Virus record (IMG/VR): IMGVR_UViG_3300012925_000008
Span: 1-37,877 of that record
Strand: one strand, 5' to 3'
DNA length: 37,877 bases
Source: a virus
The translations under genes and the position numbers were made by a program. The notes under the pieces were generated by a model. That model made no database searches. It worked only from the letters and a program-made list of their open reading frames with translations, and was not told the DNA's origin. Shown one piece after another: positions 1 to 37,877 of this stretch; position 1 is the first letter of the stretch; each line of letters starts with the position of its first letter.

Positions 1-1
1 G

Positions 2-436
2 CCGGCGCCAGGCCCCGGCAAGTCGGCCCGGATCAAGGATGCCGACGGCATGATGTTCGGTATCTGGCCGGATAAGCTGAACGGTGTCGAGATCGGCGGC
101 GCGTACGAGATCGAGTTTACCGCCAAGGTATCGAATGGCGTGACCTATCGCGACATCAAGGCGATCCGCGGCACGCAGCGGCCGGGACCGGCACCCGAGC
201 AGTTCACGGCGGGACGTTCGCAGCAGGCCGCAAAGCCACAGGCGGCGCAGCCGAACGGCAATGGCCAGTACTATCGTCCGACCGCACCTCGCGATTCCGA
301 GCGGATGTTCTGCTGCTCGACGCTGAACGCCTTCATCCAGACCGGCCGCGTGGATTGCCATCGCGACGTGCTGGCGCAGGCGATCAACGAGCTCCGCGCC
401 GCCTACGCCATGACCTTCGGCCAGGACGATCAGTAA
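2..436 (+). CDS. 5'-truncated phage protein, possible OB-fold ssDNA-binding type
   Basis: The reading frame is open from the left edge of the window, so the true start lies outside. The visible part has a basic, glycine/proline-rich opening (PGPGKSARIKDADG) and then an alternating hydrophobic pattern (FGIWPDKLNGVEIGGAYEIEF, then TYRDIKAI) that resembles a small OB-fold as found in phage single-stranded DNA-binding or helix-destabilising proteins. A Q/A/P-rich linker (about residues 70-95 of the visible part) leads to a helical C-terminus. The family call is by general resemblance only. A strong hairpin follows the stop codon, so this gene may end an upstream transcript that carries replication genes. 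Confidence 0.45.
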   Translation, partial: PAPGPGKSARIKDADGMMFGIWPDKLNGVEIGGAYEIEFTAKVSNGVTYRDIKAIRGTQRPGPAPEQFTAGRSQQAAKPQAAQPNGNGQYYRPTAPRDSERMFCCSTLNAFIQTGRVDCHRDVLAQAINELRAAYAMTFGQDDQ

Positions 437-479
437 TTCGAAAACCTCGTGCGAGCTTGGCGGCTCAACACGGGGCTAC

Positions 480-514
480 GGCGGCGGCGTTTTCCTCCAA
501 GTTGCGCCGCCGCC
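480..514 (+). terminator. GC-rich hairpin, possible terminator
   Basis: Perfect 10-bp arms, GGCGGCGGCG (480-489) and CGCCGCCGCC (505-514), enclose a 15-nt loop. A pyrimidine stretch with four T (CTCTTTT) follows about 5 nt later. The hairpin stands in the 108-bp gap between the truncated first gene and the next gene. The T tract is short and not adjacent to the stem, so it could instead be an attenuator or an RNA processing or protection hairpin. Confidence 0.5.
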
Positions 515-544
515 AACCTCTTTTCAAAGAACAGGATATGAATC

Positions 545-748
545 ATGACCCGCAGACAACGCCACCTCCGCATCATCGAAGACTTCGGCCGCGACCGCAT
601 GCGCTACCATCTCGCCGAGGTCCTGGCCCGCCACGGCCTGGCGCTGCTGACCAACGATGGCGTCGAGACGCTCGTGCGGGCGATCGTGACCAGCCATAAG
701 ACGCAACAGCGCTACAACCGCGAAGCTCGCGCGCGGCGGGCGTCATGA
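545..748 (+). CDS. small basic hypothetical protein
   Basis: This 67-aa protein is strongly basic, with many Arg and His and a helical pattern (RHLRIIEDFGRDRMRYHL). I do not recognise a family. The start has AGGA about 10 nt upstream. It is the first gene after the hairpin and overlaps the next gene by ATGA, so it opens the chain of coupled small genes. Charge and size would suit a nucleic-acid or protein-binding accessory factor, which is inference. Confidence 0.6.
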   Translation: MTRRQRHLRIIEDFGRDRMRYHLAEVLARHGLALLTNDGVETLVRAIVTSHKTQQRYNREARARRAS

Positions 749-957
749 ACATCCGCATCCAAAAATCCGCCCGCGCCATGATCGACCACTTCGTCGGCGA
801 GGAGCTGCGGCGCGTCGCAAACGAGTGCGTTCCCGTGATCGAGGGCCGTGATCCGTTCGGGGTCGCCGATGATTGCCTGAGCGCGGGCGGACATGAGCCG
901 ATCGCGAGCGGGGATGTGTTCGTTTGTTTTCACTGTTCGCGGGAGATTTGGCGATGA
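745..957 (+). CDS. small hypothetical protein with C-terminal Cys-x2-Cys
   Basis: A 70-aa protein, coupled by ATGA overlap to the gene before and to the gene after. The N-terminal half is helical and charged. The C-terminus has a single Cys-x2-Cys (FVCFHCSREIW) plus an earlier Cys and His, so a small metal-binding knuckle is possible. No family recognised. Confidence 0.6.
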   Translation: MNIRIQKSARAMIDHFVGEELRRVANECVPVIEGRDPFGVADDCLSAGGHEPIASGDVFVCFHCSREIWR

Positions 958-1199
958 AGCCCTACTACAACTTCCTCCTCAACGGCCCTATCGGCCAGGA
1001 GCAGCGCCGTCGCCAAGAACTCATTGAACGCATGGCGAAAGACCTGCTCACGGCCCCCGAGACCCTGGTGGACGACTGGGATGCCGTCCAGTTCCTGCGC
1101 TCGCGGGGCTATGGCCCGGTCGACGTCGCGGTGGTGGCCGGCGAGGCGCGCTATCTGGCCTGTCAGGAACTGTTCGCGCGAGAGATGAGCAAGCGATGA
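954..1199 (+). CDS. small hypothetical protein
   Basis: An 81-aa acidic/basic mixed helical protein. I chose the ATG at 954 rather than an upstream start at 924 because it gives the usual ATGA overlap with the preceding stop. The middle (TAPETLVDDWDAVQFLRSRGYG) reads like a short helix-turn-helix-sized domain, but no motif is convincing. The end overlaps the next gene by ATGA. Confidence 0.6.
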   Translation: MKPYYNFLLNGPIGQEQRRRQELIERMAKDLLTAPETLVDDWDAVQFLRSRGYGPVDVAVVAGEARYLACQELFAREMSKR

Positions 1200-1384
1200 C
1201 CGACACTTCGCGCGAACGGATCAAGCTTGGTACTTTCGTTGCTTCGAACCCGAAGCATGGCCGGCCAATGCATGGAAGGCTCATCAGCTACGTCGAGCAC
1301 TGGAAGCAGGGTCATTTCGTTGTCGTGCAGGATGCCGCTGGCAATACGCAATCATGCTCTCTTGATGAATTAACGGAACAGTGA
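1196..1384 (+). CDS. small hypothetical protein
   Basis: A 62-aa protein with a strand-rich pattern (GRLISYVEHWKQGHFVVVQD), possibly a small SH3-like barrel. It starts within the ATGA overlap with the gene before it. No family recognised; function unknown. Confidence 0.55.
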   Translation: MTDTSRERIKLGTFVASNPKHGRPMHGRLISYVEHWKQGHFVVVQDAAGNTQSCSLDELTEQ

Positions 1385-1391
1385 GCAAGCG

Positions 1392-1568
1392 ATGACCGAT
1401 CGCGGCAACCTGTTCCACAATTATCCGAAAGCCTTTCTGGATCAATGGGAAGGCTGCGCGCATCAGCACTGCCTGGCGCAATGCTCTCCGGAGCCACGTC
1501 ATTGCGAGCGGCTGCGCATCGCGTTCGAGGCGTGGACGAAGGCGGAAGCGAAGGAGACGGCGTCGTGA
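1392..1568 (+). CDS. small cysteine-containing hypothetical protein
   Basis: This 58-aa gene starts at ATG 1392, eight bases after the previous stop, and ends at TGA 1566-1568 within a GTGA overlap with the next gene. The product has four cysteines in the middle (GCAHQHCLAQCSPEPRHCER) and an acidic/Lys C-terminal helix. The cysteine and histidine spacing would allow a zinc site, but I do not recognise a family. It supplies the coupling context that fixes the GTG start of the next gene. Confidence 0.5.
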   Translation: MTDRGNLFHNYPKAFLDQWEGCAHQHCLAQCSPEPRHCERLRIAFEAWTKAEAKETAS

Positions 1569-1996
1569 ACGAAGATTTTATCCGCCCGGCAATCAATGCG
1601 GTTACATCGCCAGAACAACTTACGGTTGGAACGAAGCTCTGGCATGTCTACGGCATCTGGTCGCCATTCATGGACGTCGGACCATCTACGGTACAAATCG
1701 CTCCCGTGAAATATTCCGATCATCCGGAAGGTGACCCGTCACGGCTGCTTTCAAACTCCATGGTCTTTAGCGTGTCGCGCCAACTGAGTGACGGCCGTAC
1801 GCATACGGATCTGCAATTCCTGTCCGACGGCAATATCGGGGACCACTATAACAACAACTACTGGTTCCTTTCCCGAGAGGACGCCGAGTCTTTTGTGCAG
1901 CAATGTACTGCGGACTGGAAATCGAGGCCCGACGCCATCAAGGAGACGATCGAACGCCGCCGCGCGGATGTACTGGAATATCTGAACGATGAGTAA
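1565..1996 (+). CDS. hypothetical phage protein (143 aa)
   Basis: The frame is open further upstream (ATG 1445), but the GTG at 1565 has AAGGAG about 8 nt before it and forms a GTGA overlap with the preceding stop, so I take it as the start. The product is acidic with aromatic-rich segments (WHVYGIWSPFMDVGP and DHYNNNYWFLSREDA) and a helical, charged C-terminus. No family recognised. It overlaps the HNH-like gene by eight bases. Confidence 0.6.
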   Translation: MNEDFIRPAINAVTSPEQLTVGTKLWHVYGIWSPFMDVGPSTVQIAPVKYSDHPEGDPSRLLSNSMVFSVSRQLSDGRTHTDLQFLSDGNIGDHYNNNYWFLSREDAESFVQQCTADWKSRPDAIKETIERRRADVLEYLNDE

Positions 1997-2360
1997 CGTT
2001 CGTCACCTCCCCGAATGGATCGGCTCCTCCCCTGACGCCGCCGTGCGGCCCCGCGTGCGCCTGCGCGTCTTCGATCGCTATCGGGGACGCTGCCAATGCG
2101 GCTGCAATCGATTGATCCGACCGGGTGAGGCCTGGGATTGCGAGGACACGATCGCGATCATTAATGGCGGGGAACGGCGGGAAGGAAATTTGAAGCCCTG
2201 GCTTGCCGAGCATCATCCAAAGAAGACGAAACAGGACGTCGCCGAGAAATCGCGCGTCTATCGCAAACGGGCGCGGCATGTCGGGATCAAGAAGCCACGG
2301 ACGATCACGGCTTGGCGGAAATTTGACGGGACGATTGTCAGGGCGTCGAGGGAGAGATGA
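1989..2360 (+). CDS. HNH-nuclease-like protein, first active-site His replaced
   Basis: A 123-aa protein of the HNH type common in rhizobial phages. The order is typical: a basic N-terminus, RCQCGCNRL as the first zinc/loop segment, WDCEDTIAIINGG where active relatives usually have a Glu/Asp-His pair, NLKPW as the central Asn region, then HHPKKTKQDVAEKSR and a C-terminal RARHVGIKKP segment. The usual catalytic His of the first half is Asp here (CED), and the CxxC/HxxK pattern is incomplete, so nuclease activity is doubtful. It could be a DNA-binding or degenerate homing endonuclease. It overlaps its upstream neighbour by eight bases. Confidence 0.7.
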   Translation: MSNVRHLPEWIGSSPDAAVRPRVRLRVFDRYRGRCQCGCNRLIRPGEAWDCEDTIAIINGGERREGNLKPWLAEHHPKKTKQDVAEKSRVYRKRARHVGIKKPRTITAWRKFDGTIVRASRER

Positions 2361-2364
2361 TTCT

Positions 2365-2547
2365 ATGACCGCGCTGATGATTTACCTCGTCTTCACAGCT
2401 TCGCATACATGGGAGTTCATGGCGATCGAGCATGCCGGCAATCGCGCCTATTGCGAGATGTTGTCGTTTCAGGTGAGCCGCGCGTTTCGGGACAAGCCGG
2501 GGAATATTCGCATTCTGTGCATAGATGATGAAGGAGTTGAGGCATGA
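2365..2547 (+). CDS. small hypothetical protein with hydrophobic N-terminus
   Basis: A 60-aa protein starting at ATG 2365, preceded by GGGAGAG. Residues 1-12 (MTALMIYLVFTA) are hydrophobic and could be a weak membrane or signal segment; the rest is soluble with two Cys (YCEM and ILCIDD) that could pair. It overlaps the next peptide gene by ATGA. Function unknown. Confidence 0.5.
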   Translation: MTALMIYLVFTASHTWEFMAIEHAGNRAYCEMLSFQVSRAFRDKPGNIRILCIDDEGVEA

Positions 2548-2633
2548 AGCTGTTTTATCGGATGAAGTTTGGTCGCGGACTGCTGTGGGCCTGCAGCATG
2601 ATGCTGTGCGCCTACTTGCTGGGCATTGAATAG
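2544..2633 (+). CDS. 29-aa membrane peptide
   Basis: A very short gene in ATGA overlap with the gene before it. The peptide has a basic start (MKLFYRMKFGRG) followed by a hydrophobic stretch (LLWACSMMLCAYLLGI), i.e. a single predicted transmembrane helix with the N-terminus inside. The coupling supports translation. Function unknown; a 154-bp gap follows. Confidence 0.4.
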   Translation: MKLFYRMKFGRGLLWACSMMLCAYLLGIE

Positions 2634-2787
2634 AATTGGCGTGTTCTAACGCTTTGCTGCGCTTCTTTCCTACTCGATAACATCATCTATGCCGAATATC
2701 CGCTCACGGCACACCGCCAGCGCACGGATGATCGAAGCCCCATCCAAAACTGACAATAGTCCACATAACCTTAAAGAGTGAACCCCA

Positions 2788-2928
2788 ATGACCGACCCCT
2801 CCAACAATTTCCACACCGGCGGCGCGCTGATCGATCCGCAGCGGCTCGGGTGCACCGGATTCATCGCGAGCTGGGGGCTGGCGCTCGCAGGGTTGATAGT
2901 TCTGATCGTGCTTTGGGTTTTTACTTAG
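2788..2928 (+). CDS. 46-aa single-pass membrane protein
   Basis: ATG 2788 to TAG 2926-2928. The first 25 residues are polar; residues 26-45 (ASWGLALAGLIVLIVLWVFT) form one clear transmembrane helix at the extreme C-terminus, a tail-anchor layout. A Shine-Dalgarno site is not obvious. The 154-bp gap before it may hold a promoter, but I see no convincing one. Function unknown. Confidence 0.45.
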   Translation: MTDPSNNFHTGGALIDPQRLGCTGFIASWGLALAGLIVLIVLWVFT

Positions 2929-2942
2929 GGAGGTTAGAGCAA

Positions 2943-3068
2943 ATGTATTGCGCAACATGCGATCGCTGGGAAGACGACCAAATCGCTTTAGATTGCGAAA
3001 TCTGTCTTCGATGTGGAGGCAACCTTTGCCAGCCTGACGATAGCGACGAGGACGAAGAGAATGAATGA
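2943..3068 (+). CDS. 41-aa zinc-ribbon-like protein
   Basis: The start is ATG 2943 with GGGAGG about 10 nt upstream. The peptide has CATC near the N-terminus and CEICLRCGGNLC further on, giving CxxC pairs as in small zinc ribbons, and a highly acidic tail (DDSDEDEENE). It overlaps the next gene by eight bases. The acidic tail could mimic DNA or bind a basic partner, which is speculation. Confidence 0.5.
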   Translation: MYCATCDRWEDDQIALDCEICLRCGGNLCQPDDSDEDEENE

Positions 3069-3510
3069 CGATCTTTCCTACGATGTGAAGGCGGCAATTC
3101 AACGAGCCGTCCTTTTCCATCCTCTCTTTGAAGGAACCGCGGCCGACGCCCTGGAAATCGCAATTGCTGCGATCAAAGAAGGCGATGAAATCCGCGCCTC
3201 GTCTCCAGCGCAAGAGCCCGTCACCACGGAGCCGGTCGCGTGGCGATATCAACGCAAGGAATGGGATGCTCTTCTCTGGCGTTATCAAACTGAAGCGCTG
3301 GTCAACGATGATTTCGAAACACCTAGCGATTGGATCATCGAGCCGCTCTACGCCATCCCCGCGCCTCCGCAGCCGGGGCGGAAGGCCATAATCGAGGAGT
3401 GCGCCAAGGTGGCAGAGAGCTTCCGACGTCAAATGTTGCCGGGCGATGATCAGATACTTATCCGGAAAATAGAAGATGCCATCCGCGCCCTCATCGGAGA
3501 CCCAAAATGA
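3061..3510 (+). CDS. hypothetical phage protein (149 aa)
   Basis: I chose ATG 3061 (eight-base overlap with the zinc-ribbon-like gene) over the longer start at 3013. The N-terminal 45 residues form a helical acidic domain (DVKAAIQRAVLFHPLF, ADALEIAIAAIKEGDEI). A middle segment, AWRYQRKEWDALLWRYQ to IEPLYAIPAPP, resembles the short WRYR...PLY motif of many small phage proteins of unknown role. The C-terminus is a helix (KAIIEECAKVAESFRRQML). It overlaps the next gene by ATGA. Confidence 0.65.
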   Translation: MNDDLSYDVKAAIQRAVLFHPLFEGTAADALEIAIAAIKEGDEIRASSPAQEPVTTEPVAWRYQRKEWDALLWRYQTEALVNDDFETPSDWIIEPLYAIPAPPQPGRKAIIEECAKVAESFRRQMLPGDDQILIRKIEDAIRALIGDPK

Positions 3511-3680
3511 AAAAGTGGCTGGTGGAAACTCGCGCCATCGTGCGTCGTCAGTATTTCGTTGATGCCGAAGACGAGAAGTCAGCGGAAGCCGCCTCTTGCG
3601 ATACCACATGCGATCACGAGGAAGATGACGACGAGGAAACCATGACGATTACGGAAATAACTGCGAAGGAACCAAAATGA
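3507..3680 (+). CDS. 57-aa acidic hypothetical protein
   Basis: ATG 3507 to TGA 3678-3680, joined to both neighbours by ATGA overlaps. The start is basic and strand-like (MKKWLVETRAIVRRQYFVDA). It is followed by a very acidic run (HEEDDDEE) with two Cys. This layout resembles small phage proteins that begin KWLVET and have an acidic second half. Function unknown. Confidence 0.5.
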   Translation: MKKWLVETRAIVRRQYFVDAEDEKSAEAASCDTTCDHEEDDDEETMTITEITAKEPK

Positions 3681-3808
3681 CCCGCTCCTTCGCCACCGGC
3701 CTGATCTTCGCCGTCCTCGCCATGGTCCTCGGGCTCTATAGCTACGCCCAGGCCTGCGAGAAACCGTACCACAAGCCGACGTGGTGCGAACTGCATAGGT
3801 GTGTCTGA
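3677..3808 (+). CDS. 43-aa exported or membrane peptide
   Basis: The peptide starts MTRSFATGL and continues into a hydrophobic core (IFAVLAMVLGLYSYAQA), then a short Cys-containing tail (CEKPYHKPTWCELHRCV). This is a good Sec signal peptide with cleavage likely after AQA, or a signal anchor. The mature part would be about 18 residues with three Cys. It is coupled to its neighbours by ATGA and TGATG overlaps. Confidence 0.5.
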   Translation: MTRSFATGLIFAVLAMVLGLYSYAQACEKPYHKPTWCELHRCV

Positions 3809-4005
3809 TGATCGAGATCGAACGCGCCCTTGTCGATTATTTCGAATCCGCCAGCGTGAAAGTCACCTTCGACGGCTCCGAATGGTGGGCGCTCATCGAC
3901 GATGATGGCAATATGATTTCACTGACGGGCGCCGCCACAGCCGCTCTTGAGGCGCTTCAAAAGGCGCAAGCTTCCTTTTCAGGCGAAGAAGGAAAGTCCG
4001 AATGA
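3808..4005 (+). CDS. 65-aa hypothetical protein
   Basis: The start is ATG 3808 in a TGATG overlap with the stop before it. The product is acidic, with an N-terminal helix, a short strand pair (VKVTFDGSEWWALIDDDGN) and a C-terminal helix (AATAALEALQKAQASF). No family recognised. It overlaps the next gene by ATGA. Confidence 0.55.
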   Translation: MIEIERALVDYFESASVKVTFDGSEWWALIDDDGNMISLTGAATAALEALQKAQASFSGEEGKSE

Positions 4006-4400
4006 GCGATTGGTATCTCGTCTGGTCTAACGAGCATCGCGCATGGTGGCGTCCGAATAGCTCCGGTTATACCAAGCAAGTTTCAGACGCCGGCCGCTAT
4101 AGCCGCGATGATGCTATTTCCATAGCGCGCGGCCGAGGCTGGCCCACAAAGGGCATTCCTGATGAAGTGCCCGTGCGCGAGCTCGACGCCATCGAATGTT
4201 TATTAAAGACCGCAGAACGCACACAGGGGGGGAGACAAGTGATGGGATCGACTTGGCAAGGATTATTGGACGATTTTATCCGGGTGCGTGATGCGCAGTA
4301 CCGTAGCGATCCTGACGAAGCAGCCGCTCGCATGGAGTCGATCGAATATACGTTGCAAACAATTCTCGAAAAACTGCGCGACCAATTCGGTGAGTGCTAA
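4002..4400 (+). CDS. hypothetical phage protein (132 aa)
   Basis: The N-terminal 50 residues (DWYLVWSNEHRAWWRPNSSG, then YSRDDAISIAR) resemble a small, aromatic-rich phage domain seen in many accessory genes. The second half is helical and charged. There is no catalytic motif. The gene is ATGA-coupled to its upstream neighbour; a 38-bp gap with AAGGAG precedes the following gene. Confidence 0.6.
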   Translation: MSDWYLVWSNEHRAWWRPNSSGYTKQVSDAGRYSRDDAISIARGRGWPTKGIPDEVPVRELDAIECLLKTAERTQGGRQVMGSTWQGLLDDFIRVRDAQYRSDPDEAAARMESIEYTLQTILEKLRDQFGEC

Positions 4401-4438
4401 CGACACTCAGTGTTAAACACCACCAAGGAGAAAACGAC

Positions 4439-4774
4439 ATGAATGCCGAATTTAAAGAAAAGTGGATCAAAGCGCTTCGCAGCAATGACTATCAACAGAT
4501 GGAAGGAATGCTTCGCGGCGAGCGTGACGATAGCGGTGACATTGGCTTCTGTTGCCTTGGCGTGCTCTGCGATGCGCTTGGTGCGCAATGGTCTGAGGGT
4601 GGCGTGGCACTTCTTGACGACGTCCGCTTGGACAGTGAGGATGAATATCTCCTGTCGGACAAGATGATCGATATGGTTGGCCTCTCGTTTGATGAACAGA
4701 GACACCTCTCTCGCATGAACGATTCTGGCAAGTCGTTCATCGAGATCGCCGACTATATCGATCAAAATCTTTAG
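4439..4774 (+). CDS. conserved phage hypothetical protein (111 aa)
   Basis: ATG 4439 is preceded by AAGGAG at 8 nt, a strong start. The product begins with a helical EFKEKWIKALRSNDYQQMEG segment and then GFCCLGVLCDALG. This WxxALRSxxY...CCLGVLCD pattern is one I know from many phage hypothetical proteins. The C-terminal part (LSFDEQRHLSRMNDSGKSF, IADYIDQNL) is typical of the same family. The role is unknown. Confidence 0.65.
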   Translation: MNAEFKEKWIKALRSNDYQQMEGMLRGERDDSGDIGFCCLGVLCDALGAQWSEGGVALLDDVRLDSEDEYLLSDKMIDMVGLSFDEQRHLSRMNDSGKSFIEIADYIDQNL

Positions 4775-4799
4775 CTAACGAGTTGAAAAGGAAAATATC

Positions 4800-4988
4800 A
4801 TGCCCAGTGTGACCAGAGACAAAAAGAAATTCGTTTCTACTGGGCGAGGCATCGCACAGTCTAAGACTTCGCGCCAAACGACAATCGCGGAAGAGGACGC
4901 AAAATTCTATATTGATAATGACCAGCGCCGCTCTGCCGACAACGGGTATCACAGCGGGCGCGTTAAGCCGCTAATCGATGAGGAATAA
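4800..4988 (+). CDS. 62-aa charged hypothetical protein
   Basis: The start at 4800 has AAGGAAA upstream. The product is hydrophilic, Lys/Arg/Asp/Ser-rich and probably disordered in its first half. No family recognised. The next gene follows one base after the stop. Confidence 0.45.
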   Translation: MPSVTRDKKKFVSTGRGIAQSKTSRQTTIAEEDAKFYIDNDQRRSADNGYHSGRVKPLIDEE

Positions 4989-4989
4989 T

Positions 4990-5184
4990 ATGAGCGATCC
5001 ATTTAAACCGTCCATTGGACTGTTGGCAAAGCTTGGGAGCATCGCTCAGCACGTCGACGAAGTCAGCGGAGAAAACGGACACGAGTTCGATTGGGCTGCC
5101 ATCCGGTCCTTGCTGATAGATCGCGAAGTGGTGAATTGGCTCGATGACATGCACAAGCAAGGCTTGCTGCCCGTCAAACGTTAA
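4990..5184 (+). CDS. 64-aa hypothetical protein
   Basis: ATG 4990 with GAGG about 8 nt upstream; an earlier in-frame ATG at 4978 lies inside the preceding gene. The product is a compact helical protein (KPSIGLLAKLGSIAQHVDEV, then IRSLLIDREVVNWLDDMHKQ). The second helix pair resembles a common phage accessory motif. Function unknown. Confidence 0.55.
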   Translation: MSDPFKPSIGLLAKLGSIAQHVDEVSGENGHEFDWAAIRSLLIDREVVNWLDDMHKQGLLPVKR

Positions 5185-5200
5185 CCACTGGAAAAAACAC

Positions 5201-5455
5201 ATGACAGACCCAACCAATTTTCGCCGCGAGCGAATTGAAAAGCTCCTTCATGAGCTTCGCTATGAGGTCGAGCGCGGCATGTTGGAGCGAGACATCGACG
5301 AAACCATGGGCTTTCGGTTCTACGTGCCGATCAGCCAAGCAATTCCGGACGGTGTTGTCTTCTGTGAGTTTCGAACGAGACCCGTACCGCGTCACTATAC
5401 GATCGGCGAGGATATGCAGCCGCGTTTGAAGCTGGTCAAATCGGATAAGTCTTAG
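5201..5455 (+). CDS. 84-aa hypothetical protein
   Basis: ATG 5201 follows a leader that recurs in front of the next gene. The first half is a charged helix (RRERIEKLLHELRYEVERGM), and the second half is strand-like (FRFYVPISQAIPDGVVFCEF). No family recognised. No strong Shine-Dalgarno site is visible (only GGAAAA), so the recurrent leader itself may matter for initiation. Confidence 0.55.
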   Translation: MTDPTNFRRERIEKLLHELRYEVERGMLERDIDETMGFRFYVPISQAIPDGVVFCEFRTRPVPRHYTIGEDMQPRLKLVKSDKS

Positions 5456-5471
5456 CCATCGGTTAAAACAC

Positions 5472-5663
5472 ATGAGCAACGAACAACGTTATTTCGATGC
5501 GCTTCTGGTGATTGCCAAGAGATACCAGACATCAGATCAACTGCGAAGACACTCTGGGCAGTACGGATGTGACCACGTCGAAGAACTCGAAATGGCTTAC
5601 GAAAACATGCAGCAGGTCGCTAAAGACGCGATCAAAGGCCGGCGCCGGCCGAAGTCATCCTAG
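5472..5663 (+). CDS. 63-aa hypothetical protein
   Basis: ATG 5472 is preceded by a leader almost the same as that of the gene before it (TTAGCCATCGGTTAAAACAC). The product is helical with a basic C-terminus (AKDAIKGRRRPKSS). No family recognised. Confidence 0.5.
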   Translation: MSNEQRYFDALLVIAKRYQTSDQLRRHSGQYGCDHVEELEMAYENMQQVAKDAIKGRRRPKSS

Positions 5664-5678
5664 CATCGGGTAAGACAA

Positions 5679-5912
5679 ATGAACATTGCAGAATTTGCGA
5701 GATGGGCCGTCGAGAGCGGGTGCTGGGAGAGTTGCGCCATCGATGGCGGCGACATCCAGGATAAGGCGCTTGAGCTCGGAATCATCGTCGAGACTAAGTA
5801 CGATCCGGACAAGCACGGCCGACAATATCTTACCGAGATCGATGAGGGCGATACTTGGTATGTCTTCAGCGATGATTTCTTTGCAGCCCTAGCATCGGTA
5901 GAAGGCAAATGA
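5679..5912 (+). CDS. 77-aa acidic hypothetical protein
   Basis: The product starts with a helical segment (NIAEFARWAVESGCWESCAI) and continues with an acidic strand-rich part ending in DTWYVFSDDFFAALA. The last seven codons (LASVEGK) are read from a copy of the recurrent leader, so the C-terminus may have been extended by read-through of an older spacer. The gene ends in an ATGA overlap with the next gene. Confidence 0.55.
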   Translation: MNIAEFARWAVESGCWESCAIDGGDIQDKALELGIIVETKYDPDKHGRQYLTEIDEGDTWYVFSDDFFAALASVEGK

Positions 5913-6097
5913 GCATCTATACCCTAGAACGAAAGCTTGGTGCGCCTGTCGCATGCACTGCTTGCGTCTGGAATGGCAATGCCGGTGAACTTCTTACCCG
6001 ACGCGAGGCCGACAGGTCCCCGTTTCGATGTCCGGCCTGTAATGGTGGTTGGTGCATCATTTGGATCGAAGCGCCGACAACGGAGACGCGGCAGTAA
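5909..6097 (+). CDS. 62-aa zinc-ribbon-like protein
   Basis: The product has CTAC at about residue 17 and CPAC at about residue 42, the CxxC...CxxC layout of a small zinc ribbon, plus a further Cys and Trp (GGWCIIW). It lies in ATGA overlap with its upstream neighbour and in TAATG overlap with the excisionase-like gene. Role unknown; such proteins may bind nucleic acid or host polymerase. Confidence 0.55.
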   Translation: MSIYTLERKLGAPVACTACVWNGNAGELLTRREADRSPFRCPACNGGWCIIWIEAPTTETRQ

Positions 6098-6324
6098 TGT
6101 CCGACACGCTCGATCATGACGCCCGCGAGACGCTCTACGTCACAGACGCAGAGCTGATCCGGCGCATGGGCGTGCCGGAGAAGATCGCGCGCGCGGCGCT
6201 CAGAGCCTACGACATGGACCGCGGTAAGGGCTTCCCGCAGAAGCAGAAATTGTGGGGAGATCGCCGCTATTGGCCGGCGGTGAAGGCTTTCCTGGACAAG
6301 ACGAACGGGCTCCCGAAGCTGTAA
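6097..6324 (+). CDS. winged-helix excisionase-like protein
   Basis: This 75-aa protein begins at ATG 6097 in a TAATG overlap; an upstream in-frame start at 6049 is inside the preceding gene. The core LYVTDAELIRRMGVPEKIAR is a helix-turn-helix-type start, and GFPQKQKLWGDRRYWPAVKA is the wing and second-strand part seen in small winged-helix DNA-binding proteins of phages (MerR/AlpA/excisionase superfamily). Its place just before tandem DNA repeats and about 600 bp before the integrase supports a role as Xis or as a control protein. This role is inference. Confidence 0.65.
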   Translation: MSDTLDHDARETLYVTDAELIRRMGVPEKIARAALRAYDMDRGKGFPQKQKLWGDRRYWPAVKAFLDKTNGLPKL

Positions 6325-6333
6325 CATTTCGTG

Positions 6334-6369
6334 AATACGAAAGACTTGCGTAATACGAAAAGATTGCGT
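6334..6369 (+). repeat. tandem 18-bp direct repeats, possible Xis/regulator sites
   Basis: Two adjacent copies, AATACGAAAGACTTGCGT (6334-6351) and AATACGAAAAGATTGCGT (6352-6369), agree at 15 of 18 positions. The first copy also forms a perfect inverted repeat with the bases before it, TTTCGT (6327-6332) and ACGAAA (6337-6342). Direct repeats of this period are typical binding sites of small winged-helix proteins such as Xis; here they follow the winged-helix gene directly. The ligand is inferred. Confidence 0.6.
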
Positions 6370-6374
6370 ATGTT
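6346..6374 (+). promoter_or_regulatory. possible sigma70-type promoter inside the tandem repeats
   Basis: TTGCGT (6346-6351) and TATGTT (6369-6374) are separated by 17 bp. The -10 matches the consensus at four of six positions and the -35 at three of six. If used, it would transcribe the next small gene, the zinc-ribbon gene, the Cro-like gene and the integrase, and a protein bound to the repeats would cover it. Confidence 0.35.
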
Positions 6375-6399
6375 CGCTTCATCAGAACGGAGCAGCCAA

Positions 6400-6561
6400 A
6401 TGACACAAGCAGCCAAGATTTCCGCGGAACTTCTCCACATGAACCGTGATGCACTCGCCGCGCTCGTGACGCTCGGTGCAAAGGCTGGCGATCCTCTCCA
6501 GTTCATCACCAACGCGACTGACCGCTTTGTGGTTGCTCGCCTGATTGTGCAGGTGCGCTGA
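6400..6561 (+). CDS. 53-aa hypothetical protein
   Basis: ATG 6400 has GGAG 8 nt upstream; the longer frame from GTG 6331 would run through the repeat and promoter and is not favoured. The product is one helical domain (AAKISAELLHMNRDALAALV, then GDPLQFITNATDRFVVARL). No family recognised. It is the first gene downstream of the possible promoter and overlaps the next by TGATG. Confidence 0.55.
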   Translation: MTQAAKISAELLHMNRDALAALVTLGAKAGDPLQFITNATDRFVVARLIVQVR

Positions 6562-6764
6562 TGATCTGGACCAACTATTGCGACCAATGCGATTGCGAAA
6601 CCGTCAATCCCGAAAACGAATACGGCGAGTTCATCTGCACCGCCTGCGAGCAGAGCGCCGCAGAGGCTGCTTACGAGCGCCACTGCCAGGATTTCCATGA
6701 CGGAGGCGCAACTCAATTTAAGAGCCTTCAACAGCAGCAGATCGAAGCATTGAAATTCAAATGA
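6561..6764 (+). CDS. 67-aa zinc-ribbon-like protein
   Basis: The product has CDQC at about residue 7 and CTAC at about residue 26, plus two Cys/His pairs later, so it can form one zinc ribbon with a helical C-terminus (QFKSLQQQQIEALKF). It begins in a TGATG overlap and ends in an ATGA overlap with the HTH gene. Function unknown. Confidence 0.6.
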   Translation: MIWTNYCDQCDCETVNPENEYGEFICTACEQSAAEAAYERHCQDFHDGGATQFKSLQQQQIEALKFK

Positions 6765-6946
6765 GCCCCACTCAATACAAAGCCGCTATTAAGGCCCTCG
6801 GCCTCTCTCAGGAGGGGGCCGGGGATTGGCTTGGAGTTTCTGCTCGAACCGGCCAGAACTATGCCGCCAAAGGCCCTCCCGAACCGGTCGCTAAGCTCCT
6901 GCGCCTTTGCGTCAAGCTGAAGCTGAAGCCAGAGGATGTGAAATGA
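6761..6946 (+). CDS. small Cro/CI-like HTH protein
   Basis: A 61-aa protein in which residues 5-40 form a lambda-repressor-like helix-turn-helix: YKAAIKALGLSQEGAGDWLG is the first two helices and VSARTGQNYAAKG the recognition segment. The rest is a short helix with PVAKLLRLCVKL. It overlaps the integrase gene by ATGA, so the two are expected to be made together. It may act as a Cro-like regulator or as a small integration control factor. Its target is unknown; the repeats at 6327-6369 are a candidate. Confidence 0.7.
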   Translation: MSPTQYKAAIKALGLSQEGAGDWLGVSARTGQNYAAKGPPEPVAKLLRLCVKLKLKPEDVK

Positions 6947-8205
6947 ACAAGCCTGTCAAAGTTCGATCGGCGCCCGGCTTGATCTGGCGCAAGCGTCCCG
7001 GCGACAAGTTCGAGGCCCGCTGGCAGGCCCGTACCGACATGGTCGCCAAGGGCTTCAAGATCAAGAGCATGAAGCTTTGGGTCGGAACCGGAGATCCCAC
7101 GAAAGAAGAGTGGGACTTCATCGCCGATACCTGCAATGAGATGCAGCAGGAAATGCTGGTATTCTCGCGCGGCGGCCTGCCGCAGGTCGGGATCTTCGAC
7201 GGCACGGTCGCCGGCCTGATGAGCGCCTACAAGAGCGATCCAGACTCGCCATACCGCACTCGCATCAGATACAACAGCCGCATCCATTACGATGCCCTGA
7301 TGTCGCTGATCAAGACTGAGCACGGCAATTGCCTTCTGTCCGAGCTTAAGGCGCGAAGTTTCCTGCGCATGCACGAAGTCTGGACGCAGGACGGCAAACT
7401 AGCGATCGCTCACGCCAAGATCGGCATGCTCCGGACTCTGTTGTCTTTTGGCGCCACGATACTAGAAGACGGTGACTGCGCCAAGTTGTCAGGGATCTTG
7501 AGCAAGATGCGCTTTGCGATGCCCAGGCCTCGGACTGAGCGGCTCACCTCCGACCAGGCCACAGCCATCCGCCACAAGGCGCACGAGATGGGGCGCTCTT
7601 CGATCGCGTTGGCGCAGGCTTTTCAGTTCGAGCTGATGCTGCGTCAGAAGGACGTTATTGGAGAATGGGTTCCGATCGCCGAGAAGGGGATTTCTGTCCT
7701 GCAGGATAGCGGCTTGAAATGGCTTCGCGGCATCCGCTGGGAGGAGATCGACCAGAACATGGTACTGACCCACATCACCAGCAAGCGAAATAAGGAGATT
7801 GAAGTCAGCCTTCGGAATGCTCCGATGGTCATGGAGGAGCTAGCGCTGCTCAGCCCCGTGCCCGGCATCAGCTACACGATGGTAGATCGCGAGATGCTGC
7901 CGGGAGATGGCCCCGTGATCATTTCTGAGTTCGACAGGCTTCCTTGGACTGGGCCCGAGTTTCGGCGCTGGTGGCGCCTCGTGGCGGACGCCTGCGGTAT
8001 TCCGAAGTCCATCCGCAATATGGATAGCCGAGCTGGAGCGATCAGCGAAGCCACGGATGCCGGCGCCGATCTCGAGCACGTCAGGCACGCGGCGACCCAC
8101 TCCGACATTGCCATGACCCAGCGATACAGCCGCGGGTCTGTGGAGAAGGTCGAGAACGTCCAGCGGTTGCGCACAAAGCACCGGAACAAAGGCGAAACTA
8201 AGTAG
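6943..8205 (+). CDS. int: tyrosine recombinase (phage integrase)
   Basis: A 420-aa integrase of the lambda-type tyrosine recombinase superfamily. Residues 1-60 look like an arm-binding beta domain, about 85-200 the core-binding domain and 200-410 the catalytic domain. I place the catalytic residues at R234 (LMLRQKD), K281 (TSKRNKE), R363 (MDSRAGA), H386 (AATHSD) and the nucleophile Y395 (MTQRYSR). The usual His two residues before the second Arg is Asp (D361), a variant I associate with rhizobial phage integrases. The ATG at 6943 overlaps the HTH gene stop. It inserts and, with a Xis protein, removes the phage from the host chromosome. Confidence 0.93.
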   Translation: MNKPVKVRSAPGLIWRKRPGDKFEARWQARTDMVAKGFKIKSMKLWVGTGDPTKEEWDFIADTCNEMQQEMLVFSRGGLPQVGIFDGTVAGLMSAYKSDPDSPYRTRIRYNSRIHYDALMSLIKTEHGNCLLSELKARSFLRMHEVWTQDGKLAIAHAKIGMLRTLLSFGATILEDGDCAKLSGILSKMRFAMPRPRTERLTSDQATAIRHKAHEMGRSSIALAQAFQFELMLRQKDVIGEWVPIAEKGISVLQDSGLKWLRGIRWEEIDQNMVLTHITSKRNKEIEVSLRNAPMVMEELALLSPVPGISYTMVDREMLPGDGPVIISEFDRLPWTGPEFRRWWRLVADACGIPKSIRNMDSRAGAISEATDAGADLEHVRHAATHSDIAMTQRYSRGSVEKVENVQRLRTKHRNKGETK

Positions 8206-8412
8206 GTGAAGTACGTAAAGCGAACTAGATGACTGACCGATGACTGACTAGCCAAAAATGTTCAAAAAAGATCAAGGAATTCAAGGCAAGATTTTCTTAA
8301 CTTTAACGAGCTGCTACCGGAACGTTGAGCAATTCCAATACTCACGTCAGTTGCCAATCCGAGTTTAAGAGGCACGGAGCCGCCTAGAGCTTCAATTGTC
8401 AGGAGAGAGATT
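8206..8412. other. non-coding gap after int, possible attP region
   Basis: No credible gene lies in these 207 bp. Two 10-bp direct repeats, GATGACTGAC at 8228-8237 and 8239-8248, stand 11 bp apart, one helical turn, as expected for arm-type integrase sites. TCAAGG also occurs twice, 9 bp apart, near 8272-8286, and the middle part is AT-rich. Attachment sites commonly lie beside the integrase gene. No tRNA 3' end is visible, so the core site cannot be named. Confidence 0.35.
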
Positions 8413-8619
8413 ATGACCAAGAAATTCCCTCCCAAGATCTTCGTCAAATGGGAGAAGCCGAGCAACGATGAACCGTATCTGGTGACCAGCGAGGAAATGT
8501 ATGGCCTCGTCGATGCGGGTCCAAAGACCAAAATCGCGACCTACCAGCTCGTTGAAACGACCGAGGCCGAAATGGTCGTCAGCACGACGCGGCCGATCAA
8601 GGCTCCAGCCAAGCGCTAA
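8413..8619 (+). CDS. 68-aa hypothetical protein
   Basis: ATG 8413 has AGGAGAGAG upstream. The product is a strand-rich basic/acidic mix (PKIFVKWEKPSNDEPYLVTS, then IATYQLVETTEAEMVVSTTR). It resembles small phage proteins with an IFVK.E...D.EPYL pattern. Function unknown. It opens the second plus-strand block after the integrase. Confidence 0.6.
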   Translation: MTKKFPPKIFVKWEKPSNDEPYLVTSEEMYGLVDAGPKTKIATYQLVETTEAEMVVSTTRPIKAPAKR

Positions 8620-8645
8620 CCGCAGGAAGCCGCAAGGAGATGCAG

Positions 8646-8927
8646 ATGTCAGGGCTGTTTGGTACTCTGGAAGAGAACGAGAAGTTTATCGAGGAGCGCA
8701 TCGTCAGCCTTCGGCGCCAGATCGAGGACGAGAAAACCGAAACCCACTATCGCATTCAGCGGATCGAGCAACAATCCAAAGATCGAATCAGGGATACGCA
8801 GCGGGACTTTGTCGATCGAGTCGAGCCGATGCAGCGGGAGTTGGATGCCCTATTAAAGGCGGTAACTATCAAGCATATGATCTCACCGAGGCCCCCGATG
8901 ATCGTTCCGGCAAAGGATGTTATTTAA
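8646..8927 (+). CDS. coiled-coil hypothetical protein (93 aa)
   Basis: I choose ATG 8646 because AAGGAG lies 7 nt upstream; ATG 8640 is too close to it. Residues 8-75 form an almost continuous charged helix (EKFIEERIVSLRRQIEDEKT and on), a likely coiled coil and oligomer, with a proline-rich C-terminus. Function unknown. Confidence 0.6.
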   Translation: MSGLFGTLEENEKFIEERIVSLRRQIEDEKTETHYRIQRIEQQSKDRIRDTQRDFVDRVEPMQRELDALLKAVTIKHMISPRPPMIVPAKDVI

Positions 8928-8959
8928 CGACCATCAAAGCAACTTTTTGGAGAGAGAAA

Positions 8960-9244
8960 ATGGAAGCCAAAGAATACAATCCGATGAGCCTCAATGAGCT
9001 GGTCAGAAGTCTTCAGAGATACACAAATGATGCACAGGGTCTCTACGGCAGATGGATTGCCGCCATCCTTAAACCCGTGATCGATACCGCCTGTGAAGCA
9101 GACAACAATCGGCTAAGCGATGAAAACAAGGCCGACTTTGAGGCCTTTCGCGCCAGCGAGATCGAGACGGAAATCCGGAACAAGCAGAAAGAGCTTGATA
9201 AGCTTGAACGCGACTTAGCGGTCCTTCGACGAAAAGTTGCATAG
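8960..9244 (+). CDS. helical hypothetical protein (94 aa)
   Basis: ATG 8960 follows GGAGAGAG. The N-terminal half is a mixed helical domain (SLNELVRSLQRYTND...LYGRWIAAILKPVID) and the last 30 residues a coiled coil (RNKQKELDKLERDLAVLRRK). It may pair with the preceding coiled-coil protein. No family recognised. Confidence 0.6.
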   Translation: MEAKEYNPMSLNELVRSLQRYTNDAQGLYGRWIAAILKPVIDTACEADNNRLSDENKADFEAFRASEIETEIRNKQKELDKLERDLAVLRRKVA

Positions 9245-9265
9245 ACGGCAAGCAAAGGAAACCAG

Positions 9266-9502
9266 ATGACGCACTCAGGCGGCAAGCCGCACAATGTCGG
9301 TGACAAGGGTCAACGATACGAAGTCCGCTCGACCGGCTACCCTAAGGACGAAGAGAGTGTGATCGGCTGGTGTCCAACTCTTGAAGGTGCCGAGAAGATG
9401 GCAGCTGCTATTCGAACTGCGCCGGGATGCCTGAGCACCGTCATTTTTGATCGACATGAAAGCAAGCAGATCATTCGACGTTTCGCAGGAATTTTACGTT
9501 AA
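9266..9502 (+). CDS. 78-aa hypothetical protein
   Basis: ATG 9266 has AAAGGAAA upstream. The product is strand-helix-strand (QRYEVRSTGYPKDEESVIGW, LEGAEKMAAAIRTAPG, STVIFDRHESK), resembling small phage proteins with a single alpha/beta unit. Function unknown. Confidence 0.6.
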   Translation: MTHSGGKPHNVGDKGQRYEVRSTGYPKDEESVIGWCPTLEGAEKMAAAIRTAPGCLSTVIFDRHESKQIIRRFAGILR

Positions 9503-9522
9503 CGCGTCGTCAGGAGAAACGG

Positions 9523-9807
9523 ATGACCACTCGCGACGACATTCAACAAGCACTCCACGACGCCATTGGCTGGCAGGAAGGTCTTGCAAATGCGTGGTCG
9601 ATAGGATCCTCGGAACGCCAGGAAGCTTTAGACCAGATCAAAGCTTATCGACGGATTCTGAAGCGTCGATATGGCGAGGATCGAGCGGCGCTCGACATCC
9701 GGCTTGCCGATGCAAAACTCGTTGATGTCTTCGAACTAAGAGCCACCAAGATTTGCGATTGCGTTACTGGAGAAGCGGACCCGCAGCCGTGTCGGTGCGG
9801 AAAGTAG
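9523..9807 (+). CDS. 94-aa hypothetical protein with C-terminal Cys cluster
   Basis: ATG 9523 is preceded by AGGAG. The first 70 residues are helical (QQALHDAIGWQEGLANAW, ALDQIKAYRRILKRRYG). The last 20 contain four Cys (KICDCVTGEADPQPCRCGK), so a metal site is possible. Function unknown. Confidence 0.6.
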   Translation: MTTRDDIQQALHDAIGWQEGLANAWSIGSSERQEALDQIKAYRRILKRRYGEDRAALDIRLADAKLVDVFELRATKICDCVTGEADPQPCRCGK

Positions 9808-9829
9808 TTTTAATTGACAGGTAGTGAAA

Positions 9830-10042
9830 ATGGCTGATTGGTTGCCGATCGAGACTGCACCGAGGGACGGGACACCCGTTGAATGTCTATGGCCGGGCTA
9901 CGGTCAACCTGAAGGGCGGCTTCATCAAGGCGATTGCAGTTTCAAGCGCGATTGGTATGCGCTTGGAAAGCCAGTCGAACTGGAAATATGGTGGACTGGC
10001 GAAGATTTTAAAAATCCGACAGCCAAGCCGCCGATATATTGA
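9830..10042 (+). CDS. DUF551-like small phage protein
   Basis: A 70-aa protein beginning ADWLPIETAPRDGTPVECLW, the W-x-PI-x-[ST]AP-x-DGTPV opening typical of DUF551-like phage and prophage proteins. It then has aromatic residues (WYALGKPVELEIWWTGEDF). I choose ATG 9830 over GTG 9824. A broken reading frame continues in the same frame beyond the stop. Function of the family is unknown. Confidence 0.65.
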   Translation: MADWLPIETAPRDGTPVECLWPGYGQPEGRLHQGDCSFKRDWYALGKPVELEIWWTGEDFKNPTAKPPIY

Positions 10043-10171
10043 CGATCGATCGATCGGACGGAAAATGAGGAACTGCGGAAAGCCCTGACATCGGTTCGGG
10101 CAGAAGTCGATCTTAGGAAAGCGCCGAAGCTACTGGCAAAGATCGAAGCCGCACTTGGCATTTCTAGGTAG
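10039..10171 (+). pseudogene. small gene broken beside a GATC triplet repeat
   Basis: A coding-like frame (TENEELRKALTSVRAEVDLR, then KAPKLLAKIEAALGISR) runs from 10,058 to TAG 10,169-10,171 but has no ATG, GTG or TTG start. A TTG at 10,039, in TTGA overlap with the previous stop, is in another frame and stops after nine codons. Between them are three GATC copies (10,044-10,055). Removing one copy would join TTG to the long frame and give a 42-aa helical product. It may be a frameshifted gene, a slippage variant or a sequencing artefact. Confidence 0.45.
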
Positions 10172-10174
10172 ACA

Positions 10175-10375
10175 ATGAAGGATCCGCGGGACACATGCCC
10201 AAATCGCCCTAGTCATACACCATGTCCAGAAGGCTACATGGATTGGCATTCGTGGGCCGAGCGGATATCCAAGACGCATAAGCAGATCCGGTGCAAACAT
10301 TGCGGTCGCTTTAGCATCTGGGTCAACAAATCCGGAAAATTGAGTGCTGATCAGCAGCAAGGGGAAAAGACATGA
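10175..10375 (+). CDS. 66-aa zinc-binding-like protein
   Basis: Two Cys in the N-terminal part (DTCPNRPSHTPCPEG) and CKHCGRF near residue 40 give a four-Cys set, with a Trp-rich segment (YMDWHSWAERI) between. This CxxC-type layout is a common small phage zinc ribbon. It overlaps the next gene by ATGA. Confidence 0.55.
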   Translation: MKDPRDTCPNRPSHTPCPEGYMDWHSWAERISKTHKQIRCKHCGRFSIWVNKSGKLSADQQQGEKT

Positions 10376-10563
10376 GCCGATCATTTTTCGAACGCTGGTC
10401 CGATGTTATCCGACGTACGGCAATGCCGTCGACGCTCGTTTGCGAGATGTGCGACGGCAAGAAGGCTATTCAGACGCGAGATTTCCTGAACCGCGTTGTG
10501 AGCGGTGAGCCCTGTCCGCATTGCCAGGGACGCGGTTACTGTTCCGCTCCAGTCGAAGGCTAG
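10372..10563 (+). CDS. 63-aa DnaJ-type zinc-knuckle protein
   Basis: The product has CEMCDGKK and CPHCQGRGYC, the CxxCxGxx repeats of a DnaJ-like zinc finger half-domain, after a basic N-terminal helix (RSFFERWSDVIRR). It is the last gene of the plus-strand block, and its stop codon lies inside the terminator-like hairpin. DnaJ-type knuckles bind proteins or nucleic acid; the target is unknown. Confidence 0.6.
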   Translation: MSRSFFERWSDVIRRTAMPSTLVCEMCDGKKAIQTRDFLNRVVSGEPCPHCQGRGYCSAPVEG

Positions 10564-10573
10564 TTAGCCTTTT
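10556..10573 (+). terminator. terminator-like hairpin ending the plus-strand block
   Basis: AAGGCTA (10,556-10,562) and TAGCCTT (10,565-10,571) are perfect arms, and the T run continues to 10,573. The hairpin includes the stop codon of the last plus-strand gene. A real loop would need the inner pairs to open, leaving a 5-bp stem, so it is modest in strength. Confidence 0.5.
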
Positions 10574-10587
10574 CATCACATTCCCGC

Positions 10588-10616
10588 AACTCCCTCCTTG
10601 GCTCCCTAGGGAGGTT
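10588..10616 (-). terminator. possible terminator of the late operon
   Basis: AACTCCCT (10,588-10,595) can pair with AGGGAGGTT (10,608-10,616) with one bulged G and a 12-nt loop. The perfect palindrome CTCCCTAGGGAG (10,602-10,613) overlaps it. It lies between the convergent blocks, just past the last minus-strand gene. No clear T run follows on the minus strand, so the call is weak. Confidence 0.3.
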
Positions 10617-10628
10617 GGGGTGCAGCGG

Positions 10629-13040
10629 TTAATGGTTGACGGACTGCACGCCAACATAAGTCTGGAACGGCGTTGAGTAAATATCAGTCGGAAGCAGACC
10701 CCAAATGTTGGCTCCCGTAAGCTCCAGGAAGGCCATTGTTTTGGAGTGTGGTAGTAAGCCAAATGTCGCTGCTGTTGGATCGGTTCCTAAGAATTGCTTC
10801 ACATAATCGATCATCAATTGAGCAGCTAGGGGACTATTTTGGTAGGCCGTAATTAAGGTGGCTACCTTGGCTGAATACGTCGTGCTGATATTCAACCCTG
10901 TGCACTGGCTTGTCGTAGGACCTAAGAATTGGAACGAGCCTTCGTAGCACTCACCTGTCAAATTCGGTAGTCCAGACGGGCGTCCAGCACCGTCATACCC
11001 TGCTGTAATAGTTTCCCATCCGTAATAGATATTATTTCCGCCACCACCTGTAGTATGTGCGTAAGCAAAAAGATTGCCTACGTCGGCAGGGAATGTCGAA
11101 GTCGACCGGTAGTCAGCATCAACCATTGCCAATGCGCTGGCAATGTTTGGTCCTGTTCCAGTTGCATAAAGATCGGCTGCTGTCGTCATGTTCGAATAGT
11201 CAGCGGCGCCAGAGGCATCTGCTGGGTACGTCGTATTTAACTGCGCACCTTGCGCGTAGGGCGCATAAGAAACCACGTCGCAATAATCGATCGGTCGATT
11301 TGGGAAAGTGTTGTAAGATGCTCCATCTCCAAATGCCGCAAGATCATGCCCTTGGAACTTGTATGTATTGAAATTCGTGGTATCGCCGAACGCTTGGCAA
11401 GCCATCACACGCTTCAGACGTGATTGCGCGCCAGTCCACGTAGCTTTTATATTCCCCATGATTTGACGCGTTCGAAGTCCGCTAAAACTTAAATTTTGCT
11501 GAACAGTGCCTAAAGCAGCGGCCGAAAGTCCCAAAGCGGCGCCCATTTGCCAACAATAATAGTATTGAGTGAAATTTCCGTTCCACGTCTCATTGCTGTA
11601 CTCAGCATAGAAGTTCTGTGCCCCACCGAGAGTAGCTGCAACGAGTTGCGTCATGCTAATTACCGACGCATCGGAAATCAGAGACGGAAACGTGTACCAT
11701 AAATGCGCATTGACAGCGTTGCATAGCGCGATCTGAATCGTGAGCGGCATGCCGCAATAAAGGCCACCGACCCCGTAGACTACCTGATCTAAAGTCGCAT
11801 CATAGACAAAGCTCGCTTTGCCCGTGGCAAGTCCTCCGGCGGCGAGAGGAATTGCACCTACCGCCGAAAGCAGTTTCGCGCCTCGTCCTCCCACGTTGAT
11901 AGTGGCCGTCGAAAGACTTCCATTTGAGCTGAATGCGGTCACAAAAGACGAGGCTATGCCACTCGGATAGCTGCTCGCCAGATCAATATGAGTGCCGTCA
12001 ATGACGGTGATTTTCCACGCGCCTAGGGCTACTCCAATGCCACTGCCGTTAGGATTGTAGCCGCCAAAGGACACGATCTGGTTTGTCGACAGCGACGCGG
12101 TAGAAGCCATTGCAAGACGGATCAGCCCTGAACCGTTATTAGCAGCTCCTGTGATTGTCAGGACAGTGTTGGCGTTATTAATTGATCCCTGAAAAACTTC
12201 TTTATCGGTCCACGAAACAGGCATATCCGTGTAGGACCCGCAAGAATACACGTTCCCTGAATTACTGATTGCACCGGCCCAAATCGTCGGCGGGAACCGA
12301 ATATTAGTGTAGCTCATCGACGCTATCGGAATTTGATAATTGTACTGCGGGTTAATTAAAACCTCTTGTCCTGCACTGAGCGTCCAGCCCATCTGCCGCA
12401 GGATGCCGGGATTTAACGCCCTTACAACAGACAGAAAATCAGGATTAAAGATGCCGCCAGCGTCAATCGCCGCCTCGTTCGAAGCGAGACATAGGACCAT
12501 ACTGGTGAGACTCTGCTGGGCATTACCGGCTATAAAGAAAAAGTTCGGCTGTGATGGAAACGGCGATTGCGTGATCGTGAAAACGATCCGTCCATTAGTT
12601 CCAGATAGATTCGTTCCGGTGTTGCCGCCGGCGCCCCCAGCAGTCACAAATCCGCCGCCCACTGTCACCAGCGTGCCGAATTGAAGTGCGAGCGCGAGCG
12701 TCCCGGTCCATTTTAAAACAAGCGCTTGTCCAGACCAGTTGGCTGGAATGGGGATCAGTCCCCCAATGTTTGCCGGGAGAGATGCTGTTTCTGGAAAACC
12801 GTTTGTATTGAGAATGGTTGGTGAATTTGTCGAAAGGGAAGTTGTCCAGGTCTTAAAGAAGTTCATGAACGGAAAAGCAGCGCCGACGCCACCAACGCCC
12901 GTTATATCAAAACCTCCCAATTGTGTCTTCCCAGTAACTCCAGAACTACGATGCAAAAAGGCTTTAGAACTACTCTGAGCAACAAATAACAACACCCCAA
13001 GTGATGCATTTTGTAAAAACTTTCGCTTAGAAATCATCAT
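10629..13040 (-). CDS. exported GH-A-like glycoside hydrolase / tail-spike-like protein
   Basis: An 803-aa protein with a Tat-like leader: SKRKFLQ at residues 4-10 resembles the S-R-R-x-F-L-K motif with Lys for the first Arg, followed by a hydrophobic stretch (ASLGVLLFVAQSS). Residues 30-170 are Gly/Thr/Ser-rich and beta-like. The later part looks like a TIM-barrel hydrolase: YSNETWNG has the Asn-Glu pair (N483, E484) expected for the acid/base of clan GH-A enzymes, and CYEGSFQF (E700) could hold the nucleophile. It is the last late gene and its DNA is AT-rich. It may degrade surface polysaccharide. The enzyme call rests on motifs, not on a search. Confidence 0.55.
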   Translation of the reverse strand: MMISKRKFLQNASLGVLLFVAQSSSKAFLHRSSGVTGKTQLGGFDITGVGGVGAAFPFMNFFKTWTTSLSTNSPTILNTNGFPETASLPANIGGLIPIPANWSGQALVLKWTGTLALALQFGTLVTVGGGFVTAGGAGGNTGTNLSGTNGRIVFTITQSPFPSQPNFFFIAGNAQQSLTSMVLCLASNEAAIDAGGIFNPDFLSVVRALNPGILRQMGWTLSAGQEVLINPQYNYQIPIASMSYTNIRFPPTIWAGAISNSGNVYSCGSYTDMPVSWTDKEVFQGSINNANTVLTITGAANNGSGLIRLAMASTASLSTNQIVSFGGYNPNGSGIGVALGAWKITVIDGTHIDLASSYPSGIASSFVTAFSSNGSLSTATINVGGRGAKLLSAVGAIPLAAGGLATGKASFVYDATLDQVVYGVGGLYCGMPLTIQIALCNAVNAHLWYTFPSLISDASVISMTQLVAATLGGAQNFYAEYSNETWNGNFTQYYYCWQMGAALGLSAAALGTVQQNLSFSGLRTRQIMGNIKATWTGAQSRLKRVMACQAFGDTTNFNTYKFQGHDLAAFGDGASYNTFPNRPIDYCDVVSYAPYAQGAQLNTTYPADASGAADYSNMTTAADLYATGTGPNIASALAMVDADYRSTSTFPADVGNLFAYAHTTGGGGNNIYYGWETITAGYDGAGRPSGLPNLTGECYEGSFQFLGPTTSQCTGLNISTTYSAKVATLITAYQNSPLAAQLMIDYVKQFLGTDPTAATFGLLPHSKTMAFLELTGANIWGLLPTDIYSTPFQTYVGVQSVNH

Positions 13041-13041
13041 G

Positions 13042-13707
13042 CTAGTGATATGTTGCTGCTGCGGTAGGACCAGATGCAGATGCTATTGCACTGAAAGAGG
13101 CGTTGGTGGAGATAACTGTCCAATCGGCAGCAGCCGACGACCCAACGGTTAAATTTTCAGCGGGCGTTTCTGTTGAACCATTGAAATTTGCACCCCCATG
13201 ATTGACAGAAAATAAAAAATCACCGGATGTTACATTGATGCTGGCGGTAGTTCCATTTCCAGAGCCGGTATGTTTAGCTAAATTCGTATTCAAATTATTT
13301 AGAATCCAGACAAAGACGTCGCGAGTTTGAAATGCGCACGATATGCAAGACAGTACTACATTCTGTACGCCTGATCCTACGGCAACAAGCCCGCTGAATA
13401 TGTATGCTGAGTTTGACGGAGTTACTGCAATATCCTGAATCAAAGGAATGCTGTTTACAGTAACGGTGTACGTATCGGTTGAGGTTACTGATGAGCCGAC
13501 TACGATATATCTGGTTGCTGATGCTGGTCCAATATCGATGGGGAATGTTGCTGCTGTACTAGCACCAGAGAACGTACCTGACCCAGCAAAGCTATAAGAT
13601 GGAAGAGCGCCTCCCGGCGCCCCCTTCCCCGCCCCCGTCAACGGGACTTGCGCGCAGGCGCTCCAGCTAACCAGCAGCGCGAAGATGAGGGATGTGATGC
13701 GGAGCAT
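13042..13707 (-). CDS. exported beta-rich surface-like protein
   Basis: I choose ATG 13,707 because it puts a Sec signal peptide (LRITSLIFALLVSWSACAQ) at the start; earlier starts lie inside the preceding gene. The 221-aa product continues with VPLTGAGKGAPGGALPSYSF, then about 180 residues of Ser/Thr/Gly/Ala-rich strands with two Cys (LSCISCAFQ), like an adhesin or spike domain. The first 40 or so codons are GC-rich and the rest AT-rich, a sign of a recombination junction. Function unknown. Confidence 0.65.
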   Translation of the reverse strand: MLRITSLIFALLVSWSACAQVPLTGAGKGAPGGALPSYSFAGSGTFSGASTAATFPIDIGPASATRYIVVGSSVTSTDTYTVTVNSIPLIQDIAVTPSNSAYIFSGLVAVGSGVQNVVLSCISCAFQTRDVFVWILNNLNTNLAKHTGSGNGTTASINVTSGDFLFSVNHGGANFNGSTETPAENLTVGSSAAADWTVISTNASFSAIASASGPTAAATYH

Positions 13708-13717
13708 GGATGTAGGC

Positions 13718-14320
13718 CTATTGTTGTACATACGTGATATTGCCGGCAACTAGCGACGTGCCGGACTGCAACAGACAGAGCGCGGATGCTGCCGTAGTGA
13801 CGCCGACCGACCCGTTTCCGCTGCCCTGGGTGAAGCCGCCATTGGCCGTCAGGGACATACCGCTGGCGGCCGTGGTCGAACCCCAGATCGCATGCTGGGC
13901 CGCCGCGCAGGAGCCGCCCGTTCCGTCGATGAAGCTCAGCTTAATCGCCGTATCCGTGATGGCCGAAATCGAGCAAACGTAAATCACGGTCGATCCAGAC
14001 AGAGCGATGAGGGAGACCGGACCCCCGGAGCTGGTCGAGAACGGCGCGTTGAGCTTGATCTTGGAATTGCAGGGGTCGTCGCTGACATAGCCGATACGGG
14101 CGGTGCCGGCGACCACGGGCGCGATCAGATCGGCATGGATCTGGCTCGCCGTATCGGCATCAATGTATGTCTTGCAGTTGCCGTCCGCCGCCGTGGCCGA
14201 ACTCAGCGCCGCGGTGCCTCCCACGCTATCCAAGACATTCAGCGGGATCTTGGCACACACAGCGAACGCGTTCGTGGCAAAGAGCGATAGCGCCAATGCC
14301 AATAGGACTTTCTTGATCAT
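13718..14320 (-). CDS. exported cysteine-containing protein, IYVC family
   Basis: A 200-aa protein with a clear Sec signal peptide (IKKVLLALALSLFATNAFA, cleavage after FA-x or AFA) and AGAGGAT 8 nt before the start. The mature part has the pattern VIYVCSIS..., GSCAAAQHAIWGS, GNGSVGV and ALCLLQSGTSLVAGNITYVQ. The same order of Cys and aromatic residues occurs in the gene at 14,522-14,959, so the two are paralogues. I know this domain from phage surface and tail-associated proteins. Paired Cys suit folding in the periplasm. Confidence 0.65.
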   Translation of the reverse strand: MIKKVLLALALSLFATNAFAVCAKIPLNVLDSVGGTAALSSATAADGNCKTYIDADTASQIHADLIAPVVAGTARIGYVSDDPCNSKIKLNAPFSTSSGGPVSLIALSGSTVIYVCSISAITDTAIKLSFIDGTGGSCAAAQHAIWGSTTAASGMSLTANGGFTQGSGNGSVGVTTAASALCLLQSGTSLVAGNITYVQQ

Positions 14321-14333
14321 CAGCGTGATCCTC

Positions 14334-14522
14334 TCAGTGGATAAGGGGGATGTATTGGGAATTGCAGGCGACGTTGAAGATCAGGCCGGTGGGCGTGCAG
14401 GCTCCTCCACCACCGCCTTTGTGGCCTGGCATCTGGTTCGCCGGCGACATGATCCAGATCTGGGCGTGTGCCGTTACGGCCAGTGCGGCCAATATCGTGA
14501 AGGCGAGAAGGGCGCCGCGCAT
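14334..14522 (-). CDS. 62-aa exported peptide
   Basis: The product starts with a Sec signal peptide (RGALLAFTILAALAVTAHAQ) with likely cleavage at AHA. The mature part is about 42 residues, has a Gly5 run and two Cys (GGACTPTG, FNVACNSQY) and may form one disulfide. The gene is in ATGA overlap with its upstream neighbour. Function unknown. Confidence 0.55.
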   Translation of the reverse strand: MRGALLAFTILAALAVTAHAQIWIMSPANQMPGHKGGGGGACTPTGLIFNVACNSQYIPLIH

Positions 14523-14959
14523 CAGAATTGCGTGTAATAGAGGATGGCCTGCACGGCCGTGCCTGCGTTGGTCAGGATGCAGACATCCTTCCCGGTCGGC
14601 ACTGGCTTGATGCCGGTATAGACCGGGAGATGGTCGATCTCGCCAATCTGGGCCGTGAGTTGGAATGCAGGCGTGATCGCGGTCTGGCCGGTATCGCAGG
14701 GATTGGTGACCTGCGTCCCATAGACGAATTGCACGCTGACCGTGCCGCCCGGCATGATGTTCCAGCCGCAGACGTAGATGCCCTTGGTTGATGTGCCTGT
14801 AATCAGCTTCGTCGCGCCGCTGGTCGACGCGTCGTAATTGGCCGATTGATTGCAGCCGAACATCTGGTTTGGCGAGACACCCTGCGCCTTCGCAGGCAAC
14901 GAGCAGAGGGAGGCAATACAGCCAAGCGCCATGGCGCCTGCAAGCAGGATTTTTCGCAT
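14522..14959 (-). CDS. exported cysteine-containing protein, IYVC family
   Basis: ATG 14,959 has GAGGA 6-7 nt upstream and gives a Sec signal peptide (RKILLAGAMALGCIASLCSL, then PAKAQ); the ATG at 14,971 overlaps that ribosome site. The 145-aa product has NQMFGCNQSANYD, then GIYVCGWNIMPGG, VQFVYGTQ, NPCDTGQTAITPAF, DVCILTNAGTAVQAILYYTQ. This order matches the protein at 13,718-14,320. It probably forms a disulfide-bonded beta domain outside the cytoplasm. It could be a surface decoy, adhesin or virion part; the role is unknown. Confidence 0.65.
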   Translation of the reverse strand: MRKILLAGAMALGCIASLCSLPAKAQGVSPNQMFGCNQSANYDASTSGATKLITGTSTKGIYVCGWNIMPGGTVSVQFVYGTQVTNPCDTGQTAITPAFQLTAQIGEIDHLPVYTGIKPVPTGKDVCILTNAGTAVQAILYYTQF

Positions 14960-14994
14960 GTTTGTCCTCATCAGTTTGAAAGAGTGCAGGTCGC

Positions 14995-15381
14995 TTAGGT
15001 CATGCTGCCCGGCAGAAAGCAGCGAATCTGATTGAGATGCCCATCCCGCCGATATGGCCAGACCATGGTCGGCCCGGCGCGGTTCGGTCCGTCGACTATG
15101 GCGCTGTCGGGCACATCGACCCATTCGCCCTCAAGTCGGACGCGGTAATGGCCGTCCTTGGTTTCCCAATCGACATCATCGAGCCGCAGTGCATCGGAGC
15201 CATCGCAGCAGGGCGATTTGATCTTGCTCGAGAGGCCCATGAACCAGCCGTCGAGTTCGGGACGGGTGATGTTGTGGGCGCGGGCCGCGTGCCAGGCGAA
15301 CATGCTGGCCACGACGGCGAAGATGATGATCAGAAAGCGGCGGATGGTGCGCGGGCTGTCATTGTGTGGAGCGGGCCTCAA
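14995..15381 (-). CDS. exported protein with TTG start
   Basis: A 128-aa product with a basic N-terminus (RTIRRFLIIIFAVVASMFAW) and a hydrophobic segment ending in HAARA, a Sec signal. The mature part has SPCCDGSDALRLDDVDWET, a short Cys-Cys Asp-rich module, and a basic C-terminal part (WPYRRDGHLNQIRCFLPG). The start is TTG at 15,381 in TTGA overlap with the upstream stop; no ATG or GTG is available before the hydrophobic segment. I know similar small exported proteins from rhizobial genomes. Function unknown. Confidence 0.6.
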   Translation of the reverse strand: MRPAPHNDSPRTIRRFLIIIFAVVASMFAWHAARAHNITRPELDGWFMGLSSKIKSPCCDGSDALRLDDVDWETKDGHYRVRLEGEWVDVPDSAIVDGPNRAGPTMVWPYRRDGHLNQIRCFLPGSMT

Positions 15382-15797
15382 TGCTTTGAGTCCACTTTGG
15401 CGGACAGCGTCCGGATGTCCGCCTTGATGTCGGCTCCCATCGTGCGGATATCGTTGCGGAGTTCGCCGATTGACTCCTTGACGTCGTCCTTGAGGGCGTA
15501 GTTATCGCGGCCCCAGATTTCGACCTCGCTGATTTTCCGCTCGACGTTTTCAATATGTCTGCGCAAGGACAGCCCCAATTCTCCTGTGTTTCGTTCCTGC
15601 GCATCGCGCTCTCGAACGATCTCGGCCATATGGTTTGTCAGCAGCGTCGCCGTATGTGCGCGTTCCTTGGCTAGTTTCTTATCGATATCCTGCGCGATCT
15701 TGCCGACCGCCCAGACGCATCCGCCCAGAATGCCGCCGGCCGTGAACAGGCAGGTCACCACCGCGACCGACAGCATTCCCCATTCGAAAGTCGTCAT
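15378..15797 (-). CDS. membrane-anchored coiled-coil protein, possible spanin-like
   Basis: Residues 5-30 form one transmembrane helix (WGMLSVAVVTCLFTAGGILG). The remaining 105 residues are a charged, heptad-like helix (KIAQDIDKKLAKERAHTATL, later ISEVEIW, SIGELRNDIRTMGADIK). The layout equals that of an inner-membrane spanin (Rz) or of a small phage membrane scaffold. No lipoprotein partner is nested in or after it; the lipoprotein at 19,928-20,212 is separate. The spanin call is therefore weak. It is coupled to the next gene by TTGA. Confidence 0.6.
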   Translation of the reverse strand: MTTFEWGMLSVAVVTCLFTAGGILGGCVWAVGKIAQDIDKKLAKERAHTATLLTNHMAEIVRERDAQERNTGELGLSLRRHIENVERKISEVEIWGRDNYALKDDVKESIGELRNDIRTMGADIKADIRTLSAKVDSKH

Positions 15798-15891
15798 GTC
15801 ATAGATTCCAACCGCTTGAAGGTGTCGCTACGCCTTACTGCGGCTGGGCCAGCACACCGATCGCGCGGGCCGCTCGCTTCGTCGATAGGTC

Positions 15892-16572
15892 TCAGAAGTG
15901 ATAGCTGAATCCGAACGTCCCGCGGTTTTCCGTGCTGACGATCGCCGGCACGCCGGGAATGGCGGACACATTGGTCGCGCCGTACTGTGCGTTCAGGTAA
16001 TCGACATCGATCGTGAACCGGCTGTTCGGCACGAAGAAATGAGCCGCTGCGCCTGCGCAGTAGCCCGTCAGCGCGCCGTTCTGGCATGCACCGATCAGGA
16101 CCGTCGGGACGGCGGTCGCGAGCGGGCCGGGCAGGATGATCGGCGCGATGTTGAACATCGTGGCCAGATTGCCGCCGAACTCGACGCCTTCGAAGGCGAA
16201 GAACTTGTTCGACTGCGTGAGCGTCAGGCCGCCGAGATTCGGGTTCTGCTGGCCGACGGCGTAATCCCCTTTGGCCTTCACGCCGAGCCAATAGGTGCCG
16301 TTGTAGAACTGGTATCCGCCGTTGATGCCCATGTAGGTACCGTTGGCGTTCAAGCTCGCCAGATTGATCACGTTCACGCCCGATCCGGAACCCGATAGTT
16401 CGGCGCCCAGGAAGAAGCCGGAACAGCCGGTGGCATCGCAGGGTGCCTTCAGGGGGGCAAAGGCTGGCGCCTTGATGATCGGGGACGGAGTGGAATTCAC
16501 ATCAGCGGCCATCGCCGCCGAGATCATTCCAAGGCCTGCCATGAAGGCAAGCAGTGTCGTTCGCAGTTTCAT
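15892..16572 (-). CDS. outer-membrane beta-barrel protein, Omp25/31-like
   Basis: ATG 16,572 has AGGAG about 10 nt upstream and opens a Sec signal peptide (KLRTTLLAFMAGLGMISAAM, then AADVN). The 226-aa product has a short proline-rich part, then about eight alternating strands (GFFLGAELSGSG, YMGINGGYQFYNGTYWLGVK, FFAFEGVEFGGNLATMFNI, RFTIDVDYLNAQYG) and ends GTFGFSYHF, a C-terminal Phe that fits insertion by the BAM complex. This is the layout of rhizobial opacity/Omp25-type barrels. A phage-borne barrel might change the host surface (compare Lom of lambda), which is inference. Confidence 0.72.
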   Translation of the reverse strand: MKLRTTLLAFMAGLGMISAAMAADVNSTPSPIIKAPAFAPLKAPCDATGCSGFFLGAELSGSGSGVNVINLASLNANGTYMGINGGYQFYNGTYWLGVKAKGDYAVGQQNPNLGGLTLTQSNKFFAFEGVEFGGNLATMFNIAPIILPGPLATAVPTVLIGACQNGALTGYCAGAAAHFFVPNSRFTIDVDYLNAQYGATNVSAIPGVPAIVSTENRGTFGFSYHF

Positions 16573-16656
16573 TTGCGTGTACTCCTGAGTTGAGATTTTG
16601 GAAGGTTTGTGGACAATGACCGGGGTTGTTCGCTGCGACACCGGTCAGGTTATCTG

Positions 16657-16986
16657 CTAGCGGAGGGCTTCGTTGAAAGGAGCCCGGCCGGACAGCGCGT
16701 TCTTCAGCGCATAGCCTTCCAGCGCCCAGATTTTATCGCGGGCGTTCTTGCGGGCGATGCCCTTGCCGATATCGGCGTCGAAGTTCTCAGGCGAGGCCGC
16801 TGCGCTTTCGCCGACGACCTGAAATCCGTTCTTCAGGGTCAGGGCGCAAACCGTCAGGGCAGTGCCCGGAAAGACGTAATACTGCTCGGCGACAATCTGC
16901 GCGTCGATCAGCGTGGGTGTTAGACGCGGTGCAGTCTTGCCCTTGCGGACGATTTCTTCTTCGAGCGTGGCTTCATCAGTGGTCAT
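16657..16986 (-). CDS. phage Gp49-family protein
   Basis: A 109-aa protein with the features of the Gp49/Gp66 family of small phage proteins: RLTPTLIDAQIVAEQYYVFP, then LTVCALTLKNGFQVVGESAA, then NFDADIGKGIARKNARDKIW and LEGYAL. The length is close to normal for the family. The role is not known; members are usually found near structural or lysis genes, as here. It has its own frame and a 50-bp gap to the holin-like gene upstream. Confidence 0.8.
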   Translation of the reverse strand: MTTDEATLEEEIVRKGKTAPRLTPTLIDAQIVAEQYYVFPGTALTVCALTLKNGFQVVGESAAASPENFDADIGKGIARKNARDKIWALEGYALKNALSGRAPFNEALR

Positions 16987-17036
16987 CGGTTCTTCCTATG
17001 CGGGATTTGCCGGAATCCGTCCGGCGCGGATTTCGT

Positions 17037-17390
17037 TCAGCCAGCCTTCGCGATGGCGCTGACCGCGGCGCTCGCGCCTTCGGCCGGTGCGATCTTGTTC
17101 TGCGATGGATCCATTGCGATCGCGGCCAGTGTCGGATTAGCTTGCGCATTGACCTTGATCGGATCGACGCCGGGCATCGCCGCGACGGTCCGGACCATAG
17201 CTCCCTGGCCGGAGAACATCGTCACAAGGCCGCCGAAGAACATGTTGCCGAGGCCTGCAAGCGAGACGAGCTTGTGGGTAGCGACGGGCCCGAACAGATC
17301 GGTCAATTGCGTGCCGCCGCCGATGATGACGCCATTCAACAGGACGATGATTCCGAGCCACTGCAGGGGCGTCCAAGTACGAGGGTCCAT
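17037..17390 (-). CDS. holin-like membrane protein
   Basis: I choose ATG 17,390, which follows the upstream stop by four bases; the longer frame begins inside that gene. The 117-aa product has a hydrophobic helix at about residues 9-25 (LQWLGIIVLLNGVIIGGGTQ) and a second weaker one at about 41-58 (LVSLAGLGNMFFGGLVTMF), then an Ala-rich soluble tail. Two short helices and a location directly downstream of the endolysin fit a holin, which opens the inner membrane for the endolysin. No family is certain. Confidence 0.5.
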   Translation of the reverse strand: MDPRTWTPLQWLGIIVLLNGVIIGGGTQLTDLFGPVATHKLVSLAGLGNMFFGGLVTMFSGQGAMVRTVAAMPGVDPIKVNAQANPTLAAIAMDPSQNKIAPAEGASAAVSAIAKAG

Positions 17391-17394
17391 GCGA

Positions 17395-17574
17395 TTATTT
17401 CCTTTGCAAATGAGGGATATAAATTCTCTGGCACCACGCACCATCGGAATGCCTCTGCATGTAGAAGCAGTCCGCCTTCGACATCGGTCCCAGCATCGAG
17501 ACCGGCTGCATCGCCACTTCCGGATTGAACGACATCAGGTAGAACAGCAGGAGCGGGATTTCGGCGCCGTTCAT
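17395..17574 (-). CDS. 59-aa hypothetical protein coupled to the endolysin
   Basis: The gene starts in an ATGA overlap with the endolysin stop. The start is hydrophobic (IPLLLFYLMSF), and the rest has two Cys (ADCFYMQRH, GAWCQRI). It could be a small secreted or membrane-associated lysis accessory, or be made with the holin. No family recognised. Confidence 0.5.
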   Translation of the reverse strand: MNGAEIPLLLFYLMSFNPEVAMQPVSMLGPMSKADCFYMQRHSDGAWCQRIYIPHLQRK

Positions 17575-18212
17575 GACAGGATTCCTTTCGCGATCGTCGG
17601 ATCGATCGCAATCATCATCGACAGCAGCGGCGCGCAGCCTTCCTGCGTGTCGACATATTTCGGGTTGTAGACGCGGTCGCGCACGAACTTTCCCGACACA
17701 TATTGATCCGATCCGGACCAGACATAGGCCGACGGCACCCCGCGGATGGCATAGCCGAGGCCGTTGTATTCCTCGAACAGCGTCAGCACGCCGCCGATCG
17801 TCCATGTCGTCCACTTCGCGGCGAACGGCGGGCAATTGACCAGCGCGTCGACCGCAGCGCGCGTCCACGCGTCATGACCCGGCGTAATGTCGCCATCGTG
17901 CGAGAGGAACGGCCCACGGCCGGCCGGCACGTTGTGGGAGCGCTTGTTGAGCGCATCGCCCTGGCCGAGCTGGAAATCCCAGTGCGGCGGGCCGCCATAT
18001 TCCCGTTCCGCGACGATCGCGATGAACCACCATGGCACTGGGCTCATCTTGAGATCGACCAAGCGATCGGTGACGCCCTCGAAGCGGGCCTTGGCACCGG
18101 GATCGCACAGCCGCAGCGCGGTCGCGTGGAACGCCGGAATCTTCGCCGCAGTGACATGCATCACGGCCCAGCGGTGCGCGTTCGCGCCTTCCAGCGCGAG
18201 GATATTGGTCAT
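17571..18212 (-). CDS. endolysin, phage lysozyme-like
   Basis: A 213-aa protein; ATG 18,212 with CGGAG 8 nt upstream is preferred to TTG 18,236. The fold pattern is that of phage lysozyme-like endolysins: VPWWFIAIVAEREYGG with a candidate catalytic Glu, HWDFQLGQGDALNKRSHNVP, PFLSHDGD, AWTRAAVDAL, then LTLFEEYNGLGYAIRGVPSA and VWSGSDQYVSGKFV, which I know from rhizobial phage lysins. No signal peptide, so release needs a holin, and a holin-like gene follows two genes later. It would cut the glycan strands of host peptidoglycan at the end of infection. Confidence 0.75.
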   Translation of the reverse strand: MTNILALEGANAHRWAVMHVTAAKIPAFHATALRLCDPGAKARFEGVTDRLVDLKMSPVPWWFIAIVAEREYGGPPHWDFQLGQGDALNKRSHNVPAGRGPFLSHDGDITPGHDAWTRAAVDALVNCPPFAAKWTTWTIGGVLTLFEEYNGLGYAIRGVPSAYVWSGSDQYVSGKFVRDRVYNPKYVDTQEGCAPLLSMMIAIDPTIAKGILS

Positions 18213-18232
18213 CGGAAATGCTCCGGTACGGG

Positions 18233-18247
18233 GCAACCAATGGTTGC
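18233..18247. repeat. 15-bp palindrome between endolysin and reversed gene
   Basis: GCAACCA-A-TGGTTGC is a perfect odd palindrome with 7-bp arms. It lies between the divergent starts of the endolysin gene and the plus-strand gene at 18,314. It could be an operator for a dimeric repressor acting on the lysis genes or the reversed gene. Chance cannot be excluded at this length. Confidence 0.35.
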
Positions 18248-18271
18248 TCCTTGGGAGGTTGTGGATTAGAA

Positions 18272-18300
18272 TTGAACGCTGGAGGACTACGCCAAATATT
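18272..18300 (+). promoter_or_regulatory. possible promoter for the reversed gene
   Basis: TTGAAC (18,272-18,277) and AATATT (18,295-18,300) are separated by exactly 17 bp, each four of six to the sigma70 consensus. A strong GGAGGG ribosome site follows at 18,302-18,307, so the leader would be very short. A gene lying against late transcription needs such a private promoter. Confidence 0.4.
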
Positions 18301-18313
18301 CGGAGGGTAATTT

Positions 18314-18520
18314 ATGAGTTATGCGATCACGGCGGCCGCTGCCGTCATTATTCTTGGATTCATTGTCTCGACATCGGCCTGCGGCAAGCACCAATGTGAA
18401 CTTTCCGAACAGGAGATGGCGGCGCTTCGCAACTATCGCGTCGAGTACAGTTATTGGTCGTTCAAGCCGATTGCGGGCCGTAACGCGGAAACCATTTCGT
18501 TGCAGGATGCTCGCCGCTAG
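18314..18520 (+). CDS. small exported or membrane protein, moron-like
   Basis: A 68-aa protein on the plus strand between minus-strand late genes. GGAGGG stands 6 nt before the ATG. Residues 1-22 (SYAITAAAAVIILGFIVSTS) are a hydrophobic segment followed by ACGKHQCELSEQEMAALRNY: a signal peptide, signal anchor or poor lipobox (TSAC). The rest is short and aromatic (VEYSYWSFKPIAG). The stop shares CTAG with the stop of the convergent fibre-like gene. Position, orientation and promoter fit a moron, a lysogenic conversion gene; function unknown. Confidence 0.6.
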   Translation: MSYAITAAAAVIILGFIVSTSACGKHQCELSEQEMAALRNYRVEYSYWSFKPIAGRNAETISLQDARR

Positions 18521-19545
18521 GTGTGATAGTTGCAACTTCCGAACACCGTTCCGGTCGTGCCGAATTGTGCCGCAGTGATATTTGCCGACGTCGTCGCACT
18601 TCCTTGAAACAAGCCGATCTGGCTTGTATTTGGATTGATAACGCCCCCGACGAAGACATTCGCCGCCGTGAGTCCGGTCACGGTATAAAACCCGATGGTG
18701 CAGCTTGCAAAATCGTTCGCCGTATTTGCTGAGGTCGCCGGGAGTCCGGAAATGGAGACGTTCCCGGTCGGACTTCCGGTCCAACCCGAAAGGGTGATCG
18801 AAAACCTCGCGGTAATCTGTCTCCCGATCTGCTCGTAGGATCCAACACGGAACGTATAGGCCGGGGTTCCTACCGTGGCCGTCGTCGTAATCGCTGGCGT
18901 CCACGCCGCTGCGGTATAGGTCGGAAAGCCGCCGGCGCCGTTGGCCGCGACGCCGAGCGCCGTGGCGACACCGGTCCCGAGGCCGGAGACTCCGGAGACC
19001 GGGAGGCCCGTCGCATTCGTCAGCGTGGCGGATGAGGGTGTCCCGAGCGCCCCATTAAAGGTGACGAAAGCGCCGGCTGATCCAACCCCGATCCCGAGCG
19101 CGGTGGCTACATTGGCGCCGAGCCCGGTAATACTGCCGATCGCCGGCGTGCAGGTGGCTGCGGAAATCGCCGTGATCAGGCCCTTGGCGTTGACCGTCAG
19201 CGCGACGCAAGCGGTGACCGAGCCAAAGCTGCCGACGTTGGCATTGACGGTATTGAACGTGAAGGCACCGGCATTCGCTAGCGTCAGATCGCCCGACGGC
19301 GTCTGTGCGGCGGCGAGGCCGGAGATCTGCCCGATCAGGATCTTGCCCGAGGCCAGCGCCAAGCTGCTGCCACCTCCGAACGCATTCTGCACGAAGGTGG
19401 TCGACGCCGCCTTGTTGGTGGTGTCGCCGTTCGGCGCAGTGACGACCACGCAATTCGGATTGGTCGGCCCGCAGCCCTGCGCCGCCGCTGGCGCGAGGCT
19501 GGCGCACAGCAGACCGAACGCGACGAGGAGCGCGCGGATCGTCAT
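18517..19545 (-). CDS. exported tail-fibre-like protein
   Basis: A 342-aa protein with a Sec-like leader (TIRALLVAFGLLCASLAPAA, then AQG). The body has fibre repeats: NTVNANVGSFGSVTACVALT and VNAKGLITAISAATC, a pattern common in phage tail fibres, then repeated GLGANVATAL / GLGTGVATAL segments. The last 140 residues (YTFRVGSYEQIGRQITARFS, TLSGWTG, VSISGLPATS) resemble fibre tip domains. It lies after the main fibre gene in an ATGA overlap with the 118-aa gene. A signal peptide on a fibre is unusual. Confidence 0.7.
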   Translation of the reverse strand: MTIRALLVAFGLLCASLAPAAAQGCGPTNPNCVVVTAPNGDTTNKAASTTFVQNAFGGGSSLALASGKILIGQISGLAAAQTPSGDLTLANAGAFTFNTVNANVGSFGSVTACVALTVNAKGLITAISAATCTPAIGSITGLGANVATALGIGVGSAGAFVTFNGALGTPSSATLTNATGLPVSGVSGLGTGVATALGVAANGAGGFPTYTAAAWTPAITTTATVGTPAYTFRVGSYEQIGRQITARFSITLSGWTGSPTGNVSISGLPATSANTANDFASCTIGFYTVTGLTAANVFVGGVINPNTSQIGLFQGSATTSANITAAQFGTTGTVFGSCNYHT

Positions 19546-19898
19546 AGCGTCGCGCTCGATGCGATCGTGAAGGGATTGCCGCTATTGGCCGCAGCCGCTG
19601 CCAGCCACGCCCCGGCGACGCCGTCGCCCGTAAAGGGCAGGATGCCGCCCGGGAACACCGGCCAGTTGCCCGGATTGGGGCCCGCCGTCAGCGCATTGCC
19701 GGCCGAGTCGATGGCCTGGCAGACATAGATGATCTGCGATCCCGGATTGGCGAAGGTGACCTTCTGGCGCTGCGGATTTGCCGCCAGCACTTGGACCGAT
19801 CCCACTCCAAGTGAGACCCCCAGCGTCCCGCCATTGATTGCTGGCGTGATCATGTTCTGCTGGTTGAGCGTCAGTGCGCTGATGTTCGCGTTAGCCAT
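19542..19898 (-). CDS. small virion/surface-like protein (118 aa)
   Basis: The product has no signal peptide. After a helical start (ANISALTLNQQNMITPAING) comes a beta part: QVLAANPQRQKVTFANPGSQ, IIYVCQAIDSAGN, WPVFPGGILPFTGDG, AWLAAAAANSGNPFTIASS. This NPGSQxIYVC...GGILPFxGD...GNPxTI pattern is one I know from phage proteins next to fibre genes, so it may be a fibre-associated or decoration protein. It is ATGA-coupled to the fibre-like gene. Confidence 0.55.
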   Translation of the reverse strand: MANANISALTLNQQNMITPAINGGTLGVSLGVGSVQVLAANPQRQKVTFANPGSQIIYVCQAIDSAGNALTAGPNPGNWPVFPGGILPFTGDGVAGAWLAAAAANSGNPFTIASSATL

Positions 19899-19927
19899 GG
19901 GGTGCTGCCTTCATGTTAGCCGATCTT

Positions 19928-20212
19928 TTATTGTTTGATTCCGGCGGCGATCGCGTCGATATTCGACTTGTGTTTGCTGCGGTCGGCCCAATCGAATTTC
20001 TGGCCATCGTGTTCGTCGACGATTTTCTGGCAAGCTTCAAAGCCCGGCATCCATTTTTGGCCAGGTACATATTTCGGACCGGTCGCATGGTCATGATACC
20101 GATGCACGCACCACACATAGCCTTCGCGGATATCGCGTTCGGACGAAATCGCCTGTTCCGTGCATGAGGCCAGCAATGTTGCCAGGATCAATCCAGCGGC
20201 GGCATTTTGCAT
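19928..20212 (-). CDS. small lipoprotein
   Basis: A 94-aa protein from ATG 20,212. Residues 2-15 (QNAAAGLILATLLA) and the following SC form a lipobox (LLASC), so the mature protein is a lipid-anchored 77-residue protein. It has Cys and His in a soluble part (GYVWCVHRYHDHATG, FEACQKIVDEHDG). It could be an outer-membrane lysis or exclusion factor; it is not proline-rich like most o-spanins. No ribosome site is clear and the gene follows the fibre stop closely. Confidence 0.55.
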   Translation of the reverse strand: MQNAAAGLILATLLASCTEQAISSERDIREGYVWCVHRYHDHATGPKYVPGQKWMPGFEACQKIVDEHDGQKFDWADRSKHKSNIDAIAAGIKQ

Positions 20213-20226
20213 GCGCAGGATTGCGA

Positions 20227-22674
20227 TCAGTTGATCTGGTTCGGCATCGTGTTGATGCCGTTCCAGAAATCGAACGTACCGGCCGTCGGCGTCAGGTTCG
20301 GTGTTCCTGTCACCATGACGAACATGCCGTTCTTGTCGAGGTAGAGCGGGCCCTGTCCGGCCATCGGCACCGCCGAGACACTGGTGATCGCCTGCGGCCC
20401 GAAAATGAAGCCAGCGATGCTCGATCCGGTGATCAACGTCGCCCCGACCGTCGTTGTGGTCCATTCGTTCTTGGCTTCGACAGCGCCCAGCGATCGATCA
20501 TAGCAGCCCATGCTCAGCGCATCGAGGTCGAGGTTGGTGAACCCATAAAGCGTGCCAGCGACCACGGTACCGAATTGCACGATCAGCGGCGTGAGGAGCG
20601 GCGGATTGCAATGGCCATCCGCGCGGATATTCTCGAACGAGTTCTGGTGCAGTTGGCTCTGCACGAGCGATGGTACGAACGCGCAGGTCGGAAGCGCCCA
20701 GTACAGCACGTCGCCGGAATTGCCCAATTTGTTCAGATTGACTGTAACGGTCGTCGCGTTCTGGGCGATCGTTCGTGTCACACTCTCGAATTGATAGCCG
20801 CCGAATGCGACCCCGGTCCCGTTTGCGCTGGTGCTCGTTGCCGAATTATCGGCGATCGATATGCTCCACGTACCGGCACCTCCCTGCAGGGTCTGATTGG
20901 CGACCGTGCCGCAGGACATGGTCTGTCCCTGAAAACGCCGGAGCTGGTTGGCGGGTACGGTCCACGTAATGAGTTCAGGGCCGGTAACGCCGCCGCGCGT
21001 GAACAAGGTGCGGACCGCGCCGCGATAAGCATGTGCGGCAAAATCATCCGGCGCAAAGATAAGCGACGTCGTCTTAGTGAATCCATCTGGTCCTAACCCG
21101 CTCGTATTACCAACGGTATCGCCGCGGATGACCGGAAACAGGAACACAGGGCTGCTGCTGGCGGGAGAAACCGCGCCCATCATGCCCGCCACAGTGATCG
21201 ACGTGTTCGGGACCACGGCGATGACACGCGCGCCGGCTATATAGCAGGTGTTAATGCTTACGGTGCAGCCGGACGCTGTTCCAGCGGTCACGGTACATAG
21301 TACGGTGCCGGCATTGCAACTGATGAAACCGGCCCCTCCCCCCGGAAAGCCCCAGAACCCGTCATAGGCGTTCGTGGTGAAGGATGATCCGGTTGCTACG
21401 ACGATGATGTCGCCGACCGCGATCTGCTGGGTATTGGCGCAGGTAAAGGTGGGATTTGCGTTCGTCGTCTGGAAAGATGAGCAACTTGCCGGCGTCTGCT
21501 GGGCGGTGCCAGTGGCATTCTGCTTGACGTTGAGGACGATACCGGTGACCTGCTGGAAATTGGCGTTTGGCAGCAGGTTGTCGACGGTCCCGACCGACGC
21601 ACCCGGATAATTCGAGGTGAACGATATCCGCCAATTGCCCGAGGCTGCCGCGTCGGTGGTGATGAAGGCCCAGCTATTCAGCAGCAGCGTGCCGGAAACG
21701 CCGGACGTGAGACCTTCGATCGTGTCGTGGCTGTCAATGACCAGCGTGACGGCGCCGCCGCTGCCGAGCACATGGATCCAGAGCCCAAACCCGTTCCACA
21801 GCGTGTTGGCGCGCGGCAGCGTGAAGTTGATCGGGCCGGTCGCGATATAGGTCTGGCCACAGAACGAGGCCGTCACCGCCTGATTGACGGCGACCTGGGT
21901 CAGCGTCGAGCCGACGTCGAGATTGCCGGGAGCGCTCGCGTTCGACAGCAACTGGCAGTTCGGCGACAACGTCGCGGCACCGCCAAGCCCGAACGCCGCG
22001 CGGCCTGCGGCGAGGCTGCCGGCATTGACCACTGGCTGCATCGCCGAGGAAATGATTCCCGTCGCCGGAATCACGCCGGCGATCACATTGCCTTGGCTGT
22101 CGAACGCTATTCCGGTATTGGCGCGCCGGGCGGCGGTCGGCAGCACCAGATTGATGGTCGGCGGATCGACGATCGGCGCGGTGATGGCGCGAACAAGCTG
22201 GTCGGAGTTCTGCTGATCCAGCATCACGCCGAGGTCGAGCCCGGTTTCGGCGCCATTGCCGAGCGCAGTCAGCGAAGTCTTGTTCTGCAGGCTGACTGCC
22301 TGCGTCAGCGGCAGCGTGCGGAAGATCGTCAGACTGGTGCCGTTGGCGATCGGCGAGCCGCCCGGATTATAGGTGACCGTGCCGCCGATGCCCCAGATCG
22401 CGCCCTGCAGCGGCGGATTGAGCGTGATCTGGTATTGCGTGGTGCCCGCACCTTGCGTCAGCGCGGTCTGGTTGCCGGAGGCGTCGGTAAAGATCACACT
22501 GATATAGGCCGACGCCACGCCGACGAAGCTGAAGGCGAACTGCGTCTGTGCGCCATTGCCGAGCACGGTCGTCTTGTTGACGCTCGAATTGACGGTCGCC
22601 TGCGTTGAATATGGCGCAAGCGTCGGCGCGCCCAGCATCAGCGCGATCAGGCATCGGGCGATCCATCGCTTCAT
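20227..22674 (-). CDS. tail fibre protein, T7 gp17-like N-terminus, with signal peptide
   Basis: I choose ATG 22,674 (AAGGA 7 nt upstream, ATGA overlap with the preceding stop) over GTG/ATG 22,713. Residues 1-27 (KRWIARCLIALMLGAPTLAP, then YSTQA) are a classic Sec signal. Residues 28-170 are the phage T7 tail-fibre N-terminal domain that joins the fibre to the tail: NKTTVLGNGAQTQFAFSF, ISVIFTDASGNQTALTQGAG, YQITLNPPL, GTSLTIFRTLPLTQ, LDLGVMLDQQNSDQLVRA. The rest is beta-rich receptor-binding body with many Cys. Length 815 aa, longer than T7 gp17. The signal peptide is unexpected in a virion protein. Confidence 0.85.
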   Translation of the reverse strand: MKRWIARCLIALMLGAPTLAPYSTQATVNSSVNKTTVLGNGAQTQFAFSFVGVASAYISVIFTDASGNQTALTQGAGTTQYQITLNPPLQGAIWGIGGTVTYNPGGSPIANGTSLTIFRTLPLTQAVSLQNKTSLTALGNGAETGLDLGVMLDQQNSDQLVRAITAPIVDPPTINLVLPTAARRANTGIAFDSQGNVIAGVIPATGIISSAMQPVVNAGSLAAGRAAFGLGGAATLSPNCQLLSNASAPGNLDVGSTLTQVAVNQAVTASFCGQTYIATGPINFTLPRANTLWNGFGLWIHVLGSGGAVTLVIDSHDTIEGLTSGVSGTLLLNSWAFITTDAAASGNWRISFTSNYPGASVGTVDNLLPNANFQQVTGIVLNVKQNATGTAQQTPASCSSFQTTNANPTFTCANTQQIAVGDIIVVATGSSFTTNAYDGFWGFPGGGAGFISCNAGTVLCTVTAGTASGCTVSINTCYIAGARVIAVVPNTSITVAGMMGAVSPASSSPVFLFPVIRGDTVGNTSGLGPDGFTKTTSLIFAPDDFAAHAYRGAVRTLFTRGGVTGPELITWTVPANQLRRFQGQTMSCGTVANQTLQGGAGTWSISIADNSATSTSANGTGVAFGGYQFESVTRTIAQNATTVTVNLNKLGNSGDVLYWALPTCAFVPSLVQSQLHQNSFENIRADGHCNPPLLTPLIVQFGTVVAGTLYGFTNLDLDALSMGCYDRSLGAVEAKNEWTTTTVGATLITGSSIAGFIFGPQAITSVSAVPMAGQGPLYLDKNGMFVMVTGTPNLTPTAGTFDFWNGINTMPNQIN

Positions 22675-22859
22675 GGGGTATCCTTTTTCGGGTGCACATG
22701 CGGGTGCAGGCAATGTTTGGCGATATGGAGATCTTCGCCCGGGCGCTTCATCGCGCGCGCGTGCTCGTCCTGCTGATGGGTATGACGCTTGTGCGGTGCG
22801 ACCTTGCTGCGCCCTGGGTGCTTGGCCTGGTGCGGCGGATGCGGGGGTTTTTCGGTCAT
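22671..22859 (-). CDS. 62-aa His-, Lys- and Pro-rich protein
   Basis: The product has 12 His, several Lys/Arg and many Pro, with no hydrophobic core (for example PPHPPHQAKHPGRSK). It begins three bases after the stop of the giant ejection protein and ends in an ATGA overlap with the fibre gene. It may bind metal or nucleic acid, or be a disordered linker factor for tail assembly. No family recognised; the position in the late operon supports expression. Confidence 0.5.
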   Translation of the reverse strand: MTEKPPHPPHQAKHPGRSKVAPHKRHTHQQDEHARAMKRPGEDLHIAKHCLHPHVHPKKDTP

Positions 22860-22862
22860 GGC

Positions 22863-25800
22863 CTAGTGAACGGGCTCGCCGCGGAGCTTCGCGGTCTTGG
22901 CCGCGTTGGCCTTGGTGATGATGTCCGGATTCTGCATCAGGATGATCGACCGCGCCGATTCCCGGGCGCTGGTGATGATGTCCTTGATCTTCTCGGACTG
23001 GACCTGTTTCGGCATCGACGTGAAGCCCGGCGTGTTGACCAGTGCGTTCATGCGCATCTTCGCCATCCGTCCGCCGGTCCGGGTGAAATCGTCATATTGC
23101 TGATCGGAGAGTTCGACACCGCGGATCTTGCGTTCCAAGCGTCCGGGGTAATAGCCCGCATCGAGCAGCGCCTTGGTGGCGGGATCATTGTTGACGGCCG
23201 ATGGTCCGAGCGCAGTGTGGCTTTCGATCGGTTCGCCCCAGATGTCACGGACCGGAAATAAGCCGCGCGACATGCCAGGAATATGATTCCGTGCCACGTC
23301 GAGCATGGTGCGTACCTCGCGGCGATAAGGATCGGACAAGTTCGTGATCTGCGAAAGGCCAACCGAGAATGGAATGAAATCGGCCGCGAGATTGCGCAAA
23401 TAGCGGCCACCATCGCGGTCCCAGTGCCGGGCCGCGTCGATGAAATTCGACAGCCCCTTGGCCCAACTCTCGTCGGCGACCACTTCGGCAAACCCGAATA
23501 TAGCCCCTGCCGCCGCCTTAGTTAGGCCCTCCTCGTTGAGCGCGTGACCGGCCTCATATATGTCAGCGGTGCCCGCGATCAGCGGACCGAGACCACCCAA
23601 ATATTTCCGATACGGAACATAGGATTCGCCGACCTTGATGCTGTAAGGTTTCCATCCCGTCATTTCCTTGATCGCAAGTTGCTTCGGATCGGATGGGCCG
23701 CCACCAGTCAGAATCGCCTCGGACGTCAAACCGATTACAGCCGTTGAAAGACCGATACCAACCGCAATGCGCGCTCCTTGCATGTGTTGCGCAACGGGGC
23801 CGTTCTTACCCATCAGGTTGTCGCGCACAGCCTGTGAGGCGAAAGGTCCAATGATCGTTCGCTCGTTGAAACTCTCGTGCAGAATATTGGCGCCGACCTG
23901 CATGAACGGCATGACAATCTTAGCGAGGATGTTGTTGTTGACCGCTTTCTGCAGATGATACTGCGCCGTACCGAACTGGGCTCTTTTCATCAAGACCATT
24001 TTCATGGCCTCGTCGTGCGCCGCTTCTATTTCGGAAGTCGGCGGCGACTGCGTAAAATCCGCGATCTTGGTATTGAAGGCGTCGGAGCCCGGTTCAAGCC
24101 CGTCTTTCATCGCCGATCGAAACGCGCGACGCGCGATCTCTGCTTCATAGTTCATGCTATAGTGAACAGTATGGATCGCGGTCACCGCACGCGATGGCGT
24201 CTCGATGACATAGCCTAGCATACCCGGAATTGCCTGCGGCCGATGCGCCGCCTCGATTTGGCCAATCAAGCCTTCGACGTCGCCTTTCATGAAAGGTACA
24301 CCGGTTTTCAGCGCCGTCATTGCCGGGCCAAACCCATCCCGCATACCGCGCACCATGCCGTAGAGCTGCGCGCCGACTTCGCCAAAATAGACTCGCTCGC
24401 CCGGCGGCAAATCGCGGAACGCTCCATAAGCGGCAGCAACGCTAGTATCGACGGTTGACTTGAATATCTGAGTGACCGTGTTGCCGATGTCATATCCAGC
24501 GTGGGTGATCGGACCCGAGATCAGATTGTTGATGAACCACGACAAGATACCCTGTCGTATTTTCTGCCAGCGCGTCAGGTTCGCCTCGGCCACCGCTTTT
24601 GATACCTGCTGCGGTGTCTCCATCATCGCGAGCAGCGCGCCCTCTTCCTTCATCTGGTAGAGTGTCTTGCCTTGCGTGTTGCGCAGGAATGCGGAGAGAT
24701 CGGCCGCTTCCTTTGATCCGCCGAGATCACGGAAGGCACGCAGCGCCCGGCCGGCTTCTGCGGTCAGGCCCGAGACCTGCTCCTGGATCATCAAATGGCG
24801 CGCGCGGGCCTCGGCATACGCCACCACTTCGGCCTCGGTCCCGCCGGCGATCTTCGCTGCGGCATCGCGCACGGCGCCCGCCGACTGGATCAGCAGTTTG
24901 CGCGCGGCCACGATCTGTTCGGCATTGAACGCCTCGCCCAGCTTGCGTTCGGCCAGTTTGCCGGCATCCATGCCGAGGGCATCGGCGAGCTTCAGGACCT
25001 CGGCATCGGATACCCGGCCGCGCGTGATCGCATTGTCATAAGGCGACAATTCCTCCGCGGTCGCGCGGATCACGGCATTGACGTCCTCGCCGGTGCCAAG
25101 ATTGTCCAGCCGGATATTGCCGGCCTTGTCGATCAGATGGGTTTCGGATTTGGGGAGATCGGTGGTCGGGCTTAGGCGCTCTTGAGCTTCGCCGCGAGCT
25201 CGTGCAGCGCCGCCGCCCTGCTCTGCGGGTTGTACTGACGCAACTGCGTCGCGCGCGCCTGATGCATCTGGACGTTCATCAAAGGTGTCCCAGCCTGGCG
25301 CCGCGACATCCCAGCCGGGGACGTCTTCGGTTCGCTCGGGGGCACCGCGCTCGATTTCGGCATCGTCGGCTTCAAGGGCGAGTCTTTCGATGATTTGAGC
25401 CGGATCATTTAATCCCTCTTTGTGGTATAATTCAAGGGCGCGCGTGCGTTCCGCATCGGATAATTCGGCACCGCCGGCCTGCTTGACGGTGTCGTTGATG
25501 CCTTCGAGAAAACTGTGTTCGGCGTGCGCCTGTTCGGCCGGATCGGTCGGCCGTTCATGTGAAGCAACCTTGCCCCGCACCTCGGCATCGATCGCGTCGA
25601 GGAAATCCGTGATCGATGCGCCTTCCGGCAGATGGCCGGCCTCGATCGCGGCTTCGCGGGCGCGGTCGATCGACATGGTCGCGGATCGTCCGGCCTTGCG
25701 CGCCGCGCTGGATAATTGCTTCGGCGTGCGGATCAATTGGCCGTGGCCGGGAATGTAGTGGTTCTTGGCGCCGAGCGATTGCTTGAGATCGGCGATCAGC

Positions 25801-28277
25801 GCATCGCTGGCGCTGATCCCGCCGCGCGAGGCGATGAACTGCAGGAGCGGGGTCTGGGGTTTGTTTAGGCGCTCTGACTCTTTGCGTGCGCCAGCGCTTT
25901 CACCCGCAGCTTCACCTCCGCCCGCGCGCTTCGCTCCAGATCCGCCAACAACTTCAGTTTCTCCGGCGATTGCCCCGGATGCATCTGCATGACCTGCAGA
26001 TTGCGCACCTCTTGGCGCACGCCTTTCAGCTTCCGCTCCAGTGTCGGTAAGTCGGGTGTCATTCTCCTTGCCTTCTACCAGATTTTGAGCGGCATGGGAA
26101 TCCCGTTCTGCTTCGATGGTGGAAGCAACCTGATGGCTGCGCTCGGGCGGCGTGGTTGCCGCCAATTCTTCATGAGTCTCTGCAAGGCCACCTTTGGTTT
26201 CACGCTCCGGCGCAATTACCGTCTTTTCCGGCGTTTCGGTTAACAGCCGGTCGAAAACCCCGCGAATATCGTCCGAAATCGGGGCTTTCAGCGCTGCAAC
26301 GGTCCGGTAGATCGTGGTCAGCCACGCCTTGAACTGGGCGAACACCCGGGCCAGCGCGCGCGACGGCGCGCGGCCCTCCATCATGTAGGTCTCGAAGCCG
26401 CGGGCGAATTTCTCGTGGTGGCGGGTCTTGATGCTATCAGGCGAATCAATCCCGAGCCATTTCATAACGGTATCTGAATCCGCCCGGAGACTGGCCGGCG
26501 CTTCTTCGTCCCGCGCATCGTCCAGCATCCGATCGAGCCAGTCATGGCCGGTCTCATGGATGAAGGTCGAGGCGTCCGCTTTCTTCATCAGCGTGATCGT
26601 GTTCCGCGCGTCCTCGCGCAGCCGGATACGACCATTGCGCGTCGCGGTCTGTGCCAATTCCATCTCGCGGGACGCCTCTTTCTCTTTGGCCTTCCCCACC
26701 TTGATCTCCGGCGCTTCCGCCGCATACATCTCGGCGGCTGCGCCCTTCTTGCCTTCGAACCGTTGCGCCCTCGTCTCCCAGTAGGAGGCCACGACCTGGG
26801 CCGCGGCCTGCGCCTCCTCGGCGGGCCGGCCGGCGGCAACTAGCTTCTGCGACACATCGGCGACGATCGAGGGTGCATGCGCGATCGGCAACCGCGCAGC
26901 TTCCTCCGGCGTGTCCGGCTTGATGGCCTGCTTACCGGCGAACTGGGCGCCTTTCTCCGCGCCCTTGATCAAGGCTTCGGGCTGTGAAGGTGTGGCGACC
27001 TGCTTGGCTGGCTTCGCCTCTGCTGGGGCAGGCGCCGCAACAGGTTCAGCCGCAGCGTCGCCCGCAACCGGAACTTCGCTAGGCACAGCCTCAACCGGCT
27101 TCTCTTCATGGGCTACAGCCTCTGCTGGCGGCGCTTCCGTAGCTGCCGCTTCCGGCATCCGCTCCTGCGCATCCCGATAGGCCTTCGCCACATCACCCGA
27201 CAGATCGCGCATCCGGTAGTCGGTCGACATCAGTTGTCCGCGCACCTTCGCCATATCGGCGGAATCGGCCTGCGTGTGCTCGGCGATATAGGCGTCTCGC
27301 TCGGCCACCAGCGGATCGAGCCGCGCCTGGTATTTCTTGGCGAGGCGCGGCGTGGCGTCCTGCAGTTTCTGCTCGAGATCGGCGATCTCCGGGCCATGCG
27401 GCGCGGCCTCGCGGGCGGTCTGGTCGCGCACCTCGCGGAGTTCGCTGATCCAGCGCCGGAAGGTGTCCTTCTTCTCGGCCAGCGTATCGAACTCCTGGAA
27501 CGTCTCTGGCGCGATCTGGCGGGCAACCGTGTGGATGTCCGCGGGCTCGGCGGCAGGTGCTGCTGGCGGTGCCACCGGCGATGGCGCGGCCTCCGCGTCC
27601 TTGCCGGATAGAGGTTCCGGCTTGGCCACGTCCTGCACCTTGGCGGCTTCCGCCACCGCTTTCGCTGGTTCGGCCTCAACCGGCGCCGTTCCGAAATATC
27701 CCGCCTCGCCCGATCCGATCGTATCCAGCGATTTCGCGTGCGTGACGATCTCCGGGACATGCGGAATGCCGGCCATCTGATGTAGCCCAGCCGGAAATGC
27801 CTCTGGGATCGATGCGATCTGGCGGCCGAGCGATGGTGCGCCAGCTTCGGCACCTATCTGGGCAACCGCCTCCTGTCCGCCATGAAACACGCCCGACGCC
27901 GCGCTCTTGGCTGCCAGCAGTGCCGCGACGGCGGGCCGCATCACGGCTTCGTTGGCCGCCTTGATGATGTTGCGCTGGCCCTTGGCGTAGTCGTTATAGA
28001 CGCCGGCCTTGCGCAGCGCTTCGTCGGCTTCGCTGAGCTCGGCATTGCCCGCACCCCAATCCTGCTTGAAGCCATAACCGAACGCATCAAGGACGCGCGC
28101 ATGTGAACGGCCCGGATTGGAAAAGATCATGTCCTGAATCGGCGAGACGTTGCGCACCGGCTGGTCGGTCGGCTTGTAGTCGGCCGGAAACAGCGTATCG
28201 ACGTCCTTGGCGCCGAACAGTGTATCGACGTCCGGCTTGTCCGGCGCCGCGTCTTGGCCCTGGGTGATGTCGCTCAT
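22863..28277 (-). CDS. giant internal virion/ejection protein with HETGH metallopeptidase motif
   Basis: An 1804-aa protein at the T7 gp16 position. The N-terminus has a doubled DVDTLF (residues 17-30). Residues about 200-440 are Ala/Pro/Glu-rich linkers and a coiled coil. Residues 550-580 hold a zincin-type site, ITLMKKADASTFIHETGHDW, with H574, E575 and H578, as in large polyvalent phage proteins. The last third has helical parts (GILSWFINNLISGPITHAGY, VGQVGANILHE-like segments near the C-terminus) that may form the membrane channel. It is coupled by ATGA to the protein before it. Such proteins are ejected into the host to carry DNA across the envelope; the peptidase role is inference. Confidence 0.82.
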   Translation of the reverse strand: MSDITQGQDAAPDKPDVDTLFGAKDVDTLFPADYKPTDQPVRNVSPIQDMIFSNPGRSHARVLDAFGYGFKQDWGAGNAELSEADEALRKAGVYNDYAKGQRNIIKAANEAVMRPAVAALLAAKSAASGVFHGGQEAVAQIGAEAGAPSLGRQIASIPEAFPAGLHQMAGIPHVPEIVTHAKSLDTIGSGEAGYFGTAPVEAEPAKAVAEAAKVQDVAKPEPLSGKDAEAAPSPVAPPAAPAAEPADIHTVARQIAPETFQEFDTLAEKKDTFRRWISELREVRDQTAREAAPHGPEIADLEQKLQDATPRLAKKYQARLDPLVAERDAYIAEHTQADSADMAKVRGQLMSTDYRMRDLSGDVAKAYRDAQERMPEAAATEAPPAEAVAHEEKPVEAVPSEVPVAGDAAAEPVAAPAPAEAKPAKQVATPSQPEALIKGAEKGAQFAGKQAIKPDTPEEAARLPIAHAPSIVADVSQKLVAAGRPAEEAQAAAQVVASYWETRAQRFEGKKGAAAEMYAAEAPEIKVGKAKEKEASREMELAQTATRNGRIRLREDARNTITLMKKADASTFIHETGHDWLDRMLDDARDEEAPASLRADSDTVMKWLGIDSPDSIKTRHHEKFARGFETYMMEGRAPSRALARVFAQFKAWLTTIYRTVAALKAPISDDIRGVFDRLLTETPEKTVIAPERETKGGLAETHEELAATTPPERSHQVASTIEAERDSHAAQNLVEGKENDTRLTDTGAEAERRAPRGAQSAGHADASGAIAGETEVVGGSGAKRAGGGEAAGESAGARKESERLNKPQTPLLQFIASRGGISASDALIADLKQSLGAKNHYIPGHGQLIRTPKQLSSAARKAGRSATMSIDRAREAAIEAGHLPEGASITDFLDAIDAEVRGKVASHERPTDPAEQAHAEHSFLEGINDTVKQAGGAELSDAERTRALELYHKEGLNDPAQIIERLALEADDAEIERGAPERTEDVPGWDVAAPGWDTFDERPDASGARDAVASVQPAEQGGGAARARGEAQERLSPTTDLPKSETHLIDKAGNIRLDNLGTGEDVNAVIRATAEELSPYDNAITRGRVSDAEVLKLADALGMDAGKLAERKLGEAFNAEQIVAARKLLIQSAGAVRDAAAKIAGGTEAEVVAYAEARARHLMIQEQVSGLTAEAGRALRAFRDLGGSKEAADLSAFLRNTQGKTLYQMKEEGALLAMMETPQQVSKAVAEANLTRWQKIRQGILSWFINNLISGPITHAGYDIGNTVTQIFKSTVDTSVAAAYGAFRDLPPGERVYFGEVGAQLYGMVRGMRDGFGPAMTALKTGVPFMKGDVEGLIGQIEAAHRPQAIPGMLGYVIETPSRAVTAIHTVHYSMNYEAEIARRAFRSAMKDGLEPGSDAFNTKIADFTQSPPTSEIEAAHDEAMKMVLMKRAQFGTAQYHLQKAVNNNILAKIVMPFMQVGANILHESFNERTIIGPFASQAVRDNLMGKNGPVAQHMQGARIAVGIGLSTAVIGLTSEAILTGGGPSDPKQLAIKEMTGWKPYSIKVGESYVPYRKYLGGLGPLIAGTADIYEAGHALNEEGLTKAAAGAIFGFAEVVADESWAKGLSNFIDAARHWDRDGGRYLRNLAADFIPFSVGLSQITNLSDPYRREVRTMLDVARNHIPGMSRGLFPVRDIWGEPIESHTALGPSAVNNDPATKALLDAGYYPGRLERKIRGVELSDQQYDDFTRTGGRMAKMRMNALVNTPGFTSMPKQVQSEKIKDIITSARESARSIILMQNPDIITKANAAKTAKLRGEPVH

Positions 28278-30682
28278 TGGCTTACCGGTGCGGCAGGTGC
28301 CACAGCAGCTGGCTTGCGCTTGGCCCAGCCCTGCGCAATCGCCATGTCGTCGGCCTGCTGCTTGGTGACCTTGCCGGCATGGTAGGCCGAGACGAGGTCG
28401 TCGAGCTTCTTGATGCTTGAGAAATCGAAACTATCCTTGTCCTTCGGCGTGTCATGGACCGTATCGTTGAACCACTGATCCATCGGCCGCTTGAAGTTCT
28501 TGATGATCTTGCCGACATAATCCGGACTGTCGGGATCGAGCAGTTGGGTCGGCGACTTGCCATCGCGGCGTCCCGCCTCGTAGGCTGGCAGCGCCTGCGC
28601 CATGAACTTCAGATAGAGTTCGTCGCCCTTCGGATCCTTGATGTGCAGGCCTTCGTCGGTACCGGTGATCTGGCCGCGGGCATTGCGCAGGAATTCCTGC
28701 CGCATGGTGGACTCGGCCGAGCCTTCCGGCGATTTCTTCAAATTGATCTCACCGCGCAGTTTCTCCACGCCGGCCATCGTCAGATCGCCGTTCGGGCCCA
28801 GCCGGCCATAAAGCTGGTTGTCATCCGTGATGCGTCCCGGCATACCCTGTGGCGCATGCACCATCTGGAACGCCTTGACGAAACCCGAGCCGTAGGTCTT
28901 GTCGTCCTTCTCGCCGGGATCGCCTTGCAGCTTGATCAGCCGATCCTTGGATTCGCGCGAGAGACGATCGTCGAGCGCGATGGATTGCGTCGAGAGCGGC
29001 TTGGCGTTCTGCGCGGGCGCGTAGATCTGTTTCAGGTAGTCGTTCTCGGCGGCCTCCGAGACCATCTTCTTCTGCTGGTCCTGAATGTGAATCTGCCGCT
29101 CCATGTCGGCATAGGACGCATTCTGCGCCTCGAATATCTTGTTCGTGTAGGTCATCGCGGCGTTCATCGCGAGCGGATGATCGAGCAGATACGGATCGTT
29201 GGTGATCCGCTTGATGACGTCGCTCTTGTTGGTTTCCGAGAAATCCTGCGCGGCCTGAAAGCGCGGGAATCCGCCCAGCGCGACCGGCTGGGCACCGGAC
29301 TCCTGCGTGCCATTGCCGGGAAGCGCGCCACTGGCCTTGATCGGCTGATCGTAGAAGCGCTGCGCCCACATCGCGGCGAAATCGCCTGATGAGACTGTCT
29401 CCACGCCACCCGGAAATTGCGCCTTCATCGAGGGCGTCATGTTGCCCCAGATTGCCTGCTTGGCCCAGCCGACACCCTTCTCGCGGCCTTCCACGGTCGA
29501 GACCATGTTCTGCCAGGCTGGCAGGTTCGGCTGCGATAGATGCGCGACCGCGCCGCCGATGCCCTGCTGATGGGCCAGGTAATAATCGGCTGGCGTCGGC
29601 TCGTGGCCGAGCGTGCGGGCCAGTGCATCGTGGTGTTCGGCGTTCTCCATCGACAGCGCGCGCGCCTGGGTCGTCGGATCGGTCCGGTTGGTATCATTGA
29701 TGCCGTAACGCGCCTCGAGCGCCGGTGAGAACTGCCCCAGCCCGCCATGTGATCCGCTTTGGGCGTTCGGGTTGCCACCGGATTCGATCTGAAACGTGCG
29801 CTGCACATAGCCCGGGGGCAGGTTGACGCCGCGCCCCATATAGATGTCGGCGGTCTTCTGGCCGTCATAACTGGCGGCCTGCGTCTTCAGCGCCTGTTCG
29901 ATCGTGGCACGCGAGCTCGGATCGATCCGGTCATACTGACCATGGAAGAAATCGATCGCGCGTTGCAAGCTCGTCTGCGAGCCGTCGGCGACCGTCGATT
30001 TGATGATCTCGGCGACGTTCTTGCCGCGGTTGCGTTGCACCTCGATATCGCCGTCGAGGCCTTTGTATTGGGCGGCCTGCCGGGCGTAATCATCCGAGCG
30101 CGACAGGCTCAACACGACACTCGGATTGGCGTTGATCGCGACATTGCCCGGCGTAGTAGCCGCCCCGATTGCCGCGCGGCTGCCGCTGGAGGCTGCACCG
30201 TCGGTTGCCGTGTTGGTGTCCCAGACCGATTTCTGTTGCGCAGCGTGGCGCGATGATTGCGCGTAGGCCGCGTCCGTCAGGCGTCGTCCTTCGGTATCAA
30301 CCAGTCCGGCCGTGAACGGATTGCCGGCCTGTGATCTCGTCTGCTGATGGATATCGTCGATCTGCTGCTTGAAAGTCGGCAGCGCCAGTTCGGCGTCCTT
30401 GCCGCGCAGCGTCAGGAATTTCTCCTGCGCGCTGGTGACCTGATCGGACTGCCAGGAATGCAGCTCGTTGGCGTGGGTCTGGGCGTCCTGCCTCGCCTGC
30501 ATCGTGGCGGTATCGAACCCCTGCGCATCGGCGTGTTCGATGCCGGCGCCAAGTTGCGATAACCCGCGTCCGATCGCGGCCCCGAACATGTCCGGATCGG
30601 CGTGAATCTCCTGCCGCGCGCCGGGGCCGCCGGCCGGATTGACCTCCGGATAGGGCTCGTAATTCAATGGATGCGAAGCCAT
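28274..30682 (-). CDS. internal virion protein with lytic transglycosylase domain
   Basis: An 802-aa protein at the T7 gp15 position, mostly helical. Residues 290-390 form an SLT-type lytic transglycosylase domain: YVQRTFQIESGGNPNAQSGS contains the catalytic Glu E300, then HGGLGQFSPALEARYG and later ADYYLAHQQGIGGA. The N-terminal 280 residues and C-terminal 400 are helical. On ejection it would cut peptidoglycan so that the tube can cross the periplasm. In T7 this domain is in gp16; here it is in the smaller protein. It overlaps the gp14-like gene by one base (TGATG) and the giant gene by ATGA. Confidence 0.87.
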   Translation of the reverse strand: MASHPLNYEPYPEVNPAGGPGARQEIHADPDMFGAAIGRGLSQLGAGIEHADAQGFDTATMQARQDAQTHANELHSWQSDQVTSAQEKFLTLRGKDAELALPTFKQQIDDIHQQTRSQAGNPFTAGLVDTEGRRLTDAAYAQSSRHAAQQKSVWDTNTATDGAASSGSRAAIGAATTPGNVAINANPSVVLSLSRSDDYARQAAQYKGLDGDIEVQRNRGKNVAEIIKSTVADGSQTSLQRAIDFFHGQYDRIDPSSRATIEQALKTQAASYDGQKTADIYMGRGVNLPPGYVQRTFQIESGGNPNAQSGSHGGLGQFSPALEARYGINDTNRTDPTTQARALSMENAEHHDALARTLGHEPTPADYYLAHQQGIGGAVAHLSQPNLPAWQNMVSTVEGREKGVGWAKQAIWGNMTPSMKAQFPGGVETVSSGDFAAMWAQRFYDQPIKASGALPGNGTQESGAQPVALGGFPRFQAAQDFSETNKSDVIKRITNDPYLLDHPLAMNAAMTYTNKIFEAQNASYADMERQIHIQDQQKKMVSEAAENDYLKQIYAPAQNAKPLSTQSIALDDRLSRESKDRLIKLQGDPGEKDDKTYGSGFVKAFQMVHAPQGMPGRITDDNQLYGRLGPNGDLTMAGVEKLRGEINLKKSPEGSAESTMRQEFLRNARGQITGTDEGLHIKDPKGDELYLKFMAQALPAYEAGRRDGKSPTQLLDPDSPDYVGKIIKNFKRPMDQWFNDTVHDTPKDKDSFDFSSIKKLDDLVSAYHAGKVTKQQADDMAIAQGWAKRKPAAVAPAAPVSQ

Positions 30683-31212
30683 CAGGCGCCTGACGTCATG
30701 TTCTGCAGTTTCGCATAGTTCGATCCGACCGTGCTCGCACCCGACAGCAGCGTTCCGGCCGCACCAATCTCGCTCCCCGTCGTCGCCTGTTCGCTGGCGA
30801 AGGAATCAAGCTGGCTCTGCGCCGTGTCGGAATTGGCCTGTACCTCGTCGGCGTAGGCTTTCTTCGCGGCGTTGCCGCGGATCGTCAGCGAATCCAGCAT
30901 GCCCATCGAAGCTGTGCCGGCGCGCACTTCGGCCGCAGATCCGGTATTGACATCGATCCCTGACGCGCCCTGGGCGGCCTTCTCCTGTCCAACCTTGGCG
31001 CGGGTCTTCAGGCCCTGATTCACGGCCGCGATCTCGCCGGACTGGATATCCAGCGTGCCCTGTTGCTGCGCCAGCTTGGCGTTATTGGCCGCGACCTGGG
31101 CCTTATAGGATTCGGAGGCCGAGGTGGCGGCGCCCGATTCCAATGCGCCGCCAGCGCTGACGGCCGCGCCCACCCCGCCAATGATCGCCAGCGATACTGG
31201 ATCGATGCCCAT
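30682..31212 (-). CDS. internal virion protein, T7 gp14-like
   Basis: A 176-aa protein of a size close to T7 gp14 (196 aa). Residues 5-25 form a Gly/Ala hydrophobic helix (PVSLAIIGGVGAAVSAGG), and the rest is a long helical array: SESYKAQVAANNAKLAQQQG, EIAAVNQGLKTRAKVGQEKA, GIDVNTGSAAEVRAG, then SQLDSFASEQATT. This pattern is standard for gp14-like ejection proteins, which insert in the host outer membrane. It lies between gp13-like and gp15-like genes, as in T7. Confidence 0.75.
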   Translation of the reverse strand: MGIDPVSLAIIGGVGAAVSAGGALESGAATSASESYKAQVAANNAKLAQQQGTLDIQSGEIAAVNQGLKTRAKVGQEKAAQGASGIDVNTGSAAEVRAGTASMGMLDSLTIRGNAAKKAYADEVQANSDTAQSQLDSFASEQATTGSEIGAAGTLLSGASTVGSNYAKLQNMTSGA

Positions 31213-31671
31213 CTATTTCTCAATCCAGAAGCGGCGGAATGGCACGCCTTGCGGGCCGATGGGTTTGGGCGGATCGAGCACGAAGCCGAGCACCTCGAGA
31301 AACCGGCAGGCGCGCCGATAGGACGCGAGCACGACATTCTCGAGGAAGCTCCGATGCAGCAGCATCTCGGCGAGTTGCGCGCGACCGACCTTCAAGAACA
31401 TCACGGGGACACGCTCGACCACTGGCGTCGTCATCAGCCACGGCGTGCCGGAATCGGCCAGCATCGCGCCGCCAAGACCCCACATCGCGGCGATCTCGCC
31501 GTCGACGAACGCGGTCTTGCGCAAGATGGCGTGACGGAACGAATTGCGCAGCGCGATGCGTGGATCGAGTCCAAAGCCGGTGATCTCCGCTGCGTCTTCG
31601 CTGCGCAGGTTCGCCGCGATCCGATAGACGTCATCGATCTTTGACGGCACGATCAGGCAGCGCGGCGTCAC
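31213..31671 (-). CDS. T7 gp13-like / acetyltransferase-fold phage protein
   Basis: A 152-aa protein with GTG start at 31,671 in a GTGA overlap with the small gene upstream. It has the pattern of the DUF2833/gp13-like family (GNAT-like fold): DDVYRIAANLRSEDAAEITG, AFVDGEIAAMWGLGGAMLAD, TPVVERVPVMFLKVGRAQLA, NVVLASYRRACRFLEVLGFV. In T7, gp13 is needed for correct head content though not part of the virion. The stop is adjacent to the gp14-like start, which matches T7 order. Confidence 0.72.
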   Translation of the reverse strand: MTPRCLIVPSKIDDVYRIAANLRSEDAAEITGFGLDPRIALRNSFRHAILRKTAFVDGEIAAMWGLGGAMLADSGTPWLMTTPVVERVPVMFLKVGRAQLAEMLLHRSFLENVVLASYRRACRFLEVLGFVLDPPKPIGPQGVPFRRFWIEK

Positions 31672-31886
31672 GTGGTGTCTTTCGGCACTTCACACTTTGG
31701 ACAATAGTCGTGCCCATCCCATGAGAAAGGTCCTGCGATATGCTTCCAACCGATCGAAGTCGCATAAAGGCGGATGGTATCGGCATCGTAGAAAAGTCCA
31801 TCCTTCCGAGCGTAGCGCGGCGTTATCCCTACCGGCAACCGGTCAAGGATTTCTCCGCAACCGTCGCATCTGAGGTATTTACTCAT
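31668..31886 (-). CDS. 72-aa zinc-ribbon-like protein
   Basis: The ATG 31,886 is within an ATGA overlap with the homing endonuclease gene; the longer frame starts inside that gene. The product has CDGCGEIL at residues 7-14 and CPKC near residue 62, so it can form a zinc ribbon around a strand-rich middle (LFYDADTIRLYATSIGW). It may be a passenger or small regulator inserted with the HNH gene, which is inference. Confidence 0.55.
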   Translation of the reverse strand: MSKYLRCDGCGEILDRLPVGITPRYARKDGLFYDADTIRLYATSIGWKHIAGPFSWDGHDYCPKCEVPKDTT

Positions 31887-32488
31887 TGAGCCTCGCGGCG
31901 CGCTATGACGCGTCTGAATAAGTCGATCATGTAATCCTCGCCATGATTGCTGAGCGCGTGGTTTAACGACCAAAGGACCATTCTGCAGTTTTCCGGCGAG
32001 TACGGCCCAGATGGATCGCGACGATCGACCGAAGGCGTATTTCGTCCGCGCTTCTGCGTCATATCGAACGGCAAACCGGTCATCTCGCAAACACCGGCGT
32101 CCAACCGCTTCTGAAACCATTCGACAGATAAGCTAAATTCAAGACCGCGCGTTTTGGCCGATCCTTTAACTGAATAATGATGCCACCACGCGCGATGTGC
32201 TTTGCGTCCTTGCCGGCATCTATCGCGATAATAATTTGGGTTTTTGGCAAGAATTTTCGCCATAACCTCGGTCTTGCGACCTTGCTTATATAGACGCTTT
32301 CGTTCGCGCATCTCTTCAGGATTTCTGGAATACTGCTCTCTATTTTGAGCGCGAATCTTTTCCTTATTCTTCTGATAGTAGGCGCGCCTGTATTCTTTAT
32401 TCTTTTCTGGGTTCTTGCGCCGCCATTCACGTTCATACTGAGCGTGTCTTGCGTGCTTTTCTTCATCTGAGAGATGTATGTTTGACAT
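31883..32488 (-). CDS. HNH homing endonuclease, codirectional
   Basis: A 201-aa protein. Residues 10-90 are a very basic, helical DNA-binding stretch (NPEKNKEYRRAYYQKNKEKI and on). Residues 100-200 hold the nuclease: GLEFSLSVEWFQKRLDAGVC, EMTGLPFD, SVDRRDPSGPYSPENCRMVL, WSLNHALSNHG, the S-x-DRxDPSxGYxPxN-x-R pattern of phage HNH endonucleases. The DNA is AT-richer than the neighbouring nozzle gene (23 of 60 GC at 32,341-32,400 versus 39 of 60 at 32,641-32,700), which fits recent insertion. It lies just after the nozzle gene. Confidence 0.78.
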   Translation of the reverse strand: MSNIHLSDEEKHARHAQYEREWRRKNPEKNKEYRRAYYQKNKEKIRAQNREQYSRNPEEMRERKRLYKQGRKTEVMAKILAKNPNYYRDRCRQGRKAHRAWWHHYSVKGSAKTRGLEFSLSVEWFQKRLDAGVCEMTGLPFDMTQKRGRNTPSVDRRDPSGPYSPENCRMVLWSLNHALSNHGEDYMIDLFRRVIARREAQ

Positions 32489-32509
32489 CTCTAGATTGAA
32501 TCACAACAT

Positions 32510-35500
32510 CTACGTGTCGCCAACCTGAACTTGCGGTATGAAGGCTAAAACATTTAGTGGCAGCGGTTGAACCTGTTGGGCGCAAACCATACCCGGTGCC
32601 GCAGACCACCCATCCCAATTTTGCCAATCGTCGTTGAGGGGTGCGAATTTGTCACCCGTAAACAGCGGCAGTGCGGCGGACGGGACGTTGCGCTGCGGCA
32701 CATCCTCGACATCGACGAGGTTCGACCACGGAATTTCCTGCTGGAAATCCAGCGCGGAAGCGACCGGCTGGTTGGCACCCATCTGATAGCCGCGCGACTG
32801 CTGCACCCGGATCGTCATGCCACTCATCAGTTTGCGCTTGCCCTGGATCGAGCCCATCTGCGGAATCTCGATCGGCATCGCCTGCAACTGGGCGATGAAC
32901 GGCAGTCCGACCGTGATGCTGCTCGCCGGATTGGGCAACGTGATTGCGCCGTTGACCACCGTGGTCGGCGGGATCACAGCGCCGTCGGCCAATCCCGTCA
33001 CCAGCATGCCTTCGAGGTGGAACAGGTTCGTCACCACGGAAACCGGCGTGGTGATGGTCCAGTCTCCGGGCGCGGCCGGCACCGGCAACAGGAACGGATC
33101 ATTCGGGATCGTCTTGACGATCGGCACCGTGACGGCGGCATTCACCTGCTGCGCACTCAGAACCGAAGTAACCTGCGCCTGGCCGCCGCCGATCCGGATG
33201 ATGTCGCCGATATTGCCGCTGCTGAAGACGCCATGATCCGCCGTGAACAGCACGTTCTGCGAGATGAAGGCGACGAAGGTGGCGCCGGCCCCGGTTGGGT
33301 CCTGGATGATGACTTGGGTGCCCGGCGAATAGTTCTGCCCAGGATCGATGATCGTAAAGCCCGAGATCGCGCCGCCGCTTTGCGTGACGTCGATCAGGCC
33401 ACCGGAACCTAAGCCCAATGGATCGAAAATCTGTGCCGACGGATTGGTGTAGCCCTGGCCGGTCGTTGCCACCAAGCCGCCCGTGATGGTGCCCGGCCCT
33501 TCAGCCGCGGCCGCCGATAGCGTCGCGTTCGGCGCGGGCTGCACCAGCGCCAGCCCTGCGTCAACGCACCATGGATCCTCCGGGCCCGCCCAGATCCGAT
33601 TATCCATCCGCTCGATATAATATGCCCATTGCTGCTGGCCGGCGATGAAGCGCTTGACCAGCAAATATGATGCGTCGACCGGCGGTTCGGTCGCCACCAC
33701 GTTCCCGGACACGAACCCGTTGGTGTCGTGCCGCGCCCAGCCCGAAAGCTGCTCTTCCTTGTCGAAGGTCAGCGACAGGAAGCGACCATCATTGCGGGTC
33801 GCCCAGACGATCTTCCACGGGATATTGGCCCATGCCCATGTGATGATCTCGAATCCATCGAACAGATGGTTGGACAATACCGAAACGTCGGCGCCAGCAT
33901 AGATGTTGGTGAAGAAATTGTACTGCAGATCGCGGATCGTGTAGCCAAGCGATTGGTTATAGACCAGATCGTAATTGATCTTGAGCATCTGCACCGTCGG
34001 CGAGAAGCCGTTGGATTCCTGCTGTTGCGCGCTCTCCGAGGCCGGCGTGAACGCCGAGCCTGCGCCACCTGCCCCCGTCACCTGCCATGCGTCCTGTCCG
34101 GTCGCCACGATCAGGCCGCCCGGCATCGGCTGCAGCCATTGGATGCCGTTGACCTGCTGGCCCCATGGCGTCGTGACGATCGCGTCGGAGTCGACCGGCG
34201 GCACCGAGGAATCCATGTTCTGATAGGCGCCGGTCTGCGAGGCGAACAGCGTATCCGGGCTATTGAGCGGGCCCGCATAGATGCGCCGGGCCTGGAAATA
34301 ACCGGGCACGCTCGGATAGGTGCCGCCCTGCGGGCCGATATTCGGTGTGAACACGGCACCTGTTCCGCCGCCGGAATCCGTGATCGTAATGGTGTCGCCC
34401 GCCTTGTAGTTCTGGCCGCCGTTCACCACGATGATGGCAACCACAACGCCGCCGACCACGACCGGTGCCAGCCTCGCGCCCGAGCCGGTCGCGGAGACAA
34501 CTACCGCTACCGTTGAAGCCTGTACATAGCTGCCGCCGCCATTGCTCGATGTCGTCGACAGCACCGCGCCCCGCGCGAACGGGTTATTGTGCAGCGGCGG
34601 CGTCACGGTCTGATCGGCCAGAATGTTGGAATTGACGAACTGATTGCCGTAGGCCTGACCGACGAAGGCGAAGACTGAGCCGATCGGCACCGCCGTATCA
34701 TAGGCCGGCGGCGCCTGGTAGACGTTGTAGTAGGCCGCGCCCGCGACCGGATTCCACGTAATGATGTGCGAGCCTGCCGTCGCCGCGATATCGACGGACT
34801 GCGTGATGTTCGCGATGTTGGAGGCGACGCTTTCCTCGCCGGTCGCGGCGTCGATCGCGGTGACGCAATAGGCATATTGCGTGAACGGCGCCGAGCCGGG
34901 GATCGAAGCCACCGCCGTGCATCCGGTCGGGGCAGCAATCGCTGCGGCGAATGTCGTCGTCGTGAAGGTCCAGCTGTTGGCAGCGAGTCGCGCCAGATCG
35001 ATCGGCGGATATTCCATACCGGTCTGCTGATTGACGCAGCACAGCGTCATCACATCGGCGGATTGCACGACTTTCAGATAGGGCAGATCGGCCAGCGCGT
35101 AGGGCGATGAGAACGTCGTGAATACGCGCGCCACGCTACCGCCGGCGGTATAGGCGCCGAAATTTATCGAGTTGATCGGATTGCCGAACAAATCCGCCAG
35201 CGTGATCGATCCGGCGCTGGCATTGGCAACGATGAAGGTTCGCGAATTGAGCTGCACCATGCCGCCGACATTGGTGACGAACACCCAATCGCCGTTGTTG
35301 TAGCCATTGACGACGCTGAGCACGCACGGATTGGCCTGTGTCGCGCCCGTGATCGCAAGCGGCGCTTCCAGCACCGCGCCGCCATTGGCGATCACCCGCA
35401 TATAGGATCGGCCGTTCGGATCGACGCCGAATTCCAATACGTAGGACTGGAAGATATTGAACTGGAACGTGATCATGCGCGGCGGCAGCGACGATGCGGA

Positions 35501-35695
35501 GGCTGGCGTTAGCGACGTGGCGGCGTACGCCGTGCCGGCGCGCGATGACGCGGGGCCGCGGTAGTTCACGAACATATTGCGCATCACGGATGCGCCGATA
35601 TTCCATTTCGCAAAGTCTACGCGTCCAAAAATGGATGGAGATAGCTCTCCTGCCGCGTAAGAAGGCTTTATTACGGTAATGAGATCGGGCGGCAT
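32510..35695 (-). CDS. tail nozzle protein, T7 gp12-like (tail tubular protein B)
   Basis: A 1061-aa protein that opens YAAGELSPSIFGRVDFAKWN and MRNMFVNYRGPASSRAGTAY, the start typical of gp12-like nozzles. An FN3-like insert follows at about 250-360. The core (PWKIVWATRNDGRFLSLTFD, EEQLSGWARHDTNG) is the family signature. Two related beta repeats (GGQNYKAGDTITITDSGGGT at about 430 and PGQNYSPGTQVIIQDPTGAG at about 810) explain why it is longer than T7 gp12 (794 aa). It closes the tail tip below the adaptor. Homing genes bracket it. Confidence 0.9.
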   Translation of the reverse strand: MPPDLITVIKPSYAAGELSPSIFGRVDFAKWNIGASVMRNMFVNYRGPASSRAGTAYAATSLTPASASSLPPRMITFQFNIFQSYVLEFGVDPNGRSYMRVIANGGAVLEAPLAITGATQANPCVLSVVNGYNNGDWVFVTNVGGMVQLNSRTFIVANASAGSITLADLFGNPINSINFGAYTAGGSVARVFTTFSSPYALADLPYLKVVQSADVMTLCCVNQQTGMEYPPIDLARLAANSWTFTTTTFAAAIAAPTGCTAVASIPGSAPFTQYAYCVTAIDAATGEESVASNIANITQSVDIAATAGSHIITWNPVAGAAYYNVYQAPPAYDTAVPIGSVFAFVGQAYGNQFVNSNILADQTVTPPLHNNPFARGAVLSTTSSNGGGSYVQASTVAVVVSATGSGARLAPVVVGGVVVAIIVVNGGQNYKAGDTITITDSGGGTGAVFTPNIGPQGGTYPSVPGYFQARRIYAGPLNSPDTLFASQTGAYQNMDSSVPPVDSDAIVTTPWGQQVNGIQWLQPMPGGLIVATGQDAWQVTGAGGAGSAFTPASESAQQQESNGFSPTVQMLKINYDLVYNQSLGYTIRDLQYNFFTNIYAGADVSVLSNHLFDGFEIITWAWANIPWKIVWATRNDGRFLSLTFDKEEQLSGWARHDTNGFVSGNVVATEPPVDASYLLVKRFIAGQQQWAYYIERMDNRIWAGPEDPWCVDAGLALVQPAPNATLSAAAAEGPGTITGGLVATTGQGYTNPSAQIFDPLGLGSGGLIDVTQSGGAISGFTIIDPGQNYSPGTQVIIQDPTGAGATFVAFISQNVLFTADHGVFSSGNIGDIIRIGGGQAQVTSVLSAQQVNAAVTVPIVKTIPNDPFLLPVPAAPGDWTITTPVSVVTNLFHLEGMLVTGLADGAVIPPTTVVNGAITLPNPASSITVGLPFIAQLQAMPIEIPQMGSIQGKRKLMSGMTIRVQQSRGYQMGANQPVASALDFQQEIPWSNLVDVEDVPQRNVPSAALPLFTGDKFAPLNDDWQNWDGWSAAPGMVCAQQVQPLPLNVLAFIPQVQVGDT

Positions 35696-35699
35696 CTAA

Positions 35700-35728
35700 T
35701 TGCTCTGCCCGAAGAAATCACATATATT
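35700..35728 (+). promoter_or_regulatory. possible promoter of the reversed homing endonuclease
   Basis: TTGCTC (35,700-35,705) and TATATT (35,723-35,728) are separated by 17 bp; the -10 is five of six to consensus and the -35 three of six. It lies in the gap between the divergent nozzle gene and the plus-strand HNH gene. A gene facing away from the late transcript needs such a promoter. Confidence 0.45.
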
Positions 35729-35794
35729 GAGGTGGCCGGCGAGCGCGCCAACGCTCAACCGGCCTGCACAGCGACCCCTTTCAGAGAACTCGCC

Positions 35795-36394
35795 ATGCCT
35801 CGCAAACCTACAGCAAAACTGCGCGCCCAGAAAGCCGCCTACCAACGAAAATATCGTGCCGCGAACCCCAGTAAGGTGCGTGCTGCGGTCGCCTCCTGCT
35901 TTGCCAAGAGCAAGGACAAATACAACGAGCAGCGCCGAGACCGCTATAAGGCAGACGGCGATCTCCGCAATCACATCGCGAACAATGCAGCCAAATGGGC
36001 GCGGGCCAATCCCGGTCGCCGCAAGGCTATTGTCACTAAATACGACGATGCCAATCGAGAGGATTGTCGCCGACGTGGCAAAGAGTGGAAGAAGAATAAT
36101 CACGACAAATGCAAAACATATAAACACGCAAGGCGCGCTCGCATTAAGAACTGCGATGGCTGCCACACGACTGCCGAATGGAGGGCTATCCTCAAGCGCT
36201 ACGGTCATCGCTGCTCTTGGTGTGGTGGCAAAGAAGCTCACGTTGGTAAGCTGACGCGCGATCATTACATCGCGCTTTCAAAACATGGATCGAATAATGC
36301 GAGCAACATCGTTCCTGCTTGCTTGCCCTGCAATTCAAAGAAGAACCGACGCGATCCAATCGAGTTCGCAAATTCGTTGGGATTGCTATTGTGA
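35795..36394 (+). CDS. HNH homing endonuclease, reversed
   Basis: A 199-aa protein from ATG 35,795 (a GTG at 35,732 is possible but has no ribosome site). The first 110 residues are basic and helical (KLRAQKAAYQRKYRAANPSK). The C-terminal nuclease is a complete HNH with zinc pairs: RYGHRCSWCGGKEAHVGKLT with C140 and C143, RDHYIALSKHG with D156-H157, then NNASNIVPACLPCNSKKNRR with C176, C179 and N180. It is on the strand opposite to the late genes and ends four bases before the adaptor stop, so its insertion left both flanking genes whole. Confidence 0.85.
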   Translation: MPRKPTAKLRAQKAAYQRKYRAANPSKVRAAVASCFAKSKDKYNEQRRDRYKADGDLRNHIANNAAKWARANPGRRKAIVTKYDDANREDCRRRGKEWKKNNHDKCKTYKHARRARIKNCDGCHTTAEWRAILKRYGHRCSWCGGKEAHVGKLTRDHYIALSKHGSNNASNIVPACLPCNSKKNRRDPIEFANSLGLLL

Positions 36395-36398
36395 CGCA

Positions 36399-37193
36399 TC
36401 AGTAACTCACGCCATCAGACCCGGTCCATGAATCCCATCCGGCACAGAACGATTCGCCCAGATTGAACCCCCAGAAACCGCCGCCAGTCTCGCGCACCCG
36501 CATCCAGTCCGGCGTATGGTCAGTTGTCGTAATCCCCTCATTGCCGTCGGAAATCCGCGCCTGCGTGATCAGCCCCGACGCAATCGCAATCGCCAACTTC
36601 TTCTTCTCGTCCGAGCCGGAGACCGGCGAACACAGCCACGCGCCGAGTGCACCGATCACGGCGTTCTGCAGCATCGGGTCCCACAGATCGACATTATCGA
36701 TGCGCGCGGTATAGACCGCCTGCGACCGGCAGGCGTTGGTCAGGATGACCCGGATCTGGTTGCCGCTGGCATCGGTATCGACCGCCGGCACGAACGGCAT
36801 CCCGGTTCGCACCAGCGGTTGAAAGGTGACCCCTACATTCGTCATCAGCGGCGTCGCAGTCGCAGGCACCTGCGGCGATGGAATGACGAACCGCACCTTC
36901 AGGCAATCGTCCGGGTAGGCGTATTCATAGAGCCATGGGATCGGCGGTGCCGGCAGTGCGCCGGCGGGATTTTCCGGCGTACCGATCTGCGCCTTGAGCA
37001 GCGTCAACGTTCCCTGCTTGCGCGCCGAATTCCAGTGCGCCGCGCGGAACACGGCATCGGTCTGCAACTGATAGAGCGCGGCCGCCGACGTCGCCGCGAC
37101 ATTGTTCGGCGGCGACGGCGGATTGAGCCCCGTAATGGACGTCCGGGCCGAGATTTGGCCCAGGGCAATGTTGCACAAGTCCACCGGGTTCAT
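36399..37193 (-). CDS. tail adaptor protein, T7 gp11-like (tail tubular protein A)
   Basis: A 264-aa protein. The start PVDLCNIALGQISARTSITG, then AALYQLQTDAVFRAAHWNSA and RKQGTLTLLKA, is the signature of gp11-like adaptors (head-completion proteins that form a ring under the portal). The middle (IPWLYEYAYPDDCLKVRFVI) and the C-terminal part (TDHTPDWMRVRETGG) also fit. It is somewhat longer than T7 gp11 (196 aa). The next gene of the operon is the nozzle, as in T7, but with the reversed HNH gene between. Confidence 0.85.
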   Translation of the reverse strand: MNPVDLCNIALGQISARTSITGLNPPSPPNNVAATSAAALYQLQTDAVFRAAHWNSARKQGTLTLLKAQIGTPENPAGALPAPPIPWLYEYAYPDDCLKVRFVIPSPQVPATATPLMTNVGVTFQPLVRTGMPFVPAVDTDASGNQIRVILTNACRSQAVYTARIDNVDLWDPMLQNAVIGALGAWLCSPVSGSDEKKKLAIAIASGLITQARISDGNEGITTTDHTPDWMRVRETGGGFWGFNLGESFCAGWDSWTGSDGVSY

Positions 37194-37202
37194 TGGCTTC
37201 TA

Positions 37203-37622
37203 TCAGCCGTTGGCCGGCAGGTTGCTCTCGGGCGCATCGAGCAGCAGCGGCGCGCTGGCCGTCCGCGCCTTCATCGCGGCGTCGATCGCAGCGAGTCGCG
37301 CGTGCGCCTCGCCGATCTGTTTGTCCTTGTCGGCAAGCTCCCGCTCGAGATCAGCGATCCGCGCCCTATCCTTGGCGTGTTCGTCGGAGATCGCGACCGC
37401 TTCCGTCTCCACGACGGGTTCCGGTTCCTTGACCTCCTCATAGAGCGGCACGTCGACCATGTCCTGCGTCGCGTTCATATGGTCGGTGATCTGGGCGCCA
37501 TGATCGGAAGCGACCACGGTTCGATGCGGGCCGATCTCGCCTTCGGCGAGCGTGAAGACGTAGCCGGGTTCGCGGATCGCGCCGTGCATTTCGGCACGCG
37601 CCAGCAAGCGATATTGCGTCAT
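37203..37622 (-). CDS. 139-aa phage protein with coiled coil
   Basis: ATG 37,622 has AGGAG 7 nt upstream. The N-terminal 45 residues are a small beta unit (QYRLLARAEMHGAIREPGYV, then EGEIGPHRTVVASDHGAQIT) as in small phage head or tail proteins. Residues 55-80 are acidic, and about 80-118 a coiled coil (ARIADLERELADKDKQIGEA). It lies between the head genes (outside the window) and the adaptor. No named family. Confidence 0.6.
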   Translation of the reverse strand: MTQYRLLARAEMHGAIREPGYVFTLAEGEIGPHRTVVASDHGAQITDHMNATQDMVDVPLYEEVKEPEPVVETEAVAISDEHAKDRARIADLERELADKDKQIGEAHARLAAIDAAMKARTASAPLLLDAPESNLPANG

Positions 37623-37715
37623 GGTTTTCTCCTGATGGTGAGGCCGTGATTGGGCCAGCCGAAGCGGCGCGCGAGATGCGACAAATACGGCTGCGTGGTG
37701 GATTTGGTTATGCGC

Positions 37716-37874
37716 CTAGGAGTTGGAGACGATGGCTCCGGCTGCGGGAAAGGAGGCTGAGGAGTTCTCGGAGCCCGCCGCCTCCTCCTCGCCGTTTTTT
37801 TCCGAATTGCTCAACGCAATGACATCGTCGAAAGTCTTGTGCAGATCCTTGAAATCCTGTTCGGCGGTTGCCAT
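37716..37874 (-). CDS. 52-aa acidic protein, possibly partial
   Basis: ATG 37,874 to TAG 37,716-37,718, at the right edge of the window. The product is a short acidic helix (ATAEQDFKDLHKTFDDVIAL) and a Ser/Glu/Ala-rich tail. The frame stays open through GTG to the window end, so this could be the 3' end of a longer gene. A 93-bp gap without a gene follows. Placement next to the head-tail genes suggests a small head or connector factor, which is inference. Confidence 0.4.
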   Translation of the reverse strand: MATAEQDFKDLHKTFDDVIALSNSEKNGEEEAAGSENSSASFPAAGAIVSNS

Positions 37875-37877
37875 CAC

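Follow-up and report, generated by a model that had tools for sequence, protein, structure and literature searches.

Tail fibres with predicted Sec signal peptides and paired cysteines in a group of podoviruses: a possible periplasmic route to the virion

The cytoplasm is assumed to be the place where tailed phages make and attach their receptor-binding fibres. T7 gp17, whose gene lies after the internal virion protein genes, lacks a leader and is taken to be added to virions in this compartment. Fibres of the phrog_1640 type are found in Uetakevirus (phiV10, Salmonella 66FD), Vibrio VP2, the Pelagibacter HTVC010P group and Carin1 (Dpo31). These phages have a single fibre gene in the structural region, structures have been solved (8ck1/28lx), and all fibres checked start at or near the attachment domain and have no signal peptide. 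Virion proteins made with cleavable Sec signal peptides are known from filamentous phages (pIII and pVIII), whose virions assemble in the membrane without lysis. The P22 tailspike and the T4 fibres are made in the cytoplasm without signal peptides and can join already completed particles in extracts; assembly at the time of lysis is therefore feasible. To our knowledge, no textbook tailed phage finishes its fibre in the periplasm and joins it around lysis, and no report of signal peptides on tailed-phage fibres was found in the open-access papers searched.

The stretch of DNA analysed here (the window) is a 37,877-base contig from IMG/VR for which no end repeats are reported; the phage may therefore be incomplete. 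Besides the fibre genes, its minus strand encodes gp11-like and gp12-like tail proteins, internal virion proteins and a transglycosylase, and an integrase lies on the plus strand (Table 1). Like the phrog_1640-type phages, the window has a single gene for a fibre with such an attachment domain (fibre 1) in the structural region, and the domain is homologous to theirs (about 30-36% identical). The gene directly follows those of the internal virion proteins, as in T7 and at the place where leaderless relatives keep their fibre. Unlike the fibres of T7 and of the phrog_1640-type phages, fibre 1 begins with a leader, and unlike the filamentous phages, the window phage is tailed and has holin-like and lysin-like genes.

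Table 1. Features of the window and sets of matches used in the comparison.
Feature	Position	Strand	Remarks
Fibre 1 gene, 815 aa	20227..22674 (22674→20227)	minus	signal peptide, tail-attachment domain and Cys-containing fibre body
Predicted Sec signal peptide of fibre 1, residues 1-26	22597..22674	minus	MKRWIARCLIALMLGAPTLAPYSTQA; cleavage predicted before T27
Tail-attachment domain, about mature residues 1-130, no Cys	22207..22596	minus	from phrog_1640 match, fold matches and Cys positions
Small basic His-rich ORF, 62 aa	22671..22859	minus	overlaps fibre 1 start as ATGA
Internal virion proteins (three)	22863..28277, 28274..30682, 30682..31212	minus
Small predicted lipoprotein	19928..20212	minus	MQNAAAGLILATLLAS then C, lipobox LLASC; assigned by sequence motif; between fibre 1 and the 118-aa protein
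Conserved 118-aa protein (MANAN.../MSNAN...)	19542..19898	minus	without signal peptide; between the two fibres
Fibre 2, 342 aa	18517..19545	minus	predicted signal peptide MTIRALLVAFGLLCASLAPAAA then Q; fibre-like ASTxFV motif; 6 mature Cys
Holin-like and lysin-like genes	17037..17390, 17571..18212		assigned by position and sequence; no family match
OMP-like protein	15892..16572	minus	signal-peptide-like leader MKLRTTLLAFMAGLGMISAAMA
Small leadered Cys-Cys protein	14995..15381	minus	PCCDGSDA...DVDW motif
Further late genes with signal-peptide-like leaders	14522..14959, 13718..14320, 13042..13707	minus
803-aa protein	10629..13040	minus	signal-peptide-like leader; start MMISKRKFLQNASLGVLLFVAQSS
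Fold matches of the attachment domain			8ck1, 9efk, 8i4m, 7ey9, 7boz; from AlphaFold model
Fibres with a leader (n = 12)			window, G001, G002, G003, G004, G006, G011, G019, G025, L152, L153, L162

An earlier note on this DNA described a fibre that begins with a Sec-type leader, starts at an ATG with a good ribosome site and has no later start by which the signal could be skipped. These points were confirmed, with the open reading frame lying on the minus strand. The ATG at 22674 is preceded at about 7 nt by AAAGGA and overlaps the stop codon of the upstream 62-aa ORF, so the start is well supported. M13 is the sole in-frame start within the leader, and the first start codon beyond it is a GTG at V37, ten residues into the domain. 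A small basic ORF also precedes the fibre in relatives (KLHVAKHFLQPV in L003, EDLHIAKHCLHPH in the window).

Within the leader, which is followed by mature TVNSS..., the first 8 residues carry a net charge of +3, the hydrophobic core is free of charges, and positions -3/-1 read T-Q-A. A rule-based scan for a basic n-region, a hydrophobic core and a small-x-small site, from which the signal-peptide calls were taken, scored the leader as a signal peptide with a cut after residue 26. Random leaders passed this rule in 0.4% of trials, and in 0.025% with the cut at the domain boundary. In a control, the rule was positive in 14 of 121 core-region genes (a single leadered gene lies upstream of gp12 in many phages). 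A positive score therefore does not decide the matter by itself, and what carries the argument is the shared boundary together with the cysteines. Neither a twin-arginine motif (S/T-R-R-x-F-L-K) in the leader MKRWIARCLIALMLG nor a lipobox Cys at +1 was found; position +1 is Thr in the window and Thr, or Val in one case, in the relatives.

Homology to other fibres starts exactly at residue 27 and extends over residues 27-132 for phrog_1640 and 27-212 for the cultured phages. From T27, the attachment domain matches the phrog_1640 tail protein (E 4.6e-5; relatives L152 and L153 match at E 3.7e-16 and 1.5e-14) as well as annotated fibres of Pelagibacter phages and Cobetia phage Carin1, and a profile of the close group matches the Carin1 Dpo31 structures at 1.6e-14. 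No Pfam family was found for fibre 1 at E up to 1, and hhalign of the fibre against T7 gp17 was not significant (probability below 1%). An AlphaFold model of mature residues 1-330, built from 13 homologues, is good only for about mature residues 1-97 and 230-330. With this model, the best solved Foldseek match of the attachment domain was 8ck1, the tail and fibre assembly of Carin1 (E 7e-8); next came the portal-tail complexes of LME-1 and P-SCSP1u, and the T7 gp17 N-termini (7ey9, 7boz) were matched with a probability of 0.95-1.00 and E 0.009-0.035. The label "T7 gp17-like" given earlier thus holds for the fold and fails for the sequence; judged by sequence matches, the nearest kin of fibre 1 are the fibres of phiV10/Uetakevirus, the Pelagibacter phages and Carin1.

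With the full fibre as query, nothing was retrieved from IMG/VR or GTDB, and plasmid records yielded no close relative, so that the rhizobial host assumed in the earlier note found no confirmation. Relatives were reached via the conserved gp12-like tail protein (80 loci), and a model of the fibre domain located the fibre in 29 of 43 records, in one copy each, to which the last scan added eight more. Read upstream in frame, 12 of 45 homologous fibres (window included) have a leader and 33 have none; one of the 12, L162, fails the charge rule for the n-region and was assigned by eye. The 12 leaders are 20-33 aa long, all different and with almost no common sequence. All of them end in A/T/S-x-A/S/G (TQA, AVA, ATA, ARA, ADS, AAA, AHG, AGA, AKA, SRA, AGA and ARA, with TQA of the window among the least canonical) immediately before the domain T-V/I (V-I in one), and most have a nearby proline. 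This small-x-small site coincides with the start Met of the leaderless homologues, in all 33 of which translation starts, from Met or from GTG/TTG, at the domain or close to it. The fibres of the cultured phages phiV10, VP2, 66FD, MEP301, HTVC203P, HTVC010P and Carin1 also start at or near the domain and have no leader.

A chance leader is excluded because 12 fibres carry one that ends in this way at the same boundary, and the leader of fibre 1 is shown by this comparison to be a true Sec signal peptide, predicted to be cleavable. The earlier note had asked whether the leader is shared across homologues. According to the domain tree, which requires six changes in leader presence and in which supported branches force at least five, it is a module common to relatives that has been gained or lost repeatedly within the phage group. 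Leaderless homologues mostly begin with Met-Thr, a start from which methionine aminopeptidase normally takes off the Met. The predicted cut of the leadered forms gives the same Thr at position 1. Leadered and leaderless genes would thus yield nearly the same attachment domain, which favours a cleaved leader over a retained helix.

The periplasm, not the cytoplasm, is the normal place for disulfide bonds to form, and the cysteines of the fibres point to the same compartment as the leaders. The attachment domains of the tabulated leadered fibres have no Cys, and the cysteines sit in the fibre body. Mature leadered fibres have 12, 4, 5, 2, 12, 12, 6, 16, 14, 4, 10 and 6 Cys, an even number in 11 of 12 (the exception, with 5, is G002), compared with 7 of 22 complete leaderless fibres that have any Cys (Fisher p 0.001). 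The median Cys content is 1.30 per 100 aa in leadered and 0.45 in leaderless fibres (p 0.0015). As a separator of the two classes, plain Cys content is not clean, with 11 Cys in leaderless G008, and parity and pairing perform better. The Cys pair at about 163/174 is present or absent as a unit in 13 of 13 aligned sequences, and that at about 214/246 in 10 of 10; one of these ten is leaderless G022, in which both Cys are replaced. The fibre of this leaderless sister, whose body is homologous over 221-224 residues, has lost all such Cys in that region, with 0 where the aligned leadered fibres of G019, L153 and G004 have 6, 4 and 4. An exception is leaderless G007, which keeps the 163/174 pair.

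A second predicted exported fibre gives the same picture. Fibre 2 was located in 11 phages (window included), two of which have a leaderless fibre 1, and in all 11 it has a clean signal peptide that ends in small-x-A before Q; in the window, the cut would fall between LAPAAA and QGCGPTNPNC. Mature fibre 2 proteins have 6, 12, 16, 4, 12, 10, 12, 20, 14, 24 and 12 Cys, even in 11 of 11, and no cultured phage matched the fibre 2 N-terminus. Fibres 1 and 2 predicted to be exported together gave 22 even to 1 odd Cys number, against 27 to 46 among those Cys-containing core proteins of the same phages that are not exported (p 3e-7), although relatives count as independent data points in these parity and pair statistics. 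In a tree-aware test of fibre 1, 3.8 of 5 independent pairs followed the expectation and none contradicted it (p about 0.125). The cysteines are thus even in number and co-vary as in an exported, disulfide-bonded protein, with phylogeny only partly controlled. The AlphaFold model is weak where the cysteines lie and does not resolve Cys contacts or pairing in 3D. We strongly infer from the sequences that the fibre is exported by Sec and, given Cys parity and the pairs gained and lost together, that it forms disulfides. The three internal virion proteins, unlike the fibres, have no Cys in 2,782 residues.

Fibre 1 would be exported via Sec to the periplasm, where signal peptidase I would cut before T27 and leave about the N-terminus that a leaderless homologue has after Met removal. 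The fibre body would then fold, trimerise and form disulfide bonds in the oxidising periplasm, while heads with tails and without fibres would be built in the cytoplasm. Once holin and endolysin had opened the cell, the attachment domain would dock on the tail, either within the periplasm or in the lysate. Fibre 2 would take the same export route in every relative where it was found. As a whole, this model of Sec export, cleavage, periplasmic disulfide-assisted folding and virion attachment at or after lysis seems to us rather probable. Attachment at or after lysis is the least certain part of the model; it is plausible because fibres and tailspikes of other phages add to finished particles in extracts and because holin-like and lysin-like genes are present. 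The argument that export would remove the fibres from virions is not compelling, as they could rejoin virions at lysis, and the unease behind it was justified: among the three options that the earlier note considered, an assembly that differs from T7 fits best. That interpretation was partly supported overall, and it had missed the leader in relatives, the second fibre, the other leadered late proteins and the Cys signature.

It is unlikely that the exported fibre is instead a non-virion factor that blocks receptors against superinfection, prevents re-adsorption to debris or acts as a free exopolysaccharide enzyme. Such a role would suit the signal peptide, which the comparison shows to be real, the pectate-lyase-like bodies (PF12708) of some members and the predicted export of several neighbouring late proteins, one of them OMP-like. 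However, the conserved part is a tail-attachment domain, the leadered gene is its only copy in each record, and it directly follows the internal virion proteins, as does the fibre of leaderless relatives. With a single copy per record, virions would need the exported product unless they are fibreless, which also weakens the earlier option of a surface protein.

Distinctly unlikely is dual targeting, in which inefficient export leaves a cytoplasmic fraction that folds and enters virions in the usual way, and the exported fraction serves some other purpose. In favour of this explanation, Sec handles fast-folding trimeric proteins poorly, and M13 or non-AUG starts could yield leader-shortened forms. 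Yet there is no start codon between M13 and V37, a retained 26-aa leader would precede an attachment domain that otherwise starts at residue 1-2, and Cys parity and pairs point to the whole protein being in an oxidising place.

A hydrophobic helix at the N-terminus of a virion protein could also be an uncleaved membrane or tail-binding segment, with virions assembling at the inner membrane. This option of the earlier note is disfavoured and now appears very improbable, as twelve unrelated leaders, otherwise different, keep only the A-x-A-like small-x-small site at one exact position, the domain boundary, and relatives do well without any leader. An artefact (wrong start, frameshift or chimeric contig) might be suspected for an environmental virus contig. 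Against it stand the ribosome site, the ATGA overlap and the lack of a start at the domain boundary, and the same architecture in 11 other, independent records refutes it for practical purposes.

Returning to Sec export with late attachment, these phages would be two-compartment tailed phages, in which fibreless virions in the cytoplasm and processed, disulfide-bonded fibres in the periplasm are joined only at lysis, and in which a switch between cytoplasmic and exported fibres occurs by gain or loss of the leader together with Cys pairs. We regard this general proposal as evenly balanced between true and false. If a podovirus group exports its fibres, phage host range would come to involve late assembly, oxidative folding and the Dsb/Sec functions of the host. 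One would then expect free fibre to build up outside the cytoplasm ahead of lysis, and such fibres to misfold when they are expressed in the cytoplasm by standard means. Gain and loss of the leader together with Cys pairs makes the export idea directly testable.

Other late genes of the window carry leaders as well. At least five more have signal-peptide-like leaders. No such leader was scored in any core structural or early gene of the window, and the result is a secretion-rich late cassette (10629-16572). The OMP-like protein ends in ...FGFSYHF as in outer-membrane beta-barrels; it had no match in plasmid records and perhaps serves receptor masking or superinfection exclusion. A single leadered gene also lies upstream of the gp12-like gene in most related phages (L017:6101, L019:7024, L020:6834, L021:2273, L052:6497), and export in this phage group may reach beyond fibres. 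The start of the 803-aa protein resembles a Tat signal (KRKFLQN), and leadered Cys-Cys proteins similar to the small one of the window occur in G004 and G022.
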